From Saprospiraceae bacterium (GTDB taxonomy: Bacteria; Bacteroidota; Bacteroidia; Chitinophagales; Saprospiraceae), in contig JAKVCV010000001.1 of assembly GCA_022448945.1 (NCBI GenBank), positions 81,670-145,669 on the forward strand: 64,000 nucleotides of DNA, written 5' to 3'. This document shows, one piece after another, positions 1 to 64,000 of this stretch (positions are counted from its first letter, which is position 1; each line of letters starts with the position of its first letter). The notes under the pieces were generated by a model. That model did no database searches. It saw only the letters and a program-made list of their open reading frames with translations, and had not been told where the DNA came from. Made by a program: the position numbers and the translations under genes.

Positions 1-3000
1 TCTATCGATATTATTTTTAGTGGTGGTCAAACACCCTATAATTATTCCTGGTCTAATGGTGCAACAACCGAAGATCTCCTCGGACTTTCTGCAGGAATAT
101 ATACTTGTACTGTTGTTGATGATGGAGGATGCACAATTACTACTCCTTCTTATGTTATTAGTAATGACGCTGGTGGATTGAATTTTGATAATGTGGATCT
201 GGATGATGAGACTTGTAGTAATGGATTGGGAGATATTTCATTAATGGTGTCTGGAGGCACCTCTCCTTATAATTATATATGGAATACAGGAGATACCATA
301 TCTATTATTTCTGGACTTTCTGCTGGTGTTTATAGTGCAACAGTAACTGATTCAACTGGTTGTTCTATATATACAGGGGCATTAAATCTGATAAACAATA
401 GTGGTTCTTTGTCCCTTGATGCTGTACAGGCTTTTGACGAAGTTTGTGGAAATGGCACTGGATCAGTAAATATTACGGTTTCTGGTAATACTGGACCCTT
501 ATCTTATATTTGGAATAATAGTTCTGCTTCTGAAGATCTTTCTAATTTAACGGCTGGCAATTATAATTGTACAGTTACAGATTCTGTAGGTTGTGTTGTT
601 TATGCTAATTCTACTGTTAATAATGATCCCGGGGCTATGAACATAGACAATACAATAGTTATTGATGAAACTTGCGGTCAATCTGATGGTTTTGTAGATT
701 TAGTATTTTCTGGTGAAGCAAGTCCAACTTCTTTCTTATGGTCCAATGGTGCTACCACTCAAAGTATTACAAATGTTCAGGGTGGGGCATATACGGTTAC
801 CATTACTGATGCAATAGGATGTACAGTTTCTGGTAGTGCGAATATTCAGAATAATACTGGATCGTTGTCCTTAAATGGTCAGGTTATCGTCAATGAAATA
901 TGTAGCAATGGCTTAGGAGCTATAGATCTTGATGTTTCTGGCGGAGCTACTCCATTGACTTATTTATGGTCTGATGGTTCATCAGTTCAAGATCTTAGTG
1001 GACTTTCTTCAGGCGCTTATACTTGTACAGTGACAGATAGCTTAGGATGTGTTTTGGTAGCAGGGACTTACAATATTAATAACAGTTCAGGTACGCTATC
1101 ACAAGGAACGCATACCGTAACGGATGAAGTTTGTGGTAATGCTGCGGGTGCCATTGATATTAGTATTAATGGAGGCACATCGGCAGTTACGTTCTTATGG
1201 TCTAATGCTCAAACAACAGAGGATTTAACGGGTTTAAGCGCAAACACCTATACCTGTACGGTTACTGATTCTTCAGGATGTTCAATTGTTTTTTCCGAGA
1301 CCGTAAATAATGATGCTGGATCGTTGGTGATTTCTAATGCTCAGGTTGTCGATGAGAATTGTACAGATGGTGCCGGTGCTATTGATCTTACTATTTCCGG
1401 AGGGACGCCGAATTATTCTTTTTTATGGTCTGATGCTTCAACCAATGAAGATATATCTTCACTAAGTCAGGGAACTTTTTCTGTAACTATTACTGACCAG
1501 AATGGATGTGAGACCTCATCATCTTATATTGTCAATAATAATTCCCCTAATTTTCAACTTTCATCTACAAATGTTACCAATGAAAACTGTGGAGATGGAT
1601 CAGGATCTATAGATGTCTCACTTCTTGGAGGGCAGCCAAATTATATATATAGCTGGTCTAATGGAGCTACTACCGAAGATATTAGTGGCTTATCTTCTGG
1701 GGTGTATACAGGTACTGTAACGGATATTAATGGTTGTGTAGTCGTACACTCTTCTAGTATTCAAAATGACCCAGGAACTTTGGTAGTTGCTTATGATAGT
1801 GTTGTAAATGAAACTTGTGGCTCTAATAATGGTGCAATTTATCTAACTGTCGCTAATGGTACTCCTGCATACTCTTTCCTATGGTCTAATGGAGAAACGA
1901 CACAGAATATTACAGCATTATCTGGCAATAATTATTCTTGTGTAATAACAGATTCTGTAGGATGTAATACAAATTATTCAGCAATTGTGCAGGATTTGGG
2001 GGGTAATTTTCAGATTGCAAATGCTTCTGTAGTTGATGATGCTTGTAGCCAAAGTGTTGGCTCTATTACAACTTCTGTTTCAGGTGGTGGTGAGCCTTAT
2101 AATTATAACTGGTCTGTTGCGACTGCTAATCCTTGCTGTTCTTATATACTTAATATGCATGATCTTAATAATAATGGGTGGGGAGGTAATCCTGCTCCTT
2201 TTGTAAATGTCTTTATTAATGGAACCCTCTTTGGTTCATTTACTGTTCCGCCTGGTGCAGGTAATTCATTTAATTCGGCTTCTATCCCTGTATGTACTGG
2301 TGATACTATTGCTGTAGAATATGTAGAAGCTAATCAAAATGATAATAATGTTTATGAATTGTTGAATTCAGCAGGAGATACTGTTTTTGCGGATGGTCCA
2401 GATCCTTTTTCTGGTGCAATTGCTTTTTCTGATGCTGTGAATTGTACTTTTGCTGGACAGGGAACAAATGCTATTTCAAATTTGTATGCTGGAAATTATT
2501 CTTTAACAGTGACAGATACTAATGGTTGTTCTGTTTCACAAAATTATCAGGTCAACAATGGAAGTGGGTTGATAAATATTGCATTGAATGCACAAACAAA
2601 TGAATCTTGCGGTCAAAGTAATGGATCTATAGATGTTACTGTTTCAGGTGCTTCAAACCCTGTCTATTTATGGTCTAATGGAGCAACTACTGAATCGCTT
2701 AATGGTATCAATGCAGGTTCATATACAATTACGGCTACAGATCTTGTTAATGGTTGTACATATGTTTCTACTTATACAGTTTTAAACAATGCAAATGGAA
2801 TAACAGTTGCTGACACTACTTTAACCAATGAAACATGTGGTAATGGTCAGGGTGCCATTGATTTAACAGTAAGTGGGGGTGTTTTACCCCATTCATTTGC
2901 CTGGTCTAATGGTTTCGGAACAGAGGATATTCTTTTGCTTTCTGCAGGGGACTATACTGTTACTATTACAGATTCAACAGGATGTAATGTTATTCAAACT

Positions 3001-5349
3001 TATACTGTTGTTAATAATGCTAATGGTATTTTTGCTTCAGCAGTAACTTCTAATGAAATTTGTGGTGATGCAACAGGTTCTATTGACATGACGGTTACAG
3101 GTGGCACACCTGGTTATACTTTTAGTTGGTCTAATGGCTCAACTACTGAGGATCTAACGGGAATAACAGAAGGAATATATAATTGTACAATAACAGACAC
3201 CTCAAATTGTGTATTTGTTTTTGTTGACACCATTACTAATACTCCAAGTTCAGTTGTTATTTCTAATGCTATTATTAATGATTCTGATTGTGGTGATGAT
3301 GATGGTGATGTTACACTTACTGTAATTGGAGGACAAACTCCATTGAATTTTAGTTGGAGTAATAATTCAAATGGCCAAAACCTAAATAATGTATATCCTG
3401 GTACATATACACTCACTATTACAGAATCCAATGGTTGTACACTTGTCGATTCCTTTGTTGTTACAAATGACGGTAACTTTAGTGTAGAAATTTCTGATAC
3501 GATAATTGTAAATGAGACATGTAATAATGCAGGAGGATCTATAGATATAACACCCCCTGGATTTGGAACACCTGATTTTATTTGGAGCAATGGTGAAACA
3601 ACAGAGGATATTTCTGGTTTGTCTGCTGGTTCTTATACAGTTTCTATTACACAAAGTTTTGGTGGAGGTTGTACAGGAATTGAAACCTATATTGTTTTGA
3701 ATGATCAAGGAACCTTGAGTTTAGATACGATGATTTCTATAAATGAAACTTGTTCACAGGGTAATGGACTTATTGATATTACGGTTTCAGGTGGGGCAGG
3801 CTCTTATTCTTTTAATTGGTCTGATGGTTCTACCACAGAAGATTTAACTGCTATTCAGGCAGGAACTTATTATGTTACTGTTTCTGACTCTACTGGTTGT
3901 TCTGTAATTAGTAATGCCACAACTTTAACCAATAATACATTTGGTTTTGGTATTGCTGGTGCTCAGGTTATAGATGAACAATGTGGAGATGGTTCAGGAT
4001 CAATTGATTTAACCATTGCAGGCGGAACGCCTGTTTATTCATATCTTTGGGGTGCTGGAGAGACAATTGAAGACTTGACAGGTTTATCTTCAGGAACATA
4101 TGATGTTACTGTTTCTGATAATGCTGGTTGTGCTACCGTGCAATCTTATACAGTTGTTAACAACACAAATAACTTTAGTGCTTCTACTATTTCTGTTGAT
4201 CAGGGATGCCTTCCTAATAGTGGATCAATTGACTTATTAATTCTAGGAGGTTCACCTGGTTTTATTTATTTATGGTCGAACGGAGCAACAACAGAGGATA
4301 TTAGTGGTCTTTCTGCCAATGCATATTATGTTACAGTTACTGATAGTCTTGGTTGTGTAATCACAGATACAGTAAATGTTGGAACAACTTTAAATACAAT
4401 AAGTAATGCTGTGAATATAACAGCTGAAAATTGTACTGCCGCTGATGGAACAATTGATATAACACCTTCTGGAGGAACTCCTAATTATTCTTTCTTATGG
4501 TCCACTGCTGAAACTACTGAGGATCTATCTTCTTTAATTGCAGGTTCTTATTCGGTTACAATAACAGATGCAGTAGGTTGTATTTATGCAGATACTTTCA
4601 ATGTTGGCAACACTACTGGTGGATTGGGACTAAGTTCTATACCTACAGCAGCCACTTGTGGTTTCTCCAATGGTGGTATGGCATTGACAGTAACTGGTGG
4701 AAATCCAAGTTATATTTATTTCTGGAGTAATGGTGATACCACATCAAGTATTTCAGGTGTTGCTTCAGGTAATTATAGTGTTACAGTAACAGATTCTAAC
4801 GGTTGTTTTATTTCTGCACCTATTTTTATACCAAATATTGGTAATCCTGTAAATATCCTATCAATTGATACAACAGATGCTTCCTGTGGACTTTGTAGTG
4901 ATGGAAGTATTGATTTGACATTAGATACAGCGGGTGCACCATATTCTTTCATTTGGAGTAACTCTGCTACTTCTGAAGATCTCATTAATGTATTACCTGG
5001 AACTTATAATGTTACAATAACCTCAGTGAATGGTTGTTTACTTGATACTACGATGACCATAGCTGTAAATACTGGTATAATGAAACTCAAAGGGGTTTCA
5101 CTAAAAGTATATCCAAACCCAACTCATGGACAGTTATTTGTTGAATTTACAGAGAATCCTACTGAAGAAATCCATATAGAAATTCTTAATATGCTTGGGC
5201 AGACGCTCTTACATAATTTTTATGAAGCATATACTATAAATAATCGAATTCTTATAAATGTGGAGGATGCTGCTTCAGGGACATATATGATCAAAATTTC
5301 CAGTAAAGAGGATTATATTAGTAAACGAATAGTTATTCTTAGAGAATGA
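1..5349 (+). CDS. SprB-repeat surface protein with T9SS type A sorting domain (5' partial)
   Basis: The reading frame is open from the first base of the window, so the gene begins upstream and no start is visible. About 1782 residues are present: one partial and about 20 complete SprB-type repeats of roughly 80 residues. Each has a Cys in a D-E-x-C-like motif, a W-S-N-G-x-T-T-E-D core and a closing T-V-T-D-x-x-G-C, so two Cys per repeat. Repeat 10 is interrupted by about 110 residues (window 2128-2466) rich in Asn/Gly. The last 80 or so residues (from about base 5100) begin V-Y-P-N-P and are a type A sorting domain. By family this is a T9SS-exported, cell-surface adhesin like SprB, which moves along the surface during gliding. 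The adjacent downstream gene is a paralogue, 58 bp away with no obvious terminator between them. Gliding itself is inferred; adhesion alone would also fit. Confidence 0.93.
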   Translation, partial: SIDIIFSGGQTPYNYSWSNGATTEDLLGLSAGIYTCTVVDDGGCTITTPSYVISNDAGGLNFDNVDLDDETCSNGLGDISLMVSGGTSPYNYIWNTGDTISIISGLSAGVYSATVTDSTGCSIYTGALNLINNSGSLSLDAVQAFDEVCGNGTGSVNITVSGNTGPLSYIWNNSSASEDLSNLTAGNYNCTVTDSVGCVVYANSTVNNDPGAMNIDNTIVIDETCGQSDGFVDLVFSGEASPTSFLWSNGATTQSITNVQGGAYTVTITDAIGCTVSGSANIQNNTGSLSLNGQVIVNEICSNGLGAIDLDVSGGATPLTYLWSDGSSVQDLSGLSSGAYTCTVTDSLGCVLVAGTYNINNSSGTLSQGTHTVTDEVCGNAAGAIDISINGGTSAVTFLWSNAQTTEDLTGLSANTYTCTVTDSSGCSIVFSETVNNDAGSLVISNAQVVDENCTDGAGAIDLTISGGTPNYSFLWSDASTNEDISSLSQGTFSVTITDQNGCETSSSYIVNNNSPNFQLSSTNVTNENCGDGSGSIDVSLLGGQPNYIYSWSNGATTEDISGLSSGVYTGTVTDINGCVVVHSSSIQNDPGTLVVAYDSVVNETCGSNNGAIYLTVANGTPAYSFLWSNGETTQNITALSGNNYSCVITDSVGCNTNYSAIVQDLGGNFQIANASVVDDACSQSVGSITTSVSGGGEPYNYNWSVATANPCCSYILNMHDLNNNGWGGNPAPFVNVFINGTLFGSFTVPPGAGNSFNSASIPVCTGDTIAVEYVEANQNDNNVYELLNSAGDTVFADGPDPFSGAIAFSDAVNCTFAGQGTNAISNLYAGNYSLTVTDTNGCSVSQNYQVNNGSGLINIALNAQTNESCGQSNGSIDVTVSGASNPVYLWSNGATTESLNGINAGSYTITATDLVNGCTYVSTYTVLNNANGITVADTTLTNETCGNGQGAIDLTVSGGVLPHSFAWSNGFGTEDILLLSAGDYTVTITDSTGCNVIQTYTVVNNANGIFASAVTSNEICGDATGSIDMTVTGGTPGYTFSWSNGSTTEDLTGITEGIYNCTITDTSNCVFVFVDTITNTPSSVVISNAIINDSDCGDDDGDVTLTVIGGQTPLNFSWSNNSNGQNLNNVYPGTYTLTITESNGCTLVDSFVVTNDGNFSVEISDTIIVNETCNNAGGSIDITPPGFGTPDFIWSNGETTEDISGLSAGSYTVSITQSFGGGCTGIETYIVLNDQGTLSLDTMISINETCSQGNGLIDITVSGGAGSYSFNWSDGSTTEDLTAIQAGTYYVTVSDSTGCSVISNATTLTNNTFGFGIAGAQVIDEQCGDGSGSIDLTIAGGTPVYSYLWGAGETIEDLTGLSSGTYDVTVSDNAGCATVQSYTVVNNTNNFSASTISVDQGCLPNSGSIDLLILGGSPGFIYLWSNGATTEDISGLSANAYYVTVTDSLGCVITDTVNVGTTLNTISNAVNITAENCTAADGTIDITPSGGTPNYSFLWSTAETTEDLSSLIAGSYSVTITDAVGCIYADTFNVGNTTGGLGLSSIPTAATCGFSNGGMALTVTGGNPSYIYFWSNGDTTSSISGVASGNYSVTVTDSNGCFISAPIFIPNIGNPVNILSIDTTDASCGLCSDGSIDLTLDTAGAPYSFIWSNSATSEDLINVLPGTYNVTITSVNGCLLDTTMTIAVNTGIMKLKGVSLKVYPNPTHGQLFVEFTENPTEEIHIEILNMLGQTLLHNFYEAYTINNRILINVEDAASGTYMIKISSKEDYISKRIVILRE
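2128..2466 (+). other. Non-SprB domain inserted inside an SprB repeat
   Basis: Within one repeat the usual W-S-N-G-x-T-T-E-D turn is replaced by a segment that starts with a C-C pair and contains an N-G-W-G-G motif, V-N-V-F-I-N-G and a V-E-Y-V-E strand pattern. After it the repeat resumes (I-S-N-L-Y-A-G-N-Y-S). It resembles the short jelly-roll-like modules with a D-x-W-G-D-G-W type signature that occur in secreted Bacteroidota proteins. The assignment is by look only. Confidence 0.6.
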
Positions 5350-5407
5350 TTTGTATTACTGTATTCTACTTCAATTGTTTTTATTAATAAAATAGTAAAA
5401 AATAATA

Positions 5408-8400
5408 ATGAAATTTTGCGTTCAATTGATTTTGGTTTTAGGTTTATTGATTTCTTTTTCTTTTCGTGCACATGCACAACCAATTCTTACTATTGATACT
5501 ATAATTGATGCTACATGTAACCTATCAGCAGATGGTGCTATAAATATAAGTGTTGCAGGTAATCCAAATTTCACATATGCATGGAGTAATGGTGCTACGA
5601 CTGAAGATGTATCGGGTTTATTTGCTGGCTCTTATGTCGTTACTGTCACAGATGGACTAAATGGAGTAACGGTTTCTTCAGTGTTAACTGTAGGTGCACC
5701 ACCTGTGCTAATTGTAAATACAGATACTATAATTCATGTTTCTTGTGCTGGAGACGCTAATGGAGCAGTTTATGTTTCAGTTGGAGGAGGTGTCCCTAAT
5801 TATACCTATATCTGGGATAATGGTGCTACTACTGAGGATGTTACTGGTCTTACAGAAGGACCGGTAAACCTTACAGTTACTGATGCAAATGGCTGTACTT
5901 CTTCATCTAAATCTATTTTTCTGGATTCTATTGCTCCTCTTACCTTGACAGTAGATACTATTAGTAATATTAGTTGTAATGGAGCTAATGATGGTTATAT
6001 AAACATTACTGTAATAGGGGGAGTAGGTAATTTCTCATACCTTTGGAATAGTGGTCAGACAACAGATGATATCTCGGCCTTAGGTGCAAGTTTATATACA
6101 GTTACTGCTACTGATTCTAACGGTTGTTCCATTTCTTCCGGTCCACATACGATTACGGAACCCGGCTTGCTTAGTATTAGTCTGGATACGATAATTCATC
6201 TGCTATGTAATGGTGAAAATAGCGGTCAGGTTTTGATCGCTACAAATGGAGGGACAATTCCGTATTCATTCAGTTGGTCCAACGGAGCAACTACTGAAGA
6301 CATTACCGGTTTGCTAGGAGACACGTATTTTGTTACTGTTACTGATAGTATTGGTTGCCAGGCAACTTCAGGACCTCATGTGGTGAATGAACCTTCAACT
6401 ATTTTAGTGTTTGTCGATTCTATTATTCATCAATTATGTTCCTCTGTTCCTTCTGGTGCCGTTGACCTATCTGTTTCTGGTGGTACACCCGGGTATACAT
6501 ATTTGTGGGGTAATGGAGAAACAACACAGGATGTTTCCGGATTATATTCAGGTGTAAATGATGTTACTGTAACAGATAATAATGGTTGTACAGCTTCTGC
6601 GAAATCTATTTTTCTCGATTCTATTGCACCGATAGTTATAACATTAGATTCTATCATAGATGTTAGTTGTAATGGAGCCAATGATGGTGGGGTGTTTGTT
6701 TCGGTATCTGGTGGTAGGGGGCCTGCTTATTTTTATAACTGGTCAAATGGTGCTACTACTCAGAATATCACCGGACTTGCTGGTAATTCCTATACGGTTA
6801 CTGTTACAGATTCCAATAGTTGTGTAATGGTTTCTGGGCCACATCTGGTTGCAGAACCGTTATCAATGGTACTTGCTTTTGATTCGATCCAACATGTAGA
6901 TTGCAATGGAAATGCAAATGGAGCAGTTTTTGTTACTACTACTGGTGGAATAACGAGCTATTCCTATAACTGGTCAAATGGATTCACAACAGAAGATATA
7001 ACCGGATTGTCTGGTGGATCTTACGATATAACAGTAACAGATAATAATGGATGTACTGTAAGTGCAGGACCTTTTGTGGTTAATGAACCAGCAGTTTTAC
7101 AGCTTACCTTGGACTCTATCCAACACGTAGATTGCAATGGAAATGCAAATGGAGCAATACTTATAACAGTTTCTGGAGGCACAACAAATTATACTTATAA
7201 TTGGTCTAACGGATTCACAACTCAAAATATTTTTGGCTTGAATGGTGGTAGTTATATTGTTACAGTAACAGATGCAAATGGATGTGCTGTAACTGATACC
7301 GCTTATGTTGTAAATGAACCGACTGCCATTTCAATTGTTTTAGATTCCATCCTTGATGTAAGTTGTAATAGTTTTGGCGATGGTGCGGTGTTTGTAAGTT
7401 CTTCCGGTGGTACAACGAATTATACTTTTAATTGGTCAAATGGATTCACAACAGAAGATGTTACTGGTTTGTCCGGCGGATCTTTTACTCTGACATTGAC
7501 CGATGCAAATGGTTGTACCCATACTTCAGGGCCACATATTGTTATTGAACCAGCAGGAATGACGATTACGCTTGATACTATTAGTCATGTTTCCTGTAAT
7601 GCTGCTTCTGATGGTTTAATAAGTCTTGCAACCAGTGGGGGAGCACCTGCCTATATTTTTGACTGGTCGAATGGAATGACCACAGAAGATATCACTGGAC
7701 TGAATGGAGGGAATTATATGCTTACAGTCACGGATGTAAATGGTTGTACTGTAAGTACAGGCCCCTTTGTAGTTAATGAGCCAGCAGTTTTACAGCTTAC
7801 TTTGGATTCGATTCAACATGTAGATTGCAATGGAAATGCAAATGGTGCAGTACTTATAACAACATTAGGAGGTACAACAAATTATAACTATAATTGGTCA
7901 AATGGAATGACCACAGAAGATATCACTGGACTGAATGGAGGGAATTATATGCTTACAGTCACGGATGCAAATGGATGTACTGTTACCGATACTGCATTTG
8001 TGCTTAATGAACCTACTGTTTTAGCAATTGTTCTGGATTCTATTGGACACCTAAGTTGCAATAATGATTCAACTGGTGCCGTGTTCATAACAACTTCAGG
8101 AGGCACAACCAATTATAGCTATTATTGGTCGAATGGAATGACTACTGAAGATGTTTCAGGTCTTTTAGGAGGCAACTATACAATTACCGTTACGGATGCA
8201 AATGGATGTACAGATATTATAGGGCCAAATATAGTTTTCGAACCCTCTGCTTTAAATGTAGTATCGGATTCCATAATTAATGTTGATTGTAATGGAAATG
8301 CCAACGGAGCTGTTTATGTTTCAGTATCTGGTGGTCTGACATCGTATTCCTTTATTTGGTCAAATGGATTTACAACAGAAGATATCACCGGACTAAGTGG

Positions 8401-10201
8401 TGCTTCTTATACACTAATAGTAACGGATTCTAATGGTTGTACACTAACTTATGGCCCCGATTCTGTATCAGAACCTGAAGTCTTGCAAATTGTTGTGGAT
8501 ACTTTTAAAAATGAATCCTGTGATGGCATCACCGATGGCTTTGTCCACACCTCAGTACTTGGGGGAACTGCGCCTTTTGGTTATCTATGGAATACTTCAG
8601 CAACAACTAATGATATTAGTGGACTTATTGCAGGAACTTATACGATTACGTTAACAGATTCGAATAGCTGTATGGCTACAGACTCGATTACAATCAATGA
8701 CATTCCTACTATTGTGGTAACATTGGATGCTATAGATTCTGTTTCCTGTAATGGCCTTTCAGATGGTGCTTTAAATATAACTACTACACTCGGTGCACCG
8801 GGTTATAGTTGGTTGTGGTCTAATACTGATACTACAGAGACCCTTTCGGGTCTAAATGCTGGTTCTTATACTGTTACAGTTACTGATTCATTGGGTTGTC
8901 AGGTCATACAAGGACCATTTCTGGTGGAACAGCCAGATGTACTGGTATTAACGCTTGACAATGTTGATTCTGTTTCGTGTAACGGAGCCAATGATGGTGC
9001 TGTTGCTATCTCAACTTCAGGAGGTACTGCTACCTATTTTTATAACTGGTCGAACGGAATGACTACTGAAGACATTTCCGGTTTGAATGGCAATTCATAT
9101 GCACTAACCGTTACTGATATTAACGCATGTACCACCACTTCAGGGCCTCATATTGTTAATGAAGAAACCGCTATTGCCATTAGTCTGGATACCATCATAG
9201 ATCTATCCTGTAATGGCGCCAATGATGGTACTGTTGCTATTATTGCTTCCGGAGGTTTATCTTCATATTTGTATAATTGGGATAATAGTTCTGCTACTAC
9301 TTCAACAATTTCAGGCCTCGCAGGTAATACATATACACTTACTATCACAGATGCTGCAGGTTGTACAGCTACCTCAGGGGCTCATACCGTAACAGAACCA
9401 GCTGCTTTGTCACTGAGCATTATGCCTACGGTACCATTGCAAGGTTGCTTGGGGCAGGCTATTGGGGTGTTAGATGCTGCTGCTTTAGGCGGAACGGATA
9501 GCTTAACCTATCTCTGGTCAAATGCCGCCACTTCTGCTTCAAATACCGGACTGAATACCGGCGTGTACACAGTCACTATAACAGATGCTAATGGCTGTAC
9601 CATTACGGCACAGGATTCTATTCAGGACCCTTTGGTGCCGACTGTTTCTCCTTTCGTAGGTCAATCGCCAATTACCGATACCACCATTAACTGGAACGAT
9701 GTAATTCTTGTAGATGCCGGCAACGATCAATCTGCAAGTGGAGTGACATACCAATGGTCAGAAACTACAAGTCTGGGGGATGTTAATTTCGATGATGGAA
9801 CATCGGCTTCAACAACCGTTAATCCGCAACCTGTTAATCCGGGTACTTATGTCTTGTTGCTCACCGCTACTTCTTTAGATGGATGTATCGATACCGGCAG
9901 CGTTACAATTACAATAACGATCTCAGAGTTAATTGGTATGCCCAATGCTTTTACTCCAAATGGAGATGGAATAAACGATTATTTCAGACCTGCAGGACTG
10001 GACGATCAATTTATTCTGGAGTTTAAAATTTATAACAGATGGAGTCAACTGGTCTTTGATGGAACAGATACAAGCATTAATTGGGATGGAAACTATCAGG
10101 GTGTAGACCAACCTTCAGAGGTTTATATCTATATTTTACGTTATAAAATACCTAGTCAGGAAGAAAAGATCATGAAAGGTGAAATGACCCTGATGAGGTA
10201 G
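5408..10201 (+). CDS. SprB-repeat surface protein with T9SS type B (gliding-motility-associated) sorting domain
   Basis: 1597 aa, complete. Residues 1-23 are a signal peptide ending A-H-A before Gln24, which supports the ATG start. About 18 SprB-type repeats of roughly 80 residues follow (consensus L-D-S-I-x-x-V-x-C-N-G-x-x-x-G ... W-S-N-G-x-T-T-E-D-I-x-G-L ... T-V-T-D-x-N-G-C). Then comes a PKD-like segment (about 1430-1505) and from residue 1511 a type B sorting domain beginning M-P-N-A-F-T-P-N-G-D-G-I-N-D. The product should cross the outer membrane through T9SS and sit on the cell surface. Some repeats are nearly identical at DNA level (67 bp exact at 7670-7736 and 7901-7967), a sign of recent duplication or gene conversion. 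It probably shares a transcript with the paralogue upstream. Confidence 0.95.
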   Translation: MKFCVQLILVLGLLISFSFRAHAQPILTIDTIIDATCNLSADGAINISVAGNPNFTYAWSNGATTEDVSGLFAGSYVVTVTDGLNGVTVSSVLTVGAPPVLIVNTDTIIHVSCAGDANGAVYVSVGGGVPNYTYIWDNGATTEDVTGLTEGPVNLTVTDANGCTSSSKSIFLDSIAPLTLTVDTISNISCNGANDGYINITVIGGVGNFSYLWNSGQTTDDISALGASLYTVTATDSNGCSISSGPHTITEPGLLSISLDTIIHLLCNGENSGQVLIATNGGTIPYSFSWSNGATTEDITGLLGDTYFVTVTDSIGCQATSGPHVVNEPSTILVFVDSIIHQLCSSVPSGAVDLSVSGGTPGYTYLWGNGETTQDVSGLYSGVNDVTVTDNNGCTASAKSIFLDSIAPIVITLDSIIDVSCNGANDGGVFVSVSGGRGPAYFYNWSNGATTQNITGLAGNSYTVTVTDSNSCVMVSGPHLVAEPLSMVLAFDSIQHVDCNGNANGAVFVTTTGGITSYSYNWSNGFTTEDITGLSGGSYDITVTDNNGCTVSAGPFVVNEPAVLQLTLDSIQHVDCNGNANGAILITVSGGTTNYTYNWSNGFTTQNIFGLNGGSYIVTVTDANGCAVTDTAYVVNEPTAISIVLDSILDVSCNSFGDGAVFVSSSGGTTNYTFNWSNGFTTEDVTGLSGGSFTLTLTDANGCTHTSGPHIVIEPAGMTITLDTISHVSCNAASDGLISLATSGGAPAYIFDWSNGMTTEDITGLNGGNYMLTVTDVNGCTVSTGPFVVNEPAVLQLTLDSIQHVDCNGNANGAVLITTLGGTTNYNYNWSNGMTTEDITGLNGGNYMLTVTDANGCTVTDTAFVLNEPTVLAIVLDSIGHLSCNNDSTGAVFITTSGGTTNYSYYWSNGMTTEDVSGLLGGNYTITVTDANGCTDIIGPNIVFEPSALNVVSDSIINVDCNGNANGAVYVSVSGGLTSYSFIWSNGFTTEDITGLSGASYTLIVTDSNGCTLTYGPDSVSEPEVLQIVVDTFKNESCDGITDGFVHTSVLGGTAPFGYLWNTSATTNDISGLIAGTYTITLTDSNSCMATDSITINDIPTIVVTLDAIDSVSCNGLSDGALNITTTLGAPGYSWLWSNTDTTETLSGLNAGSYTVTVTDSLGCQVIQGPFLVEQPDVLVLTLDNVDSVSCNGANDGAVAISTSGGTATYFYNWSNGMTTEDISGLNGNSYALTVTDINACTTTSGPHIVNEETAIAISLDTIIDLSCNGANDGTVAIIASGGLSSYLYNWDNSSATTSTISGLAGNTYTLTITDAAGCTATSGAHTVTEPAALSLSIMPTVPLQGCLGQAIGVLDAAALGGTDSLTYLWSNAATSASNTGLNTGVYTVTITDANGCTITAQDSIQDPLVPTVSPFVGQSPITDTTINWNDVILVDAGNDQSASGVTYQWSETTSLGDVNFDDGTSASTTVNPQPVNPGTYVLLLTATSLDGCIDTGSVTITITISELIGMPNAFTPNGDGINDYFRPAGLDDQFILEFKIYNRWSQLVFDGTDTSINWDGNYQGVDQPSEVYIYILRYKIPSQEEKIMKGEMTLMR
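7670..7736 (+). repeat. 67-bp exact direct repeat, copy 1 (SprB coding repeat)
   Basis: This 67-bp stretch is identical to 7901-7967. The offset of 231 bp is 77 codons, so the reading frame is kept. The neighbouring repeats in this gene match only at protein level. Confidence 0.9.
7901..7967 (+). repeat. 67-bp exact direct repeat, copy 2 (SprB coding repeat)
   Basis: Second copy of the 67-bp repeat at 7670-7736, in the same frame, encoding the W-S-N-G-M-T-T-E-D to T-V-T-D part of the next SprB repeat. Confidence 0.9.
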
Positions 10202-10205
10202 ATGA

Positions 10206-10246
10206 GTAGAAAGTAGGTATTTGATCCGCAAACACCTACTTTCTAC
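10206..10246. repeat. 41-bp palindromic element, copy 1 (possible bidirectional terminator)
   Basis: An 11-bp arm (gtagaaagtag) and its exact complement bracket a 19-bp centre, giving a hairpin of 13 outer pairs, one A-C mismatch, four more pairs and a small loop. It lies between two convergent genes, ending at 10201 (+) and 10260 (-), so it could end both transcripts, although a T-run is lacking. A second element of the same length lies at 11513-11553; the arms are identical and the inner stem differs with base-pair compensation. Confidence 0.8.
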
Positions 10247-10259
10247 TTATGATTTTCTA

Positions 10260-11408
10260 CTACTCCTTTATCACAGTCAAAACCCCTTCTCCCTCATCCG
10301 TACGCACTCTAACAAAATAGATGCCGGGAGCACCTTTCAATTCCAGCTCTACCTGCTGAGCATTTTCATATGTACGTTCAAAAACTACCTGTCCCATGCT
10401 GTTGCAAATCTGTACATCTAATTCTTGTAGTTGATATTCAATCAGCTGTAGCGTGAGGTTTTTTGTGGTTGGATTGGGGAATATGGTTATATCAGTTAAT
10501 ATTCCTGGTAGATTAAGGGTACTACTAAATGTTGAACAATCTGTACTGAAGGAGGAAGCAGGATCTATGTTAGTCCAGTTGGCTAGAGAATAGGCTGTGG
10601 AGTCTACTTGAATGCAGAATAGGTTTGGGTTATTATTTGATTTAAAAGTTGTAATATTTAGATTGTTTCCATTTTTAATATCTAAGGAAGATAATTGATT
10701 AGAATTGCATTGTAAAGAAGTTAGAGCAGTGTTATTAGAAACATCTAGAGCAGTTAATTGATTGAATTGGCACCATAAACTAGTCAGAGCTATATTATTA
10801 GAAACATTTAGAGTAGATAATTGATTATTTGCACAAATTAAAGTCGTCAGAGCAGTGTTATTAGAAACATCTAGAGCAGTTAATTGATTGAATTGGCACC
10901 GTAAACTAGTCAGAGCAGTGTTATTAGAAACATCTAGAGCAGTTAATTGATTCGTACCACAATCTAAACTAGTCAAAGCAGTATTATTCGAAATACTTAG
11001 GGCAGATAATTGGTTATTATTGCAAGATAAACCTAATAAAGCTATATTATTAGAAACATCTAGAGCAGTTAATTGATTCAAATTGCAATTTAAAGTCGTC
11101 AGAGCAGTGTTATTAGAAACATTCAATGTAGTTAATTGGTTGGATCGGCACATTAAAGAATTTAATGCAGTAAATACTTCAATACCAGTAAGGTCAGATA
11201 TTCCAAGACTGTTGACATTTATAGTACCACTATGAGCTTGAGCTTCAGTGATCTGAATTTCAGAGTCACCATTTGTGTTTATATTTGAATTGCCAATTAA
11301 ATAGGCTTTGAAAATACTATCAGGAATCGTGACATTCTGGGATTGAACAGAAGTTGTAAACAAAGTCATGAAAAAAGCAATTGATAGAAAAATGTAAAAG
11401 CGTTTCAT
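10260..11408 (-). CDS. Leucine-rich-repeat surface protein with T9SS type A sorting domain
   Basis: 382 aa. A signal peptide (about residues 1-23) is followed by a short N-terminal cap and eight 21-residue leucine-rich repeats (about 82-250) of the form L-T-x-L-x-C-x-x-N-Q-L-T-x-L-D-V-S-N-N-T-A, with a Cys at a fixed position. The C-terminal 80 residues, containing I-F-P-N-P, are a type A sorting domain. It is therefore predicted to be a secreted, surface-attached recognition or adhesion protein; the ligand is unknown. The repeats are near-identical at DNA level (63-bp units), so copy number is likely variable. The gene is convergent with the SprB-repeat gene and flanked on both sides by the same palindromic element. 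Confidence 0.92.
   Translation of the reverse strand: MKRFYIFLSIAFFMTLFTTSVQSQNVTIPDSIFKAYLIGNSNINTNGDSEIQITEAQAHSGTINVNSLGISDLTGIEVFTALNSLMCRSNQLTTLNVSNNTALTTLNCNLNQLTALDVSNNIALLGLSCNNNQLSALSISNNTALTSLDCGTNQLTALDVSNNTALTSLRCQFNQLTALDVSNNTALTTLICANNQLSTLNVSNNIALTSLWCQFNQLTALDVSNNTALTSLQCNSNQLSSLDIKNGNNLNITTFKSNNNPNLFCIQVDSTAYSLANWTNIDPASSFSTDCSTFSSTLNLPGILTDITIFPNPTTKNLTLQLIEYQLQELDVQICNSMGQVVFERTYENAQQVELELKGAPGIYFVRVRTDEGEGVLTVIKE
10700..11165 (-). repeat. 63-bp tandem repeat array encoding the LRR units
   Basis: Units of 63 bp (21 codons) repeat about eight times. Segments 10723-10790 and 10849-10916, two units apart, agree over 68 bp with one mismatch, the first 52 bp being exact. This points to recent unit duplication or conversion. 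Confidence 0.85.
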
Positions 11409-11802
11409 CTGTTTTGTTTTTTAAGGGTGTGCATTATTATAAACTACTTCAATATTAACATAATTAATTTTGAATTGCAATAATTGTTGATAAAGATCAG
11501 TTGAGGTATAAAGTAGAAAGTAGAAATTTGCGAAGCAAATTTCTACTTTCTACGAACAACTACATTCAAAGCCAAAAAAACAAAACTTCTACAACGAATA
11601 CACCAAAAAAATCGTATTTTGCATCTTATCATTGAATGAATTACAATAATGGTTGAACTTGCTTTTGACTGTGATCTCATTTTTTTTGTACTAGGAATAC
11701 ATGCTAAAATTATTAGTCCTGAAACAATAATGTACTTTTACTGCTTGATGATTCACTAAAGACACCACTTTTTGATAAATAACATCATTTAAAAACAATC
11801 AC
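11409..11802. other. Divergent intergenic region between the LRR gene and the sigma factor gene
   Basis: About 390 bp. It holds the second 41-bp palindrome (11513-11553) and otherwise AT-rich sequence. A 36-codon ORF at 11649-11759 has no supporting feature. No clear TAnnTTTG promoter element was recognised for either gene. Confidence 0.5.
11513..11553. repeat. 41-bp palindromic element, copy 2 (19-bp perfect stem)
   Basis: A perfect 19-bp inverted repeat (11513-11531 and 11535-11553) with a GAA loop. It is the same length as the element at 10206-10246 and matches it at 32 of 41 positions, including both 11-bp outer arms. Two inner positions differ as compensated pairs (G-C to A-T, T-A to A-T). 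This suggests a dispersed REP-like family. It lies upstream of the LRR gene and is not followed by a T-run. Confidence 0.85.
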
Positions 11803-12342
11803 TTGAAGGAGCAGGAACTCATAGAACGATGTAAGAGGAATGACCGTTTGGCACAAAAGGCTTTGTACCAGCGTTTTTCTGCAAAAATGTTTGGGGTCTG
11901 TCGCAGATATGTCAAAACTGTCGAAAATACTGAAGAAGTTCTTATGATGGCATTCTGTAAGGTGTTTCGTAAAATTGATAGCTTTACGGGAAAAGGTAGT
12001 TTTGAAGGTTGGATCCGTCGCATTATGGTAAATGAATCTTTGATGTTCCTCCGCAAAAAATACCGTTTTAATGAACATGCAGATGTTACGGAAATGCCGG
12101 TAAGTGCTGTTGAGGTAAGTGTAGAGGATGAATTGGCAGCTCAGGATATATTAAAATTATTGGAACAATTACCAACAGGGTATCGTACCGTTTTTAACCT
12201 CTATGTTATTGAAGGTTATAAACACAGAGAAATTGCAGAACAACTTGGAATTAGTATTAATACTTCTAAATCCCAGTTGATTCTTGCAAAGAAAAAATTA
12301 AGGCAAATGATTAACAAATCAGAACATACAGGATTAAGTTGA
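11803..12342 (+). CDS. ECF-type RNA polymerase sigma factor (sigma-70 family)
   Basis: 179 aa. Region 2 spans about residues 20-90 (including the F-x-G-W-I-R-R-I-x-x-N segment) and region 4 about 118-172, with the helix-turn-helix H-R-E-I-A-E-Q-L-G-I-S. No region 1 or 3, so it is an ECF factor. The start is TTG: the frame is stopped at 11776-11778 and no ATG lies between, while K-E-Q-E-L-I at the N-terminus matches where relatives begin. The next gene, 85 bp downstream, encodes a single-pass membrane protein in the usual anti-sigma position. The regulon and signal cannot be told from the sequence. Confidence 0.93.
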   Translation: MKEQELIERCKRNDRLAQKALYQRFSAKMFGVCRRYVKTVENTEEVLMMAFCKVFRKIDSFTGKGSFEGWIRRIMVNESLMFLRKKYRFNEHADVTEMPVSAVEVSVEDELAAQDILKLLEQLPTGYRTVFNLYVIEGYKHREIAEQLGISINTSKSQLILAKKKLRQMINKSEHTGLS

Positions 12343-12427
12343 ACCTGTTGATTCTATTTAAAAAGTTAAGAGATAATAATAATGATCGAATAACTTAAAG
12401 TAATAAATATTAGATAATTCAATTATT

Positions 12428-13714
12428 ATGAGTAGAGATGATTACATTTCTAAATTGTTTATCAAGAATCAGGATAAACTAAATCAGGAACCATCGGAAG
12501 ATCTTTGGTCTAAGTTGGAAGCCCAACTGGATGCCCCTACTTCCTCAGTGCAGGCAAAACCTGTTAAGATAGTCAGCATGCGTAAGTTTCTGGCAGCGGC
12601 TTCAATTGTACTGGCTGTTGTCACTACAGTTGTTATATATGATAACATAAATCAAACAACTGATGAGGAATTTGCTATGGATTTTGTTCTTGAAGAACCG
12701 ATTGCCTTACTTACTGAAGAATCTGAACCTTATGAAGATGCAGATGTTCTACCTGTAAGTTTTGCTGAGGAAATTGAAGAAAAGGAAGTACTCAAACAAG
12801 AAGAGAAAATCGTTGCTGCAGTTAATAAACAAATCGAAGCTACTGCTGTTGAAAATAAACCTTCAGAAAGAGTTGAACTCAGCGATATAAACATAAGAGA
12901 CGAAAATGCAAATACAAAAGGTAATTCTATCATTTTTATTGAACCGGAAGATGAAGAAGAATCCTTTGATATTGTTCAAAAAGAATATGACGGAGACCTT
13001 TATCAGGGTGATTTGCCTGTTGTTCAGCAACAAATGAATTATGCAAGTGGTGTGCCTCAGATTGCTAATAATGATGATAATAATTTTTATGCAGATAAAG
13101 TACTTCGTAAATCTGAAAGTTCAAATAAAGATCTTTTAGAGACCACTACTTCAAATGAAGACGAACTTGCACAAGTACAACAAAATCGTATTGATTCACG
13201 AATGGGAATTGTTCAAAATATTAAAAAAAGAAAGTCTAACACTAAATCACCGATGGAGGGTGCACACGTTAGGTTGCAGCCCTTTGGCTTTCTTCTTGGT
13301 CAGTGGGTAGATGAAAATGAAAAAGAAGGTCAATCTTATGAAACCTGGACCCTGAAAAATCCCAAAACAATAATTGGTAAAGGTTACATACTTTCTAAAG
13401 AAAACGAATCTATTTTTGAAGAGACCATGCGTATAGAACTTAAATACGGTCAAGTCTTTTTTGTCATGAGTCTTGATGAGAATAAATCAAAAATTGAATA
13501 TATGTTATCGAAGTATAATAGCGAAAGGTTTACTTTTGTTCAGTCTTCTTCGGATATCTACCCAAATAAAATTACAATTCAGCGAACCCTTGAGGGGTTC
13601 TCTACGGTTATTGTAAACACAAATAGTTTCCTAACCAATGATCAGCAGAGATATTTGGAAAACAGAAATCGTGTTACTAATGTTGGGTCTAAGAGGACTA
13701 TGAACTATAAGTGA
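12428..13714 (+). CDS. Putative anti-sigma-type membrane protein with C-terminal DUF6265-like domain
   Basis: 428 aa. Residues 1-50 are cytoplasmic-looking and include E-D-L-W-S-K-L, a motif common at the start of Bacteroidota proteins encoded after ECF sigma genes. One membrane segment lies at about 53-71, so the rest should be periplasmic. Residues 75-280 are acidic and low in complexity. Residues 283-415 (from F-G-F-L-L-G-Q-W, with E-T-W, G-K-G-Y and E-E-T-M-R-I-E-L) look like DUF6265, a small beta-barrel-like domain of unknown function. The position after the sigma gene and the topology suggest sigma regulation; the periplasmic domain could be the sensor. There is no recognised ASD or zinc anti-sigma motif, so the role is inferred. 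Confidence 0.72.
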   Translation: MSRDDYISKLFIKNQDKLNQEPSEDLWSKLEAQLDAPTSSVQAKPVKIVSMRKFLAAASIVLAVVTTVVIYDNINQTTDEEFAMDFVLEEPIALLTEESEPYEDADVLPVSFAEEIEEKEVLKQEEKIVAAVNKQIEATAVENKPSERVELSDINIRDENANTKGNSIIFIEPEDEEESFDIVQKEYDGDLYQGDLPVVQQQMNYASGVPQIANNDDNNFYADKVLRKSESSNKDLLETTTSNEDELAQVQQNRIDSRMGIVQNIKKRKSNTKSPMEGAHVRLQPFGFLLGQWVDENEKEGQSYETWTLKNPKTIIGKGYILSKENESIFEETMRIELKYGQVFFVMSLDENKSKIEYMLSKYNSERFTFVQSSSDIYPNKITIQRTLEGFSTVIVNTNSFLTNDQQRYLENRNRVTNVGSKRTMNYK

Positions 13715-13760
13715 TATTTTTCTATATTATATTTTGTCTGAACACGAGGGCCTTAAATAT

Positions 13761-13796
13761 AAAAAGCTATCGGAATCCATATTTCGATAGCTTTTT
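13761..13796 (+). terminator. Rho-independent terminator
   Basis: A 12-bp stem (aaaaagctatcg and its complement) with an inner extension and a T-run lies 46 bp after the putative anti-sigma gene. Confidence 0.88.
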
Positions 13797-13912
13797 TATG
13801 CTCTAAGACTATAAAAACTATCTTATCTGCTATTAAAGTTTCAGTTTCCAGTCAAAATTATACGATTAATTGGCTATTCTGGGCAACAATCTCTTTTTAT
13901 TATAATTTTTAA

Positions 13913-13943
13913 TTGAACATTTAGTTAAAATTTATTACCTTTG
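13913..13943 (+). promoter_or_regulatory. Bacteroidota-type promoter for the secreted hydrolase
   Basis: TTG at 13913-13915, a 20-bp spacer and TACCTTTG at 13936-13943 fit the Bacteroidota -33/-7 pattern (TTG and TAnnTTTG). Transcription should begin near 13950, giving a leader of about 65 nt. The rest of the 301-bp gap 13715-14015 holds only the terminator at 13761-13796. Confidence 0.65.
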
Positions 13944-14015
13944 GTTTTATCCAGGTTAATTGTTTCTAACAGGGTGAATAATTTTAATTTTTGACTTAAT
14001 AATATATTTATTAAT

Positions 14016-15287
14016 ATGCGATTCCCCTTTTTGCTTCTTGTGTTTTTCTTTTTGTTTTCTTTGTCTATTTCTGTTGCTAAACCCAAACTCACATTGAAAA
14101 GTTATGAGTTGGTAAAGACGATATCTGTTGAAATAATAGATAGTATCCGTAAAAGCAGAAAAGTCCCTAAGTCTCTACTTCCAGTTCGTTATGCTGTAAA
14201 AGTCTATGAAGTTATCTATAACTCCAAACATATTGATGGTAGTAATATTATTGCTTCGGGTCTTTATTTTGTGCCTGTTAATCCTGATTCTGAAGTGCCC
14301 TTACTTTCTTATCATCATGGGACCCTGATCAAAAAAGAAAGGGAAATCGGTTTTTGGAGAGAGCAGAATTTTTGTATTGGTTTTGCAACAACTGGTTATG
14401 CTGTAGCCAGACCTGATTATCATGGTCTTGGTAAAGGAGAAGGAAGGCATTTATATTGTCATGCTGAAAGTGAATCTGAAGCTGTCTTGAATATGCTAAG
14501 AGCTGTACAGGAATTAAATGAAATATATGGTTACAATGTGAGTAATAAGTTGTTTTTGACAGGATACTCACAGGGTGGACATGCTACGCTTGCAGTTCAG
14601 AAGAAAATTCAGGAACAGGTTGTTAAAGAGTTTCAAGTTATAGCTTCAGCACCAATGTCGGGACCTTATAATTTAGATGGTATGCAGGAAGATATTATGA
14701 ACAGAGCATATTCGCATCCTAGTTATTTGCCTTACTTAATTTATGGTTATCAGGATGCATATAATTTGTTTGATAATGTCAATGATGTTTTTGCGCCACC
14801 ATATGATAGTATTCTTCCTCAGTTATACGAGGGCGCGCATACACTTAAATATATTAATACCCTTTTGCCTGATGTTCCCAACCAACTTATCGCTAAAGAT
14901 TTTCTGGCTGACTTTAATAACAATCCACAATCAGGTTTGGCTCAAATGATCCACGAAAACAATGTCTACGACTGGACACCTGAGCGACCGGTTATGTTTT
15001 GTTACTGTAAAGGAGACCGTCAGGTAAACTACAAGCAAAATGCAAAAATTGCATATAAAACAATGAAAAATAATGGAGCCAAATTTATTCGAAAACGTAC
15101 CGCTTCCGGTAGATTGGGTCATATCCCTTGTGCATATGTATCGGTGATGTATACCCGTTTATATTTCGATAGTTTTTACAAAAGAATTATTAAAGGCAAG
15201 AAATTACCCAAAAAGGGGAGAAGAGGCGACTGGGGAAATCGGGTGTTGTTAGATCTTGCAAGAACCTTTTCAAAGGGCAAAGTCTAG
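14016..15287 (+). CDS. Secreted alpha/beta hydrolase (secretory-lipase-like)
   Basis: 423 aa with a signal peptide (about residues 1-21). The nucleophile elbow G-Y-S-Q-G-G places the catalytic Ser at residue 185. Candidates for the other triad members are Asp in C-K-G-D-R-Q-V and His in G-R-L-G-H-I-P near the C-terminus. A H-H-G-T and a P-D-Y-H-G-L-G segment upstream fit the oxyanion side of lipase or peptidase folds. It probably hydrolyses an ester or peptide substrate in the periplasm or outside; no sorting domain is present. It has its own promoter and a strong terminator, so it is a single-gene unit. The exact substrate is unknown. Confidence 0.82.
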   Translation: MRFPFLLLVFFFLFSLSISVAKPKLTLKSYELVKTISVEIIDSIRKSRKVPKSLLPVRYAVKVYEVIYNSKHIDGSNIIASGLYFVPVNPDSEVPLLSYHHGTLIKKEREIGFWREQNFCIGFATTGYAVARPDYHGLGKGEGRHLYCHAESESEAVLNMLRAVQELNEIYGYNVSNKLFLTGYSQGGHATLAVQKKIQEQVVKEFQVIASAPMSGPYNLDGMQEDIMNRAYSHPSYLPYLIYGYQDAYNLFDNVNDVFAPPYDSILPQLYEGAHTLKYINTLLPDVPNQLIAKDFLADFNNNPQSGLAQMIHENNVYDWTPERPVMFCYCKGDRQVNYKQNAKIAYKTMKNNGAKFIRKRTASGRLGHIPCAYVSVMYTRLYFDSFYKRIIKGKKLPKKGRRGDWGNRVLLDLARTFSKGKV

Positions 15288-15301
15288 TTATTCTTGTCCT
15301 T

Positions 15302-15337
15302 AAAAAAAGCGACTATCATTTTGATAGTCGCTTTTTT
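15302..15337. terminator. Bidirectional rho-independent terminator between convergent genes
   Basis: A 16-bp perfect stem (15303-15318 and 15322-15337) with a 3-nt loop. A-run and T-run on either side let it serve both the hydrolase (+) and the alpha-2-macroglobulin gene (-). Confidence 0.92.
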
Positions 15338-15352
15338 GGTAAATATTTATTG

Positions 15353-18300
15353 TTATTTTTCAATATTCTTAACAACTTCAACCCATTGACCTTTTTTACG
15401 GGCCTGAATAGTCTTATCATACATTGCTTCCACAGATATTGCTGGAAGATAGTATCGTCCCAGATAGCTGGCATTCAGTAATACATTAAAAGTTTTACTT
15501 TTTCCTTTTTTCAGATCGAAGAAAGTATATACCCGATCGTCTCTGATATCTAGATATTCAGCTTTATCACCACCTGCAGTTGCACCTGTCATTCGAGTAT
15601 TATGTATTTCCCATCCTGGAGCAAAGACCTGGTGGATTGCCAATTCGTGATAGTTATGGGAGCCTGTATTTTTAACAGTTACCTTGACTTTGAAATCACT
15701 CCCTTGTAACATTAATTTAGGGTCTACGCTATTTCCAGTCATATCGACATATTCTACTTTTAATTCCAGTCCTTCAGCAGTTTCTGTTTCGTTCATTGTT
15801 GCAGGAATGCCATCCGAAATCAAACGAGCAAAAATCATATTGCCACTCGTGTTTTTGAATTCTACAGCTGATGCCTGTTCGCCGTCAAGTTCCAATTGCC
15901 AGATCGGCTTGTTGCTCTTTACTTTATTCCAGTTACCATTAGCTAAACGGTATTCAAATTCAACATTTCTACTTACACCACCTTCTCCCACAAACTTTGC
16001 CATTGCAACAAGTGCATGTGCTGTTTCTTGCGTGCTTAACCATTTTTCGTCCGATAATCTTTGTGAAATTTGTTTAACAATATCATTAGCATTATTACGT
16101 AGGTTCATTATACTTAAAGCTTGTAGTATCAATGCCTGATCTCGGAATTTTGATCCGAAAGTAGAAGCACCATTACTACCCAAATATGGTACTGCTTCGA
16201 AAACTGCATCAGCTACAATTTTTTTGGCAACAGATTTTTGACCTGCTATGTGATAAGCAGCAGCTAGGTGCCAACGTGCAGCAACTGCATCTTTGTGTCC
16301 TTGTTTGAGCCGCATTCTGTTCATAGACCCAAGGTCAGGTTTGCCTGCAAGTGCTAATAGGTATAATCGGTATGCCTGAGTCAGGTCGTCACTTACATTT
16401 CCTTTAGGTGTCCATTTTTGTGCTGTAGAAGTTTGAAAAGCAATCCATTTATTCATGAAGTTTTCGGTTACTTTATAACCTGCTTTTTTAGCTTCAATCA
16501 TAAAGTGGCCAGCATAGTTTGTTGCCCATAAGTTGTCTTCCTGTCCCGGCCAGTATGCCATTGCACCATTAGGGTTTTGATATCTGTATAAGCGTTTAAC
16601 ACCTGCTTTCAGGTTTTTATCAATCTCTAATTTTTTGGTTTCTGATAAATTCATTAAAGAAGTCAGATATACCTGTGGAAAAACAGAAGATGTTGTTTGT
16701 TCCACACAGCCATAAGGATAACGAATAAGGTATTTCAGGCGTTTCCCCAGATTCATTGGAGGAATGGAAGATACTTCCATAACACCGTTGTTCGTTCCTG
16801 TCATTCCCAGGGGTTTGTAGGTTTCTTTCCACTTATTGTTGTTTTCCAGAGCATGATGTGCAACAAGAGTTTCTCTTGGGTTGGCATTTCTTATAACAAC
16901 ATCTGTTTCGTAAATGGCAGATTCTTTGCCACTAGATACAGTTATTTTTACATGACCAGTACCTACTTTGCCAATAGTTTTTAATTCAAAATATGTAAGA
17001 TCATCACCTGGTTGTTTGAAGGTCAGTTTATTTGTTTTACTACCTATAATATTTATCATGTCGTTACTTTCAATTTTGACAGATACATTTCTAACATTTT
17101 TTTTCATAGCAAAAACAGTAACAGGTAACTTAAAGGATTCTTCAACACCCAAAACCCGAGGTAATGTACCCAATACCATAAGAGGCTGTCGTACAGGAAT
17201 TGCTTTTTCTGTAGAGCCATATGCTCCTTTGTTAGCTGCTACCACCATTGCTCTTACTGATCCTACATAATTAGGCATAGTCAAATTGTGTTTTGCCGTT
17301 TCTCCTTCTTTAAGATAGAAAGGTCCCAGGTATATTACAACAGGTTTAAAACGGTTAGGTTTTTTACGCCCTTTACCAGGTGAGGCATCATCACCACCAA
17401 TACTTAACAAGCTTTTTACATCACCACCAAAGGCACCCAATACATCATTATACATGTCCCAGGTTTTAACGCCTAATGCTTCTCTTTTATAGAAATTGTT
17501 CCATGGGGATGGTGTACGAAAATTGGTTAAATCCAGGATGCCTTCATCTACAATAGCTATTGTATAGGCCATGGGGCCACCTTTGCGTTCTTTTACTGAC
17601 ATGGAGAAGGTCTGATTTGGACGCAACTCATCAGCAATTACCATTTCAGGTTCCAGATGTGTTTGAGGGTCTTCGATTTGTAATGGTATTGCACCATACA
17701 TTCTAATAGGCAAATCGTTTTTGGTCTGTGCGTGTGGTTGTAATAATGTTACTGTAGCATAGGCATTAGGAGCCATACTTGAATTTGCTTTGAATTGGAA
17801 TTGGGTTGTTCCTTTTTCAGTTTCTACCCAATGAGATTCAAGTATATTTGTGCCATTTTCTATAGATATCAATGCGCGGCCTCCATTTCCAGAAGGAATA
17901 TTTAGCGTTACCATATCTCCAACAGAGTATTTTTTCTGGTCTGAAGTAAAATTTAAAGCAGTTGCACCTCCAGGGTCATTCTCTGTAGAACGCCCTGCCC
18001 ATCCTGGCCAGTCAATATAAAATACTTTACCAGTGCTGTGTCCTTTTTTCCCATTCGAAACACGAACTAAATAACGTCCCCAACTTGGATACTTGACTTC
18101 TAATTCCCAAACTGCTTTACCTTTTATAGTAGAAACTTTTGTAGAAGAAACTTCAGTGCCATAGACCTTTCCTCTATAGCTTGAAACCTGATCTTTGTTT
18201 TTGTCAAACCACCATTTCCACTTCAATTTATATAATTTAACTTCAAGATCTTCTATATCTACGGGTTTCCCATCTTTATCAACAGTAACAATCTCTACTT

Positions 18301-20887
18301 GATGCTTAACATCAGTAAGTAGCATGTTTCGAGCTTCATCGCCTTTTGGTAGTCTTACGCCTACATACGATTTGTATGGATGATAAGGCATAGACATTTG
18401 ACCAACACTAAAGTCTCCTCCAGGTTCAAAGACTTGCATACGGAAATTTGCTTTTAGCATACCAGGTCCTTGATTTCTGGCCGCTATATCAGCTTTTATG
18501 GTTGCTAGACCACTATTATCAAGTGTTCCATCAAATATAACTTTGTCTTCAGGATAAAATTCCCGTGCAGGGTCCTGGAAAGAAAAGTTGTTATATTTTG
18601 CAAATGTCGTTTTGCTTTCTGACAAGGTAACTTCAATTTTAGCTTTAAGATCTTTAGCAACAGCGCCATGCAACCAATTGGCTTTTAATTGCCCTTCTAC
18701 ACTTTTATTGTCAACAGAAAGCTCTTTAATGCCAAAGTTTAGATCCATTTTTAGGCGATTAGGTTTGATGGCTTCAATTTTGATGTTTTTACTAAATTTT
18801 GCTCCCCCAACCCTTACCATGGCTAGATAATTACCAGTAGGTGCATTTTCATCAGTAGAACAAGTGAAATTGTAAATTCCATTTACGCCTTTAGTAGTTG
18901 TTTTCTTTACTACTATAGAGCCTCGAGAATCTTTCAGTGTAAATACTACTGGATGGTTTTCAGGCAATGCTTTATCTTTATCCTCAAGAATAAAATTAAT
19001 AAAAAGCTCGTCTCCAGGTCTCCAAACTCCACGTTCACCATAAATATAGCCTTTCAAACCTTTGTGATAGGTGCTTCCTGCTACGTCAAAACGGCTCATA
19101 GAAAGTGCATTGCCATCGTCGAGTCTGAGATAACCTCTTTGCTCATTATGTTTGGCAATTAGAAAGAATGGTTTTTTTGTTAATTCAGGTTTTGCTTTTC
19201 CTTCTTTATCAGTTTTGGCTGTACCAATTAATTCCTGATGATAATCATAAAATTCTAAACTAACATTATTGATAGGTTCTGTAGTCTGTAAATTGTTGAT
19301 TACAAAAAGGTTTCCGTTATCACCCTGTTTAGCAATAATACCTAGATCTGAAGCCAGAATATTACGCTTGGCAACCATATTTGGACGGTAATAATATCTG
19401 CTACATGGGTTTTTTAAATCTCCGTAATCATAATCATCACCATAGTTATCCCAATAGCTGCTACTGTAATTTGGGCTATCCCAGTTTTTGGGTAATTTCA
19501 TCATGTCAATCTCTTCATAATGTGCTTCCTCTTCATCTGTTGATTGACAGGGGTAGAGTGAGTAAGACTGCCTGAAACCCAATGCAATTTCATAGATTGC
19601 TCCTGGTTCAGGAGTAATTAGTTCTGCAAGATCCAGAGAATGATTACACCATTCTGTTAAATTTAAGCCCTGCGTTTTATCTAAAGCGATTTTCTTTTCT
19701 AGTACAACCGTACCAACACGTTTTAATTCATTGTTTTCATCAATTTTGTTCACCTGAAAAAATTGTTTAATGTTCTTTTCTTTAATTTTTATAACTCGAA
19801 CATCAATAGCATTTAAATTAACTGTTTTAAAGATTACAGGCATGTTTTTTGATTTCGGGATTATATTTCCTTTGCCAATCCACTCTACTTTTGGTTTATT
19901 CTGAGAAAAAGTAATTGTTTCTGAATGAACATTTTTTAGGGATTCCCCCAGATTATTTTTGATTTCCTTCGAAACTTTTAAAATCAAATCACCCACAAAG
20001 TTTCCATCTGTAAAGAGCTTTATTTTGTTGTCCTCAATGGAATATTTTACATTTTTTCCATCCAAAGTAATAAGTCCCTTAAGCTCTTGACTAGGATCAA
20101 GTAAGTCAGAAAATTCAAGGATAATATGTTGTTCAACATCATTATTTCTATATGTTCTATTTAATTCAAACAATTCTTCTGATGGGATAATTAGTTCTTT
20201 TTCTCCCTTGTTTTTTGAATTAATATTTTCTCCATTCCATTTCCAGGTAACGTTATAAGCCTTAGCTTTTTGTTTTACTTTTTCTATTGTGAAGCGATGT
20301 TTTTTGTCCGAATTGTGTGACCAATTGATTTTGAGTTTTTTATCTCCAATAAAAGCCGTCAATAATTTTTCAATTTTTGAAAAATCTTCAATGTCGTGTG
20401 TTGTCAATTCACCAGCAAGTTGCACCCATGAATTATTGTCCTTTTTACTTATGGTACTTGCTAGAGGGCTGACATTTATAAATTGGTCTTTTGCTTTAAA
20501 TTGAAATACAAAATCAGATAGATTGGAAGGGATTTCAGGTTTTATCTTTGATAAATCTAGAGTTGCTTTATAGATTTGTCCAGATGTTAAGTCACTTGTA
20601 GGGATAAATTCAATTGTTTGTTTGTTTAGCCATACAGCTTCTCCTTCTATTTGAGGCTCAAATCTAAAAGGATTTGGGTATATGCTAGCTTTGCCCGTAG
20701 TGTTTACTTCTTCCTGAAATGATACCTGAATGGTTGATTTTTTGGAAATCTCTCCATCTGTAAAAGCTGATAAATAGTTGTCATACTTCTTGTTGTATTC
20801 CACTTTTGTAGGAACGTACTCATTAGTACATGAGCTTAAGAACATGGCTAAGAATAGAAATAGCCCACTGAATTTTGTTGTAGTCAT
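15353..20887 (-). CDS. Alpha-2-macroglobulin family lipoprotein with intact thioester motif
   Basis: 1844 aa. The N-terminus is a lipoprotein signal with L-S-S-C, lipidated Cys20. The MG-type beta domains fill the first 1300 residues. The thioester motif G-C-V-E-Q is intact with Cys at residue 1394, followed by the alpha/alpha toroid-like and C-terminal domains. Bacterial members of the family trap proteases covalently and protect the envelope. The enterobacterial partner gene pbpC is not beside it; instead a small gene of unknown function lies 28-odd bp upstream on the same strand and probably shares the transcript. The length is in the normal range for bacterial members. Whether it faces the periplasm or the surface cannot be told. 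Confidence 0.93.
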   Translation of the reverse strand: MTTTKFSGLFLFLAMFLSSCTNEYVPTKVEYNKKYDNYLSAFTDGEISKKSTIQVSFQEEVNTTGKASIYPNPFRFEPQIEGEAVWLNKQTIEFIPTSDLTSGQIYKATLDLSKIKPEIPSNLSDFVFQFKAKDQFINVSPLASTISKKDNNSWVQLAGELTTHDIEDFSKIEKLLTAFIGDKKLKINWSHNSDKKHRFTIEKVKQKAKAYNVTWKWNGENINSKNKGEKELIIPSEELFELNRTYRNNDVEQHIILEFSDLLDPSQELKGLITLDGKNVKYSIEDNKIKLFTDGNFVGDLILKVSKEIKNNLGESLKNVHSETITFSQNKPKVEWIGKGNIIPKSKNMPVIFKTVNLNAIDVRVIKIKEKNIKQFFQVNKIDENNELKRVGTVVLEKKIALDKTQGLNLTEWCNHSLDLAELITPEPGAIYEIALGFRQSYSLYPCQSTDEEEAHYEEIDMMKLPKNWDSPNYSSSYWDNYGDDYDYGDLKNPCSRYYYRPNMVAKRNILASDLGIIAKQGDNGNLFVINNLQTTEPINNVSLEFYDYHQELIGTAKTDKEGKAKPELTKKPFFLIAKHNEQRGYLRLDDGNALSMSRFDVAGSTYHKGLKGYIYGERGVWRPGDELFINFILEDKDKALPENHPVVFTLKDSRGSIVVKKTTTKGVNGIYNFTCSTDENAPTGNYLAMVRVGGAKFSKNIKIEAIKPNRLKMDLNFGIKELSVDNKSVEGQLKANWLHGAVAKDLKAKIEVTLSESKTTFAKYNNFSFQDPAREFYPEDKVIFDGTLDNSGLATIKADIAARNQGPGMLKANFRMQVFEPGGDFSVGQMSMPYHPYKSYVGVRLPKGDEARNMLLTDVKHQVEIVTVDKDGKPVDIEDLEVKLYKLKWKWWFDKNKDQVSSYRGKVYGTEVSSTKVSTIKGKAVWELEVKYPSWGRYLVRVSNGKKGHSTGKVFYIDWPGWAGRSTENDPGGATALNFTSDQKKYSVGDMVTLNIPSGNGGRALISIENGTNILESHWVETEKGTTQFQFKANSSMAPNAYATVTLLQPHAQTKNDLPIRMYGAIPLQIEDPQTHLEPEMVIADELRPNQTFSMSVKERKGGPMAYTIAIVDEGILDLTNFRTPSPWNNFYKREALGVKTWDMYNDVLGAFGGDVKSLLSIGGDDASPGKGRKKPNRFKPVVIYLGPFYLKEGETAKHNLTMPNYVGSVRAMVVAANKGAYGSTEKAIPVRQPLMVLGTLPRVLGVEESFKLPVTVFAMKKNVRNVSVKIESNDMINIIGSKTNKLTFKQPGDDLTYFELKTIGKVGTGHVKITVSSGKESAIYETDVVIRNANPRETLVAHHALENNNKWKETYKPLGMTGTNNGVMEVSSIPPMNLGKRLKYLIRYPYGCVEQTTSSVFPQVYLTSLMNLSETKKLEIDKNLKAGVKRLYRYQNPNGAMAYWPGQEDNLWATNYAGHFMIEAKKAGYKVTENFMNKWIAFQTSTAQKWTPKGNVSDDLTQAYRLYLLALAGKPDLGSMNRMRLKQGHKDAVAARWHLAAAYHIAGQKSVAKKIVADAVFEAVPYLGSNGASTFGSKFRDQALILQALSIMNLRNNANDIVKQISQRLSDEKWLSTQETAHALVAMAKFVGEGGVSRNVEFEYRLANGNWNKVKSNKPIWQLELDGEQASAVEFKNTSGNMIFARLISDGIPATMNETETAEGLELKVEYVDMTGNSVDPKLMLQGSDFKVKVTVKNTGSHNYHELAIHQVFAPGWEIHNTRMTGATAGGDKAEYLDIRDDRVYTFFDLKKGKSKTFNVLLNASYLGRYYLPAISVEAMYDKTIQARKKGQWVEVVKNIEK

Positions 20888-20914
20888 TTGATTATAATTA
20901 AGAAATTTTTAATA

Positions 20915-21343
20915 TTATAATGATTGTATATCACCGAAAACTAAATTTTTGTTTTGGTTGTTTTTTATCTGCGTTAATTTTGCTATCTTTTTTAACTCAA
21001 TTTTATATTTGCGATTATTAATCATGCATAGATCACATTTCAAAGTTAAGGTTAATTTATAATTATTTTCCCATTGATATTCATACGATAATGTATTTCT
21101 ATCATCTTCAGGTAACATTATATTTTCTACAGCTTTTTTAAAGGAACTGTTTTTGGATTTATAATATACTAAAATCTCAGGGACCTGATGTAATTTTCTT
21201 TCTTTTTGGTATAATAAGACCTCATAATCCTTTTTTGGAGATTCTATACTAGCCCAAAGTTCTTTATCATCTGTCATCATGCCTGATAATATAAACAGCC
21301 AGGTCAGTAGTATACTAGTATATATGATAATGTATTTATTCAT
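20915..21343 (-). CDS. Small exported protein of unknown function upstream of the alpha-2-macroglobulin gene
   Basis: 142 aa from the ATG at 21343; an in-frame ATG at 21361 would add six residues. I prefer the inner start because the hydrophobic signal or anchor (M-N-K-Y-I-I-I-Y-T-S-I-L-L) begins right there. The mature part is Lys-rich with a C-D-L-C pair and alternating strand-like segments. No family recognised. The gene ends 27 bp before the alpha-2-macroglobulin start, so it is probably co-transcribed and may be an accessory protein. Confidence 0.68.
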   Translation of the reverse strand: MNKYIIIYTSILLTWLFILSGMMTDDKELWASIESPKKDYEVLLYQKERKLHQVPEILVYYKSKNSSFKKAVENIMLPEDDRNTLSYEYQWENNYKLTLTLKCDLCMINNRKYKIELKKIAKLTQIKNNQNKNLVFGDIQSL

Positions 21344-21386
21344 GGAATTTATTTCTAGCATAAATAAGTTTATTATTATTATGTAT

Positions 21387-21394
21387 CAAATATA
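21387..21394 (-). promoter_or_regulatory. -7 element TATATTTG for the small gene and alpha-2-macroglobulin
   Basis: On the minus strand the sequence reads TATATTTG, a full match to TAnnTTTG, 25-45 bp upstream of the candidate starts. No clean -33 element was seen. Confidence 0.45.
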
Positions 21395-21570
21395 GACCAT
21401 GTCACTCTTGAATACGAGTATTATAGGCTGTTTTGAGTATTTGGCAGTTTTACTGATTAGGTGGTTGTTTTCGTTTAATGTTTGTTTTGAGTATGCTTGA
21501 TTGTAAGTTAATTTTAATTCCTTAGTTTTAAAAAAAAACAAAACTATAGTCCGAATTTTAAAAAAATAAT

Positions 21571-21578
21571 TAACTTTG
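21571..21578 (+). promoter_or_regulatory. -7 element TAACTTTG for the outer-membrane barrel gene
   Basis: Full match to TAnnTTTG 20 bp before the start codon; predicted transcript start near 21585. Confidence 0.5.
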
Positions 21579-21598
21579 AACACCTTTTTTATTACACT

Positions 21599-22390
21599 AT
21601 GAAAAACAATACAAATATGAAAAATTTAACTTTTTTGGTTTTTTCTTTATTCATAACCAGTAATCTTTTTGCACAAAAAGGCTTAGAAATTACTGCTGGT
21701 TTTACACCTGGTGTTTCTTTTATTTTAAATGATGAAGATTTTGCAGAAGGACAATCGTTAAATATTCAGGCTACATTTGCCTATCAAACAGGTTTAACGA
21801 TTGGTTATAATTTTAGTGAAACTGTAGGTCTAGCTACTGGCTTTGGTGTAGCTGCATTAGGTCAAAATTACACTACTGATTATGATAATATTGCTAAAGA
21901 TGACCAAATTAAATTCGATAGAAAATTAACTTATTTGCGTGTCCCTGTTCTATTGCGTGTAGGGGGAGACCCTACAGCACCTACTTCTGCATTTTTCCGT
22001 TTTGGTCCTCACTTTGATTTTTTGTCTAGTGCAATTGGAACAAATTATGGTTCAGTTAATAATCCTACTGATAATTCTACTAACTACCGTGATGTCAATT
22101 TTTTTACAGGTGGTAACGCTGAAGTTTATGAAAGTTTTGTGCTGGGATTAACTCTAGAAGTAGGGGGCAAAATACGTATATCTGATCAAATGGGTATCCT
22201 TCTAATGTTTCATCTCGAATCATCTCTATTAAACACAGAGGGAAAGGATGCTGCTAATTTTAATTTGTTCAATAGTGGAGTATCTGGATTCCCAACATCT
22301 GGTACAATATTAGATCCAGAAAGGGGTACGGCTTGGAATATGATGGCTGGCTTAAATCTAAGCTTTCAATATACCTTGAGCTTTAAATAA
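21599..22390 (+). CDS. Outer-membrane beta-barrel protein (porin-like, PorT-type family)
   Basis: 263 aa. A signal peptide ends at L-F-A-Q (about residue 25). The mature part has alternating amphipathic strands, glycine-rich turns and a closing strand ending in Phe/Lys, as in the 8-stranded barrel family common in Bacteroidota (PF13568 type). The function may be structural or transport; I cannot narrow it. An alternative start at Met7 would leave a more usual signal peptide. It stands alone between its own promoter and a strong terminator. Confidence 0.82.
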   Translation: MKNNTNMKNLTFLVFSLFITSNLFAQKGLEITAGFTPGVSFILNDEDFAEGQSLNIQATFAYQTGLTIGYNFSETVGLATGFGVAALGQNYTTDYDNIAKDDQIKFDRKLTYLRVPVLLRVGGDPTAPTSAFFRFGPHFDFLSSAIGTNYGSVNNPTDNSTNYRDVNFFTGGNAEVYESFVLGLTLEVGGKIRISDQMGILLMFHLESSLLNTEGKDAANFNLFNSGVSGFPTSGTILDPERGTAWNMMAGLNLSFQYTLSFK

Positions 22391-22411
22391 TAAAAATCTT
22401 TTTGAGATGAT

Positions 22412-22446
22412 AAATGCCCTATGTTCTCTTACATAGGGCATTTTTT
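22412..22446 (+). terminator. Rho-independent terminator after the outer-membrane barrel gene
   Basis: A 13-bp perfect stem (22412-22424 and 22431-22443) with a 6-nt loop and a T-run, 22 bp after the stop codon. Confidence 0.92.
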
Positions 22447-22526
22447 GTATTGGTAAAAGGAGAGATGTTTAATGATAATGAATAGTTATTAAGCAATATC
22501 TAATCGTTTAGTTTCAAGATTTCATT

Positions 22527-23588
22527 TTAATTAAACAAAAAGCTATTTGCAAAGACTCCTAACTGAAAAGAATCTACTAAGGTTCCATTTTTCATGTAAC
22601 GCTTGGCATATGCAGCATCGATTCCTGAAGAAGTCGCAGCATATATATAGTCTGTAACTGAATCGTAACCAAGCCCATAAAAGTTGCCATGAAAAAGAAC
22701 ATTTTCCATACCACTACCAATATCATGTTTCCATACCTGACCTGCTTTGGTATAATATAATTCTGATCCCAACGTGTTAATAATTAAATTCCCTATAGGG
22801 TTCCCTTTTCCAAATGATTTGCTAAAAACAATATTGTTATTGTTAGTTGATATTTTTATCAATGTGCTTTCTGTACTATTTGCACTATCAATAGCAGGAT
22901 AGTTAGTGTATACGATATTGCCAGCACATGCTACCCAAAGATTGCCATCCATGTCTTCTACTATAGCACCAGGTCTATCTTGAACCTGAACAGTTTTTTC
23001 TATTTGATCTGTTGTAGTATTTATAATTGTAATCAAGTTATTTGTACTATAACCACCAATATGTGTAATATATAGTTTGCCATTTTTTAAATATAATTGT
23101 TCGGGGCCAACACTAACTGATATTGTTTTTGTTATAGTATTTGTGTTAAGGTCCAGAACCGTAAGCTGTCCGGAAAGTCCATCAGAACCCCACTCAGAAA
23201 CATAAGCTTTAGAGTCTGAAACGGGCATAAAATAACGTGGGAGTTTCAAACCTGTTATTTGTGCTTTTTCTTCAAATGTGGTAGCATCAGCAACTTCAAT
23301 TTTATTGGAATTATTGACAATAATATAAGCTAGGTCATTATGAAAGTACATTGACTGAACAACATCACCCAGGTCACGATTATTTACTTTACGGAAAATT
23401 TTTGGTTCGGAAAAATTATTGTCTCTATTATAAAAAGTAATGGATCCTGATGTCTGTCCATAAATTCCTTCATTGACAATAAAAACACCCTCTTCATAAT
23501 CTCCCATGGGATTCTCGTCTGGAACCACACAAGCATGAAACCCAAGTGTGCAGAATACAAGTAAATTAATATATCTGATCAGAGCCAT
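22527..23588 (-). CDS. YncE/DUF5074-type beta-propeller lipoprotein
   Basis: 353 aa. The N-terminus carries a lipoprotein signal with lipidated Cys20 (F-H-A-C). The rest has repeated propeller-blade patterns (N-E-G-x-Y-G-x-x-x-G-S-I-T-F-Y near the start, then V-A-D-x-x-T, V-L-D-L-N-T-N, I-I-N-T-T-T-D). Proteins of this type in Bacteroidota include the surface cobalamin-binding protein BtuG, a 7-bladed propeller. That link is by fold only, and no btuB-type receptor is adjacent. The start codon lies one base after the stop of a 59-aa membrane protein gene, so translation may be coupled, and both sit downstream of the Moco operon. Confidence 0.78.
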   Translation of the reverse strand: MALIRYINLLVFCTLGFHACVVPDENPMGDYEEGVFIVNEGIYGQTSGSITFYNRDNNFSEPKIFRKVNNRDLGDVVQSMYFHNDLAYIIVNNSNKIEVADATTFEEKAQITGLKLPRYFMPVSDSKAYVSEWGSDGLSGQLTVLDLNTNTITKTISVSVGPEQLYLKNGKLYITHIGGYSTNNLITIINTTTDQIEKTVQVQDRPGAIVEDMDGNLWVACAGNIVYTNYPAIDSANSTESTLIKISTNNNNIVFSKSFGKGNPIGNLIINTLGSELYYTKAGQVWKHDIGSGMENVLFHGNFYGLGYDSVTDYIYAATSSGIDAAYAKRYMKNGTLVDSFQLGVFANSFLFN

Positions 23589-23589
23589 C

Positions 23590-23769
23590 TTAGTTTTTAA
23601 ATATACTTTTTATTTTTTCAAGAATACTTTTTTCTTTTTTCTTCTCACCATAAGGACCATCTTCATAATATCTATAATCATATTTCCGTCTACGAATAGA
23701 TTGTTTCAATTGCCACCAACGGAAAATAAGCAAAATGCATAAAATTAATATCGTGTAATTCCAAAGCAT
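23590..23769 (-). CDS. 59-aa single-pass membrane protein, unknown function
   Basis: Read directly from the gap. It starts M-L-W-N-Y-T-I-L-I-L and has one hydrophobic segment (about residues 3-20), then a basic, Tyr-rich tail (R-R-R-K-Y-D-Y-R-Y-Y) and a Lys-rich end (E-K-K-K-E-K-S). By the positive-inside rule the tail is cytoplasmic. The stop codon lies one base before the start of the beta-propeller lipoprotein gene and the start is 18 bp after the MoaCB stop. The tight spacing and the protein-like composition make it a likely gene. Family not recognised. Confidence 0.68.
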   Translation of the reverse strand: MLWNYTILILCILLIFRWWQLKQSIRRRKYDYRYYEDGPYGEKKKEKSILEKIKSIFKN

Positions 23770-23787
23770 AGTTATATTTTAAATTTA

Positions 23788-24696
23788 TTAATGTTGTCTC
23801 CCTTTCAGTATACCGAAAATATGTAATAGGGCAGGAAAGAGTGCATCCATGGTTTCGCTAGCTCCTTTTGTAGAACCAGGTAAAGTCAATATGAGAGAAT
23901 TTCCCTTAGTTCCTGCAACTGAACGAGAAAGCATTGAATAGGGTGTGCGGTCCTGTCCATAGCTTCTAGCAGCCTCCATAATTCCGGGAATTTCACGATC
24001 AAGCATAGGTATAACAGCTTCGGGCGTTACATCTCTTGGTGAAAGACCAGTGCCACCTGTGAATATGATTAGATCAACTTTTTGGTTATAAAGTATTTTT
24101 ATTTTATTCTGAATTTCAGACACTTCATCGGCAATAATAGTATATTCAGATATAGTAATAGCACAATTTTTTAGCTTTTCAACAATAGTTTTGCCAGCTT
24201 TGTCTGTTTTTTTACCTGAAGCAATACTATCTGAACAAACTATGACCGCAGCGGAAAGGCCTTTCGGATGTTTTCCCCTATAATCTGATTTCCCACCCTG
24301 TTTTTTTAATAATTTGATATTATTAATTTCTACCCCTTTGTCAATTGGTTTGAGCATATCATACATGGTTAATGCTACTATAGATGCACCATGCATAGCT
24401 TCTACTTCTACTCCTGTTTTGTATATTGTTTTAACTTCTATAGTGATATAAATATTTAGCCCCTCAATTTTATACGAAATATCAGTGTATTCTATCGGCA
24501 ATGGATGGCAGTCTGGGATAAGGTCAGATGTACGTTTTACACCAAATAATCCAGCTACTTTTGCCATTTCAAAGACATCACCTTTAGGAACAGTTTTATT
24601 GATTATAGCATCAATAGTATCTTTTTTACTAACCTGAACAGTTGCTTGAGCAATAGCAATTCGGAGTGTATTGGATTTGTGTGTAATATCTACCAT
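23788..24696 (-). CDS. moaCB: Bifunctional molybdenum cofactor protein MoaC-MogA/MoaB fusion
   Basis: 302 aa. Residues 1-150 are MoaC (cyclic pyranopterin monophosphate synthase), with V-E-A-M-H-G-A-S and K-K-Q-G-G-K-S-D-Y. Residues 155-302 are the MogA/MoaB domain (molybdopterin adenylyltransferase), with [10 protein letters not shown]. The fusion joins an early and a late step of Moco synthesis. It is the most distal enzyme gene of the Moco operon; moaE lies 32 bp upstream. Both domains look full-length. Confidence 0.95.
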
Positions 24697-24728
24697 TTAG
24701 TTTTCTTAAATTAATTAATAAAGTCAAA

Positions 24729-25178
24729 TTAAGTAATATTCTTTTTCCATTTATGAGAGTTGTCTTCTAGAATTTCTTTTCCAAAAATAGGGACTTTTGC
24801 TTTAATTTCTTCAACAATATGTCTTGAAGCTTTGTAACTAACATCTCGATGTTTAGAAGATACAAACACAAATAGGCAAATTTCTCCAGCAGCGACAAGA
24901 CCAATGCTGTGATGAATATGCATGCAGGTAATATTAAATTTTTTGAAAGTATTTTCACGAATTTCGTGAATTTCTTTTTCTGCCATTTCTACGTAAGAAG
25001 AATATTCAATAGCCCTTACTGATTTTTCACCAATCTTATCTGCCCGAACCTGGCCTAAAAAAATATTGTGCGCACCAATATCAGTTTTACTCTGATGTTT
25101 TGCAATAGATTGACCTATAAAAGCAGCAGGAATCCCTCCTTCCATAAATACTTTTTTTGGTTGTTGTTGTTTACCCAT
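24729..25178 (-). CDS. moaE: Molybdopterin synthase catalytic subunit MoaE
   Basis: 149 aa. The family pattern is clear: F-L-G-Q-V-R-A-D near residue 41, H-I-H-H-S-I-G-L-V-A-A-G-E near 87 and the Lys-containing K-V-P-I-F-G-K-E near the C-terminus, which holds the active-site Lys. Together with MoaD it inserts two sulfurs into precursor Z to form molybdopterin. moaD lies 91 bp upstream on the same strand. The first 11 residues (before Met12) are not typical of the family, so the true start could be internal. Confidence 0.95.
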   Translation of the reverse strand: MGKQQQPKKVFMEGGIPAAFIGQSIAKHQSKTDIGAHNIFLGQVRADKIGEKSVRAIEYSSYVEMAEKEIHEIRENTFKKFNITCMHIHHSIGLVAAGEICLFVFVSSKHRDVSYKASRHIVEEIKAKVPIFGKEILEDNSHKWKKNIT

Positions 25179-25269
25179 TTTGTTGGTTTGACTGAAGTTG
25201 TAAGATACGAATATCTATTTTGCAATTTGAAATTTGGCAAATTATTATTTTAGGTTATTAAGTTTGAAT

Positions 25270-25509
25270 TTAGCCCCCAGAGAAAGGGGGTAATAGTGCT
25301 ATTTCATCATTTGGCGATAATGAATATATATTTTGTATCACATTTTGATTAACAGCAATTATGTAATTAACATTACTGATTGAGGGATAAGTCTCTATAA
25401 GTATCTTATTTATATCATTACTGTTACAGTTGTCCTCGACGATTAAATTCTCTGTGTCCTTATTTGTGATTTCAGACAAAATACCAAAATATTTAATTGT
25501 TATTACCAT
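25270..25509 (-). CDS. moaD: Molybdopterin synthase sulfur-carrier subunit MoaD
   Basis: 79 aa with a ubiquitin-like pattern and the C-terminal Gly-Gly (P-P-F-S-G-G) that is adenylated and thiocarboxylated. It overlaps the end of mobA by 17 bp, so translation is probably coupled. The activating enzyme (MoeB-type) is not in this window. Confidence 0.93.
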   Translation of the reverse strand: MVITIKYFGILSEITNKDTENLIVEDNCNSNDINKILIETYPSISNVNYIIAVNQNVIQNIYSLSPNDEIALLPPFSGG

Positions 25510-26074
25510 TGTTTAATTTTTTGTAGGCTTCAATTGTATTGATATTATTCAACGTGAATATAAGATTCGCAGGGCAGGGTATTTTATTTTGTTTTAGTTG
25601 TTTAATTAGTAGTTTTAGTTTCAATTTATTGTTCTTTAAAGCATTGGTGAAGACTGGCAGACAATCTTTATGGTAAATAGCAGTCAGGGGCTGTAATTTC
25701 CCATTTAAAGATAAAATGTTTAAATCAGTTTGACTGCTGTTTTCGATAAGAAATTTTAATAATTCAGTACTAATTAGAGGAGTGTCACAACTCAAAATCA
25801 AATTGTATGTACTTGAAGAATGGGTTAGGGCTGTATGTATGCCTCCTACAGGTCCAGAGTCTGAGATAATATCTTTGAAAGTCTCAATAGCAAATTTTTT
25901 GTAATTATGCTTGTTTGAAACTATAAAAATGCGGTTTGTCAAAGGACGTGCTGCTTCGATAATATGTTCAATGAAAGGTTTACCCAAAAAAGGGAGAAAA
26001 GCCTTATCATGATGCATGCGATTGCTTTTCCCTCCCGCCAATACAATTATAGTGAGTAATTCTTTATTGATCAT
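25493..26074 (-). CDS. mobA: Molybdenum cofactor guanylyltransferase MobA
   Basis: 193 aa. The N-terminal nucleotide-binding motif L-A-G-G-K-S-N-R-M and the following D-K-A-F-L-P-F are those of MobA. It transfers GMP to Moco, making the bis-MGD form used by DMSO-reductase-family enzymes. That implies the cell has such an enzyme, although none is encoded here. It lies between modC and moaD, overlapping moaD. Confidence 0.93.
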   Translation of the reverse strand: MINKELLTIIVLAGGKSNRMHHDKAFLPFLGKPFIEHIIEAARPLTNRIFIVSNKHNYKKFAIETFKDIISDSGPVGGIHTALTHSSSTYNLILSCDTPLISTELLKFLIENSSQTDLNILSLNGKLQPLTAIYHKDCLPVFTNALKNNKLKLKLLIKQLKQNKIPCPANLIFTLNNINTIEAYKKLNNGNNN

Positions 26075-26082
26075 TATTAATT

Positions 26083-26940
26083 TTATTTTTCTATTTTTTC
26101 GATAACAGGTATAAAATCAAGTATGTTAATACAAATTTGTTCACCAGTTTTTAAGTTTTTGATTTTAGATTTTGGAAGTTTTAAATTATATATGTTCCCA
26201 TCAATTTTTACATTGATTGTTTCCTCAGTGATATGACAAATTTCACCTTTTAATTGCAGATTATTATTAATTGTTTTTTTAGAGAAATAATCGTACGGTT
26301 TAATACTGAAAATGCTATTGTTTTGTTCAAGTACCAATAATTTATTTGCAAGAGATAAAATTTCAGGGATATCATGACTGACCATTAAAGTAGTCATTTC
26401 ATAGCGTCGATGAAGTCTTCCTAGAAGCTCTTGAATGTTTACTTGTAATTTCCGGTCTAGAGCAGATAGTGGTTCATCGAGTAGCAAAATATCTGGTAAC
26501 TGTATCAATGCACGTGCTAGAGCTACACGTTGTTTTTGTCCGCCAGAGAGTTGCCAGGGTTTTTTATCTTTTAATTGTTCTAATTCAGTATAATATAATA
26601 ATTCATCGATTAATTTACTGTTGGGATTTGCAAATTTTAGGTTTTTAATAACTGACATATTGGGGAACAATGCATAATCTTGAAAAACAATAGCAACATT
26701 TCGCTTTTGGGGAGGTAAATTGGTTTGTTGTTTGCTGTTTAACCAGTGAATTCCATCAACAATGATTTTACCATTGTCTGCAGAGGTTAAACCAGCTAAA
26801 ATTCTTAATAGTGTTGTTTTGCCAATACCGGATTGTCCATAGATTGCAACAAAGTCGCCTTTTTCCAGATTCATACAAACAGAAAGGTTGGATTTTCCGT
26901 TAGCAGTGTTTAATTTTTTATTTATTTCAATCTCTATCAT
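26083..26940 (-). CDS. modC: Molybdate ABC transporter ATP-binding protein ModC
   Basis: 285 aa. Walker A (G-Q-S-G-I-G-K-T-T), the signature L-S-G-G-Q-K-Q-R and Walker B (L-L-L-D-E-P) are intact. The last 60 residues look like a shortened TOBE-type domain, which in ModC binds molybdate. It overlaps modB by 4 bp (coupled translation). The neighbours modA and modB and the Moco genes fix the substrate as molybdate, with tungstate possible. Confidence 0.93.
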   Translation of the reverse strand: MIEIEINKKLNTANGKSNLSVCMNLEKGDFVAIYGQSGIGKTTLLRILAGLTSADNGKIIVDGIHWLNSKQQTNLPPQKRNVAIVFQDYALFPNMSVIKNLKFANPNSKLIDELLYYTELEQLKDKKPWQLSGGQKQRVALARALIQLPDILLLDEPLSALDRKLQVNIQELLGRLHRRYEMTTLMVSHDIPEILSLANKLLVLEQNNSIFSIKPYDYFSKKTINNNLQLKGEICHITEETINVKIDGNIYNLKLPKSKIKNLKTGEQICINILDFIPVIEKIEK

Positions 26941-27596
26941 ATTTTTTTGTTGATAAAATAAGTAACAGAAAGAATAAAAAAGCTACTCATTAATAAAACT
27001 AAGGAGTAAAAATTTGCCTGTCCATATTCAAGTGCTTCAACTTTATCGTATACAGCAATCGATGCCACTAATGTCTCATTAGCGATTTTGCCTCCGATCA
27101 TCAGAACAACTCCGAATTCACCAAGTGTATGTGCGAAACTGAGTACAATTCCAGTCAAAATGGCGGGTTTGATGTTTGGAATAAGTACATGTAAAAGTAC
27201 TTGCCATTTGTTCTTTCCCATAGTAAATGCTGCTTCTGAAAGAGAGGGAGATAGATTTTGCAGGCCTGACTGAATCGGTTGAACCATAAATGGCAGACTG
27301 TATAAAATAGAAGCAAAAACTAATCCTGAGAATGAGAAGGCCAATTGATAACCAAAATTTTCTTCCAAAAAAGAACCGACAAGACTATTAGGAGAAAAAA
27401 CAACCAATATGTAAAATCCAAGAACTGTAGGTGGCAGTACCAATGGTAAACTTACAAAAGCTTCTACTAAAAATTTGAACCTTGATTTGCTTCTTGCAAG
27501 ACTATATGCAAGAGGTACTCCTATCAAGACTAAAAAAAATGTCGTGAATAGTGCTAATTCTAATGATAAGAGGAGAGGAGACCAATCGTACATCAT
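26937..27596 (-). CDS. modB: Molybdate ABC transporter permease ModB
   Basis: 219 aa with five or six membrane segments and the EAA-type loop (F-T-M-G-K-N-K-W-Q-V-L-L) that contacts the ATPase. Size and pattern match ModB. It overlaps modC by 4 bp and follows modA after 50 bp. Confidence 0.93.
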   Translation of the reverse strand: MMYDWSPLLLSLELALFTTFFLVLIGVPLAYSLARSKSRFKFLVEAFVSLPLVLPPTVLGFYILVVFSPNSLVGSFLEENFGYQLAFSFSGLVFASILYSLPFMVQPIQSGLQNLSPSLSEAAFTMGKNKWQVLLHVLIPNIKPAILTGIVLSFAHTLGEFGVVLMIGGKIANETLVASIAVYDKVEALEYGQANFYSLVLLMSSFFILSVTYFINKKI

Positions 27597-27646
27597 TTTT
27601 ATATAACTGGCTTAAAAAAACAATTTCTTTACAAATTTAAGATAAG

Positions 27647-28405
27647 TTATTTATTTATGTCATAACCATGATTTTTAAATATGCTCTTTCCCGTTTCTGA
27701 CTGTAAAAAATCATAAAAAAGCTGAGCGTTTTTATCAGGAGCCTTTTCTTTTTGTTTAATTAAAATCATGCTTTGTTTAATGCGAAAATCGGGGATTTCA
27801 AGAAATTTTCCTTTGCCATGCTTTTTTCTTGCCAAAACGACCGACTTACTGGTAAGTCCCACATCTACGGATTGTGTGGTTATGTATTGATTGACTTGTG
27901 AAATGCTCTCACCTAGAACGATTTTGTCCTTAATTAAATCAAATACACCCGAAGATCGGAGAATTTTTAAACTCAGCTCACCATAAGGAGCGGTTTGAGG
28001 ATCTGCTATTGCAATGTTTTTTATGTTTTTTTTTGTGAGAAAATTCAAATTTGAATCCAATACTAAATCTTTGTATGTCCATAATACAATATTACCATGC
28101 GCATATATGAGTGGTTTTGAAATGGCTAAATTTTTACTAAAAAGATAGTCTGTATACTTTTTATTTGCAGAGATAAATATATCTACATCTGCACCATATT
28201 CAATTTGCGCAGTCAATTTACCTGATGAACTTATTATAGTATTAATTTTTATAGGATTATTGTTTTCGAAAGTTTCAATTAGCTCTGCCAAAACAAATTG
28301 AGTTGAAGCAGCAGCAGCAACAGTTATTGAAGGAATATTAGTATTTGAGCACTTTGGGAATAATAGGAATAATAAAATTAAGCCCACCCAATATAGTTTA
28401 GTCAT
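27647..28405 (-). CDS. modA: Molybdate ABC transporter substrate-binding protein ModA (lipoprotein)
   Basis: 252 aa. An N-terminal hydrophobic segment ends F-P-K-C-S, a loose lipobox; Cys19 is probably lipidated although Lys at -1 is unusual. The mature start V-A-A-A-A-S-T-Q-F with the ligand-binding Ser region, and S-S-S-G-K-L, match ModA. In the Gram-negative envelope it delivers molybdate to ModBC. moeA ends 16 bp before it in the transcription direction. Confidence 0.92.
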   Translation of the reverse strand: MTKLYWVGLILLFLLFPKCSNTNIPSITVAAAASTQFVLAELIETFENNNPIKINTIISSSGKLTAQIEYGADVDIFISANKKYTDYLFSKNLAISKPLIYAHGNIVLWTYKDLVLDSNLNFLTKKNIKNIAIADPQTAPYGELSLKILRSSGVFDLIKDKIVLGESISQVNQYITTQSVDVGLTSKSVVLARKKHGKGKFLEIPDFRIKQSMILIKQKEKAPDKNAQLFYDFLQSETGKSIFKNHGYDINK

Positions 28406-28421
28406 TAATGATAATTTTCAA

Positions 28422-29594
28422 TTAGGGTAAAAGATGAACTTCCACCAATTCGCCTTTTTGAGTAAAATACTTGTCTTCAGGTATATATACAAGTGCATTT
28501 GCTTCTGCAAATGAAAAAAGCATAGCAGAACTTTGTTTACTTAGAATTTGCACTCCCTTTTTAATTATTTTTGCTTTTAGGAAATGTGCACGATCTCCCT
28601 TTTTGTTATAAGTATCTACCAAAGGCAAGAATAATTTTTTAAGTGAAAAATCCTTTTCTCCAGCAGCAAGTTTTAGAGCTGTTAATACATATTCATAAAA
28701 ACAGGAGAGCGAAGCAGCGGGATTGCCAGGCAAGGCAAAGATTGTACAGTCTCCCTTTCTGCCCATAAATATAGGTTTACCAGGTTTTTGCCGTACTTTA
28801 TAAAACAACTGATGAACATCTAATTCAGCTAGTGCTTTACCAACAAAATCATAGTCGCCAACTGAAATGCCACCAGAGATAATAATAAATTTGTTTGTTT
28901 TAATTAGTTGCTTTATTGTGTCAATAGTTTGAGTGTAATTATCCTTAATATGAAAGGATGCTTGAATCTCAAATCCATTGCTTTTGATTACAGATTCGAG
29001 CATAATGCAATTGCTCTCATAGATTTGCCCCCTTTTTAGTTTGTTTCCTGCTCTGACAAGTTCATTGCCTGTGGCAATAATAGAAATATTAGGTTTTTCG
29101 TAAACAGAAACGTATTCTATACCTAGACCTGCAAGAAACCCAATCGCCGCAGGGTTAATCAAAGTTCCTTTTTTAAGCGCTATTTCTCCTGTTTTAATCT
29201 GCTCCCCACAAGGACGTATGTTTTGTTTTTTAAACGGTTTTTCATCAATTAGTAATTTCGATCCCTTTTGTTTAGTTTTCTCTTGCATTATAATTGCATC
29301 AGCATCGGAGGGAACTGCAGATCCTGTAAAAATTCTAACAGCTTCTCCATGCTTCAATTTTGGATGCATAGAACTGCCAGCTTGTACTTCACCTACAATA
29401 TTATATGAAAGTCCTTGGCCATATTTTAATGCATAGCCATCCATAGCAGATTGATCAAAAGGAGGCATGTTTATTGGTGAAAGTATATCTTCTGATAAGA
29501 CAAAACCCATAGCCTCAGTAAGAGGAATTTCTACTTTTTTTGTTGTTATATTTAATTCAGAAACTATTTTTTTCGCTTCCCTAACACTTATCAT
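28422..29594 (-). CDS. moeA: Molybdopterin molybdenumtransferase MoeA
   Basis: 390 aa. The domain pattern is typical: P-P-F-D-Q-S-A-M-D-G-Y-A near residue 45, I-F-T-G-S-A-V-P near 90, and G-I-S-V-G-D-Y-D-F-V and L-P-G-N-P-A-A in the molybdenum-insertion domain. It ligates molybdate to molybdopterin using the adenylyl intermediate made by the MogA domain of moaCB. It is the first gene of the operon. moaA is not found next to it. Confidence 0.95.
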   Translation of the reverse strand: MISVREAKKIVSELNITTKKVEIPLTEAMGFVLSEDILSPINMPPFDQSAMDGYALKYGQGLSYNIVGEVQAGSSMHPKLKHGEAVRIFTGSAVPSDADAIIMQEKTKQKGSKLLIDEKPFKKQNIRPCGEQIKTGEIALKKGTLINPAAIGFLAGLGIEYVSVYEKPNISIIATGNELVRAGNKLKRGQIYESNCIMLESVIKSNGFEIQASFHIKDNYTQTIDTIKQLIKTNKFIIISGGISVGDYDFVGKALAELDVHQLFYKVRQKPGKPIFMGRKGDCTIFALPGNPAASLSCFYEYVLTALKLAAGEKDFSLKKLFLPLVDTYNKKGDRAHFLKAKIIKKGVQILSKQSSAMLFSFAEANALVYIPEDKYFTQKGELVEVHLLP

Positions 29595-29739
29595 TTTTTT
29601 ATTTTTTCTTTAAAACTTAAAAATAGTGAAAAAGTTGAAAGGAATTTAATAACCTATAGACGTTTATAGATATAATTATAATAGCAGGTTTCGTTTGCTA
29701 TGTAAAATCAATTCTATTCGTCCTGAATTTTAATTTTAT

Positions 29740-29747
29740 CAAAGGTA
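29740..29747 (-). promoter_or_regulatory. -7 element TACCTTTG for the Moco/molybdate operon
   Basis: On the minus strand TACCTTTG matches TAnnTTTG; transcription would start near 29734 and leave a leader of about 140 nt before moeA. No Moco-riboswitch fold was recognised. A TTTG lies only 14 bp further upstream, closer than usual for a -33 element. Confidence 0.4.
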
Positions 29748-29786
29748 TATTAAACAGGGGGCAAATTATTAAAATTAAGGAGGGGT

Positions 29787-31043
29787 TTAACGTTTTATAA
29801 GTTTCCTGTATTGTACATTTTCATGTGCATCTATTTTTGCATAATATGCACCTTTTGATAACTGATGAGGAACTGAAAGTTGAATTATTTGACGTCCTTC
29901 ATCCATATAGATTTTAGTTTCATAAACTAATTTGCCAGTAATGTCAAGAATGGTTAGTTTTACTTGTTCTGGTTTTCCTTGATTGAAAAGTTCAAGTTGT
30001 AAAAAATCATCAAAAGGATTTGGGTAGAAATTATATGTATAGGGAATAGTGTAGTTGAAATTCAGACTTTTAATTGATGTCATTTCAATATTAGAATTAT
30101 TCTTTTTTAGACGTAATCTATAGTAATTAATACCAGGTTGAGGTACAATATCTAAATATTCGTTCACTCCTACATCAATATGATCACTAATCGAACGAAA
30201 GTTAATACCATCCTTTGACCTTTGAACAATCAAATAATCATAATCTTCATCATTGGTGACAGACCATTCAATTAAAGTTTGTTTTTCATTGCTTGATTCT
30301 ACAGTAAAATAAAGTAGATTTGTATTTAAGAGTGAAACCTCAGAAACCGATACATCATCAAAAAGATAGGTAGAACCATTACTTGTAAGGGCACAACCAC
30401 TAGTTGGGGTAACTGTATTGAAAGTTGTTCCTGCATCATTTTTATAATTACCAAGGGTAATATATCTTTCACCTCCAACTGCAGTATAAGTTCCGGAAAT
30501 TAGTGTCCATCCCATAGCTTTAGTTACCAAAGGACTGTTAATTTGAGGTGTAAATGCTGTAATAGGTTGGTTACCTGGCTGTGTTATTTGATTTCCAATA
30601 TAACAATCCAGTCCATTTGTTTCGTAACGACAGGTTGAAGGGCATAGTACATAATATTCTATACTATAATTGACTCCACTAACCAAGGGGGTTGAAAGTT
30701 CTGTTTGAATGTATTCTCTACAGTTTCCACATCCTCCATATTTTGTTAAAACACCTGCAGCTGCATCTCCGGTATTTGCAAGAGCAGTTCCAGCCCATCC
30801 TCCTGGTAAATCTACATTTGTACACACAGGTGCACCACCTGGGTGACAGGCATGAAATAAGTCAGGGGTAGTTCCAGAACCGGGAGGTTTTGACCAATCT
30901 AAAGCATTCGCCAATTGGCTTTGAGCAGTTGGACAACTACTTATATTCTCAAAACTCGGATTCGTTACAAGGTTTTGAGTAAACCCTGTATTCCAACAAA
31001 AAAAGAAAATTATATAAATTGTAAATTGTAGAGTGTGCTTCAT
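29787..31043 (-). CDS. Secreted T9SS type A cargo protein with N-terminal beta-sandwich (jelly-roll-like) domain
   Basis: 418 aa. A signal peptide ends near Q23. The mature start N-L-V-T-N-P-S-F-E-N with many Gly, Cys and aromatic residues, and F-D-D-V-S-V-S near residue 225, is the pattern of the DUF642-like carbohydrate-binding jelly rolls of Bacteroidota. A fibronectin-like stretch follows (L-I-E-W-S-V-T-N-D-E-D), then a type A sorting domain (from F-Y-P-N-P-F). A sugar-binding role is inferred from fold likeness only. It sits alone, upstream of the Moco operon. Confidence 0.83.
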   Translation of the reverse strand: MKHTLQFTIYIIFFFCWNTGFTQNLVTNPSFENISSCPTAQSQLANALDWSKPPGSGTTPDLFHACHPGGAPVCTNVDLPGGWAGTALANTGDAAAGVLTKYGGCGNCREYIQTELSTPLVSGVNYSIEYYVLCPSTCRYETNGLDCYIGNQITQPGNQPITAFTPQINSPLVTKAMGWTLISGTYTAVGGERYITLGNYKNDAGTTFNTVTPTSGCALTSNGSTYLFDDVSVSEVSLLNTNLLYFTVESSNEKQTLIEWSVTNDEDYDYLIVQRSKDGINFRSISDHIDVGVNEYLDIVPQPGINYYRLRLKKNNSNIEMTSIKSLNFNYTIPYTYNFYPNPFDDFLQLELFNQGKPEQVKLTILDITGKLVYETKIYMDEGRQIIQLSVPHQLSKGAYYAKIDAHENVQYRKLIKR

Positions 31044-31491
31044 TTGTTTTGTTTAAATAGCTGGGTGTTGGGTAAAGTCTTTATAGATAGTAGTAAGCAA
31101 AGATCTTAAATAAGTATAATATTTTGTCTCAAAAAGAATCACATACAATTATTCTATTATACTTATGAAGTAAAGATAATAATTTTTTTTATATTTCTCT
31201 TAGTTAAGGCATAGATTTATAGTATGTTATGAGATTTAATTGACTACTTATTCATGGTCGTGTTATTATATTGTGCTATAAGTAACGGAATTTAGTAGAG
31301 TTGCCCCGAATTTATGCTAAAGTAAATTAGATCTAACCATAAAATTATCATTAATTCATTGCTTTATATTTTTCCGGAAACGTATGGACTTATCGATTTT
31401 TATTTAGAGTTTTTATCTTTGTTAGATTATTCGACTTAAATTTCTAAACGCTTTTATTTATCTTTTTTAAAAATAATTATATCCTAACTAT
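31044..31491. other. Divergent intergenic region, 448 bp
   Basis: AT-rich. Apart from the -7 element at 31414-31421 for the rightward gene I see no gene, RNA or repeat here. Confidence 0.5.
31414..31421 (+). promoter_or_regulatory. -7 element TATCTTTG for the secreted EEP-fold gene
   Basis: Full match to TAnnTTTG, about 70 bp before the start at 31492; the -33 element is not clear. Confidence 0.4.
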
Positions 31492-33198
31492 ATGAAGTTT
31501 TTAATACCTGTCTTATTGATTTTTTTATTCCTTTCTGCGCAAATCGTTGCTCAGAATAGAATTAAAATTGATGGTTTCTTTGATGATTGGAGTTCTAACA
31601 TTATGACCTATGTTGATGATTCTTTGGATTCTCAAGGAATAGAATTACTTGAGTTTAGTGTTTGTAATGATAATGAGTATTTATATGTTAGGATAAAATT
31701 GTCTGATGAGATTGATTTAACAGAGCCATTTTATAATCCTGCAGAAGTATTAATTAATATTGATGCTGATAATAATCAATTTACAGGATATTCTACAAAT
31801 AATATTGGATCTGAATATGGTATAAACTTTTTTAAGAAAAAAATTTTCGACGATACGGATCCTAATATGGTAGATACCCTTTCTTTATATGCCCTTGATA
31901 TTATCCCGTTGCCTTCTTATACCTCTGATGAATTCGAGATTGCTATAAATCGAGCTCTATTTTCAGACACGATCTGTATTTCCATAAGAGAGAAATTAGG
32001 CAATGATTATATGCCGGACAATGGGTCTGTATTTATGTATGTTTTTAATAATTGTTCATCACCTACAACAACATCTGTTAATTTTTCAAAAAATGATCCA
32101 AAGAATTTGCGTCTTATGACTTATAATGTTTTTAGTAATGGGCTTATAAATAATAATCGTGTAGATGAGCATAGAAGAATATTTGGAAGCGTTAATGCTG
32201 ATATTATTACCTTTCAAGAGTGTGGCAATACTACATATAATGATGTGATGGGCTTTTTAAATACCAATCCTATATATTACCCTTATATATACCCGGATTT
32301 GAATTCTGGTAATCTTACAATATCTAAATACCCTTCTTTGCAATCTTGGCAAGTTGCAAATAAGATTGATGCAGAGTTAATAGATTTACCTGATAGTATT
32401 TATTCAACAGACATTTTAATTCTTAATGGTCATCCACCATGTTGTCTCAATAATCAAGGCAGACAGGAGCATTTTGATGCTTTAATTCAATTTATACATG
32501 ATGCTAAAACAATTGGTGGTGTAATAGATTTACCAATGAATACCCCCATATCATTTTCTGGCGATATGAATCTAGTTGGCTATTCAGAGCAGTATTATAC
32601 TATTGTTAATGGAACAATATCAGATACTTCTACATATGGAATTGGAGGTTTACCTGATTGGGATAATACTCCTTTAAAAGATCAGGTTGCTTATTTTAAT
32701 GAGAAAGATATTGCATATACTTGGGATATAAGCAATCCTATAGTGGGGGATTTCCCCTCAGGAAGATTAGACTTTGTGTTTTTTACTAATAGTGTAATGT
32801 CTGTCGATAAATCTTTTATTTTATCAACAGAGCATATGAGTACTCCTCTATTAAATCAAAATAATTTGTTTTGGGATGACACAAAAAAAGCTTCAGATCA
32901 TTTTCCAGTCATTGTTGATTTTGTGCTTCCAACTCATATTTTAAACATTAAAAACGCTGATCACGGATTAGGTTTTAATTTTTCTCCAAACCCTAGCAAA
33001 GGTATTGTACATATTAATAAAGCAAACCCAAAGAAAGTATTGTTGGAAATTTTTAATATAGAGGGGCATTTATTAGAACAAATCAATATGAATAGCAACG
33101 AATTAGCAATTGATTTGTCAGTTTACCCTAAGGGTATATATTTTATTCAAATGGTTTCTTCAGAGGGCATTTTTACGCGCAAATTAATTAGAATTTAA
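31492..33198 (+). CDS. Secreted endonuclease/exonuclease/phosphatase-fold protein with T9SS type A domain
   Basis: 568 aa. Signal peptide to about residue 21. Residues 22-190 are a beta-rich domain beginning I-K-I-D-G-F-F-D-D-W, like CBM9/DOMON-type sugar- or ligand-binding modules. Residues 204-475 have the EEP fold signatures: L-M-T-Y-N, F-Q-E-C (catalytic Glu), N-G-H-P-P, G-D-M-N and S-D-H at residues 468-470. A type A sorting domain ends the protein (from F-S-P-N-P). Predicted role: an extracellular nuclease or phosphatase, perhaps for DNA or phosphoesters as nutrient. The motif set does not tell nuclease from phosphatase. Confidence 0.88.
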   Translation: MKFLIPVLLIFLFLSAQIVAQNRIKIDGFFDDWSSNIMTYVDDSLDSQGIELLEFSVCNDNEYLYVRIKLSDEIDLTEPFYNPAEVLINIDADNNQFTGYSTNNIGSEYGINFFKKKIFDDTDPNMVDTLSLYALDIIPLPSYTSDEFEIAINRALFSDTICISIREKLGNDYMPDNGSVFMYVFNNCSSPTTTSVNFSKNDPKNLRLMTYNVFSNGLINNNRVDEHRRIFGSVNADIITFQECGNTTYNDVMGFLNTNPIYYPYIYPDLNSGNLTISKYPSLQSWQVANKIDAELIDLPDSIYSTDILILNGHPPCCLNNQGRQEHFDALIQFIHDAKTIGGVIDLPMNTPISFSGDMNLVGYSEQYYTIVNGTISDTSTYGIGGLPDWDNTPLKDQVAYFNEKDIAYTWDISNPIVGDFPSGRLDFVFFTNSVMSVDKSFILSTEHMSTPLLNQNNLFWDDTKKASDHFPVIVDFVLPTHILNIKNADHGLGFNFSPNPSKGIVHINKANPKKVLLEIFNIEGHLLEQINMNSNELAIDLSVYPKGIYFIQMVSSEGIFTRKLIRI

Positions 33199-33199
33199 G

Positions 33200-33218
33200 T
33201 TATATCTTTGTGATATAA
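33200..33218. terminator. Weak hairpin between convergent genes
   Basis: A 7-bp stem (ttatatc with its complement) lies directly after the EEP gene and before the end of kdsC. It is short and lacks a clear T-run. Confidence 0.3.
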
Positions 33219-33229
33219 ATTTCAATCTT

Positions 33230-33760
33230 TTACTTTGTATCCTTGTTCAAAGGAACTATCGTTTCAACCCATTTTTTCTGCACTTTCATGATTTTTTCTA
33301 TAAGGTCCCGAACACAGCCTTGTCCCCCTTTTAAAGGTGATATATACTGACAAATAGCACGAATTTCTGGGATGGCATTACTAGGACAGGTTGATAGACA
33401 TACAAGTCGTAATGGTTCATAATCGGGAAAGTCATCCCCCATATAGGCTGTACGCGAAAGGTCAAGATTATGTATTTCGACTAATTCATTTATCGTTTCG
33501 AGTTTGTTTTCTATGCCGCTATAGATTTCAGTAACACCGAGGTCTTCGAGGCGTTTAATTACTCCTTGAGATTTGCCACCAGTAATTATTATAATCCTAT
33601 AGCCATTATCAATTGCATATTTCATTGCAAAACCATCACGAACAGACATTTTACGCATCAGTATACCGTCTTCTTGAATATAAACAGAACTGTCTGTAAG
33701 GACACCGTCAACATCAAGAATAATTGTATTTATTTCTTGTAATTTATCCAAAAAGGACAT
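33230..33760 (-). CDS. kdsC: 3-deoxy-D-manno-octulosonate 8-phosphate phosphatase KdsC (HAD family)
   Basis: 176 aa, typical length. HAD motif I is D-V-D-G-V-L-T-D (residues 16-23) with the catalytic Asp pair; I-I-T-G-G-K-S holds motif II and Y-M-G-D-D-F-P-D-Y-E motif IV. This tetrameric enzyme makes KDO for the LPS inner core. It is the last gene of a three-gene minus-strand unit behind iscX and a ferredoxin gene (31 and 34 bp gaps), a mix of LPS and Fe-S genes with no obvious functional link. Confidence 0.93.
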   Translation of the reverse strand: MSFLDKLQEINTIILDVDGVLTDSSVYIQEDGILMRKMSVRDGFAMKYAIDNGYRIIIITGGKSQGVIKRLEDLGVTEIYSGIENKLETINELVEIHNLDLSRTAYMGDDFPDYEPLRLVCLSTCPSNAIPEIRAICQYISPLKGGQGCVRDLIEKIMKVQKKWVETIVPLNKDTK

Positions 33761-33791
33761 TTGATGGCAATTAGTTTAGCGGTTAATCGTA

Positions 33792-34031
33792 TTATTGGTT
33801 GTCTCTCCACTCATAAACCCATTTAGATTGAATTTGTTCGAGATGGTTTTCATTGCAATCTTCACGTTTTCCTACAAAATTAGGAAGTGATAAGATCCAA
33901 TCAAGCAATTCAGTAAATCGTATTCTGTATATTTTTGATTCAGTAAAGTCATCACCAAATTTGTCATAAAGCCCCATTGCAATATCTTCGTGGTCATTCC
34001 ATTCAATTGGTAAATCTATCTCAAAACTCAT
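33792..34031 (-). CDS. iscX: Fe-S cluster assembly protein IscX
   Basis: 79 aa. The small acidic sequence W-N-D-H-E-D-I-A-M-G-L-Y-D-K-F-G-D-D-F and I-R-F-T-E-L-L-D-W-I-L match IscX, which in Escherichia coli binds IscS and iron and tunes cluster assembly. It follows the ferredoxin gene by 34 bp, as in the isc operon, but iscS, iscU and hscA are not nearby. Confidence 0.92.
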   Translation of the reverse strand: MSFEIDLPIEWNDHEDIAMGLYDKFGDDFTESKIYRIRFTELLDWILSLPNFVGKREDCNENHLEQIQSKWVYEWRDNQ

Positions 34032-34065
34032 TGTGTTTTTTTTTAATAAAGAAAATGATTGTTAA

Positions 34066-34410
34066 TTAATGTTCATGTCCTATAATCTGTGATTGATCAG
34101 GGACTACCACCTCTATAAAGTTACCATCATCATCTTCTTCGATGTTACATTGGCAAGAAAGTCGAGATTCAATACGAGGGTTTAAAGCACGGTCAATAAA
34201 ATCTTCCTCTTTGTCAGATATTTCAGTTAAAAAGTCTTCACCATTTTCAATATAAACATGACATGTGCTACAGGCACAAACCATACCGCAATTACTATTA
34301 ATGTGCATGCCATTATCTTCAGCAAGGTCAAGTATATTATCTCCAACCATTCCGACTACTTCTTGTGTAGGAATTTTCTTATCTTCAAAAATATATCTTA
34401 CTAAAACCAT
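34066..34410 (-). CDS. fdx: Isc-type (adrenodoxin-like) 2Fe-2S ferredoxin
   Basis: 114 aa. Cluster ligands are visible as Cys41, Cys47 and Cys50 (C-G-M-V-C-A-C-S-T-C) plus a further Cys in L-S-C-Q-C near residue 87. The spacing is that of Isc-type ferredoxins. It hands electrons to Fe-S assembly. It is the first gene of the unit with iscX and kdsC. Confidence 0.92.
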   Translation of the reverse strand: MVLVRYIFEDKKIPTQEVVGMVGDNILDLAEDNGMHINSNCGMVCACSTCHVYIENGEDFLTEISDKEEDFIDRALNPRIESRLSCQCNIEEDDDGNFIEVVVPDQSQIIGHEH

Positions 34411-34571
34411 TTTTCTATAAAGAATCTTTTAATGTAATTATCGAAAATTATTATTTAGTACCGTAAAAGTACAATAATAATATTAAAAAGATGATACTAT
34501 CTTAATTTTAAGTATACTAATCTTAAGTTAACATATTAGGATCTATTTTTTTAATTTAATTCAATTCAATC

Positions 34572-35006
34572 CTACCACTTTAATAAGGCAATATCTATTT
34601 TTAAGTCCTTATAGATTTCTATAACTGTACTGCTAAATGAGGGTTCACTAAATAAAGGATGAACATTATTGGAGAATCCATAACGTTCACTTGGAATTCC
34701 TAGAAAATTTTTATCCAATATACCATTTGAATTAGAATCATGAAATAACGCTAAAGCATACGCTCCTTTAGGAATAGATAGGGTATGTTTTAGTATGTTA
34801 TTATTTACATTTAGCTCAATTGTTTTTACAGCTTTGTTAGGATTAAGAAAACTATTTTTATCATCGTAAATAGCTATATATACCTTACCATTAATTTTTT
34901 TAATGTTAGTCACTCGGACTGTTAAATTTATATTTTGGGCAAAAAGTTGAATTATACATGAAAAAACAATAATCATTGATAATATGTAATTGATATAATT
35001 ATGCAT
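34572..35006 (-). CDS. Secreted DUF2141 protein
   Basis: 144 aa with a signal peptide (about residues 1-23). The mature domain shows the DUF2141 pattern: G-K-V-Y-I-A-I-Y-D, P-K-G-A-Y-A-L-A-L-F-H-D-S-N-S-N-G and G-I-P-S-E-R-Y-G-F-S-N-N. It is a beta-sandwich family of unknown function, common in the envelope of marine Bacteroidota. Single gene; 161 bp before the ferredoxin unit. Confidence 0.88.
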   Translation of the reverse strand: MHNYINYILSMIIVFSCIIQLFAQNINLTVRVTNIKKINGKVYIAIYDDKNSFLNPNKAVKTIELNVNNNILKHTLSIPKGAYALALFHDSNSNGILDKNFLGIPSERYGFSNNVHPLFSEPSFSSTVIEIYKDLKIDIALLKW

Positions 35007-35341
35007 AGTAAGCTTATTTTTGTTAATCTATTTTTGAATTATTTAATTTCAATTAATTCAATCACAAGCTATGGATAATAATTGAAAGAAAGGTTATTCA
35101 ATTAAAAAACGCTGGATCTTAAAATGTGTTTAGTTGAATTTAGTTAAAATCTGTTAACTATCTGAAAAGGTTTTTTTTTAATGTAAACAAAAAGAATTTT
35201 TCTGAGATATTCCCTTTCTTTAATCTTAATATTTAATCCTTTTCGTCTGTTTTCCAGTGCTTTTTTATAAAATTTTCTTAAATTGATAGAATAATTAAAT
35301 ATTGCTTTTTTTTGATGCCATTAGATTTTTAAACAATCTCT
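35007..35341. other. Divergent intergenic region, 335 bp
   Basis: AT-rich region between the DUF2141 gene and the CotH-type gene. I see no gene, RNA, repeat or confident promoter element in it. Confidence 0.45.
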
Positions 35342-37246
35342 ATGAAAATCCTTAATTCATTCCTGTATGTTATTCTACTTATTAATTGTATAAATGCACA
35401 GGTTCTTTATGATCCTCAGACTTTATATGAAGCTCCTCAGGGTATATTTGATAAAGATTCTTTGCGTACAATCAGTATCAATTTTTATGACCCTAATTAT
35501 CATGATACATTGGAATTGGGATGGTTTAATGAGACTGGTAAACGATTGCCCGCAAGTTTGTCTATGGGGAGTATTTTTTTGGATTCCGTCGCTGTACGTT
35601 ACAAAGGAAATTCAACTTTTTATATTGCTGCTACAAATGGGATTCCCAAAGTGCCATATAATATAGATATGAATGATATTGTATCTGGGCAAAAATTAAT
35701 GGGGATGAAAAAAATTAAGTTAGCAAATGCTTTGTTCGACCCTACGTTTGTTAAAGAAATGACGGGTTATCGTATTTACCGTAATTATATGCCTTCACCA
35801 GAAGCGAATTTGATGAAATTAGAAGTTCAAGGATCTTATCTGGGATTATATGTTAATACAGAATCTGTTGGGTCACAATTTTTAAAAAAACATTTTGGCG
35901 AAAAGGATGGCACCCTTTTTAAATGTGATCCTACTGCACAATACGGTTCAGGTGTGCCATTTCAGAATTCCGATTTGATTTATTATGGTTCAGATACCAG
36001 CCTATATACAGAGCATTATCAATTGAAGTCGGATTCTCTTTCAGGGTGGTATGAATTACTTGAATTAATTGATATTCTCAATAATGATCCTTCGAATATT
36101 GATACAATTCTTAATGTAGATCGTGTTCTTTGGTATTTTGCACTCAATCAGGTTTTAGCGAATACTGATACATATAATTATCTAGTCCAGCATAATTTTT
36201 ATTTGTACAGAACCGAAGATGGACTTTTTCAAATTATCCCCTGGGATTTAAGTGAGACTTTTATAGGTGCTATGCTTAATTGGTTAGGCGACCCTGATCT
36301 TATATATGAAACGAATCCAAATTTTGGTCATACACCTTTTCAATCTGGACATCCATTAGTGTATCGTTTATTGAGCAATCCTTTATATCACAAGCAGTAC
36401 ACAGCACATTTAAGAACTGTATATGAAGAACAATTAGTTGACTCAACAAATATTTTCAATATCGCTAATAATGCTCAGATACTTGGATATACAGCAGCTC
36501 AACAAGACCCATGGAAGTTTTTCTCCATGTCGGTTTTTAGCTATAATCTATATGAATGGATACCTTGGTTTACCATTAAAATTGCTGGGATTATGCGAAC
36601 AGTACAAGAACGTAAAGCTTTCTTGTCAACTTTCCCTGATATGTTATTATCACCGCCTCAAATCCTATCTGTATATCAAAGTGATAGTTTTCCTGTTGCA
36701 GGAGATTCAGTATATATTACAGCTGATGTTACAGGGGCGTCTCAGGTAGATTTGATGGTTACTATCAATAAATTAAATTCTAGATTTCAGGCAATCCCAA
36801 TGGTAGATGATGGAACCAATGGAGACTCCATTGCAGCAGATGGTATTTATACAGCTCTTATACCTTATAATGCTTCAGGTGATGTTGTTAAATATTATAT
36901 ACGTTCTCAGAACTCAGATGCAATGTCTTTGAATCCAAAACGGGCTGAATATGAATTTTATATTTATTCGGTTACTTCACCAGTAAATACAACTAAACTA
37001 ATAGACCATAAAACATTAAGGGTCTTTCCGAATCCTGTAATTAAAACTGCCTTTATTGAGTTCGAAGGTGGCGTGATAGAGAAAATGGATCTTGTTGATC
37101 TTACAGGGAAACTGGTTTTGTCTATTTCGGATATTAATAAACAAGATTTCAGCTTGGATTGTAATTTATTATCTTCTGGTGTTTATATACTGAACGTTAA
37201 GACCAACTTAGGACTTTTTTCAAGACAGCTTATCATTGATAATTGA
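35342..37246 (+). CDS. CotH-kinase-family secreted protein with T9SS type A domain
   Basis: 634 aa. Signal peptide to about residue 19 (I-N-A-Q). The CotH pattern covers about 60-400: R-Y-K-G-N-S-T-F, G-S-Y-L-G-L-Y-V-N-T-E-S-V, the N-T-D-T-Y-N-Y region, H-N-F-Y-L-Y, and I-P-W-D-L-S-E-T-F, whose Asp is a candidate catalytic residue. A beta-domain and a type A sorting domain (from F-P-N-P) follow. Some CotH members are protein kinases; whether this secreted member phosphorylates anything is unknown. The next gene starts 12 bp after the stop. Confidence 0.88.
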   Translation: MKILNSFLYVILLINCINAQVLYDPQTLYEAPQGIFDKDSLRTISINFYDPNYHDTLELGWFNETGKRLPASLSMGSIFLDSVAVRYKGNSTFYIAATNGIPKVPYNIDMNDIVSGQKLMGMKKIKLANALFDPTFVKEMTGYRIYRNYMPSPEANLMKLEVQGSYLGLYVNTESVGSQFLKKHFGEKDGTLFKCDPTAQYGSGVPFQNSDLIYYGSDTSLYTEHYQLKSDSLSGWYELLELIDILNNDPSNIDTILNVDRVLWYFALNQVLANTDTYNYLVQHNFYLYRTEDGLFQIIPWDLSETFIGAMLNWLGDPDLIYETNPNFGHTPFQSGHPLVYRLLSNPLYHKQYTAHLRTVYEEQLVDSTNIFNIANNAQILGYTAAQQDPWKFFSMSVFSYNLYEWIPWFTIKIAGIMRTVQERKAFLSTFPDMLLSPPQILSVYQSDSFPVAGDSVYITADVTGASQVDLMVTINKLNSRFQAIPMVDDGTNGDSIAADGIYTALIPYNASGDVVKYYIRSQNSDAMSLNPKRAEYEFYIYSVTSPVNTTKLIDHKTLRVFPNPVIKTAFIEFEGGVIEKMDLVDLTGKLVLSISDINKQDFSLDCNLLSSGVYILNVKTNLGLFSRQLIIDN

Positions 37247-37257
37247 ATATTTAAGAG

Positions 37258-37938
37258 ATGATGCAAAAACCGCCTATTAGTATCATAATTCCAACCCTAA
37301 ATGAAGAAGAAAATATTATTCAATGTATTGAGAATGTAAATCTTTCATTCCCGAATTGTGAGATAATAGTTGTTGATGGTGGTAGTATTGATAAGACTGT
37401 AGAATTAGCCTATAAGCTTCCTGTAAAATTATTTAAAAGTCGACCCGGTCGTGGACGGCAGTGCAGAGTCGGTGCTGAAGCTGCAACTTCAGATGTCTTT
37501 GTTTTTTTACATGTAGATTCTGTTTTGCCAGAAGGGGCAATAAGTCTATTGATGGAACAATTTATAAAACCTGAACTTTCTGTGGCTACCTTTTCAGTGC
37601 TTTACGATGGACCTCAAAAGCGTTACAGATTTTTTGAATGGGCAGCGCAATTTGAATCTATCTTTACTACTTATGGAGATCAGGGTATTGTAATTGCAAG
37701 AGATTTTTTTATGAATCACGTTGCTTTTCCTGAAAATGATTTATTTGAAGATGTGGCTTTTTTCCAAAAAGCGAGGCGAAAAACAAAAATTCATAAGCTC
37801 AAGATTCCTATTCTAACATCCATAAGGAGGTTTGAAAATAAGGGATTCTTTAAAATGACTATTTTAAATACATTTCTGATGTTTGCATATCTTTTAGGCG
37901 TAAAGACTTCTATTTTACATCGAATATATTATAAATAA
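37258..37938 (+). CDS. Family 2 glycosyltransferase, TIGR04283-like
   Basis: 226 aa. GT-A fold: S-I-I-I-P-T-L-N-E-E-E-N near the start, V-V-D-G-G-S, a central V-F-L-H-V-D-S, then Y-G-D-Q-G-I-V and L-F-E-D-V with S-I-R-R-F. These match the TIGR04283 group, named after arsenosugar biosynthesis but spread well beyond it. The usual partner (TIGR04282, DUF2064) is not next door, so the substrate is open. It follows the CotH-type gene by 12 bp and may share its transcript. Confidence 0.87.
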   Translation: MMQKPPISIIIPTLNEEENIIQCIENVNLSFPNCEIIVVDGGSIDKTVELAYKLPVKLFKSRPGRGRQCRVGAEAATSDVFVFLHVDSVLPEGAISLLMEQFIKPELSVATFSVLYDGPQKRYRFFEWAAQFESIFTTYGDQGIVIARDFFMNHVAFPENDLFEDVAFFQKARRKTKIHKLKIPILTSIRRFENKGFFKMTILNTFLMFAYLLGVKTSILHRIYYK

Positions 37939-38035
37939 ATTTTTGTTTTCTGTAACCTTTTTTTCTTCTTGGATTATCATTTTAGAATACATGTTAATGC
38001 TATACATGTTGTTAATTACTTTTTTAAAATGCAGA

Positions 38036-39268
38036 ATGATGATTTTTATTAAGTTTTTGTTGATTCTTATTTGGGTTTTTCCAACGTTTATTTCTTTAGT
38101 GGCTCAGGATACATTAATAAATATTAATGATCATGGTGATTGTAACAATATGATGTCTATCCAAATTAGAAAAACCTTTGGACCTACGTCTAGCCCTCTT
38201 GGATATGGTCAATTTTCAGAGTTTGAAAATAAGAATAACGATCATATATATTTTATTGAAAAAGAGAACCATAGTGTCTGGTACAAGTTTACTTCAAAAA
38301 CCAAAGGCAATTTATCCTTTGAGATTGAACCATTGGATAGTCTTAATGATTATGATTTTGTTTTGTATAAATATACTGGAGATGATTTTTGCAATGCATT
38401 AGAGAATGCATCTATCAAGCCAATACGTACTAATTTTTCAAGAAATAATTTAGAATTGAATGGGCGAACAGGGCTTTCTTTGAATGCAGAGAAAAAATTT
38501 GTTGCTGCAGGTGTAAACCCTGCTTACAGTAAATCTATTAACGTTCAAGCCAATGAAGCTTATGTTCTTTATGTTAACAATGTATATGATAATGGAAGTG
38601 GTCATTTTTTACACTTTGATTATTTCGTTAATCTAAGTTTAAATGGAACAGTTGTAGGCATAGGCGGAGAATCTTCATTAGAGGCTAATATTATTTTAAC
38701 CAATACAAAAACAGGGAATGTGCTTGCTGAAACTACTTCTGATTCAGAGACTGGCGATTATAGACTTGATTTTGATATTTCCAAAAGTCAATTAAAAGAT
38801 GCCTTGCATTTAGAGGTTTCTAAAGATGGCTACTTTTTTAAAGATACTATAATCACTGCTTTTAATATAGCTACTAAGATGAGAAACATAAAGCTTAAAA
38901 GTAGAATCAAAAAACTTAAAAAGGGTGATCGGTTTGTAGTAAGTAATATACTTTTTCATGGAGATTCACCAAAACCATTAAATAGATCTATTTCTACTAT
39001 AAAAGCACTTTATAAAACTATGAAGAGAAATAAGTCACTAAAAATTTCTATTCAAGGACATACTAATGGATGCAACAAAGGAAATCAATTCTCCCAGAAT
39101 TTATCAGAAGCCCGTGCTAAAACTATTTATAATTTTTTGGTAGAGCAAAAAATTAAAGACAATCGTCTTAGTAGTATAGGTTTTGGTTGCCAACAGATAA
39201 TTCACCCTATAAACAGTTCTTTTGCTTATCTTAATAGGCGAGTTGAAATTGAGATAATTGAATTATAG
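38036..39268 (+). CDS. Exported OmpA-domain protein
   Basis: 410 aa from the ATG at 38036. The frame opens earlier at a TTG (37943), but M-M-I-F-I-K-F-L-L-I-L-I-W starts a proper signal peptide, so I chose the inner start. Residues 60-210 look like a secreted beta domain (pre-peptidase-C-like, F-V-L-Y-K-Y); a carboxypeptidase-regulatory-like segment follows (G-T-V-V-G-I-G). The last 110 residues are OmpA-like: I-Q-G-H-T-N-G-C, L-S-E-A-R-A-K-T-I, L-N-R-R-V-E-I-E. That domain binds peptidoglycan, so the protein links envelope layers. Confidence 0.85.
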   Translation: MMIFIKFLLILIWVFPTFISLVAQDTLININDHGDCNNMMSIQIRKTFGPTSSPLGYGQFSEFENKNNDHIYFIEKENHSVWYKFTSKTKGNLSFEIEPLDSLNDYDFVLYKYTGDDFCNALENASIKPIRTNFSRNNLELNGRTGLSLNAEKKFVAAGVNPAYSKSINVQANEAYVLYVNNVYDNGSGHFLHFDYFVNLSLNGTVVGIGGESSLEANIILTNTKTGNVLAETTSDSETGDYRLDFDISKSQLKDALHLEVSKDGYFFKDTIITAFNIATKMRNIKLKSRIKKLKKGDRFVVSNILFHGDSPKPLNRSISTIKALYKTMKRNKSLKISIQGHTNGCNKGNQFSQNLSEARAKTIYNFLVEQKIKDNRLSSIGFGCQQIIHPINSSFAYLNRRVEIEIIEL

Positions 39269-39332
39269 GTAGACAGTATTAAAAGTCATATAAATCTTAA
39301 ATGCAAAATACATAAATTTGTTCTAATTTCGA

Positions 39333-39340
39333 TACCTTTG
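39333..39340 (+). promoter_or_regulatory. -7 element TACCTTTG for the pseudouridine synthase gene
   Basis: Full match to TAnnTTTG, 43 bp before the start codon. Confidence 0.45.
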
Positions 39341-39382
39341 CTTTTTTGCCAAAGCATTGTCTTTTTATCGTAGAATTTTATC

Positions 39383-40144
39383 ATGTACCAGAAGCTGAAA
39401 ATAATAGAGCAGACACCAACTTATATAGTAATTAATAAACGTGCAGGTCTGATAACTGAAAGAAATCCTTTTGAAGTTATTACTGTTGAATCTTTAGTGG
39501 AGGAGTACCTCTCAACGGGTAAAAGAACTCCTTATTCACTAGAAAGAAGACATTTAGCACCTAAATCAAAAGAAAAAACAAATTATAAGAAACAATTTCG
39601 AAAAAAATCTGCTGCTTTTGTTGGTGTTGTGCATCGTTTGGATCGTGTCACCAGTGGTGCAATGGTTTTTGCAAAAAATAAAAGTAGTTTAAAAAAGCTG
39701 AATGATCAGATAAGTCGGAGAAAGATAAAAAAAACCTATCTGGCTATTGTAGAAAATCCACCACCACATAAAGAGGGGACATTGAGACATCAATTAGTTA
39801 AAGATCAAAAAAATAAATGTTCTAAAATTTTTGAGAAGAGCCAAAAGGGTAGTGTAGAATGTACGCTTTCTTATGCTTTGTTAAAGTCTACTGCACATAG
39901 CCATTTACTAAAAATAGAACTTGAAACAGGTCGTTTTCATCAGATTCGTGCTCAACTGTCTCATATTGGCTGCCCAATAGTTGGTGATGAAAAGTATGGA
40001 GCAAAAAAGCAGTACTTGCCGCTTGCAATATGCTTGCATTCATGGAATTTATCAATTAAAGATTTTAGTACAAATGAAGTAATAGAATATATAGCTGAGA
40101 CTCCAAATACACGTTATTGGAAAGATTATTCTCATATTATTTGA
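39383..40144 (+). CDS. RluA-family pseudouridine synthase
   Basis: 253 aa. The signature H-R-L-D-R places the catalytic Asp at residue 87, followed by T-S-G-A-M-V-F-A-K-N. The fold then continues with E-T-G-R-F-H-Q-I-R-A-Q-L near the C-terminus. No S4 domain precedes the catalytic domain. A basic stretch (about residues 52-78, Lys/Arg-rich) lies before the signature where other members have a short loop. It modifies uridine in rRNA or tRNA; the target is not known. The convergent RND genes start 38 bp after. Confidence 0.9.
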   Translation: MYQKLKIIEQTPTYIVINKRAGLITERNPFEVITVESLVEEYLSTGKRTPYSLERRHLAPKSKEKTNYKKQFRKKSAAFVGVVHRLDRVTSGAMVFAKNKSSLKKLNDQISRRKIKKTYLAIVENPPPHKEGTLRHQLVKDQKNKCSKIFEKSQKGSVECTLSYALLKSTAHSHLLKIELETGRFHQIRAQLSHIGCPIVGDEKYGAKKQYLPLAICLHSWNLSIKDFSTNEVIEYIAETPNTRYWKDYSHII

Positions 40145-40182
40145 TTCCTTAGACTTTCATTTATGTGTTTTCTGAATATTCT

Positions 40183-43100
40183 TTATATTTCTTCGATTAC
40201 ACTAGGTTCTACTTCTTCGGCTGTAAGAGATTCTCCATCCCATATCCATTTCCAAATCCTTCGCCCGTTATTGATAACTATTAATAAAGGTGGTAGCATT
40301 AGCAGCATTATGAAAGTTGCAGCAGCTAGTCCATAAGCAAGCGCTATTGCCATAGGAATTAAAAATTGCGCCTGCAGACTAGTTTCTAATACAATTGGCA
40401 TTAATCCAGCAACAGTAGTAATTGATGTTAGCAAAATAGGTCTAAATCTGGACATACTTGCACCATAAACAGCGTCCTTAAACGGAGTGCCTTTTTTTAG
40501 CATTCTATTCATTGTGCTTACCAAGACTAAGCTGTCATTTATTACTACACCAGCAACTGCAAGTATGCCAAACATAGATAATATACTGATAGATGCACCA
40601 TGTATCCAATGACCAGCAACAACTCCAATAAAAGCAAATGGAATAAGAAGAATTACTATAATTGCTTGTAAAAACGATCTAAAGGTAAGTACTATAGTAA
40701 AAAACACCAGAAGAAGGATTACAGGTAACCACCTTTGCATTGAATCAATTGTATCTGATGCACTTTCACTTTGACCTTCATAAATAACATTTACATCTGG
40801 ATATTTTTGTAGGAGTTTAGGGATGATATTATTTTTTGCATTATTAAATATTTCTGTAGCTGAAGCATTTGGATCATTTAAAGATGCACTAACTTCTAAT
40901 TTAGTTTTCCCATTAGAATGAATAATATTAAGTGAGCTGCTTTGAGGTTCTAATTTTACTAATTCTCTTAGTGGGTAGCTATTGTTGTTTATACGTATTT
41001 TCATGTTTTCAAGACTGCCAAAATTTTCACGCTCTTCACTTGTATATCGCAACCAAACTTTTACTTCGTCTTTTCCTCTTTGTAAACGTTGAACCTCATA
41101 ACCAAAGAAACCTTGACGTATCTGACTAATTATCGCTTTTAAATCAATTCCTAGTGCATTGGCTTTAGGTAATAATACAATGTTAAATTCTTGACTACCT
41201 TTCTCATCATTATCAGTGACATTTTTTAAAAGTTTATCATTTTGCAGTATGGTTTTAAATTCATCTTTTGCTTTTCTTAAAGCGTTTATATTGTCACCAA
41301 TAAAGCCCACCTGAATCGCTGCTCCAAAAATCGATTTTTGTCCGTAAGTCAAACTTTCTGCTTCATATATGTCTCCTACTAGTTCATCTAGTCGGTTGCT
41401 AATAATATTACTTTCAACATGTCTTGATTCTCCATCAAGCAATGATATCACAAGGCTGCCAATATTAGGTGAAGCAGTAATGTTTCTTGCAACAGAAAGA
41501 ATCACTTGATTTTTATCTTTACGACCTGAAGAAAATTCTTCATTAACTGTCCAGACTTTTTTTTCAATATCTTTAAGTATTGTATTCGTTTTATCTTCAG
41601 TAGTTCCTGCTGGTAGTTTAAGATTTACCACAATGTCATCTCGGTCGATATTTGGGAAGAAAGTCAATTTAACAAATCCGCCCATGACTATATTTATACT
41701 TAATGAAAAGCACACAATGCCAACTGAAATTGCTATCATCTTATTATTTAAACAAAACTTTAGAGTAGGTCCATATATATAGTTTTTAAGGAAGCTAAAA
41801 AATGCAGTAGTTCCTTTGTCAATAATGTTTTCTGTTGGTTTTGATTTTAAATCTTTTGAGTGGGCTATATGGGCAGGTAAAATAAAAAATCCTTCAATTA
41901 GAGAGAATAGTAGGGTAGCAATTACAACGAATGCAACGTTAGACATAAAGTCACCCATTGTGCCTTCTATTAGAAAAAATAACATAAAGAACCAACAAGT
42001 GGTTAATACAGCTGATATAATTGATGGAGCTACTTCAAGAACGCCCTTAATTGAAGCTTCTTTTGCTGGAAGTCCTCGTTCATATCTCTGAAATATATTC
42101 TCAGCAATTACAACACCATCATCTACTAAAATTCCAATAACAAGGATTAATCCAAACAAGGATAACATATTTATATTTACCCCAAAAATTGGAGCGAGAA
42201 TAAACATTCCAGCAATTGATATGGGTATACTTAATGCTACCCAGAAAGCAATTCTAGGTTTAAGGAATAATCCCAGAAATAATAAAACCAAAATTATCCC
42301 TTTTAACCCGTTTTCTAATAATAAATTAGTACGTTGTTGTATCCCTATACTTCCATCTCTTAATAAATATGCTTGAACGACCTTTGTCTCTGTATTAAAT
42401 TTTTTAATGTAATCTTTGGCTTTCTGAGCACTTTCAATTATATCTTCATTCAGGCGACTAGAAATAGCTAATTTTGCCGCTGGCATGCCATTGTAATATT
42501 CTCTTTCAGGTATATCTGCCCATTGATTTTTAACTGTTGCAATTTCTTTAAGTAAAACGTTACTTCCTGTTTCACTTGTTTTTATAATCACGTTTTCTAG
42601 TTGTTCCGCATAATATTTTTTATTGTTTCCACGAATAGTGATATTCGTGCCATTCATTTCCAGATTTCCGCCAGTAGTTTCTAGATTAGTTCCAGATATT
42701 GCCAATGCTACTTCCGAAAATGTCAGGTTAAATGCATCTAATGATTTTTCACTAATAGTTATTGCAATTTCTTCATCAGGATATCCTGTTATTTCGATTT
42801 TTGAAATACCATCCAATGCCAAAAGTTCCTGTTCGGCTTTTTCTGCATACGCTTTTATTGTTTTTAAATCCACATCTCCGCTAATCATCAGATCTGCAGA
42901 GCGATCTACTCTTTCTTTTTTGTATATAATGGGAGTTTCAACATCATCTGGGAATGTATTAATTCTGTCAATAGCGTTTTTAACATCACTAATTACATTT
43001 TCAATTTTGAAGCTACTGAGAATTTCAATATTTATAGTGGATTTATTTTCTATGGAAGTTGAATTTACTTTTTTGATACCTTCAAGTCCATCAATTTCTT

Positions 43101-43308
43101 GTTCTATTTTTATTGTAATGCCCTTTTCTACTTCAGAAGGAGAGGCTCCTTTATATGTAGTTTCTATAGCTATTTCACGACTGTCGACCCGAGGAAACTG
43201 ACTTCTGGATATGTTTAAAGCCGACAAACACCCTATTATTGCAATAAGTAACAATAATACATCAGCTGTAATATGATATTTTACAAAATATTGAATTGTT
43301 TTTTTCAT
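40183..43308 (-). CDS. RND-family efflux permease (AcrB/CzcA type)
   Basis: 1041 aa, standard length, with 12 predicted membrane segments and two large periplasmic loops. The TM4 signature G-I-L-V-D-D-G-V-V-I-A-E-N carries the two Asp of the proton relay. It exports hydrophobic or metal substrates across the envelope, driven by protons. The adaptor gene lies 10 bp upstream in the same operon. No outer-membrane channel (TolC-like) or regulator is adjacent. The C-terminus is Glu-rich. Confidence 0.93.
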   Translation of the reverse strand: MKKTIQYFVKYHITADVLLLLIAIIGCLSALNISRSQFPRVDSREIAIETTYKGASPSEVEKGITIKIEQEIDGLEGIKKVNSTSIENKSTINIEILSSFKIENVISDVKNAIDRINTFPDDVETPIIYKKERVDRSADLMISGDVDLKTIKAYAEKAEQELLALDGISKIEITGYPDEEIAITISEKSLDAFNLTFSEVALAISGTNLETTGGNLEMNGTNITIRGNNKKYYAEQLENVIIKTSETGSNVLLKEIATVKNQWADIPEREYYNGMPAAKLAISSRLNEDIIESAQKAKDYIKKFNTETKVVQAYLLRDGSIGIQQRTNLLLENGLKGIILVLLFLGLFLKPRIAFWVALSIPISIAGMFILAPIFGVNINMLSLFGLILVIGILVDDGVVIAENIFQRYERGLPAKEASIKGVLEVAPSIISAVLTTCWFFMLFFLIEGTMGDFMSNVAFVVIATLLFSLIEGFFILPAHIAHSKDLKSKPTENIIDKGTTAFFSFLKNYIYGPTLKFCLNNKMIAISVGIVCFSLSINIVMGGFVKLTFFPNIDRDDIVVNLKLPAGTTEDKTNTILKDIEKKVWTVNEEFSSGRKDKNQVILSVARNITASPNIGSLVISLLDGESRHVESNIISNRLDELVGDIYEAESLTYGQKSIFGAAIQVGFIGDNINALRKAKDEFKTILQNDKLLKNVTDNDEKGSQEFNIVLLPKANALGIDLKAIISQIRQGFFGYEVQRLQRGKDEVKVWLRYTSEERENFGSLENMKIRINNNSYPLRELVKLEPQSSSLNIIHSNGKTKLEVSASLNDPNASATEIFNNAKNNIIPKLLQKYPDVNVIYEGQSESASDTIDSMQRWLPVILLLVFFTIVLTFRSFLQAIIVILLIPFAFIGVVAGHWIHGASISILSMFGILAVAGVVINDSLVLVSTMNRMLKKGTPFKDAVYGASMSRFRPILLTSITTVAGLMPIVLETSLQAQFLIPMAIALAYGLAAATFIMLLMLPPLLIVINNGRRIWKWIWDGESLTAEEVEPSVIEEI

Positions 43309-43318
43309 TCGTACCTGA

Positions 43319-44449
43319 TTATTTAATTATTTCTACAGGCATACCTTCGTAGGCACCTAGGAGGGTTTGTGCAAGTACTTCAACTCCGTCTTCTAGTTTT
43401 TGTACATACATTTGGTTGTTATTAACCTTAATAACATCAATATTCTGTAGAGATAATTTTCCTGCTCTGATTGTGTACACTGAAGAATTGTTTATAAGCA
43501 ATTTTCTAGGAAGTTGTACAATATTAGTCAGGTATTTGGTCGTTATTTTGCCATTCAAAAACATCCCTTCATTCAGCTTACTACTATTGACAGTAATAAA
43601 TATAGTTTGGCTTTGAGTCTTTTCGTCTATTAACTTCCCAAATCGGGCAACAGTACCTATCCATTCATCTTTTGTAGCTTCAGAATAGAGTTTTACTTTA
43701 TTTCCTTTTCTGAAGAATTTTACATCATGTAAAGAAACAGTAGCTTCAACTTCATAATGGGAGGGATGAGTAAGTTCCCCTAGTTTTTGACCACTACGAA
43801 CCAAAGCTCCTTCATAAATGCTTGCATTGCTTAATACTGCATCAAAAGGTGCATAGATCTTGTATTTTGTAAGGCGATACTCTTGACGTTTAATATTTAT
43901 ATATTGATTTTCAATGTTTTTTCCACCAATGTAAAGTTTCTCCCTTCCGTTTTCAGTCTTTGGTAATTCTTTTATTGGCTCATTGACTTCAAATGAATCA
44001 ATATATTCTTTCCATACTTTAAAATTATCAGGAAAATCACTTTTCAGATCAGGTAACAAGGCTATTAATGCACTATATAATTGACTTTTAGCAGCTTGTA
44101 GTTCCAGTTCTGCCTCAGTAGTTTCAATATTAAGCATTAATTCACCTGATTTAAATAGTATTCCTTCTCGAAATTCTTTTCCAGTTTTGACCAGATTTCC
44201 GGAAACTTCTGAGTATAAATTAATTTTTTGGCGTGGGATTACTTTTCCGCTAATTATTACCTCTGAAGCCAGTGTTTCATTTTTGACAATCATACTACGT
44301 ACATAATTAGATCTTTTAGTTGACTCAGTAGTATCTTCTTTCTTGTTTTTCGAAGATTCTGAATTTCCCAATTTTGAACTAATATATAGACCGCCAAAAA
44401 GGATAATAAATCCAATCACAACACTTAATTTTCTTAGTATTTTCTTCAT
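43319..44449 (-). CDS. RND efflux periplasmic adaptor (membrane fusion protein)
   Basis: 376 aa. An N-terminal membrane anchor (V-V-I-G-F-I-I-L-F-G) replaces the lipobox. Then come a lipoyl/barrel-sandwich part (G-K-V-I-P-R-Q-K-I-N-L-Y-S-E-V-S-G), a short alpha-hairpin and a second half (I-Y-A-P-F-D-A-V-L-S-N-A), as in HlyD-type adaptors. It links the permease to an outer-membrane channel elsewhere. It starts the two-gene operon; the permease ATG is 10 bp after its stop. Confidence 0.92.
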   Translation of the reverse strand: MKKILRKLSVVIGFIILFGGLYISSKLGNSESSKNKKEDTTESTKRSNYVRSMIVKNETLASEVIISGKVIPRQKINLYSEVSGNLVKTGKEFREGILFKSGELMLNIETTEAELELQAAKSQLYSALIALLPDLKSDFPDNFKVWKEYIDSFEVNEPIKELPKTENGREKLYIGGKNIENQYINIKRQEYRLTKYKIYAPFDAVLSNASIYEGALVRSGQKLGELTHPSHYEVEATVSLHDVKFFRKGNKVKLYSEATKDEWIGTVARFGKLIDEKTQSQTIFITVNSSKLNEGMFLNGKITTKYLTNIVQLPRKLLINNSSVYTIRAGKLSLQNIDVIKVNNNQMYVQKLEDGVEVLAQTLLGAYEGMPVEIIK

Positions 44450-44712
44450 AGTTCAAAGTATTGAATGATTCTGCAGAATTCATTACACCTTAATTTTTTA
44501 AAGATGTTGATACGAATCAATGTAATAATACAATTATTGATGAAAAAATAGAAATATTGTTTGATGTGAGCGTCTGATTTTAGTTAATCCAACTAATTTA
44601 CTCTATTTATAGTATTATTTTCTATTGTATATGGACAATTTTTAGAGCATAATATTCAAAAAAGCCATAATTAAAGCTTAGGATAGCTTTCTCTATTCAA
44701 ATCAAATTGATA

Positions 44713-45174
44713 TTAGAGATGTAAAATTTCTTTTTTCTTTAGAAGACGTTCTTCAGATTCAATAAGGTTTTTATCTTCCTTGAATTTTTGAATTTTAGTT
44801 TGAAGAAATTGAATTTCAGTATCTGAAGGATTATTTTGTATGGTTTCTTGTGCTAGTTCATCTTCCATTGATTTTAGCTGTTCAGCCATTGGAATACAAC
44901 AATCTACCGGACATACTGCGGCACATTGTGGTTCTTCATGAAACCCTTGACATTCTGTACATTTATCGGGAACAATAAAATAAAAATCTTCCTCTATTGG
45001 AGCATTCATTTCTTCTGCATCAACTTCCAATCCATCTACAAGATTAAATTTTCCACTTACACCGGTACCATCAGCATAAGCCCATTCAATGCCTCCATCA
45101 TAGATAGCATTGTTTGGACATTCTGGTTCACATGCCCCACAGTTAATACATTCATCAGTAATATAAATAGACAT
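44713..45174 (-). CDS. 2[4Fe-4S] ferredoxin with C-terminal coiled-coil tail
   Basis: 153 aa from the ATG at 45174. A longer frame begins at 45264, but the -7 element at 45203-45210 lies inside it, so translation must start at M-S-I-Y-I. Cys9, Cys12, Cys15 and Cys19 bind the first cluster; the second uses C-T-E-C and C-A-A-V-C-P with a longer loop between. This is the small low-potential ferredoxin of many Bacteroidota. The last 45 residues are charged and heptad-like, an addition to the usual core, so it may bind a partner. Confidence 0.9.
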   Translation of the reverse strand: MSIYITDECINCGACEPECPNNAIYDGGIEWAYADGTGVSGKFNLVDGLEVDAEEMNAPIEEDFYFIVPDKCTECQGFHEEPQCAAVCPVDCCIPMAEQLKSMEDELAQETIQNNPSDTEIQFLQTKIQKFKEDKNLIESEERLLKKKEILHL

Positions 45175-45202
45175 TTCTATTATTATATATTTTAATAAAG
45201 TG

Positions 45203-45210
45203 CAAAGATA
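45203..45210 (-). promoter_or_regulatory. -7 element TATCTTTG for the ferredoxin gene
   Basis: Reads TATCTTTG on the minus strand, 28 bp before the ATG at 45174. It decides against the longer frame. Confidence 0.55.
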
Positions 45211-45281
45211 ATCATTGGAAATGCAAAATACTAATTTCGTAACCTTAAAATATACAGTATTCAAGCGAATTTCAACTTTTC

Positions 45282-46271
45282 TTAACTGAAAGTATCAGCA
45301 ATTTGTTTATTTATAAGATCATTCATGCATTTGAAATGATCTTTTGGGCAATAATTCTGGCCTAGTTTTGAACAAGGCCGACAACTTAATGTAGTGTTTT
45401 CGATTATTTTATAATTAACCGTGCTGTTTGTAGGGAAATAGGGATACATACCGAATTTTGGTACCGTATTGCCCCAGATAGAGATTACAGGTCTTTTGAG
45501 AGCTGCTGCAATGTGCATAAATCCTGTGTCATGAGCTACTACAACTCGTGCCTGATCTATTATTGATGCAGATTGGTGTAGGTTGAGTTTGCCACAAAGG
45601 TTGATAATATGATTTCCTGCTTGTTCAATGATTAAAGATGCTTCAATGTCTTCTTTGCCACCAATCAATACTATTAATTCTTTATTTGCAATTTCACAGA
45701 TAGATTTTATTTTTTTTGCAGGGAGTCGTTTGGTGGCATGTGTTGCCCCTATAACAAATGCTACAAAATGACCACTTTTTAATCGGATATCTAAGTGTTG
45801 AGGTATTATATAGTCCATTATTGGAATGTGATAATCCAACCCTTTGCCATCATTTTTTATACGTAAAGGTTTTACAGTTTCTAAATATCGATCAACAATA
45901 TGTAAATCAGGCAATTTATCGATCTTGAATTTTGTAAAAAGTAGTTTTTGTCGATTTATCTTATCATACACAAGTGGTTTAATCCCCAATTTAAAACAGA
46001 TATATTTTGATCGAAAATTTTTGTGTAAGTCTACAATTATACTATATTTTTCAAGCTTCAGGAGCTTCACAATTTTTTTTAGGGAGTTGGATTTTTTATC
46101 AATAGAGAATACCTTGTCAACGTATGGGTTGTCTTCGAGAATACAAGCATACTTATCTTTGGTGATATAATGGACTTCCACATTCAGTTGCGTTTTTAAA
46201 CAGCGAATAACAGGTGTTGTCAATACAATGTCTCCAATCGAACTAAATCGTATGATAAGTACCTTTCTCAT
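45282..46271 (-). CDS. Family 9 glycosyltransferase (ADP-heptose:LPS heptosyltransferase type)
   Basis: 329 aa. The start R-F-S-S-I-G-D-I-V-L-T-T-P-V and the later V-V-A-H-D-T-G-F-M-H-I-A-A-A-L are the GT9 signature for the sugar-nucleotide site; a Cys pair near the end (C-R-P-C) is also common. It adds heptose or a related sugar to the LPS core, so it acts at the inner membrane. It begins 8 bp after the stop of the surface-protein gene upstream, so the two are probably co-transcribed. Confidence 0.9.
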   Translation of the reverse strand: MRKVLIIRFSSIGDIVLTTPVIRCLKTQLNVEVHYITKDKYACILEDNPYVDKVFSIDKKSNSLKKIVKLLKLEKYSIIVDLHKNFRSKYICFKLGIKPLVYDKINRQKLLFTKFKIDKLPDLHIVDRYLETVKPLRIKNDGKGLDYHIPIMDYIIPQHLDIRLKSGHFVAFVIGATHATKRLPAKKIKSICEIANKELIVLIGGKEDIEASLIIEQAGNHIINLCGKLNLHQSASIIDQARVVVAHDTGFMHIAAALKRPVISIWGNTVPKFGMYPYFPTNSTVNYKIIENTTLSCRPCSKLGQNYCPKDHFKCMNDLINKQIADTFS

Positions 46272-46279
46272 TTTTGTTC

Positions 46280-47275
46280 TTAGTGAATTAATAATTTATT
46301 TATCGAATGATTAATTCCATCTGTAATTGTCATAATATAGCAACCAGGATGCAAATCTATCGTTTCAATTTTTGTTGGTGAATCAGCCACTATTTTTATT
46401 AATGTTCCCTGCATATTGTGTATCATTAATGAATAAGATTCTAATTTAATTGCACTAATTATAATATTATTTCCTGATTTAACAGGATTTGGAAAGATTG
46501 CAATTATTGGTTCTTCAATTTGTTTTATTGAAACATCCATATTAATATGAATTACACCTACAGCATCCAAATCAAAACCACCTGATGGAAATGGTGTAGA
46601 CCAGGGATCATTGATTTTAATACCACGACTATCTAACCTTGCATAACTATCTTGTATACTTCCTACCACATCAATAATTCTCAAATGTGTAACCTTATTT
46701 AAGTCAATAACGGCTGTGTCTGCTATTAAATCATTTAAATCAAATGGTGTACCGTAATTAGCTTGATATTTACCTGCTAAATTGTGAATTTTTGTTGCAT
46801 CTACCATTCCGAAACTGCCAATTTGTAAAGAAGTATCATTATTTGATATCGCAGGAAAACGGACAAAATTTTGGCCGTCGGAACTAGCTTCAACAAATCC
46901 CAATTCTAAAAAAGTTGAATTGAATGCATTTTCAAAAACTGCAAAATCTGGTCCATTGCCATTGGTTATTGGATGTTCAAAAGTCAACGTAGCCATTCCA
47001 CCGTCACCTAAACTAATAAATCCACCTTCTCCAGCCTTTCCTGTTGCATTTTCGTTTGTGCCAGAATTGGCAATGCCTAATGAGGGTTGGCTAATATCAA
47101 CTGGACCAACATTTACTGTACAAGTTTTTGCCCATGCTAATATTATGCTGCTGTCTTTATGAATTGCTGTACTTCCTGGTTGATTTGCAGGAGGAGCAAA
47201 TTGAGCACTACTATTCATGTAGTAAAAAATAAAAATAAGATAAAACACACCTTTTGTCATAATGTAAAAAATCAT
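46280..47275 (-). CDS. Secreted cell-surface protein with T9SS type A domain
   Basis: 331 aa. A signal peptide ends near residue 24 (N-S-S-A-Q). The mature part has F-I-S-L-G-D-G-G-M-A-T-L-T-F, G-P-D-F-A-V-F-E-N-A-F and D-S-Y-A-R-L-D-S-R-G-I-K, a domain I have seen with cobalamin-uptake loci of Bacteroidota. A type A sorting domain closes the protein (I-F-P-N-P). It is predicted on the cell surface; its ligand is unknown. The heptosyltransferase gene follows 8 bp later. Confidence 0.8.
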   Translation of the reverse strand: MIFYIMTKGVFYLIFIFYYMNSSAQFAPPANQPGSTAIHKDSSIILAWAKTCTVNVGPVDISQPSLGIANSGTNENATGKAGEGGFISLGDGGMATLTFEHPITNGNGPDFAVFENAFNSTFLELGFVEASSDGQNFVRFPAISNNDTSLQIGSFGMVDATKIHNLAGKYQANYGTPFDLNDLIADTAVIDLNKVTHLRIIDVVGSIQDSYARLDSRGIKINDPWSTPFPSGGFDLDAVGVIHINMDVSIKQIEEPIIAIFPNPVKSGNNIIISAIKLESYSLMIHNMQGTLIKIVADSPTKIETIDLHPGCYIMTITDGINHSINKLLIH

Positions 47276-47661
47276 TATTGAAATGGTCAGGTTCTTAATT
47301 AATAATCTTAAAAGAAACGCTTAAATGTTAGATTGCAATTTAAATAAATTTAATTTTAGCCTACAAGATAAAGATACTAATGAAAAAAGTCTAATAGGTA
47401 GTGATCAAAAGAATAATTACAATTTAAATTTATTAAAAACCATGATATTCATGATATGTTTTTTCTCTATATACTTCACAAACTTAGTTTCAACATTTTT
47501 ATAAAACTGTAATTTTATTAGGCTAAATTTGGAATTTTTATCTTAAAAAAAAACATTTAAAAATTAAGTTTTAATTGTACTAATTATTCTCAAAAAAATG
47601 GCTAATTTAGAGTTGACAAGTAAACTCTCTGAAACATTTTGTTTTAATTAAGTTAAACGTT
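47276..47661. other. Intergenic region before the sacsin-like gene
   Basis: AT-rich, about 385 bp between the divergent genes. No gene, RNA or repeat is recognised in it; the promoter for the rightward gene is listed separately. Confidence 0.45.
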
Positions 47662-47691
47662 TTTGTTTTTAGGTGATTTTTTTTACCTTTA
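47662..47691 (+). promoter_or_regulatory. Promoter for the sacsin-like gene
   Basis: TTTG at 47662-47665, an 18-bp spacer and TACCTTTA at 47684-47691 (one mismatch to TAnnTTTG). The predicted start is near 47698, giving a leader of about 50 nt. Confidence 0.5.
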
Positions 47692-47748
47692 CAAAATAGG
47701 AATACTATTGTCCAATAAACCCAATTCTATATATCAAATTCAATAAAC

Positions 47749-50700
47749 ATGCTAATTAAAAACATCCAACAATTCCGTACCAATTGGCGCAATGCGCAAG
47801 GATATGACATGCCTAACTGGGATGAAAATTTTATAGGGAGTGCTCATGGCGAAAACAGTGGCTTTTATAAAATGGTAAATGGTATTGTTAATAATATTAA
47901 AGCGGATTTAACACCAAAATTACAAAATGCACAAGATGAACAAGCGATTTATGAATTTCTTCAAAATGCTGCAGATAGTCAATCCACAGAATGTGCGGTG
48001 ATATATAATGATACCTTTTTTATGGTTCTGAATAATGGTCGTGCATTTTCTGAAAAAGATCTTAAAGCACTTCTTAATTCTTTTCAGGGTACTAAAGCAG
48101 ATAAAACTAAGGTAGAAAATTGTGGTAAAATTGGTCGTTATGGGATTGGGTTTAAATTGGCATACCGTTTAATGGGGAAGTCTGATGGCGCCGAAGAATT
48201 ATTGAGTGATCTTGCGGGGCCACTTTTATTTAGCTGGCACAATAATAAACAGTTTGAGGGTTTATTGAATTATAAAGGTGGTAATATGACTCTGGACAAT
48301 AAAATTTCTGGAGAAAATGCACCTTGGCTTTTAAAAATTATACTTGCGTGCTTCCCCACTTGTCCTGAGGAAAAGATCAAAAACTTGAATTATGAAGATG
48401 ATGTATTATTCAAACAGGAAGATCTAACTGAATTAGTAGGTTTTTTAAATGAATACAAACATCTTTTAGAGAATTTTTCTTTGCAACAAGGTTCACTTTT
48501 TTTCTTGCGTTTCGGCCCTAAAAAACATGAAAAATTAAAAGAATCCCTACTAAATATTAAGTCTGGGATCGGTTATGCAATGAATAATCTTAAAACCCTT
48601 GAGAAAGTTGCATTACAGGATGAAATTATCGAAAAATTTGAAACTCGTTTCGAACGGTATTCAATTTTGCCTGGAACAGATGATTTTAAAAATATTGACC
48701 CTGAATTTCCTACTTGTCCAATAGAGATATCACTTGGTTTTCCTGAAAGCCTAAATCAGATGCAAGCATTAAAAGATGCTCCTAGTTTGTACCAGTTTTT
48801 CCCAATGAGAAATGAACGTCATGGTATGGCCTATTTTATCCATAGTTCATCTTTTGCAAAAATTACAGACCGTACACGTTTGGATGACCAGGGAGAAGCA
48901 AATATTGAAACATTTAAATATATAACCAAATCTCTTAAGCGTAATCTAAATAAATATAAACAAGAAGATCTTCAGACTTATTGTCATATATATAAAGCGC
49001 TATTGTTGACAAATCGATCAATTGAATATGATGCTGAATTGATTAATAAATATCTATATGAGCCTTTATTGGAATATCTTCAAATGAATATTCCTACTAA
49101 CAAAGGAAATTTTTATCTCAAAGATTTAATAATAGCTAAAGGAACAGCACTTCCAATTGAACCTATGAGTCTTGGAATAGGAAGAGAGTGGTTATATTGG
49201 ACAGATGTTGATAAAGAAGATGATATTTTACGCTCTGCAGCTAATAATGCAAAATTAGGTTTGAAACGATGGGGGCTCAAAGAACTTGTAATGGAGGCTA
49301 ATTTAAGTCTTTTAAATAATTTTATTTCGAATCTTTCTTCTGAAGATTATGGTGTTTTTGTATCTGAATTAAAGCGAGTTGAATTTGATGATGAATTTTT
49401 GGAAAAATTTGCTGAAATAAAGTGTTTTAAATTTACCAGTACGACTGGTGAAGCTCATTTCTATGCTATTAATGATTTGCAAGCACAGGATGATATTTTT
49501 CTTATGAGCGAACGTATGCTTCCAATACGTGACTCCATTAAAGGATTAGGCTTTGCAGTTCTTGAATTTAATATTCTTGATTATTCGGTCATTTTGCAAC
49601 AAATAGAATCTCAATTAGATTATTTAACAGATGATCATGCTTTATTTGAAAAAATTGCTGGTCGTACAAAAGGTGCAAGTCTAACAGTAAAACAAAAACA
49701 TAGTTTGTATGATTTCTTAAAAGATCTTGAGGGAGTTAAAAAACATGAATTAAGGAGTGTTTCATTATTTAGCAATAAAGAAGGGCTTGCTGCACCATTG
49801 CATGGATTACTTCCAGCTGATGCTAATGTAGAGAGGTGGTTAGAGAACTTTAAAATTGCAAAAGAAGAAGATTCTGAACAATTGGCAGAGCAATATATTT
49901 CAAACAAGAATAAATGGGAGACATATAGTCATATTATTGTTCCTTTCTGGTCCGAATTGGTAAAGGGAATTGATAGTGAAAACGAAGAAGAACTGTTAGA
50001 GTTTTATCAAAGTGTATCTGCCTATTTTAAATTGAAGGCTGCCCAACCAAAATTAGAAGAAGTTAATTACATTTATACTAATACAGTAGGAGGGTTTTGT
50101 AAACCTCAGGAAGTATTTTTTCATAAATGTCTTGAAAATATCAATGTAGAATATGAAGACTTACGTTCTGCAGTTGAAAAAGTTTTGAACCTATCTTTGC
50201 CGCACCCCTCAATTCTTCCTTTACTTTCTTTAGATCCATTTAGAACATCACCAACTACGGTTAGTAAAGAATGGAAAATGGGTATTAGCGAGTTGATAGA
50301 AAATTGCAAAACGACAGAATTGGATCCTGAGGAAAAAAAGGCCTTTTTTATTTTGTTAGCTGCTGTCTTACCCCCCAAAGAACTTGCCCGCGTAGAATTG
50401 TTCTGTAATCAGAAAGGACAACGTATGGTATTGTCCAAACTAATAGCATCTACTAAATCTGTTGAAGCTTGGTTGGATGAATTTAAAATTGATGTTCATG
50501 AGGATAGTGTTACACTCCAAAATTACCTTGCTAAAGAGACTGATATTTATACTAATATTTTATCTACAGAATGGGAAATGATAAGTGGACATTCTTCAGT
50601 TAATGCTAATATTAAGGCTTTTTATCAAGGGGTAATGAAATATGCTACTTTAGCAAAATCACCTAAACCATTGATTACTAACAATTATATTTTTATTGAT

Positions 50701-53394
50701 AATTCAGTAGGTTTTGTTCCTGCTTCTAAGGTGTTTTATCATGATCAAATGCCTAACTCAAATCATTATAGTGATTTAAGAACCGCTGTACATACAATTA
50801 CTGATTTATATGCCCCCCATATTGATGTTTTGGAGTTTTTGTCTGAAAATGTATTTAAAACCCGCAATAGCATATTAGCTAAATCAATCGCTAAAGATAT
50901 TGTTATTTTGGATAAAAGTGAAGCAGCAAGTTTAGTTCATTTTTTTGACAGAACTAAAGAAGATCTTTTTACTTTTTTATATGTTGTTGAAAGTCAAGAA
51001 AATTCCAGAGAGTGTGAAGTAGGTAAAAGAGCTAGAAATATTCCTTATGTAGTAGAAAAAGGCCAACAAACACTAGCTGAAAAAATCAATGCAATTTTTG
51101 GAGAAACATATAAACTACTACCTGCTAAAATGTACGTTTCGGAATATAGGAATAAAGGTTTGTTAAGAGGCAGTCAGTTGTTTAATGCAATTTCCAAATC
51201 CAAAGAAGTATCTCCTGAATTACTTTCTGCACTAATTGTAGAAAGTGGGAATGCTGATGTGCAGGAACAGGTTTTTAGTAAAATTGACAAAATAGTTTTA
51301 AAAGAAGGGCAGACATATAATAAGGATTCATTTGAACATCAAACGCTTCAAATTTTTAGAAATAAAGATGCTGACCATTCAAAAATCCGTTCTAAAATTT
51401 ATATCGAGAATCTAAAGGGAGAATTGCATAAGCTTACTGATATAGGCTTTGATATAAATGTATCTATTTCGATTGAACGATTCGGAAAATTTAATTTAAA
51501 GCTTTCAGAAGTTTTACCCAGATTTAAGGATATTCAATTGCTTTTAACTAATATCGCCGATCAATTTATTGATTATGAAGCACCAACCTTACTACAAAAA
51601 CGTTGTTTTGAAGGAGAGGAAAAACATATAAAAGACATTTTTGATGAATTAAAACAAGATCATAGTTTATTGGAAAATTCTTATCAGTTAGCTTTTGCTT
51701 TGTTGTATGCTAAAGATGCTGATAATAGTAAACTTATTAAATCATTCTTGTTAAATACGCAATATAGTGAACCTGTAGAAATTAGTAAGTTTGATTCTTT
51801 TCATTTAAACAATAATACGTTTATTGATGCTGCTGCAATTTTAGATATGAAATTTTATGCCGGTGTCGATGAATTGTTAAAATTGAAGGATAAAAAGGGT
51901 TTCTTTAGTTTTGGTAATCAAAAATTGGTATATGAACCATTTATTGAAAAAAACACTTTCTTTTGTACCCCAGTTCGTCCCTTGAATGAAGATGAAAACC
52001 CAGATAAATTGCAATCAGAAATATTGAATTTCTTGTACGGAGTATGGTCAAATATCCCCGATTTATTACGTCCTTGCAGATTGGATCTTAAGACTGATTC
52101 AGATGGCACGCTAGCAGGTTTGATCCCCTCAAAGTTAGTTTTTCCTGAAGCCTATGCTTTAGTCAAAGAAAAATTTCCAGTTTGGCTCACAAATTGGGTA
52201 GGAACAGAGAAAGAAATAGTAGAAGAGAGGGTAGTTGAACAAGAAGTTATTAGTGAAGAGATTAATCAAGATTCAGAACATGAATTAACAGAAGAAGATA
52301 CCACACCACTTTCTAAAGTAATTCTTATACCTCGTGGCAAATTATCTTTTTTAAATGCAATAGGTGTAAATACAGAGCGCTCTACATTGGTTTCTGTTAG
52401 AAATTATTTCAATACCAATTCTGGCAATCCAGTTTCTCAAAAGCAATTGAATGATTTACGTAATCAGGAAGAAGATTATTTATTACAAACAGTTATGTGG
52501 TTACAATCTGAAGGAACAGTTTTGTCTTCGGAAGATGAAAGACTTTTTTGGCTTAGAAAGCTGTATAATACTTTACCAAAACTTACCAATAATACACCTT
52601 TGCCTTATATTATTAAAACAACGGGGACGATAGAAGAACCTACTTATGAATATATGGTAGAAAACCATGCTGATCAGGAACTATATTATTTTGATATTAA
52701 ACAGCAACGTCAATTAATAGATAAATTTCAGGTTACAATTGAAGATGTATTGGTCTGCCTTAAACACAATAACAAACGTTGTACTAATTTAGATCTAAAA
52801 GGAGTTGATTTAAAAACAACTAAAGTAGAAAACACATTGGATATTCAACGTTTAGAGGAAAATAGTATGGAGTGGGGTGCTGACCATTATATTAAATGGC
52901 GTACCGAGTCCGAATATACTATTCAATTGTTTGCTGGGAAAATACCTTATAGTGTTAGATTTTTTGATCTCGTAGTTAAGGAATATGAAATGGGTAATGC
53001 TGTTCTTTGTGATAAGATTGCATATGTTAATAGCAACTCTACTAATATTGAAGAGGATTTGTTTTCGATTACCAAATATAATGGTTTGACAGAAGCCCAC
53101 TTGCTTGGTTTGTTACGCTACAAAAATGAAAATAAAAAACAGATTGGTGGTCACAAGTTTATTGAAAGGGTAATTGAAACAGTAGTTGTAGAAGAAAAAT
53201 TAGGTGAAAATGAGGAAGCTATTGAAAACCCATCTATAGAAGATATTAAATCACATAAAGATCAAAATTCTAAAGGCAAATTAAAATTGGCTTTTGATAT
53301 AGGTGAATTACCTGCTGAAATGCTTGAAGAACTTTTACAATATGCTAAATCAGCAAAAATGATAGTTGAGAAAAAAAGTGTTGATAAGGTTTAA
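47749..53394 (+). CDS. Giant Hsp90/sacsin-type ATPase-domain protein, 1881 aa, unknown function
   Basis: The N-terminal 260 residues are a GHKL (Hsp90-like) ATP-binding domain: E-F-L-Q-N-A-A-D-S at 69-77 (the N-box, with the catalytic Glu), N-N-G-R-A-F at 95-100 and I-G-R-Y-G-I-G-F-K-L-A-Y-R-L at 128-141. This is the type found in sacsin. The middle holds two homologous modules of about 160 residues (669-832 and 881-1037). An acidic linker lies near 1500, then a 350-residue tail with no recognised family. No signal peptide, so it is cytoplasmic. It stands alone with its own promoter. Chaperone, DNA-linked or defence roles are all possible; none is shown. Confidence 0.85.
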   Translation: MLIKNIQQFRTNWRNAQGYDMPNWDENFIGSAHGENSGFYKMVNGIVNNIKADLTPKLQNAQDEQAIYEFLQNAADSQSTECAVIYNDTFFMVLNNGRAFSEKDLKALLNSFQGTKADKTKVENCGKIGRYGIGFKLAYRLMGKSDGAEELLSDLAGPLLFSWHNNKQFEGLLNYKGGNMTLDNKISGENAPWLLKIILACFPTCPEEKIKNLNYEDDVLFKQEDLTELVGFLNEYKHLLENFSLQQGSLFFLRFGPKKHEKLKESLLNIKSGIGYAMNNLKTLEKVALQDEIIEKFETRFERYSILPGTDDFKNIDPEFPTCPIEISLGFPESLNQMQALKDAPSLYQFFPMRNERHGMAYFIHSSSFAKITDRTRLDDQGEANIETFKYITKSLKRNLNKYKQEDLQTYCHIYKALLLTNRSIEYDAELINKYLYEPLLEYLQMNIPTNKGNFYLKDLIIAKGTALPIEPMSLGIGREWLYWTDVDKEDDILRSAANNAKLGLKRWGLKELVMEANLSLLNNFISNLSSEDYGVFVSELKRVEFDDEFLEKFAEIKCFKFTSTTGEAHFYAINDLQAQDDIFLMSERMLPIRDSIKGLGFAVLEFNILDYSVILQQIESQLDYLTDDHALFEKIAGRTKGASLTVKQKHSLYDFLKDLEGVKKHELRSVSLFSNKEGLAAPLHGLLPADANVERWLENFKIAKEEDSEQLAEQYISNKNKWETYSHIIVPFWSELVKGIDSENEEELLEFYQSVSAYFKLKAAQPKLEEVNYIYTNTVGGFCKPQEVFFHKCLENINVEYEDLRSAVEKVLNLSLPHPSILPLLSLDPFRTSPTTVSKEWKMGISELIENCKTTELDPEEKKAFFILLAAVLPPKELARVELFCNQKGQRMVLSKLIASTKSVEAWLDEFKIDVHEDSVTLQNYLAKETDIYTNILSTEWEMISGHSSVNANIKAFYQGVMKYATLAKSPKPLITNNYIFIDNSVGFVPASKVFYHDQMPNSNHYSDLRTAVHTITDLYAPHIDVLEFLSENVFKTRNSILAKSIAKDIVILDKSEAASLVHFFDRTKEDLFTFLYVVESQENSRECEVGKRARNIPYVVEKGQQTLAEKINAIFGETYKLLPAKMYVSEYRNKGLLRGSQLFNAISKSKEVSPELLSALIVESGNADVQEQVFSKIDKIVLKEGQTYNKDSFEHQTLQIFRNKDADHSKIRSKIYIENLKGELHKLTDIGFDINVSISIERFGKFNLKLSEVLPRFKDIQLLLTNIADQFIDYEAPTLLQKRCFEGEEKHIKDIFDELKQDHSLLENSYQLAFALLYAKDADNSKLIKSFLLNTQYSEPVEISKFDSFHLNNNTFIDAAAILDMKFYAGVDELLKLKDKKGFFSFGNQKLVYEPFIEKNTFFCTPVRPLNEDENPDKLQSEILNFLYGVWSNIPDLLRPCRLDLKTDSDGTLAGLIPSKLVFPEAYALVKEKFPVWLTNWVGTEKEIVEERVVEQEVISEEINQDSEHELTEEDTTPLSKVILIPRGKLSFLNAIGVNTERSTLVSVRNYFNTNSGNPVSQKQLNDLRNQEEDYLLQTVMWLQSEGTVLSSEDERLFWLRKLYNTLPKLTNNTPLPYIIKTTGTIEEPTYEYMVENHADQELYYFDIKQQRQLIDKFQVTIEDVLVCLKHNNKRCTNLDLKGVDLKTTKVENTLDIQRLEENSMEWGADHYIKWRTESEYTIQLFAGKIPYSVRFFDLVVKEYEMGNAVLCDKIAYVNSNSTNIEEDLFSITKYNGLTEAHLLGLLRYKNENKKQIGGHKFIERVIETVVVEEKLGENEEAIENPSIEDIKSHKDQNSKGKLKLAFDIGELPAEMLEELLQYAKSAKMIVEKKSVDKV

Positions 53395-53626
53395 ATAATT
53401 TAACTCTGATTATTTTATGTGACCCTATATCTATGATTTTTGAAAAAGATTTTTACAAGTTATAATTATAATATAGTTAACAAATTCAAAAATTAATGTA
53501 ATTTATAAATGTTAAATAATGAATATAAATTGATTTTTTGTTAGAAATAATGTATTCTAGTATAGAGCCTAATAAAAAATAATAACCTTTATCCGCCTTA
53601 AAATAAAATCTTTTATATATCTAAGT

Positions 53627-53635
53627 TGTGGATAA
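53627..53635 (-). promoter_or_regulatory. DnaA box (perfect consensus)
   Basis: TGTGGATAA on the plus strand is TTATCCACA on the minus strand, a 9/9 match. A second box lies 57 bp downstream. Confidence 0.65.
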
Positions 53636-53683
53636 CTTGTTTCAAAAATGCTTCAAACCCTTATCAGCTCTATATTAAGCGAT

Positions 53684-53692
53684 TGTGGATAA
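53684..53692 (-). promoter_or_regulatory. DnaA box (perfect consensus)
   Basis: Second TGTGGATAA, same orientation as the box at 53627-53635. Confidence 0.65.
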
Positions 53693-53898
53693 AATTTACA
53701 ATAAAAATAGTTGAAAATTGTTACAGAATTTTTGCAGAATAAGTAGAAGAAAATTATTTCAATTTCGTAACTTTACATACCAACGCAATTTATATGTCAT
53801 TTTGGATCTTTTTTTTAAGTTACACCCGATTTCCAAGATAGATTTTATAGATTAGTGATAATAATTTACTATACTTTTTAACCAACCCTACACACACA

Positions 53899-56514
53899 AT
53901 GAAAGAAACACTAATTGAATTAGAAGAATCAGCCATTGTTGATGAAACTCCAACTAATTCTAAACCCTTGACTTCCAAAAATAAATATTCATTTGATCAG
54001 GCTCTGAAAGAATCAACAAAATATTTCTCCGGAGATGAATTGGCAGCTAATGTCTGGATCAATAAATATGCATTAAAAGATTCTGAAGGTAATATATATG
54101 AAAGTAATCCTGATCAGATGCATCGTCGGTTAGCAAAGGAAATTGCAAGAATTGAAAATAACTATACTGATCCATATACCGAAGAAGAAATATATGACCT
54201 TTTAAAGGGCTTTAAATACATTGTCCCTCAGGGTGGTCCAATGTCTGGTATAGGTAATTTTTATCAAATTGGTTCTCTTTCTAATTGCTTTGTTATTGGT
54301 AATGATGGCAATTCAGATTCGTATGGTGGTGTGATGAAAATTGATGAAGAGCAAGTACAATTAATGAAACGGAGGGGAGGCGTAGGTCATGATCTATCGC
54401 ATATAAGGCCGAAAGGTAGCCCTGTTAAGAATAGTGCATTAACTTCTACTGGTATTGTTCCCTTTATGGAAAGATATTCTAATTCTACAAGGGAAGTAGC
54501 ACAGGATGGTAGAAGAGGAGCATTGATGTTGTCAGTGTCTATTAAACATCCGGATGTAGAACAGTTTATTGATGCAAAAATGGATGGCACCAAAGTTACG
54601 GGAGCAAATGTTTCGGTTAGAATTGGTAACGACTTTATGGAAGCTGTTAAATCAGATCTTGAATATGAACAACAATATCCGGTCGATTCGGAAAATCCTA
54701 AATATACAAGTCAGGTTAATGCCAAAAATTTGTGGGAAAAAATTATACATAATGCTTGGAAATCAGCAGAACCTGGTATTCTGTTTTGGGATACTATAAT
54801 TAATGAATCAGTTCCTGATTGTTATGCTGATTTAGGTTTTAAAACTGTTTCTACAAATCCTTGTGGAGAAATACCACTTTGCCCTTATGATAGTTGTAGA
54901 TTATTAGCGATTAATTTATATAGTTATGTAGATAACCCATTTACAGACGAGGCAAAATTCAACTACGATAAGTTCAATAATCATGTTGGAATGGCCCAAC
55001 GTATTATGGATGATATTGTTGATTTGGAGATGGAGAAGGTTAACAGAATTATTGAAAAAATTGAATCAGATCCTGAAAGTCTTGAAGTAAAAAGAACAGA
55101 ACTGAATCTTTGGGAAAAAATTAAAACTAAAGCACTACAAGGTAGAAGAACAGGCGTAGGTATTACCGCAGAAGGAGATATGTTGGCTGCTTTAGGTTAT
55201 CAATACGGGACTCCAGAAGCGACCGAGTTTTCTACTGAAATACATAAAACACTAGCTCTTGCTGCATATCGTTCTTCTGTCAACCTAGCTAAAGAAAGAG
55301 GTGCTTTCTCTATTTATGATTATAAAAGAGAATTAAATAATCCTATGATTCTTAGAATCAAAGATGCTGATATTGACTTATATAACGATATGGTTAAATA
55401 TGGTAGAAGAAATATAGCATTATTAACAATAGCACCTACAGGGACAACTAGTTTAATGACTCAGACTTCTTCAGGAGTAGAGCCTGTTTTTATGGTGTCT
55501 TATAAAAGAAGACGTAAAGTAAATCCTAATGATCAAAGCGTGAAAGTTGCATTTGTTGATGAAGTTGGAGATTCTTGGGAAGAATATAATGTCTTTCATC
55601 ATAAATTTGTCAATTGGTTAGAAATTAATGGTTTTGACAAAGATGAAGTATCAAAAATGGATCAAGAATCATTAAATAACATTATTGCAAAATCTCCATA
55701 CTATAAAGCAACTGCTAATGATGTAGATTGGGTTGAAAAAGTTAGATTGCAGGGGGCTGTTCAAAAATGGGTTGATCATTCAATTAGTGTTACAGTAAAT
55801 GTACCAAATGATTGCTCAGAGGAGATGGTTAGTAAGATTTATATGGCTGGATGGGAAAGTGGATGTAAAGGAATTACAGTTTACAGGGATGGTTCCAGGT
55901 CTGGTGTTTTAATTTCTAATGATTCAGAAGAGGATGAAAAAAATGAGATCATTACTAAATTTCTAGAAACGCAGGCGCCTAAACGCCCTGAGAAATTAGA
56001 AGCAGAAGTAATTAAGTTTAATAATGAACTTGAAAAATGGATTGCAGTTATTGGTTTATTGGATGGAAGACCTTATGAGATCTTTACTGGAGGTGCTGAA
56101 GAATCTTTTTCTATTTTATCGTACGTAGACAAAGGTTGGGTGATTAAAAGTAAGTCTTCTGATGGTAAATCTAGGTATGACTTTCAATATGAAGATAGTC
56201 ATGGTTATAAAACAACTATAGAAGGATTATCTAGAACCTTTAATCAAGAATATTGGAATTATGCCAAACTTATTTCTGGTGTATTACGTCATGGCATGCC
56301 AATTAGTTTTGTTGTTAATATGGTCGAGAATTTACATCTTAATGATGAAACATTAAATACATGGAAAAAAGGTGTCGTACGTGCCCTAAAGAAATTTATT
56401 CCTAATGGAACTGCGCCTAGATCGAATGAGTGCCCAAGTTGTAATGAACCTTCCCTGATATATGAAGAGGGATGTTTAATATGTAAAAGTTGTGGTCATT
56501 CTAAATGTGGATAA
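53899..56514 (+). CDS. nrdJ: Adenosylcobalamin-dependent class II ribonucleotide reductase
   Basis: 871 aa. The active-site Cys set is visible: Cys130 in L-S-N-C-F-V, the radical Cys322 in N-P-C-G-E, and Cys333 in S-C-R-L-L-A-I-N-L. The loop around residue 150, M-K-R-R-G-G-V-G-H-D, and P-T-G-T-T-S-L near 514 are typical. The end C-P-S-C and C-L-I-C-K-S-C-G-H is a Cys-rich tail of NrdJ enzymes. It makes deoxyribonucleotides with a B12 radical and needs no oxygen, so the cell needs adenosylcobalamin. No partner small subunit is present, as expected. The upstream region has DnaA boxes. Confidence 0.95.
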   Translation: MKETLIELEESAIVDETPTNSKPLTSKNKYSFDQALKESTKYFSGDELAANVWINKYALKDSEGNIYESNPDQMHRRLAKEIARIENNYTDPYTEEEIYDLLKGFKYIVPQGGPMSGIGNFYQIGSLSNCFVIGNDGNSDSYGGVMKIDEEQVQLMKRRGGVGHDLSHIRPKGSPVKNSALTSTGIVPFMERYSNSTREVAQDGRRGALMLSVSIKHPDVEQFIDAKMDGTKVTGANVSVRIGNDFMEAVKSDLEYEQQYPVDSENPKYTSQVNAKNLWEKIIHNAWKSAEPGILFWDTIINESVPDCYADLGFKTVSTNPCGEIPLCPYDSCRLLAINLYSYVDNPFTDEAKFNYDKFNNHVGMAQRIMDDIVDLEMEKVNRIIEKIESDPESLEVKRTELNLWEKIKTKALQGRRTGVGITAEGDMLAALGYQYGTPEATEFSTEIHKTLALAAYRSSVNLAKERGAFSIYDYKRELNNPMILRIKDADIDLYNDMVKYGRRNIALLTIAPTGTTSLMTQTSSGVEPVFMVSYKRRRKVNPNDQSVKVAFVDEVGDSWEEYNVFHHKFVNWLEINGFDKDEVSKMDQESLNNIIAKSPYYKATANDVDWVEKVRLQGAVQKWVDHSISVTVNVPNDCSEEMVSKIYMAGWESGCKGITVYRDGSRSGVLISNDSEEDEKNEIITKFLETQAPKRPEKLEAEVIKFNNELEKWIAVIGLLDGRPYEIFTGGAEESFSILSYVDKGWVIKSKSSDGKSRYDFQYEDSHGYKTTIEGLSRTFNQEYWNYAKLISGVLRHGMPISFVVNMVENLHLNDETLNTWKKGVVRALKKFIPNGTAPRSNECPSCNEPSLIYEEGCLICKSCGHSKCG

Positions 56515-56581
56515 TTTCTTTGGAGTATAACCTATAGTTGATTGAATCTTAATTGCAATCATAGGTTGTTATATTTTATAT

Positions 56582-56625
56582 AAAGGTTTGTTTAAAGTTA
56601 CTAACTTTAAACAAACCTTTTTTTA
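56582..56625 (+). terminator. Strong rho-independent terminator after nrdJ
   Basis: A 19-bp perfect inverted repeat (56582-56600 and 56602-56620) with a T-run, about 68 bp after the stop codon. Confidence 0.9.
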
Positions 56626-56720
56626 TAATTATGTTTAAAAGCCCTGATATTATTTTATAATTATTTCTTTAGTAGACAAACGTTATAACAGAATTTAAAT
56701 ATTTTTTTAAGTTATAATAG

Positions 56721-58049
56721 TTAATATCCTAGCTTTTTTCTCCGTTTTGCTCTGATAAAACCTTGAATTTTTTTTCCGTTTTTGTATTCTTCTATATCTA
56801 TTAGTGTAGGTAAATCATAAGTTTCCAATTGTAAAATTAAAATAGTGGAATCTACCTGAATAATATTTTTATCCTGAAAGCGTTTTTTGACTTCTGTATA
56901 TTTTAATATGTACGGATTTATTAAGGTAGAAAAACCAATTACTTCTTTTTTACTTGTTTTACTGTAATGTGCTAATGGATGAGGTTTTGCACAGCAGGAA
57001 AAAGCACCTTTAATAGGTTCACCAAAATACTTTTCTACATTCCCGAAAAAATTTCTATATAAAAAAACTGGTAATATTTCAATTGAATTTCTTGTTGTAT
57101 CAACTTCTATAACAGTGACAAAATCATATGTATAGCCATTGTATTTATTGTTATCTGTTTGTGAAGATAATGGATGATAATCCAGTGAATTAAGATCAAT
57201 CATAAACGGTTCTTCAATGGAGTAAAAATAAAGGTTATTATATGTTTTATAACGTGGTGAATTGTAAAAAATACTTGATTTTTGAGTAGCTTGCTGATAC
57301 AATTTTACATAATCTTCATCACCCAATTTATGTGTTACATTTAGTGTTTTAAGGCTATTTGAATCAATTCTGAATTCTTTTTTTTCTTTGAAAGGAAACT
57401 TTGAATGATATAAATTTAATTCAAAAACAGGTTTTTTTAATTGTTGCCATAGCGTTTCTATAGAATTATGAGACGTATTGTTTGCAATTTCTTGTTCGCT
57501 GATCCAATCTTTTGGAATTAAAATACGATCACCACTTCGAATAATATTATTCTCTTTTCTGTTGAATTCTTTTAAATCAGAAAGATCAATTCCATAGTTT
57601 TTGCATATCCGCCACAGACTTTTATCGGATTTTGTTACTGTATGCAGAATCAGGTGATCAATTGGAATACTTAGAACTTCACCAATTTTAATAACATTAT
57701 TTGAAAGGCCATTTATTTTTTGTATAGTATCTATTATAACTGCATACTTTCGACAAATATCCCAAAGGCTTTTATCATTCTTAGAGATTATATGTTGAAT
57801 ACTTTTTTTGTTATTATTTATCTGGGTTTGTTTTGGAATTTTGATTTTTAGGCCAGGGTGAATATTATAATTCGATAATTGATTTAGCGATGTAACTTCT
57901 TCAACAGAGACATTATGTTGTTGGCATATGCCCCAAAGGCTTTTATCTTCTTCTGTAACTGAATATAAAAAATGATCAATTGAAGTTTGTCCAATTGCAT
58001 TAAAGCAAAATCCAATTAATAAGGTAAAAAAGAAATACTGGTATTTCAT
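56721..58049 (-). CDS. Exported protein with three LysM domains of an unusual Cys-containing type
   Basis: 442 aa. Signal peptide 1-20. Three LysM repeats lie at 27-73, 84-130 and 135-180. Each starts with D-K-S-L-W-x-I-C, where canonical LysM has G-D-T-L-x-x-I-A, so a Trp and a Cys are conserved in all three. LysM binds peptidoglycan or chitin-type sugars. The C-terminal half (200-442) is not a family I recognise; it is strand-rich with a C-C pair (S-C-C-A-K). It probably anchors to the wall in the periplasm. No operon partner. Confidence 0.82.
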   Translation of the reverse strand: MKYQYFFFTLLIGFCFNAIGQTSIDHFLYSVTEEDKSLWGICQQHNVSVEEVTSLNQLSNYNIHPGLKIKIPKQTQINNNKKSIQHIISKNDKSLWDICRKYAVIIDTIQKINGLSNNVIKIGEVLSIPIDHLILHTVTKSDKSLWRICKNYGIDLSDLKEFNRKENNIIRSGDRILIPKDWISEQEIANNTSHNSIETLWQQLKKPVFELNLYHSKFPFKEKKEFRIDSNSLKTLNVTHKLGDEDYVKLYQQATQKSSIFYNSPRYKTYNNLYFYSIEEPFMIDLNSLDYHPLSSQTDNNKYNGYTYDFVTVIEVDTTRNSIEILPVFLYRNFFGNVEKYFGEPIKGAFSCCAKPHPLAHYSKTSKKEVIGFSTLINPYILKYTEVKKRFQDKNIIQVDSTILILQLETYDLPTLIDIEEYKNGKKIQGFIRAKRRKKLGY

Positions 58050-58180
58050 TTAGATTTTTTATTTTATGCAATAACGACTGCAAGCTTGTACTATCTTTTA
58101 ATAATATCTTTTTTATTATAAATAATATGTTATAATCGAATAATAATCATTTATTTTCAAAACAGAAAGATTTGCATCAA

Positions 58181-58239
58181 TAAGAAATTAAAAAACTGGT
58201 CCCTGAAAATATAACGGAGACCAGTTTTTTAATTTCTTA
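58181..58239 (-). terminator. Terminator after the TonB-dependent receptor gene
   Basis: A 21-bp perfect inverted repeat (58181-58201 and 58219-58239) with a 17-nt loop and a T-run on the minus strand, 15 bp after the receptor stop codon. Confidence 0.9.
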
Positions 58240-58253
58240 TTTAAACGATATAA

Positions 58254-60641
58254 CTAGAAATCGATTTGAAAACTTAATACGGGTAAGAATCCAGCTTGAT
58301 TTCTTGGCATTAATTCTTGTAATTGGCGATCCCAGTCAAAATTTCTAACATTCATATTGTTAGTTACATTCTGTAGATCCAAAGATATGGTGTAAGAAAG
58401 TTTCTTATGGTCTTTTCTGTATGAAAGTCTCAAGTCAGCTCTAAAGTATAAATCCTCAGCTTCAGAAAATGGTCTTGTATCGTCTTCAACATAGATGTTT
58501 AATGCTCTGGAAGCAGTTTCATCAGCTGGAGTATAACGTAGTCCACCAGAGAAGAGAGTTTTCAAGCCTATTTGAAGTACGCCACCTTTTTTGAAATTAA
58601 CTTCATACCCAGCTAGGACACTAGAACTCCATCTTTTATCAACTCTTGTGCGTTGCCATTCTGGTGTATTTAAAGCTGTGTATTGTGACCAAAATAAAGA
58701 ACCTGTTGCTAATACAAAGAAGTTGTTGCTAAATGATTTTTCAATCGATAGATCAACACCGTAATTTCTAGTTTTTCCTGCAGATATCATTTGCACCATG
58801 CCATATTTGTCTCTTTGATTTACATATGAGAAACTACTCGTAGAATCATTTTCAATCGGAACATTCCACCCTTGTTGGTAGTAGAGTTCTAAATTAGTTC
58901 TAAATCCACCTCCAAGTACTTGTTGATAACCAAGTACTATATGATGCATACTTATCATATCTAAATTTAAGTTGGCTTTAGTTGTAATATTACTAGTGCT
59001 ATATAATGGTATGTCAAGTAAGTAAGTGCCAATGGGTAAAATTCTACTATGAATACCGTAAGCAGCCGTTAGTGTTGTTTTTTTGAAAGGCCTGTATTGT
59101 ATAGCAACTCTTGGATCAATACTGTAAGTATTGTTTAGGGTAAAGAATAGGGCATGAAATCCAAAATTGATGGTCCATTTTTCTGCAGGACGATATGAAC
59201 CTGTTGCATAACCTTGTAATAAAAAGGTAGTTCCTTGATCAGATAAGAATTGATGAAATCCATAATCTGGAGAATCCTCCGTATAATTCAGATTATAGGT
59301 AATAGCATGACCACTAAGTCCAGTTTTAAGTCTGAATCGTTTGTGTAATTTATTACTGTATGTAATGTGTAACTGACTACGTATTAAATGGTAGTCATTA
59401 ATTTCAGTGGTATCATACTTAGATTCATTAGTTGGGTCAGCAAAGTCAGGAACAAATTCAGTATCAAAAAGATAGTTGTATACTGCACCTGCAGTAATTC
59501 TTAAGTAAGACTTGTCATCAATTAAACGTCTATAAGAAGCACCTAGTACACCCATATGAGATCCACTAACTTCACCGATATAATCCCATGAAGTTTTCCA
59601 TAGGCTTGTGTCTCTTATTTTCCATAATTCATTACTTAAACCACCAACACCAAATATTTTTAATTCATCTTTGTTATCTTCTGAGACAAAAGATAAATTA
59701 AAGGAAAGGTCTTGAAAGACATTTTCTGCATTTGGTGCTTGAACATAGAGTTTCATTGCGTTTAAAACACCTAGGAAAGAGTATCTGTAATTGATTAGGT
59801 ATGAACTACGCCCTTTTACGATTGGTCCTTCGGTAGAGGCACCAAGTCCAATAAGACCAATTTTTACTGAATGTTCACGGCTGTTCATATTTCCTCTACG
59901 GAAACGCATATCAAAAACTCCGGAAAATGCATTGCCATATTCAGCAGCAAAAGCACCTGTTGAGAAGTCTGTATTACCTAATACAGCAGCACTAAATACA
60001 GTAATACCTCCACCAGTTGATGCAGGTCTTGCAAAGTGATTTGGATTGGTCAACTCTAAGTCCTCTAATTTCCATAGCACACCCATAGAAGGATTTCCTC
60101 GAATGATAACATCGTTGGCAGCATCATTATCTGATTGAACACCAGGTAGGGCGATTGCCATTCTTCCAGGATCGTCAATACTTGCAGCGTATCGTTTTGT
60201 TTCTTCAACAGAAAAAGAACGAGTACTTATTACTGACAGATCATTTAAAGCACGATTTCCAACATTATCAGCACCTTTTGATGCACTAACAACAACAGTT
60301 TCAGTAACCTGAACCTGTTCTTTCATTTTAATATCTAAATAGTGCTCCTTTGTTGTAGAAATAATTAAGTCTTCAGAAATATAAGGCTCATAGCCCAAAT
60401 ACTGTGCTTTAATTATTTGACGGCCAATTGGTATGTTTTCTATAACAAAATTTCCATTTTCATCAGTAATACTAGTTATTTCTGTACCGTCAACCATTAA
60501 TAAAACGCCGATTAAAACCATTTCACTAAAATTATCGACTACTTTACCTCTTATGGTTTGAGTTTTTGTATTTGGTGCAGATTGTGAATATGCAGCAAAC
60601 AGTGTTGTAAATACTAAGCTAAGGGTGATTAAATATTTCAT
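58254..60641 (-). CDS. TonB-dependent outer-membrane receptor with carboxypeptidase-regulatory-like N-terminus
   Basis: 795 aa from the ATG at 60641, where the signal peptide M-K-Y-L-I-T-L-S-L begins; the frame is open further upstream, but the added residues are not signal-like. Residues about 28-115 are the CarboxypepD_reg-like domain (T-I-R-G-K-V-V-D, D-E-N-G-N-F-V). The plug follows (P-G-V-Q-S-D-N-D-A-A-N-D-V-I-I-R-G), then a beta-barrel ending in Phe. No SusD-type partner is present, so it is not a standard sugar-uptake pair. The substrate is unknown. Confidence 0.92.
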   Translation of the reverse strand: MKYLITLSLVFTTLFAAYSQSAPNTKTQTIRGKVVDNFSEMVLIGVLLMVDGTEITSITDENGNFVIENIPIGRQIIKAQYLGYEPYISEDLIISTTKEHYLDIKMKEQVQVTETVVVSASKGADNVGNRALNDLSVISTRSFSVEETKRYAASIDDPGRMAIALPGVQSDNDAANDVIIRGNPSMGVLWKLEDLELTNPNHFARPASTGGGITVFSAAVLGNTDFSTGAFAAEYGNAFSGVFDMRFRRGNMNSREHSVKIGLIGLGASTEGPIVKGRSSYLINYRYSFLGVLNAMKLYVQAPNAENVFQDLSFNLSFVSEDNKDELKIFGVGGLSNELWKIRDTSLWKTSWDYIGEVSGSHMGVLGASYRRLIDDKSYLRITAGAVYNYLFDTEFVPDFADPTNESKYDTTEINDYHLIRSQLHITYSNKLHKRFRLKTGLSGHAITYNLNYTEDSPDYGFHQFLSDQGTTFLLQGYATGSYRPAEKWTINFGFHALFFTLNNTYSIDPRVAIQYRPFKKTTLTAAYGIHSRILPIGTYLLDIPLYSTSNITTKANLNLDMISMHHIVLGYQQVLGGGFRTNLELYYQQGWNVPIENDSTSSFSYVNQRDKYGMVQMISAGKTRNYGVDLSIEKSFSNNFFVLATGSLFWSQYTALNTPEWQRTRVDKRWSSSVLAGYEVNFKKGGVLQIGLKTLFSGGLRYTPADETASRALNIYVEDDTRPFSEAEDLYFRADLRLSYRKDHKKLSYTISLDLQNVTNNMNVRNFDWDRQLQELMPRNQAGFLPVLSFQIDF

Positions 60642-60925
60642 AGATTCATAAATTAAGGTGATAGAAGGAATATAATTGTTAAAAAAAAGAAATATAAACT
60701 TGTTAGGTTGTTGACTATCAATGTTATAATGCAATTGTTAATGTTAAAATTCTATTGCATACCGCAATGATACAGCTTTTAACTTTAATTGTCTAAGGAT
60801 TAAAGATTAAACTATATAATAAATTAGATGATTTTTTGTTATATAGATCCTATCATGATTTTTAGTTATCAAATTATATGGATAGCTAATAGAATAAGAT
60901 AAAATTCATTCAACCTAATCTTAGG

Positions 60926-61606
60926 TTACAAAACAATAACTTGAGCCATTTTTTTGCCTTTCGCATAAGTTCTTGCTGCTTGATCAGCAAGTCGAATTGG
61001 ATTTGCGATACGATAAGATGGTGAGTGTTCCAATGCGATTTTAGTCGCTTGGTCAATTGAAATTTTAAATCCGGGACTTACAAATACTGGTTTTGTATTA
61101 GTTCGGGTACGTAGCATAGCTCCAACTTGCTTTTTTTGGAAAAAAATTGGGAGAGTGGCTCCACGTTCTAAATCCGGTTCACCTTTGTATTGAAGTAGGG
61201 GTCTTTTAGCAATTCCCATACTTGGGATATTTGTTTTTAAACCTACCCAACTAGCTACACCTAATTTTCTTGGGTGTGCAATACCATGCCCGTCGATGAT
61301 TATTAATTTAGGGATAACATTTTGCGTATTTAATATTTTTCTTATTGTTCTTAATACAGGAGGACCCTCTCTGAAGCAGAAAAAACCTGATACATATGGC
61401 ATACCAGTTTTTGTTTTCACAAGGAAAGTTTGTATGTGATGACCATTAAAATGATTTACTGATACTGCACAAAAGGCTGTTTCTTTCACATATTGAATGT
61501 CTATTCCAAATAATATATCAGTAGGTTTAAAAGTCTGAAAGCCCTTTGGTATGATGATTTGTCTGGCGAGTAATTCCTGTTCGTCTTCTAGAAAGTCCAA
61601 TTCCAT
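60926..61606 (-). CDS. nfi: Endonuclease V (deoxyinosine 3' endonuclease)
   Basis: 226 aa. The catalytic acid residues are Asp36 (G-I-D-I-Q-Y), Glu80 (F-R-E-G-P) and Asp105 (I-D-G-H-G), equivalent to Asp35, Glu89 and Asp110 of the Escherichia coli enzyme. It cuts near deaminated adenine and starts repair. The gene begins 5 bp after the lolD stop, so it is co-transcribed with lolD. Confidence 0.93.
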   Translation of the reverse strand: MELDFLEDEQELLARQIIIPKGFQTFKPTDILFGIDIQYVKETAFCAVSVNHFNGHHIQTFLVKTKTGMPYVSGFFCFREGPPVLRTIRKILNTQNVIPKLIIIDGHGIAHPRKLGVASWVGLKTNIPSMGIAKRPLLQYKGEPDLERGATLPIFFQKKQVGAMLRTRTNTKPVFVSPGFKISIDQATKIALEHSPSYRIANPIRLADQAARTYAKGKKMAQVIVL

Positions 61607-61611
61607 AGATT

Positions 61612-62280
61612 TTAATTATTAATTATATTGTCAATAATTAAGCCATCTTTCATTACCAGTGTTCTGTCGCTCATTTTTGCCAGGTCAGTGTTATGTGTCA
61701 CAATAATAAATGTCTGCTTCATTTTGTCTCTTAGTTCAAAAAATAGTTTGTGTAATTCTGCAGAAGTTTCTGTGTCGAGATTTCCAGAAGGTTCATCAGC
61801 GAGAATTACAGATGGGCGGTTCATTAATGCTCTAGCTACTGCAACTCTTTGTTGTTCACCTCCTGAAAGCTCGGAAGGTTTATGGTCAAATCTATCTTTT
61901 AAGCCTAATTCTGATAGTAGGTGTGTTGCGCGTTCTAAGGCTTCTTTTTCAGATTTTTTTTGAATATAAGCAGGGATGCAAACATTTTCTAAAGCAGTGA
62001 ATTCAGGTAATAAGTGATGAAACTGAAAAACAAAGCCTACATGATTGTTTCTAAAGGTTGCGAGTTGTTTATTCGATAAGTCATTGATGTTCGTGCCATT
62101 TATAGTAATCATTCCAATGTCAGGAGCATCTAGAGTGCCAATAATATGGAGTAAGGTGCTTTTCCCTGCACCCGATTTCCCTACAATAGACACAATTTCG
62201 CCTTTATTTATGTTCAAATCAACCCCTTTGAGTACTTTAAGTTTGTCGTATGATTTTTGAATATTACTGGCTTTTATCAT
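61612..62280 (-). CDS. lolD: LolD-type ABC transporter ATP-binding protein
   Basis: 222 aa. Walker A G-K-S-G-A-G-K-S (34-41), signature [15 protein letters not shown], Walker [13 protein letters not shown]. This is the MacB/LolD group: it powers lipoprotein release (with LolCE) or an exporter. The permease is not adjacent, which is usual for Bacteroidota. The link to nfi is by spacing only. Confidence 0.86.
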
Positions 62281-62328
62281 ATATTTTTATCTGCTTGAGT
62301 ACGGGAACCTCCAATAGTATATATCTCC

Positions 62329-62336
62329 CAAATATA
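62329..62336 (-). promoter_or_regulatory. -7 element TATATTTG for lolD-nfi
   Basis: Full match to TAnnTTTG on the minus strand, 48 bp before the lolD start. Confidence 0.45.
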
Positions 62337-62386
62337 AAAACTTGGTGAGAGAAAAATTTGTTCGCTTCAAATTTAATAAAATTCTA

Positions 62387-62413
62387 TTGAATCCACTATT
62401 TTTCCTATTTTTG
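62387..62413 (+). promoter_or_regulatory. Promoter for the redoxin gene
   Basis: TTG at 62387-62389, a 16-bp spacer and TATTTTTG at 62406-62413, 39 bp before the start codon. Confidence 0.5.
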
Positions 62414-62452
62414 AATCCTATCTAAGAAATTATAACTAAAACTACTACGAAT

Positions 62453-63010
62453 ATGGCACTTACAGAATCAAATATGCTTTCATTGGGAACAAAAGCTCCT
62501 GATTTTTCTTTATTAGATACTATTAGTGGTAAAGAAACTCATTTGATCGATATTCAGTCCGATAAAGCGACTGTAATAATGTTTACTTGTAATCATTGTC
62601 CATATGTGTTACATATAAATGATGTGCTCGTGAATTTTTCAAATGAATATATGGAAAAAGGTGTATCATTTGTTGCTATAAGTTCAAATGATATTATCAA
62701 TTACCCACAGGATTCTCCTGATAAAATGAAAGAATTGGCACAAGCAGAAGGATACCCATTTCCATATTTATACGACCCTACGCAGGAAGTTGCTAAAGCC
62801 TATGATGCTGCATGCACCCCTGATTTTTATGTTTTTGATAAAGATTTACTTTTAAAATACAGGGGGCGCTTTTGTCCCTCACGACCAAAGACGAATATTC
62901 CTGTAACTGGCATAGATGTGCGAAATGCTTTAGATGCTATTATTAATCACCAGGAAGTAGATCCAAAGCAATATCCAAGCGCAGGCTGTAATATAAAATG
63001 GCTCAAATAA
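62453..63010 (+). CDS. Redoxin (AhpC/TSA-like) thioredoxin-fold protein
   Basis: 185 aa. Thioredoxin fold with the motif T-C-N-H-C-P, Cys46 and Cys49. G-T-K-A-P-D-F-S-L begins the domain and Y-D-P-T-Q-E-V-A-K-A-Y and C-T-P-D-F-Y-V-F follow, as in the redoxin proteins that lack a signal. A cytoplasmic peroxide- or disulfide-handling role is likely. Single-gene unit with its own promoter and terminator. Confidence 0.9.
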   Translation: MALTESNMLSLGTKAPDFSLLDTISGKETHLIDIQSDKATVIMFTCNHCPYVLHINDVLVNFSNEYMEKGVSFVAISSNDIINYPQDSPDKMKELAQAEGYPFPYLYDPTQEVAKAYDAACTPDFYVFDKDLLLKYRGRFCPSRPKTNIPVTGIDVRNALDAIINHQEVDPKQYPSAGCNIKWLK

Positions 63011-63044
63011 GTTTAACATTTTAGAATCTATGGAATTTAGAATT

Positions 63045-63095
63045 TATCAACAAAAAAAGGGTTTTTGATTTTCAAAAACCCTTTTTTTGTTGATA
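63045..63095. terminator. Bidirectional terminator, 24-bp perfect stem
   Basis: Perfect inverted repeat 63045-63068 and 63072-63095 with a TTT loop, between the convergent redoxin gene and the surface-protein gene at the right edge. Confidence 0.92.
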
Positions 63096-63105
63096 TTTTC
63101 TTGTT

Positions 63106-64000
63106 TTAATCCATATGTCTTTTTATAGGACGTTTCGGTTCCGGTTTTAATTCAGGACTTACATAAATTTCATGAGCACTTTCTCTCGGATAATAAAACC
63201 TACCTGGTTGGACTAATATTTCTACATAATCATTGCCATCAACCTGGTTCTCCACAGCATAACCAATAACGGGGCCAGGTTGGGTTGCTCTCATAGCAAG
63301 ACCTTCCTGTGAGCTAGTAGTTAAAAATTCTCCTGATTTTATTAAATTATTGGTACGTATTACTTTTACTTTCACGCGACCCGCTAATGCAACAGCAGGA
63401 CCAACTTCAGGGTTATTTAAAACAACTGATGGGTTTTTGGATACTACACCAACAATATTTTGACAATATGGTTCTTTAGATAAAGCATATTCATTGTTAC
63501 TACCAACTTTAAGAACAACAATTTTCCCATATCCGGCGTCCGCTTCTTTGTCTACTTCGAAATATTCTGCTAAATCGCCCACGTCGGTTGTAGAATTCGC
63601 ATAAATTCTTCCAGATGCAGCTATATCGCCTTCTTGTAATGATTTTACATAGCTGTAATAAACTTTTACCTGCATGTTGAAAACTCTAAAATAATCACTC
63701 CAACAACAATTTTCATCAATAACTCTCATTTGAATTGTTTGATTAGCAGTAAAAGTCGGACCCGCAGTACCAAAATCATTAATGTATTGCCATTCAACAT
63801 CAATTGCTCCATCTACTGTGTTTCCATTCCATCCATACCAGGCAGAACCCATTGTTGAAAATCTGACATGAATTTGGTGATTTTCATTTCCATCTTCGTG
63901 GTAGCCATCAACAGACCATAATATTTTGTCAATCCTAATAGCTGTTCCAGTAGGAATTCCTTGAGGAATTACAAAAGTTCCTAATGTTTGATAAATGGTG
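63106..64000 (-). CDS. C-terminal part of a phage-tail-fibre-like surface protein (5' partial)
   Basis: The frame is open to the window's right edge, so the start lies outside; 297 residues are seen. The first stretch is beta-rich. The C-terminal region has D-L-A-E-Y-F-E-V, N-I-V-G-V-V-S-K-N-P, V-A-L-A-G-R-V-K-V-K-V and P-G-P-V-I-G-Y-A-V-E. That set appears at the ends of fibre-like proteins with a G2-type self-cleaving or maturation domain. No other phage genes are around, so a surface protein is as likely as a phage remnant. The end is basic and proline-rich. Confidence 0.7.
   Translation of the reverse strand, partial: TIYQTLGTFVIPQGIPTGTAIRIDKILWSVDGYHEDGNENHQIHVRFSTMGSAWYGWNGNTVDGAIDVEWQYINDFGTAGPTFTANQTIQMRVIDENCCWSDYFRVFNMQVKVYYSYVKSLQEGDIAASGRIYANSTTDVGDLAEYFEVDKEADAGYGKIVVLKVGSNNEYALSKEPYCQNIVGVVSKNPSVVLNNPEVGPAVALAGRVKVKVIRTNNLIKSGEFLTTSSQEGLAMRATQPGPVIGYAVENQVDGNDYVEILVQPGRFYYPRESAHEIYVSPELKPEPKRPIKRHMD

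What the first reader, a model, noticed from the sequence alone, without database searches (positions are those of the whole stretch)
47749..53394. Stand-alone 1881-aa sacsin-like ATPase with a duplicated internal module
Seen: a GHKL ATPase domain with all motifs intact, then two copies of a roughly 160-residue module (residues 669-832 and 881-1037, DNA offset 636 bp). Shared landmarks are an L-F-x-N-x-x-G start, a V-E-x-W-L-x-x-F-K-I segment, N-Y-I-Y/N-Y-I-F and a D-L-R-x-A-V helix. Known: sacsin combines Hsp90-like ATPase domains with internal repeats, and giant GHKL ATPases occur in several bacterial defence systems. Inference: this could be a bacterial sacsin-type chaperone or an unclassified defence gene. 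It has no operon partner here.
Basis: partly seen in the sequence, partly recalled or inferred. Interest (0 to 1): 0.75.

Follow-up and report, generated by a model that had tools for sequence, protein, structure and literature searches.

The report
Effector-free core relative of Tiamat ATPase
A giant bacterial ATPase whose relatives look like virus-defence proteins was found in every sampled species of its genus and lacks the catalytic end-piece that many relatives carry, so it may be a defence-type protein that became an ordinary cell component.

Summary
The 1881-aa gene is real and so is its internal tandem repeat (residues about 636-848 and 849-1055; shuffle z = 35, profile E = 5e-44). It is not unclassified: it matches a PADLOC TmtA (Tiamat anti-phage) model with E = 0 and passes NCBI's sacsin-type ATPase cut-off. 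Two things are unusual. (1) Relatives look like a modular chassis: GHKL ATPase, middle region, 0, 1 or 2 repeat modules, then different C-terminal domains (NOV_C, DarT, SF1 helicase) or a ZorA-ZorB operon, often among defence genes. The window protein and the other two-module proteins (15 of 15) lack NOV_C. (2) In its genus (Aureispira-type, Bacteroidota) it is in 9 of 9 genomes, near the same upstream gene in 6 of 8 relatives, has the RpoB tree topology and low dN/dS (about 0.04), whereas 19 of 199 genomes of the family match the TmtA model, weak matches included. Best reading: an ATP-driven chaperone/clamp of a defence-type family, without a built-in effector, fixed as a core gene; phage defence through a partner in trans is nearly as likely. 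New variant of a known kind.

The parts
47749..53394 (+). tmtA-like gene, 1881 aa giant GHKL ATPase
   Evidence: PADLOC TmtA PDLC03970 E=0, 1169 bits
47749..48228 (+). residues 1-160: GHKL (Hsp90/sacsin-type) ATPase core
   Evidence: NF047352 residues 65-137, HATPase_c_3 64-144, sacsin chains by profile, E 5.5e-6
47953..47967 (+). motif I, E69-x-x-x-N73
   Evidence: conserved in 26 of 26 aligned rows, window included
48031..48039 (+). motif II as N95-N96-G97 (Asn in place of the canonical Asp)
   Evidence: 26 of 26 aligned rows
48133..48156 (+). glycine-rich motif G129-K136
   Evidence: alignment rows
48229..49653 (+). residues 161-635: middle/transducer-like region
   Evidence: AlphaFold2 model of 1-1060, mean pLDDT 86; Foldseek best hits Hsp90, TRAP1, MORC; 'mid' profile found in relatives
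49654..50292 (+). module copy 1, residues 636-848
50293..50913 (+). module copy 2, residues 849-1055
50914..52248 (+). residues 1056-1500: shared C-terminal chassis (c1, c2)
   Evidence: profile-profile match to the ZorAB-linked ATPases, probability 99.8, E 5.8e-30; c1 and c2 also found in L097
52249..52338 (+). residues 1501-1530: variable acidic linker
   Evidence: 17% invariant in 7 genus members; pLDDT under 50 at model residues 460-481, i.e. 1499-1520
52339..53037 (+). residues 1531-1763: last shared chassis region (c3)
53038..53391 (+). residues 1764-1881: conserved tail; in the corresponding stretch relatives go on to a NOV_C domain, absent here
46280..47275 (-). divergent upstream neighbour with type IX secretion sorting domain; homologue within 2 kb of the gene in 6 of 8 genus relatives

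Best explanation
A giant GHKL ATPase of the bacterial TmtA/sacsin-like family that lacks a recognised C-terminal catalytic effector and has become a core gene of its genus. Inferred mechanism: ATP binding closes an Hsp90/MORC-type N-terminal dimer; the middle region and the two copies of the mainly helical module form a cavity that holds a client (protein or nucleic-acid complex); hydrolysis releases it. In defence-type relatives the same clamp carries a C-terminal domain (NOV_C, nuclease-like; DarT; helicase) or is encoded with a ZorAB motor, and client recognition would switch that effector on. Here no effector is seen, so client handling itself, or a partner bound by the conserved C-terminal tail, is the output. 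Shown: domain order, module duplication, absence of NOV_C, presence in 9 of 9 genus genomes, tree agreement with RpoB, low dN/dS, defence-type context of relatives. Inferred: ATP cycle, client, and descent from a defence protein.
For: Family. Chassis collinear with the ZorAB-linked ATPases to about residue 1762. A NOV_C HMM built from the six ZorAB-linked ATPases (which match by construction) also finds the domain in L049, and finds none in the 15 two-module proteins, window included, at E <= 0.01. DarT at the C-terminus of L097 and SF1 helicase at that of L095 and L098. Own genome has no PF13020 (NOV_C) match, while 3 of 9 genus genomes hold four such loci, on related ATPases. Core: 9 of 9 genomes; 6 of 8 relatives keep the same upstream gene within 2 kb; TmtA and RpoB-fragment trees of the nine genomes have the same unrooted topology, and dN/dS of G004/G008 is 0.038 against 0.031 for RpoB and 0.147 for a flanking glycosyltransferase (ratios). 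Patchy outside: 19 of 199 family genomes with the TmtA model, 9 of 298 order and 10 of 395 phylum genomes with a two-module profile. Genus neighbourhoods poor in defence models, relatives' rich.
Against: A core gene can still be an immune gene. Motif II has Asn for Asp in all 26 rows, so ATP use is not certain. Two NOV_C-less members of the two-module clade sit beside defence-like genes: L065 next to a type III-like DNA methylase and a ResIII-domain protein, L094 two genes upstream of a weak caspase-model hit. So lack of NOV_C does not by itself mean loss of defence. G007's copy (59% identity) is at a different site, with close co-directional neighbours. The glycosyltransferase tree differs from TmtA and RpoB in one split (G000 with G005, support 0.988), and for TmtA only two of six genome pairs gave a usable dS. 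Only an RpoB fragment and one glycosyltransferase were used as comparison genes. G002 and G003 are nearly identical, so nine genomes are about eight lineages. Direction of change (effector lost here, or gained elsewhere) was not rooted.
Confidence: 0.42

Rival explanations
1. An active Tiamat-type anti-phage sensor that the whole genus keeps; it acts with a partner in trans through its conserved tail, or by itself as a clamp on phage protein or DNA.
For: PADLOC TmtA E=0; relatives' neighbourhoods hold BREX, type I restriction, Qat and ZorAB models and a type III-like methylase; a tail conserved in the genus; Tiamat reported as almost always chromosomal in Actinobacteria (PMC10482375, passages).
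Against: In 9 of 9 genus genomes, mostly syntenic and slowly evolving; few defence-model neighbours: one SMC-like ATPase in G006 and untraced Csa3 and mad2 hits; no NOV_C where the TmtA model has one.
Confidence: 0.35
2. A general protein-folding chaperone (sacsin- or Hsp90-like) with no defence history in this lineage.
For: Sacsin-type ATPase, Hsp90 as best structural hits, core status and slow evolution.
Against: Patchy in the family; defence-type context and effector fusions of relatives; no J or HEPN domain match.
Confidence: 0.15
3. A factor of the predatory lifestyle of filamentous Saprospiraceae (Aureispira, perhaps Saprospira).
For: In 9 of 9 genomes of the Aureispira-type genus (predation by Aureispira is recalled) and in two genomes of genus g57 (other g57 genomes without a match may be among those not listed), whose contig size and G+C near 45% resemble Saprospira (46.6% G+C for strain WH, predatory; PMC10508125, whole text). 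That g57 is Saprospira is a guess.
Against: Two-module genes also occur in MAGs labelled Cytophagia and Bacteroidetes (L065, L068), not known to me as predators; no neighbour that I recognised as a predation gene.
Confidence: 0.06

Closest known systems
Tiamat (TmtA), PADLOC model PDLC03970
   Same: Single gene, GHKL ATPase, matches profile 1 to about 1430-1472 in the genus
   Different: Module doubled (profile positions about 627-818 match twice), NOV_C end of the model missing, core rather than accessory in its genus
Sacsin (SRR/SIRPT) and plant NO VEIN-type proteins
   Same: Sacsin-type ATPase; NOV_C domain in relatives
   Different: One ATPase unit only; the repeated module is not the ATPase; no Ubl, J or HEPN match
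Hsp90 / TRAP1 / MORC GHKL ATPases
   Same: Foldseek hits to Hsp90 chains at E 3.7e-7
   Different: Low global TM-scores (0.19/0.30); extra modules, and a C-terminal half without a PDB match at E <= 0.001
VcSduA (GHKL plus PD-(D/E)xK nuclease Shedu; PMC12137116, passages)
   Same: GHKL domain hypothesised by its authors to control a C-terminal nuclease; same logic as the NOV_C-bearing relatives
   Different: Different nuclease domain (DUF4263); no nuclease recognised in the window protein
Zorya (ZorA, ZorB)
   Same: Six distant relatives lie directly downstream of zorA- and zorB-like genes
   Different: No ZorA/ZorB-like frame in the window or at seven other genus loci; described Zorya partners are ZorC, ZorD, ZorE or ZorF and ZorG (PMC8565338, passages)

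Membership tests
Tiamat (TmtA) | Match to the PADLOC TmtA profile | tested here: met
   PDLC03970 E=0, 1169 bits
Tiamat (TmtA) | Stand-alone single gene | tested here: met
   No co-directional neighbour shared by more than two of nine genus loci; gaps 473 and 504 nt
Tiamat (TmtA) | C-terminal NOV_C-like end present in this profile (about 1466-1531) | tested here: not met
   Core-gene matches in the genus end at profile 1430-1472, except G005 (1516, read through two stops); NOV_C HMM finds nothing in 15 of 15 two-module proteins
Tiamat (TmtA) | Accessory gene in defence islands | tested here: not met
   9 of 9 in genus, mostly syntenic, few defence-model neighbours; met by several distant relatives
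Tiamat (TmtA) | Protects against phage | not testable with these tools
   No experiment; original Tiamat paper not held
Sacsin | Sacsin N-terminal ATPase-like domain | tested here: met
   NF047352 53.4 bits, cut-off 50
Sacsin | Pfam SACS domain above curated cut-off | tested here: not met
   27.5 bits, cut-off 32.8
Sacsin | Three large repeats each holding an ATPase | tested here: not met
   One ATPase; the only repeat is the 636-1055 module pair; sacsin layout from PMC3629688 passages
Sacsin | J domain and HEPN domain | tested here: not met
   Only HATPase_c_3 and SACS match Pfam up to E 1
Hsp90 (HtpG) | Hsp90 ATPase and middle fold | tested here: inconclusive
   Foldseek E 3.7e-7 but TM 0.19/0.30
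GHKL ATPase | Motif I Glu/Asn, motif II Asp-x-Gly, glycine-rich lid (recalled) | tested here: inconclusive
   Motif I and lid present; motif II Asp is Asn in 26 of 26 rows
Zorya | Adjacent zorA and zorB | tested here: not met
   No ZorA/ZorB-like frame in the window or at L041, L042, L044-L048

The most novel reading that the evidence does not exclude
Giant sacsin/TmtA-like ATPases are an exchangeable defence chassis: one GHKL clamp with a variable number of helical modules, fitted with different effectors (NOV_C, DarT, helicase) or coupled to a ZorAB motor. The Aureispira lineage has turned one effector-free, double-module version into a core cellular machine, a bacterial parallel to eukaryotic sacsin, which might then also descend from an immune ATPase.
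Probability: 0.3. Interest if true: 0.75.

Novelty: new variant of a known kind. Interest (0 to 1): 0.52.

Why it matters
Tiamat is listed among systems of unknown mechanism (PMC10482375, passages). If relatives swap effectors on one chassis, the shared part must be the sensor or clamp, which makes the mechanism testable by comparing effector-bearing and effector-free members, and one genus holds both. A core, effector-free member would be a case of an immune-type ATPase taken over for ordinary cell work, and a possible bacterial model for sacsin.

Tried and rejected
Sacsin orthology rejected (one ATPase unit, no HEPN/J/Ubl match). Further internal repeats rejected (nine sub-regions, 36 pairs). 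Mobile-element carriage: no match in 72,556 plasmid or 50,697 phage records by tblastn at E 1e-5. Operon partner shared in the genus rejected. Fold of the C-terminal half: model of 1040-1881 (mean pLDDT 81) had no PDB match at E <= 0.001. Promoter and terminator scan at chance level. The mad3 hit in G006 falls on one SMC-like ATPase that hits 15 PADLOC families, so I did not count it as a MADS system. Csa3 (4 members) and mad2 (2 members, best 3e-21) hits among 100 genus neighbour ORFs were not traced to their ORFs. A phylum search with the ZorAB-linked ATPases as query (16 of 395 genomes) gave loci that I did not test for ZorAB, apart from the G572, G496 and G237 loci already held as L097-L099, which have none.

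Rows dropped: L043 (near-identical to L042) was left out of alignment A1 and of the PADLOC neighbour scan; 100 of 115 genus neighbour ORFs and 158 of 176 neighbour ORFs of other relatives were scanned, short or overlapping ORFs left out. PADLOC tallies list only 25 of 240 and 25 of 131 families. The conservation count leaves out G007 and G003. L056 is missing from the ATPase tree and the 26-row motif check because the local ATPase HMM did not hit it.

Full report
The gene. Window 47749-53394 (+) is one open frame of 1881 codons from an ATG. Pfam finds HATPase_c_3 above cut-off and the sacsin domain below cut-off; NCBIfam's sacsin N-terminal ATP-binding domain is above cut-off. PADLOC matches its TmtA model PDLC03970 with E = 0 and 1169 bits. 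That TmtA is the single protein of the Tiamat anti-phage system is recalled; the original paper is not held. A sequence search of the PDB with the single protein finds nothing up to E 1, with a family profile four sacsin chains (5v44-5v47, best E 5.5e-6; that they are the SRR1 domain is recalled). AlphaFold2 of residues 1-1060 is confident (mean pLDDT 86, pTM 0.58) and the best Foldseek matches are Hsp90, TRAP1 and MORC ATPases, with low global TM-scores. The C-terminal half (mean pLDDT 81) has no PDB match at E <= 0.001.

The repeat. The two copies align with score 230 against a shuffle maximum of 64 (z = 35), hhalign E 4.9e-44, and none of the other 35 pairs among nine sub-regions is related. 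They are 36% identical over 168 residues and share 84.5% of predicted secondary structure in register. Across relatives the module lies between the middle region and region c1: L097 passes directly from 'mid' to 'c1'; L055, L095, L096 and L101 have one copy; 15 proteins have two (window, L041-L048, L050-L052, L065, L068, L094), at the sensitivity of a local HMM. In the module tree, copies 1 and copies 2 form separate groups that mirror the species, except the L065/L068 copies, whose placement has weak support (0.33). So the doubling is old; later homogenisation or a separate event in that pair is possible.

The organism and inheritance. The gene is in 9 of 9 genomes of the genus, at 59-84% identity in the eight others. 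A gene with a type IX sorting domain lies within 2 kb upstream, divergent, in 6 of 8 relatives; in G006 the contig ends about 1.3 kb upstream, and in G007 the surroundings differ. No co-directional neighbour within five ORFs is shared by more than two of the nine loci. The TmtA tree has the same unrooted topology as an RpoB-fragment tree; the glycosyltransferase tree differs in one split. For G004/G008, dN/dS is 0.038 for TmtA, 0.031 for RpoB and 0.147 for the glycosyltransferase; for G002/G003 0.046 for TmtA and 0.105 for the glycosyltransferase; the other four pairs gave no usable dS for TmtA (ratios). Outside the genus the family is patchy: 19 of 199 genomes of the family match the TmtA model, three of them from this genus and several only in the ATPase; with a two-module profile 9 of 298 in the order and 10 of 395 in the phylum, own genome included.

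Relatives look like a modular chassis. Profile comparison aligns the window's C-terminal half with six distant ATPases to about residue 1762 (probability 99.8, E 5.8e-30). Further on, those six carry a NOV_C-like domain with an E...YD...VKT-type pattern (L056 with a variant, AKGT): Pfam PF13020 is above cut-off in L053, L056 and L101, below it in L100, and not reported in L054 and L055, where the alignment and an HMM built from all six show it (the HMM matches its own members by construction). The same HMM finds the domain in L049 and in a separate short ORF of L028, which also matches the TmtA profile at 1466-1527, so the end of PADLOC's profile appears to be this domain. It finds nothing in the 15 two-module proteins at E <= 0.01. 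That NOV_C is nuclease-like is my reading of the motif, not a tool result. L097 ends with a DarT domain, L095 and L098 with SF1 helicase domains, and L096 overlaps a separate helicase-PIN gene. The genus also holds NOV_C-bearing ATPases in 3 of 9 genomes, four loci in all; the window's own genome has no PF13020 match (three of the four also by the local HMM).

Surroundings. Of 100 neighbour ORFs at genus loci, nine PADLOC families match at E <= 1e-10, six of which fall on one SMC-like ATPase in G006. For 84 neighbour ORFs of nine distant relatives 240 families match (BREX PglZ/BrxL, type I restriction, ZorA/ZorB among the 25 listed), and for 74 ORFs of nine others 131; QatC and QatD lie beside L099. 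These are family counts, not ORF counts, and many models are redundant. L050 (genus g57) lies beside a coproporphyrinogen oxidase, an oxidoreductase and an AAA ATPase that hits AriA and GajA models.

Reading. The anatomy fits an ATP-driven clamp: Hsp90/MORC-like N-terminus, helical modules in series, a long C-terminal chassis. For a GHKL-nuclease Shedu protein, VcSduA, the authors hypothesise that the ATPase domain controls the C-terminal nuclease (PMC12137116, passages); the NOV_C, DarT and helicase fusions here would follow the same logic. No effector is recognised in the window clade. With core status, largely shared site and slow evolution this points to a role in the cell's own life, but defence by a partner in trans, perhaps through the conserved tail (70% invariant over 1764-1830 in seven genus members), is nearly as likely. 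The Asn in place of the motif II Asp in 26 of 26 rows leaves ATP use open; the sacsin alignment shows Asn-Asn at the same place.

Literature. Tiamat is listed as of unknown mechanism and almost always chromosomal in Actinobacteria (PMC10482375, passages), is frequent in a Pseudomonas island hotspot (PMC12629846, passages), and is called on plant contigs in plant metagenomes (PMC12409356, passages), which fits cross-reaction with plant NO VEIN/sacsin-type proteins (inference). For ZorAB with a giant GHKL ATPase: searches were (no paper), in an open-access library; a term search inside three papers on ZorAB or MotAB found no Hsp90 or sacsin, and no GHKL where asked (two of three) (PMC11890865, PMC8565338, PMC12505986). 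The other papers listed and the Nature 2025 Zorya paper were not opened, so novelty of that operon is open.

Noticed in passing
L053, L054, L055, L056, L100, L101: Six Saprospiraceae loci have the gene order zorA-like, zorB-like, giant GHKL ATPase with C-terminal NOV_C-like domain, genes touching, overlapping or under 40 nt apart. It looks like a Zorya-type motor coupled to a sacsin-like ATPase; not found in the limited literature search.
   Followed up: partly
L097 6032-8512 (-): A TmtA-like protein ending in a DarT ADP-ribosyltransferase domain (PF14487, E 1.7e-20).
   Followed up: no
L095 4420-11337 (-), L098 6560-11911 (-): TmtA-like ATPases fused to SF1 helicase domains. The pooled neighbour scan that includes L098 shows BREX-type models; the ORFs were not traced.
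   Followed up: no
L049, L060, L141, L142: ATPases in open frames of 1536-1615 codons with NOV_C in genus genomes G001, G002 (two) and G003, without ZorAB-like frames nearby. In L060 it sits in a run of large ORFs.
   Followed up: partly
L046 5572-9099 (-): An 1175-aa SMC-like ATPase near the gene in G006, hitting mad3 (1.6e-54), AriA, LmuB and DndD models.
   Followed up: no
window 53899-56514 (+): A ribonucleotide reductase large subunit downstream of the gene; close relatives (79-89%) in only 3 of 9 genus genomes, the window's own included, the other six having only 24-31%-identical matches.
   Followed up: no
L052 8804-14815 (-): The G083 copy has a long Asp/Glu-rich expansion in the linker (alignment A1 columns about 1540-1660).
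   Followed up: no
window 178-5349, 5408-10201, 15353-20887: Three more very long ORFs (1723, 1597, 1844 aa) in the window, not examined.
   Followed up: no
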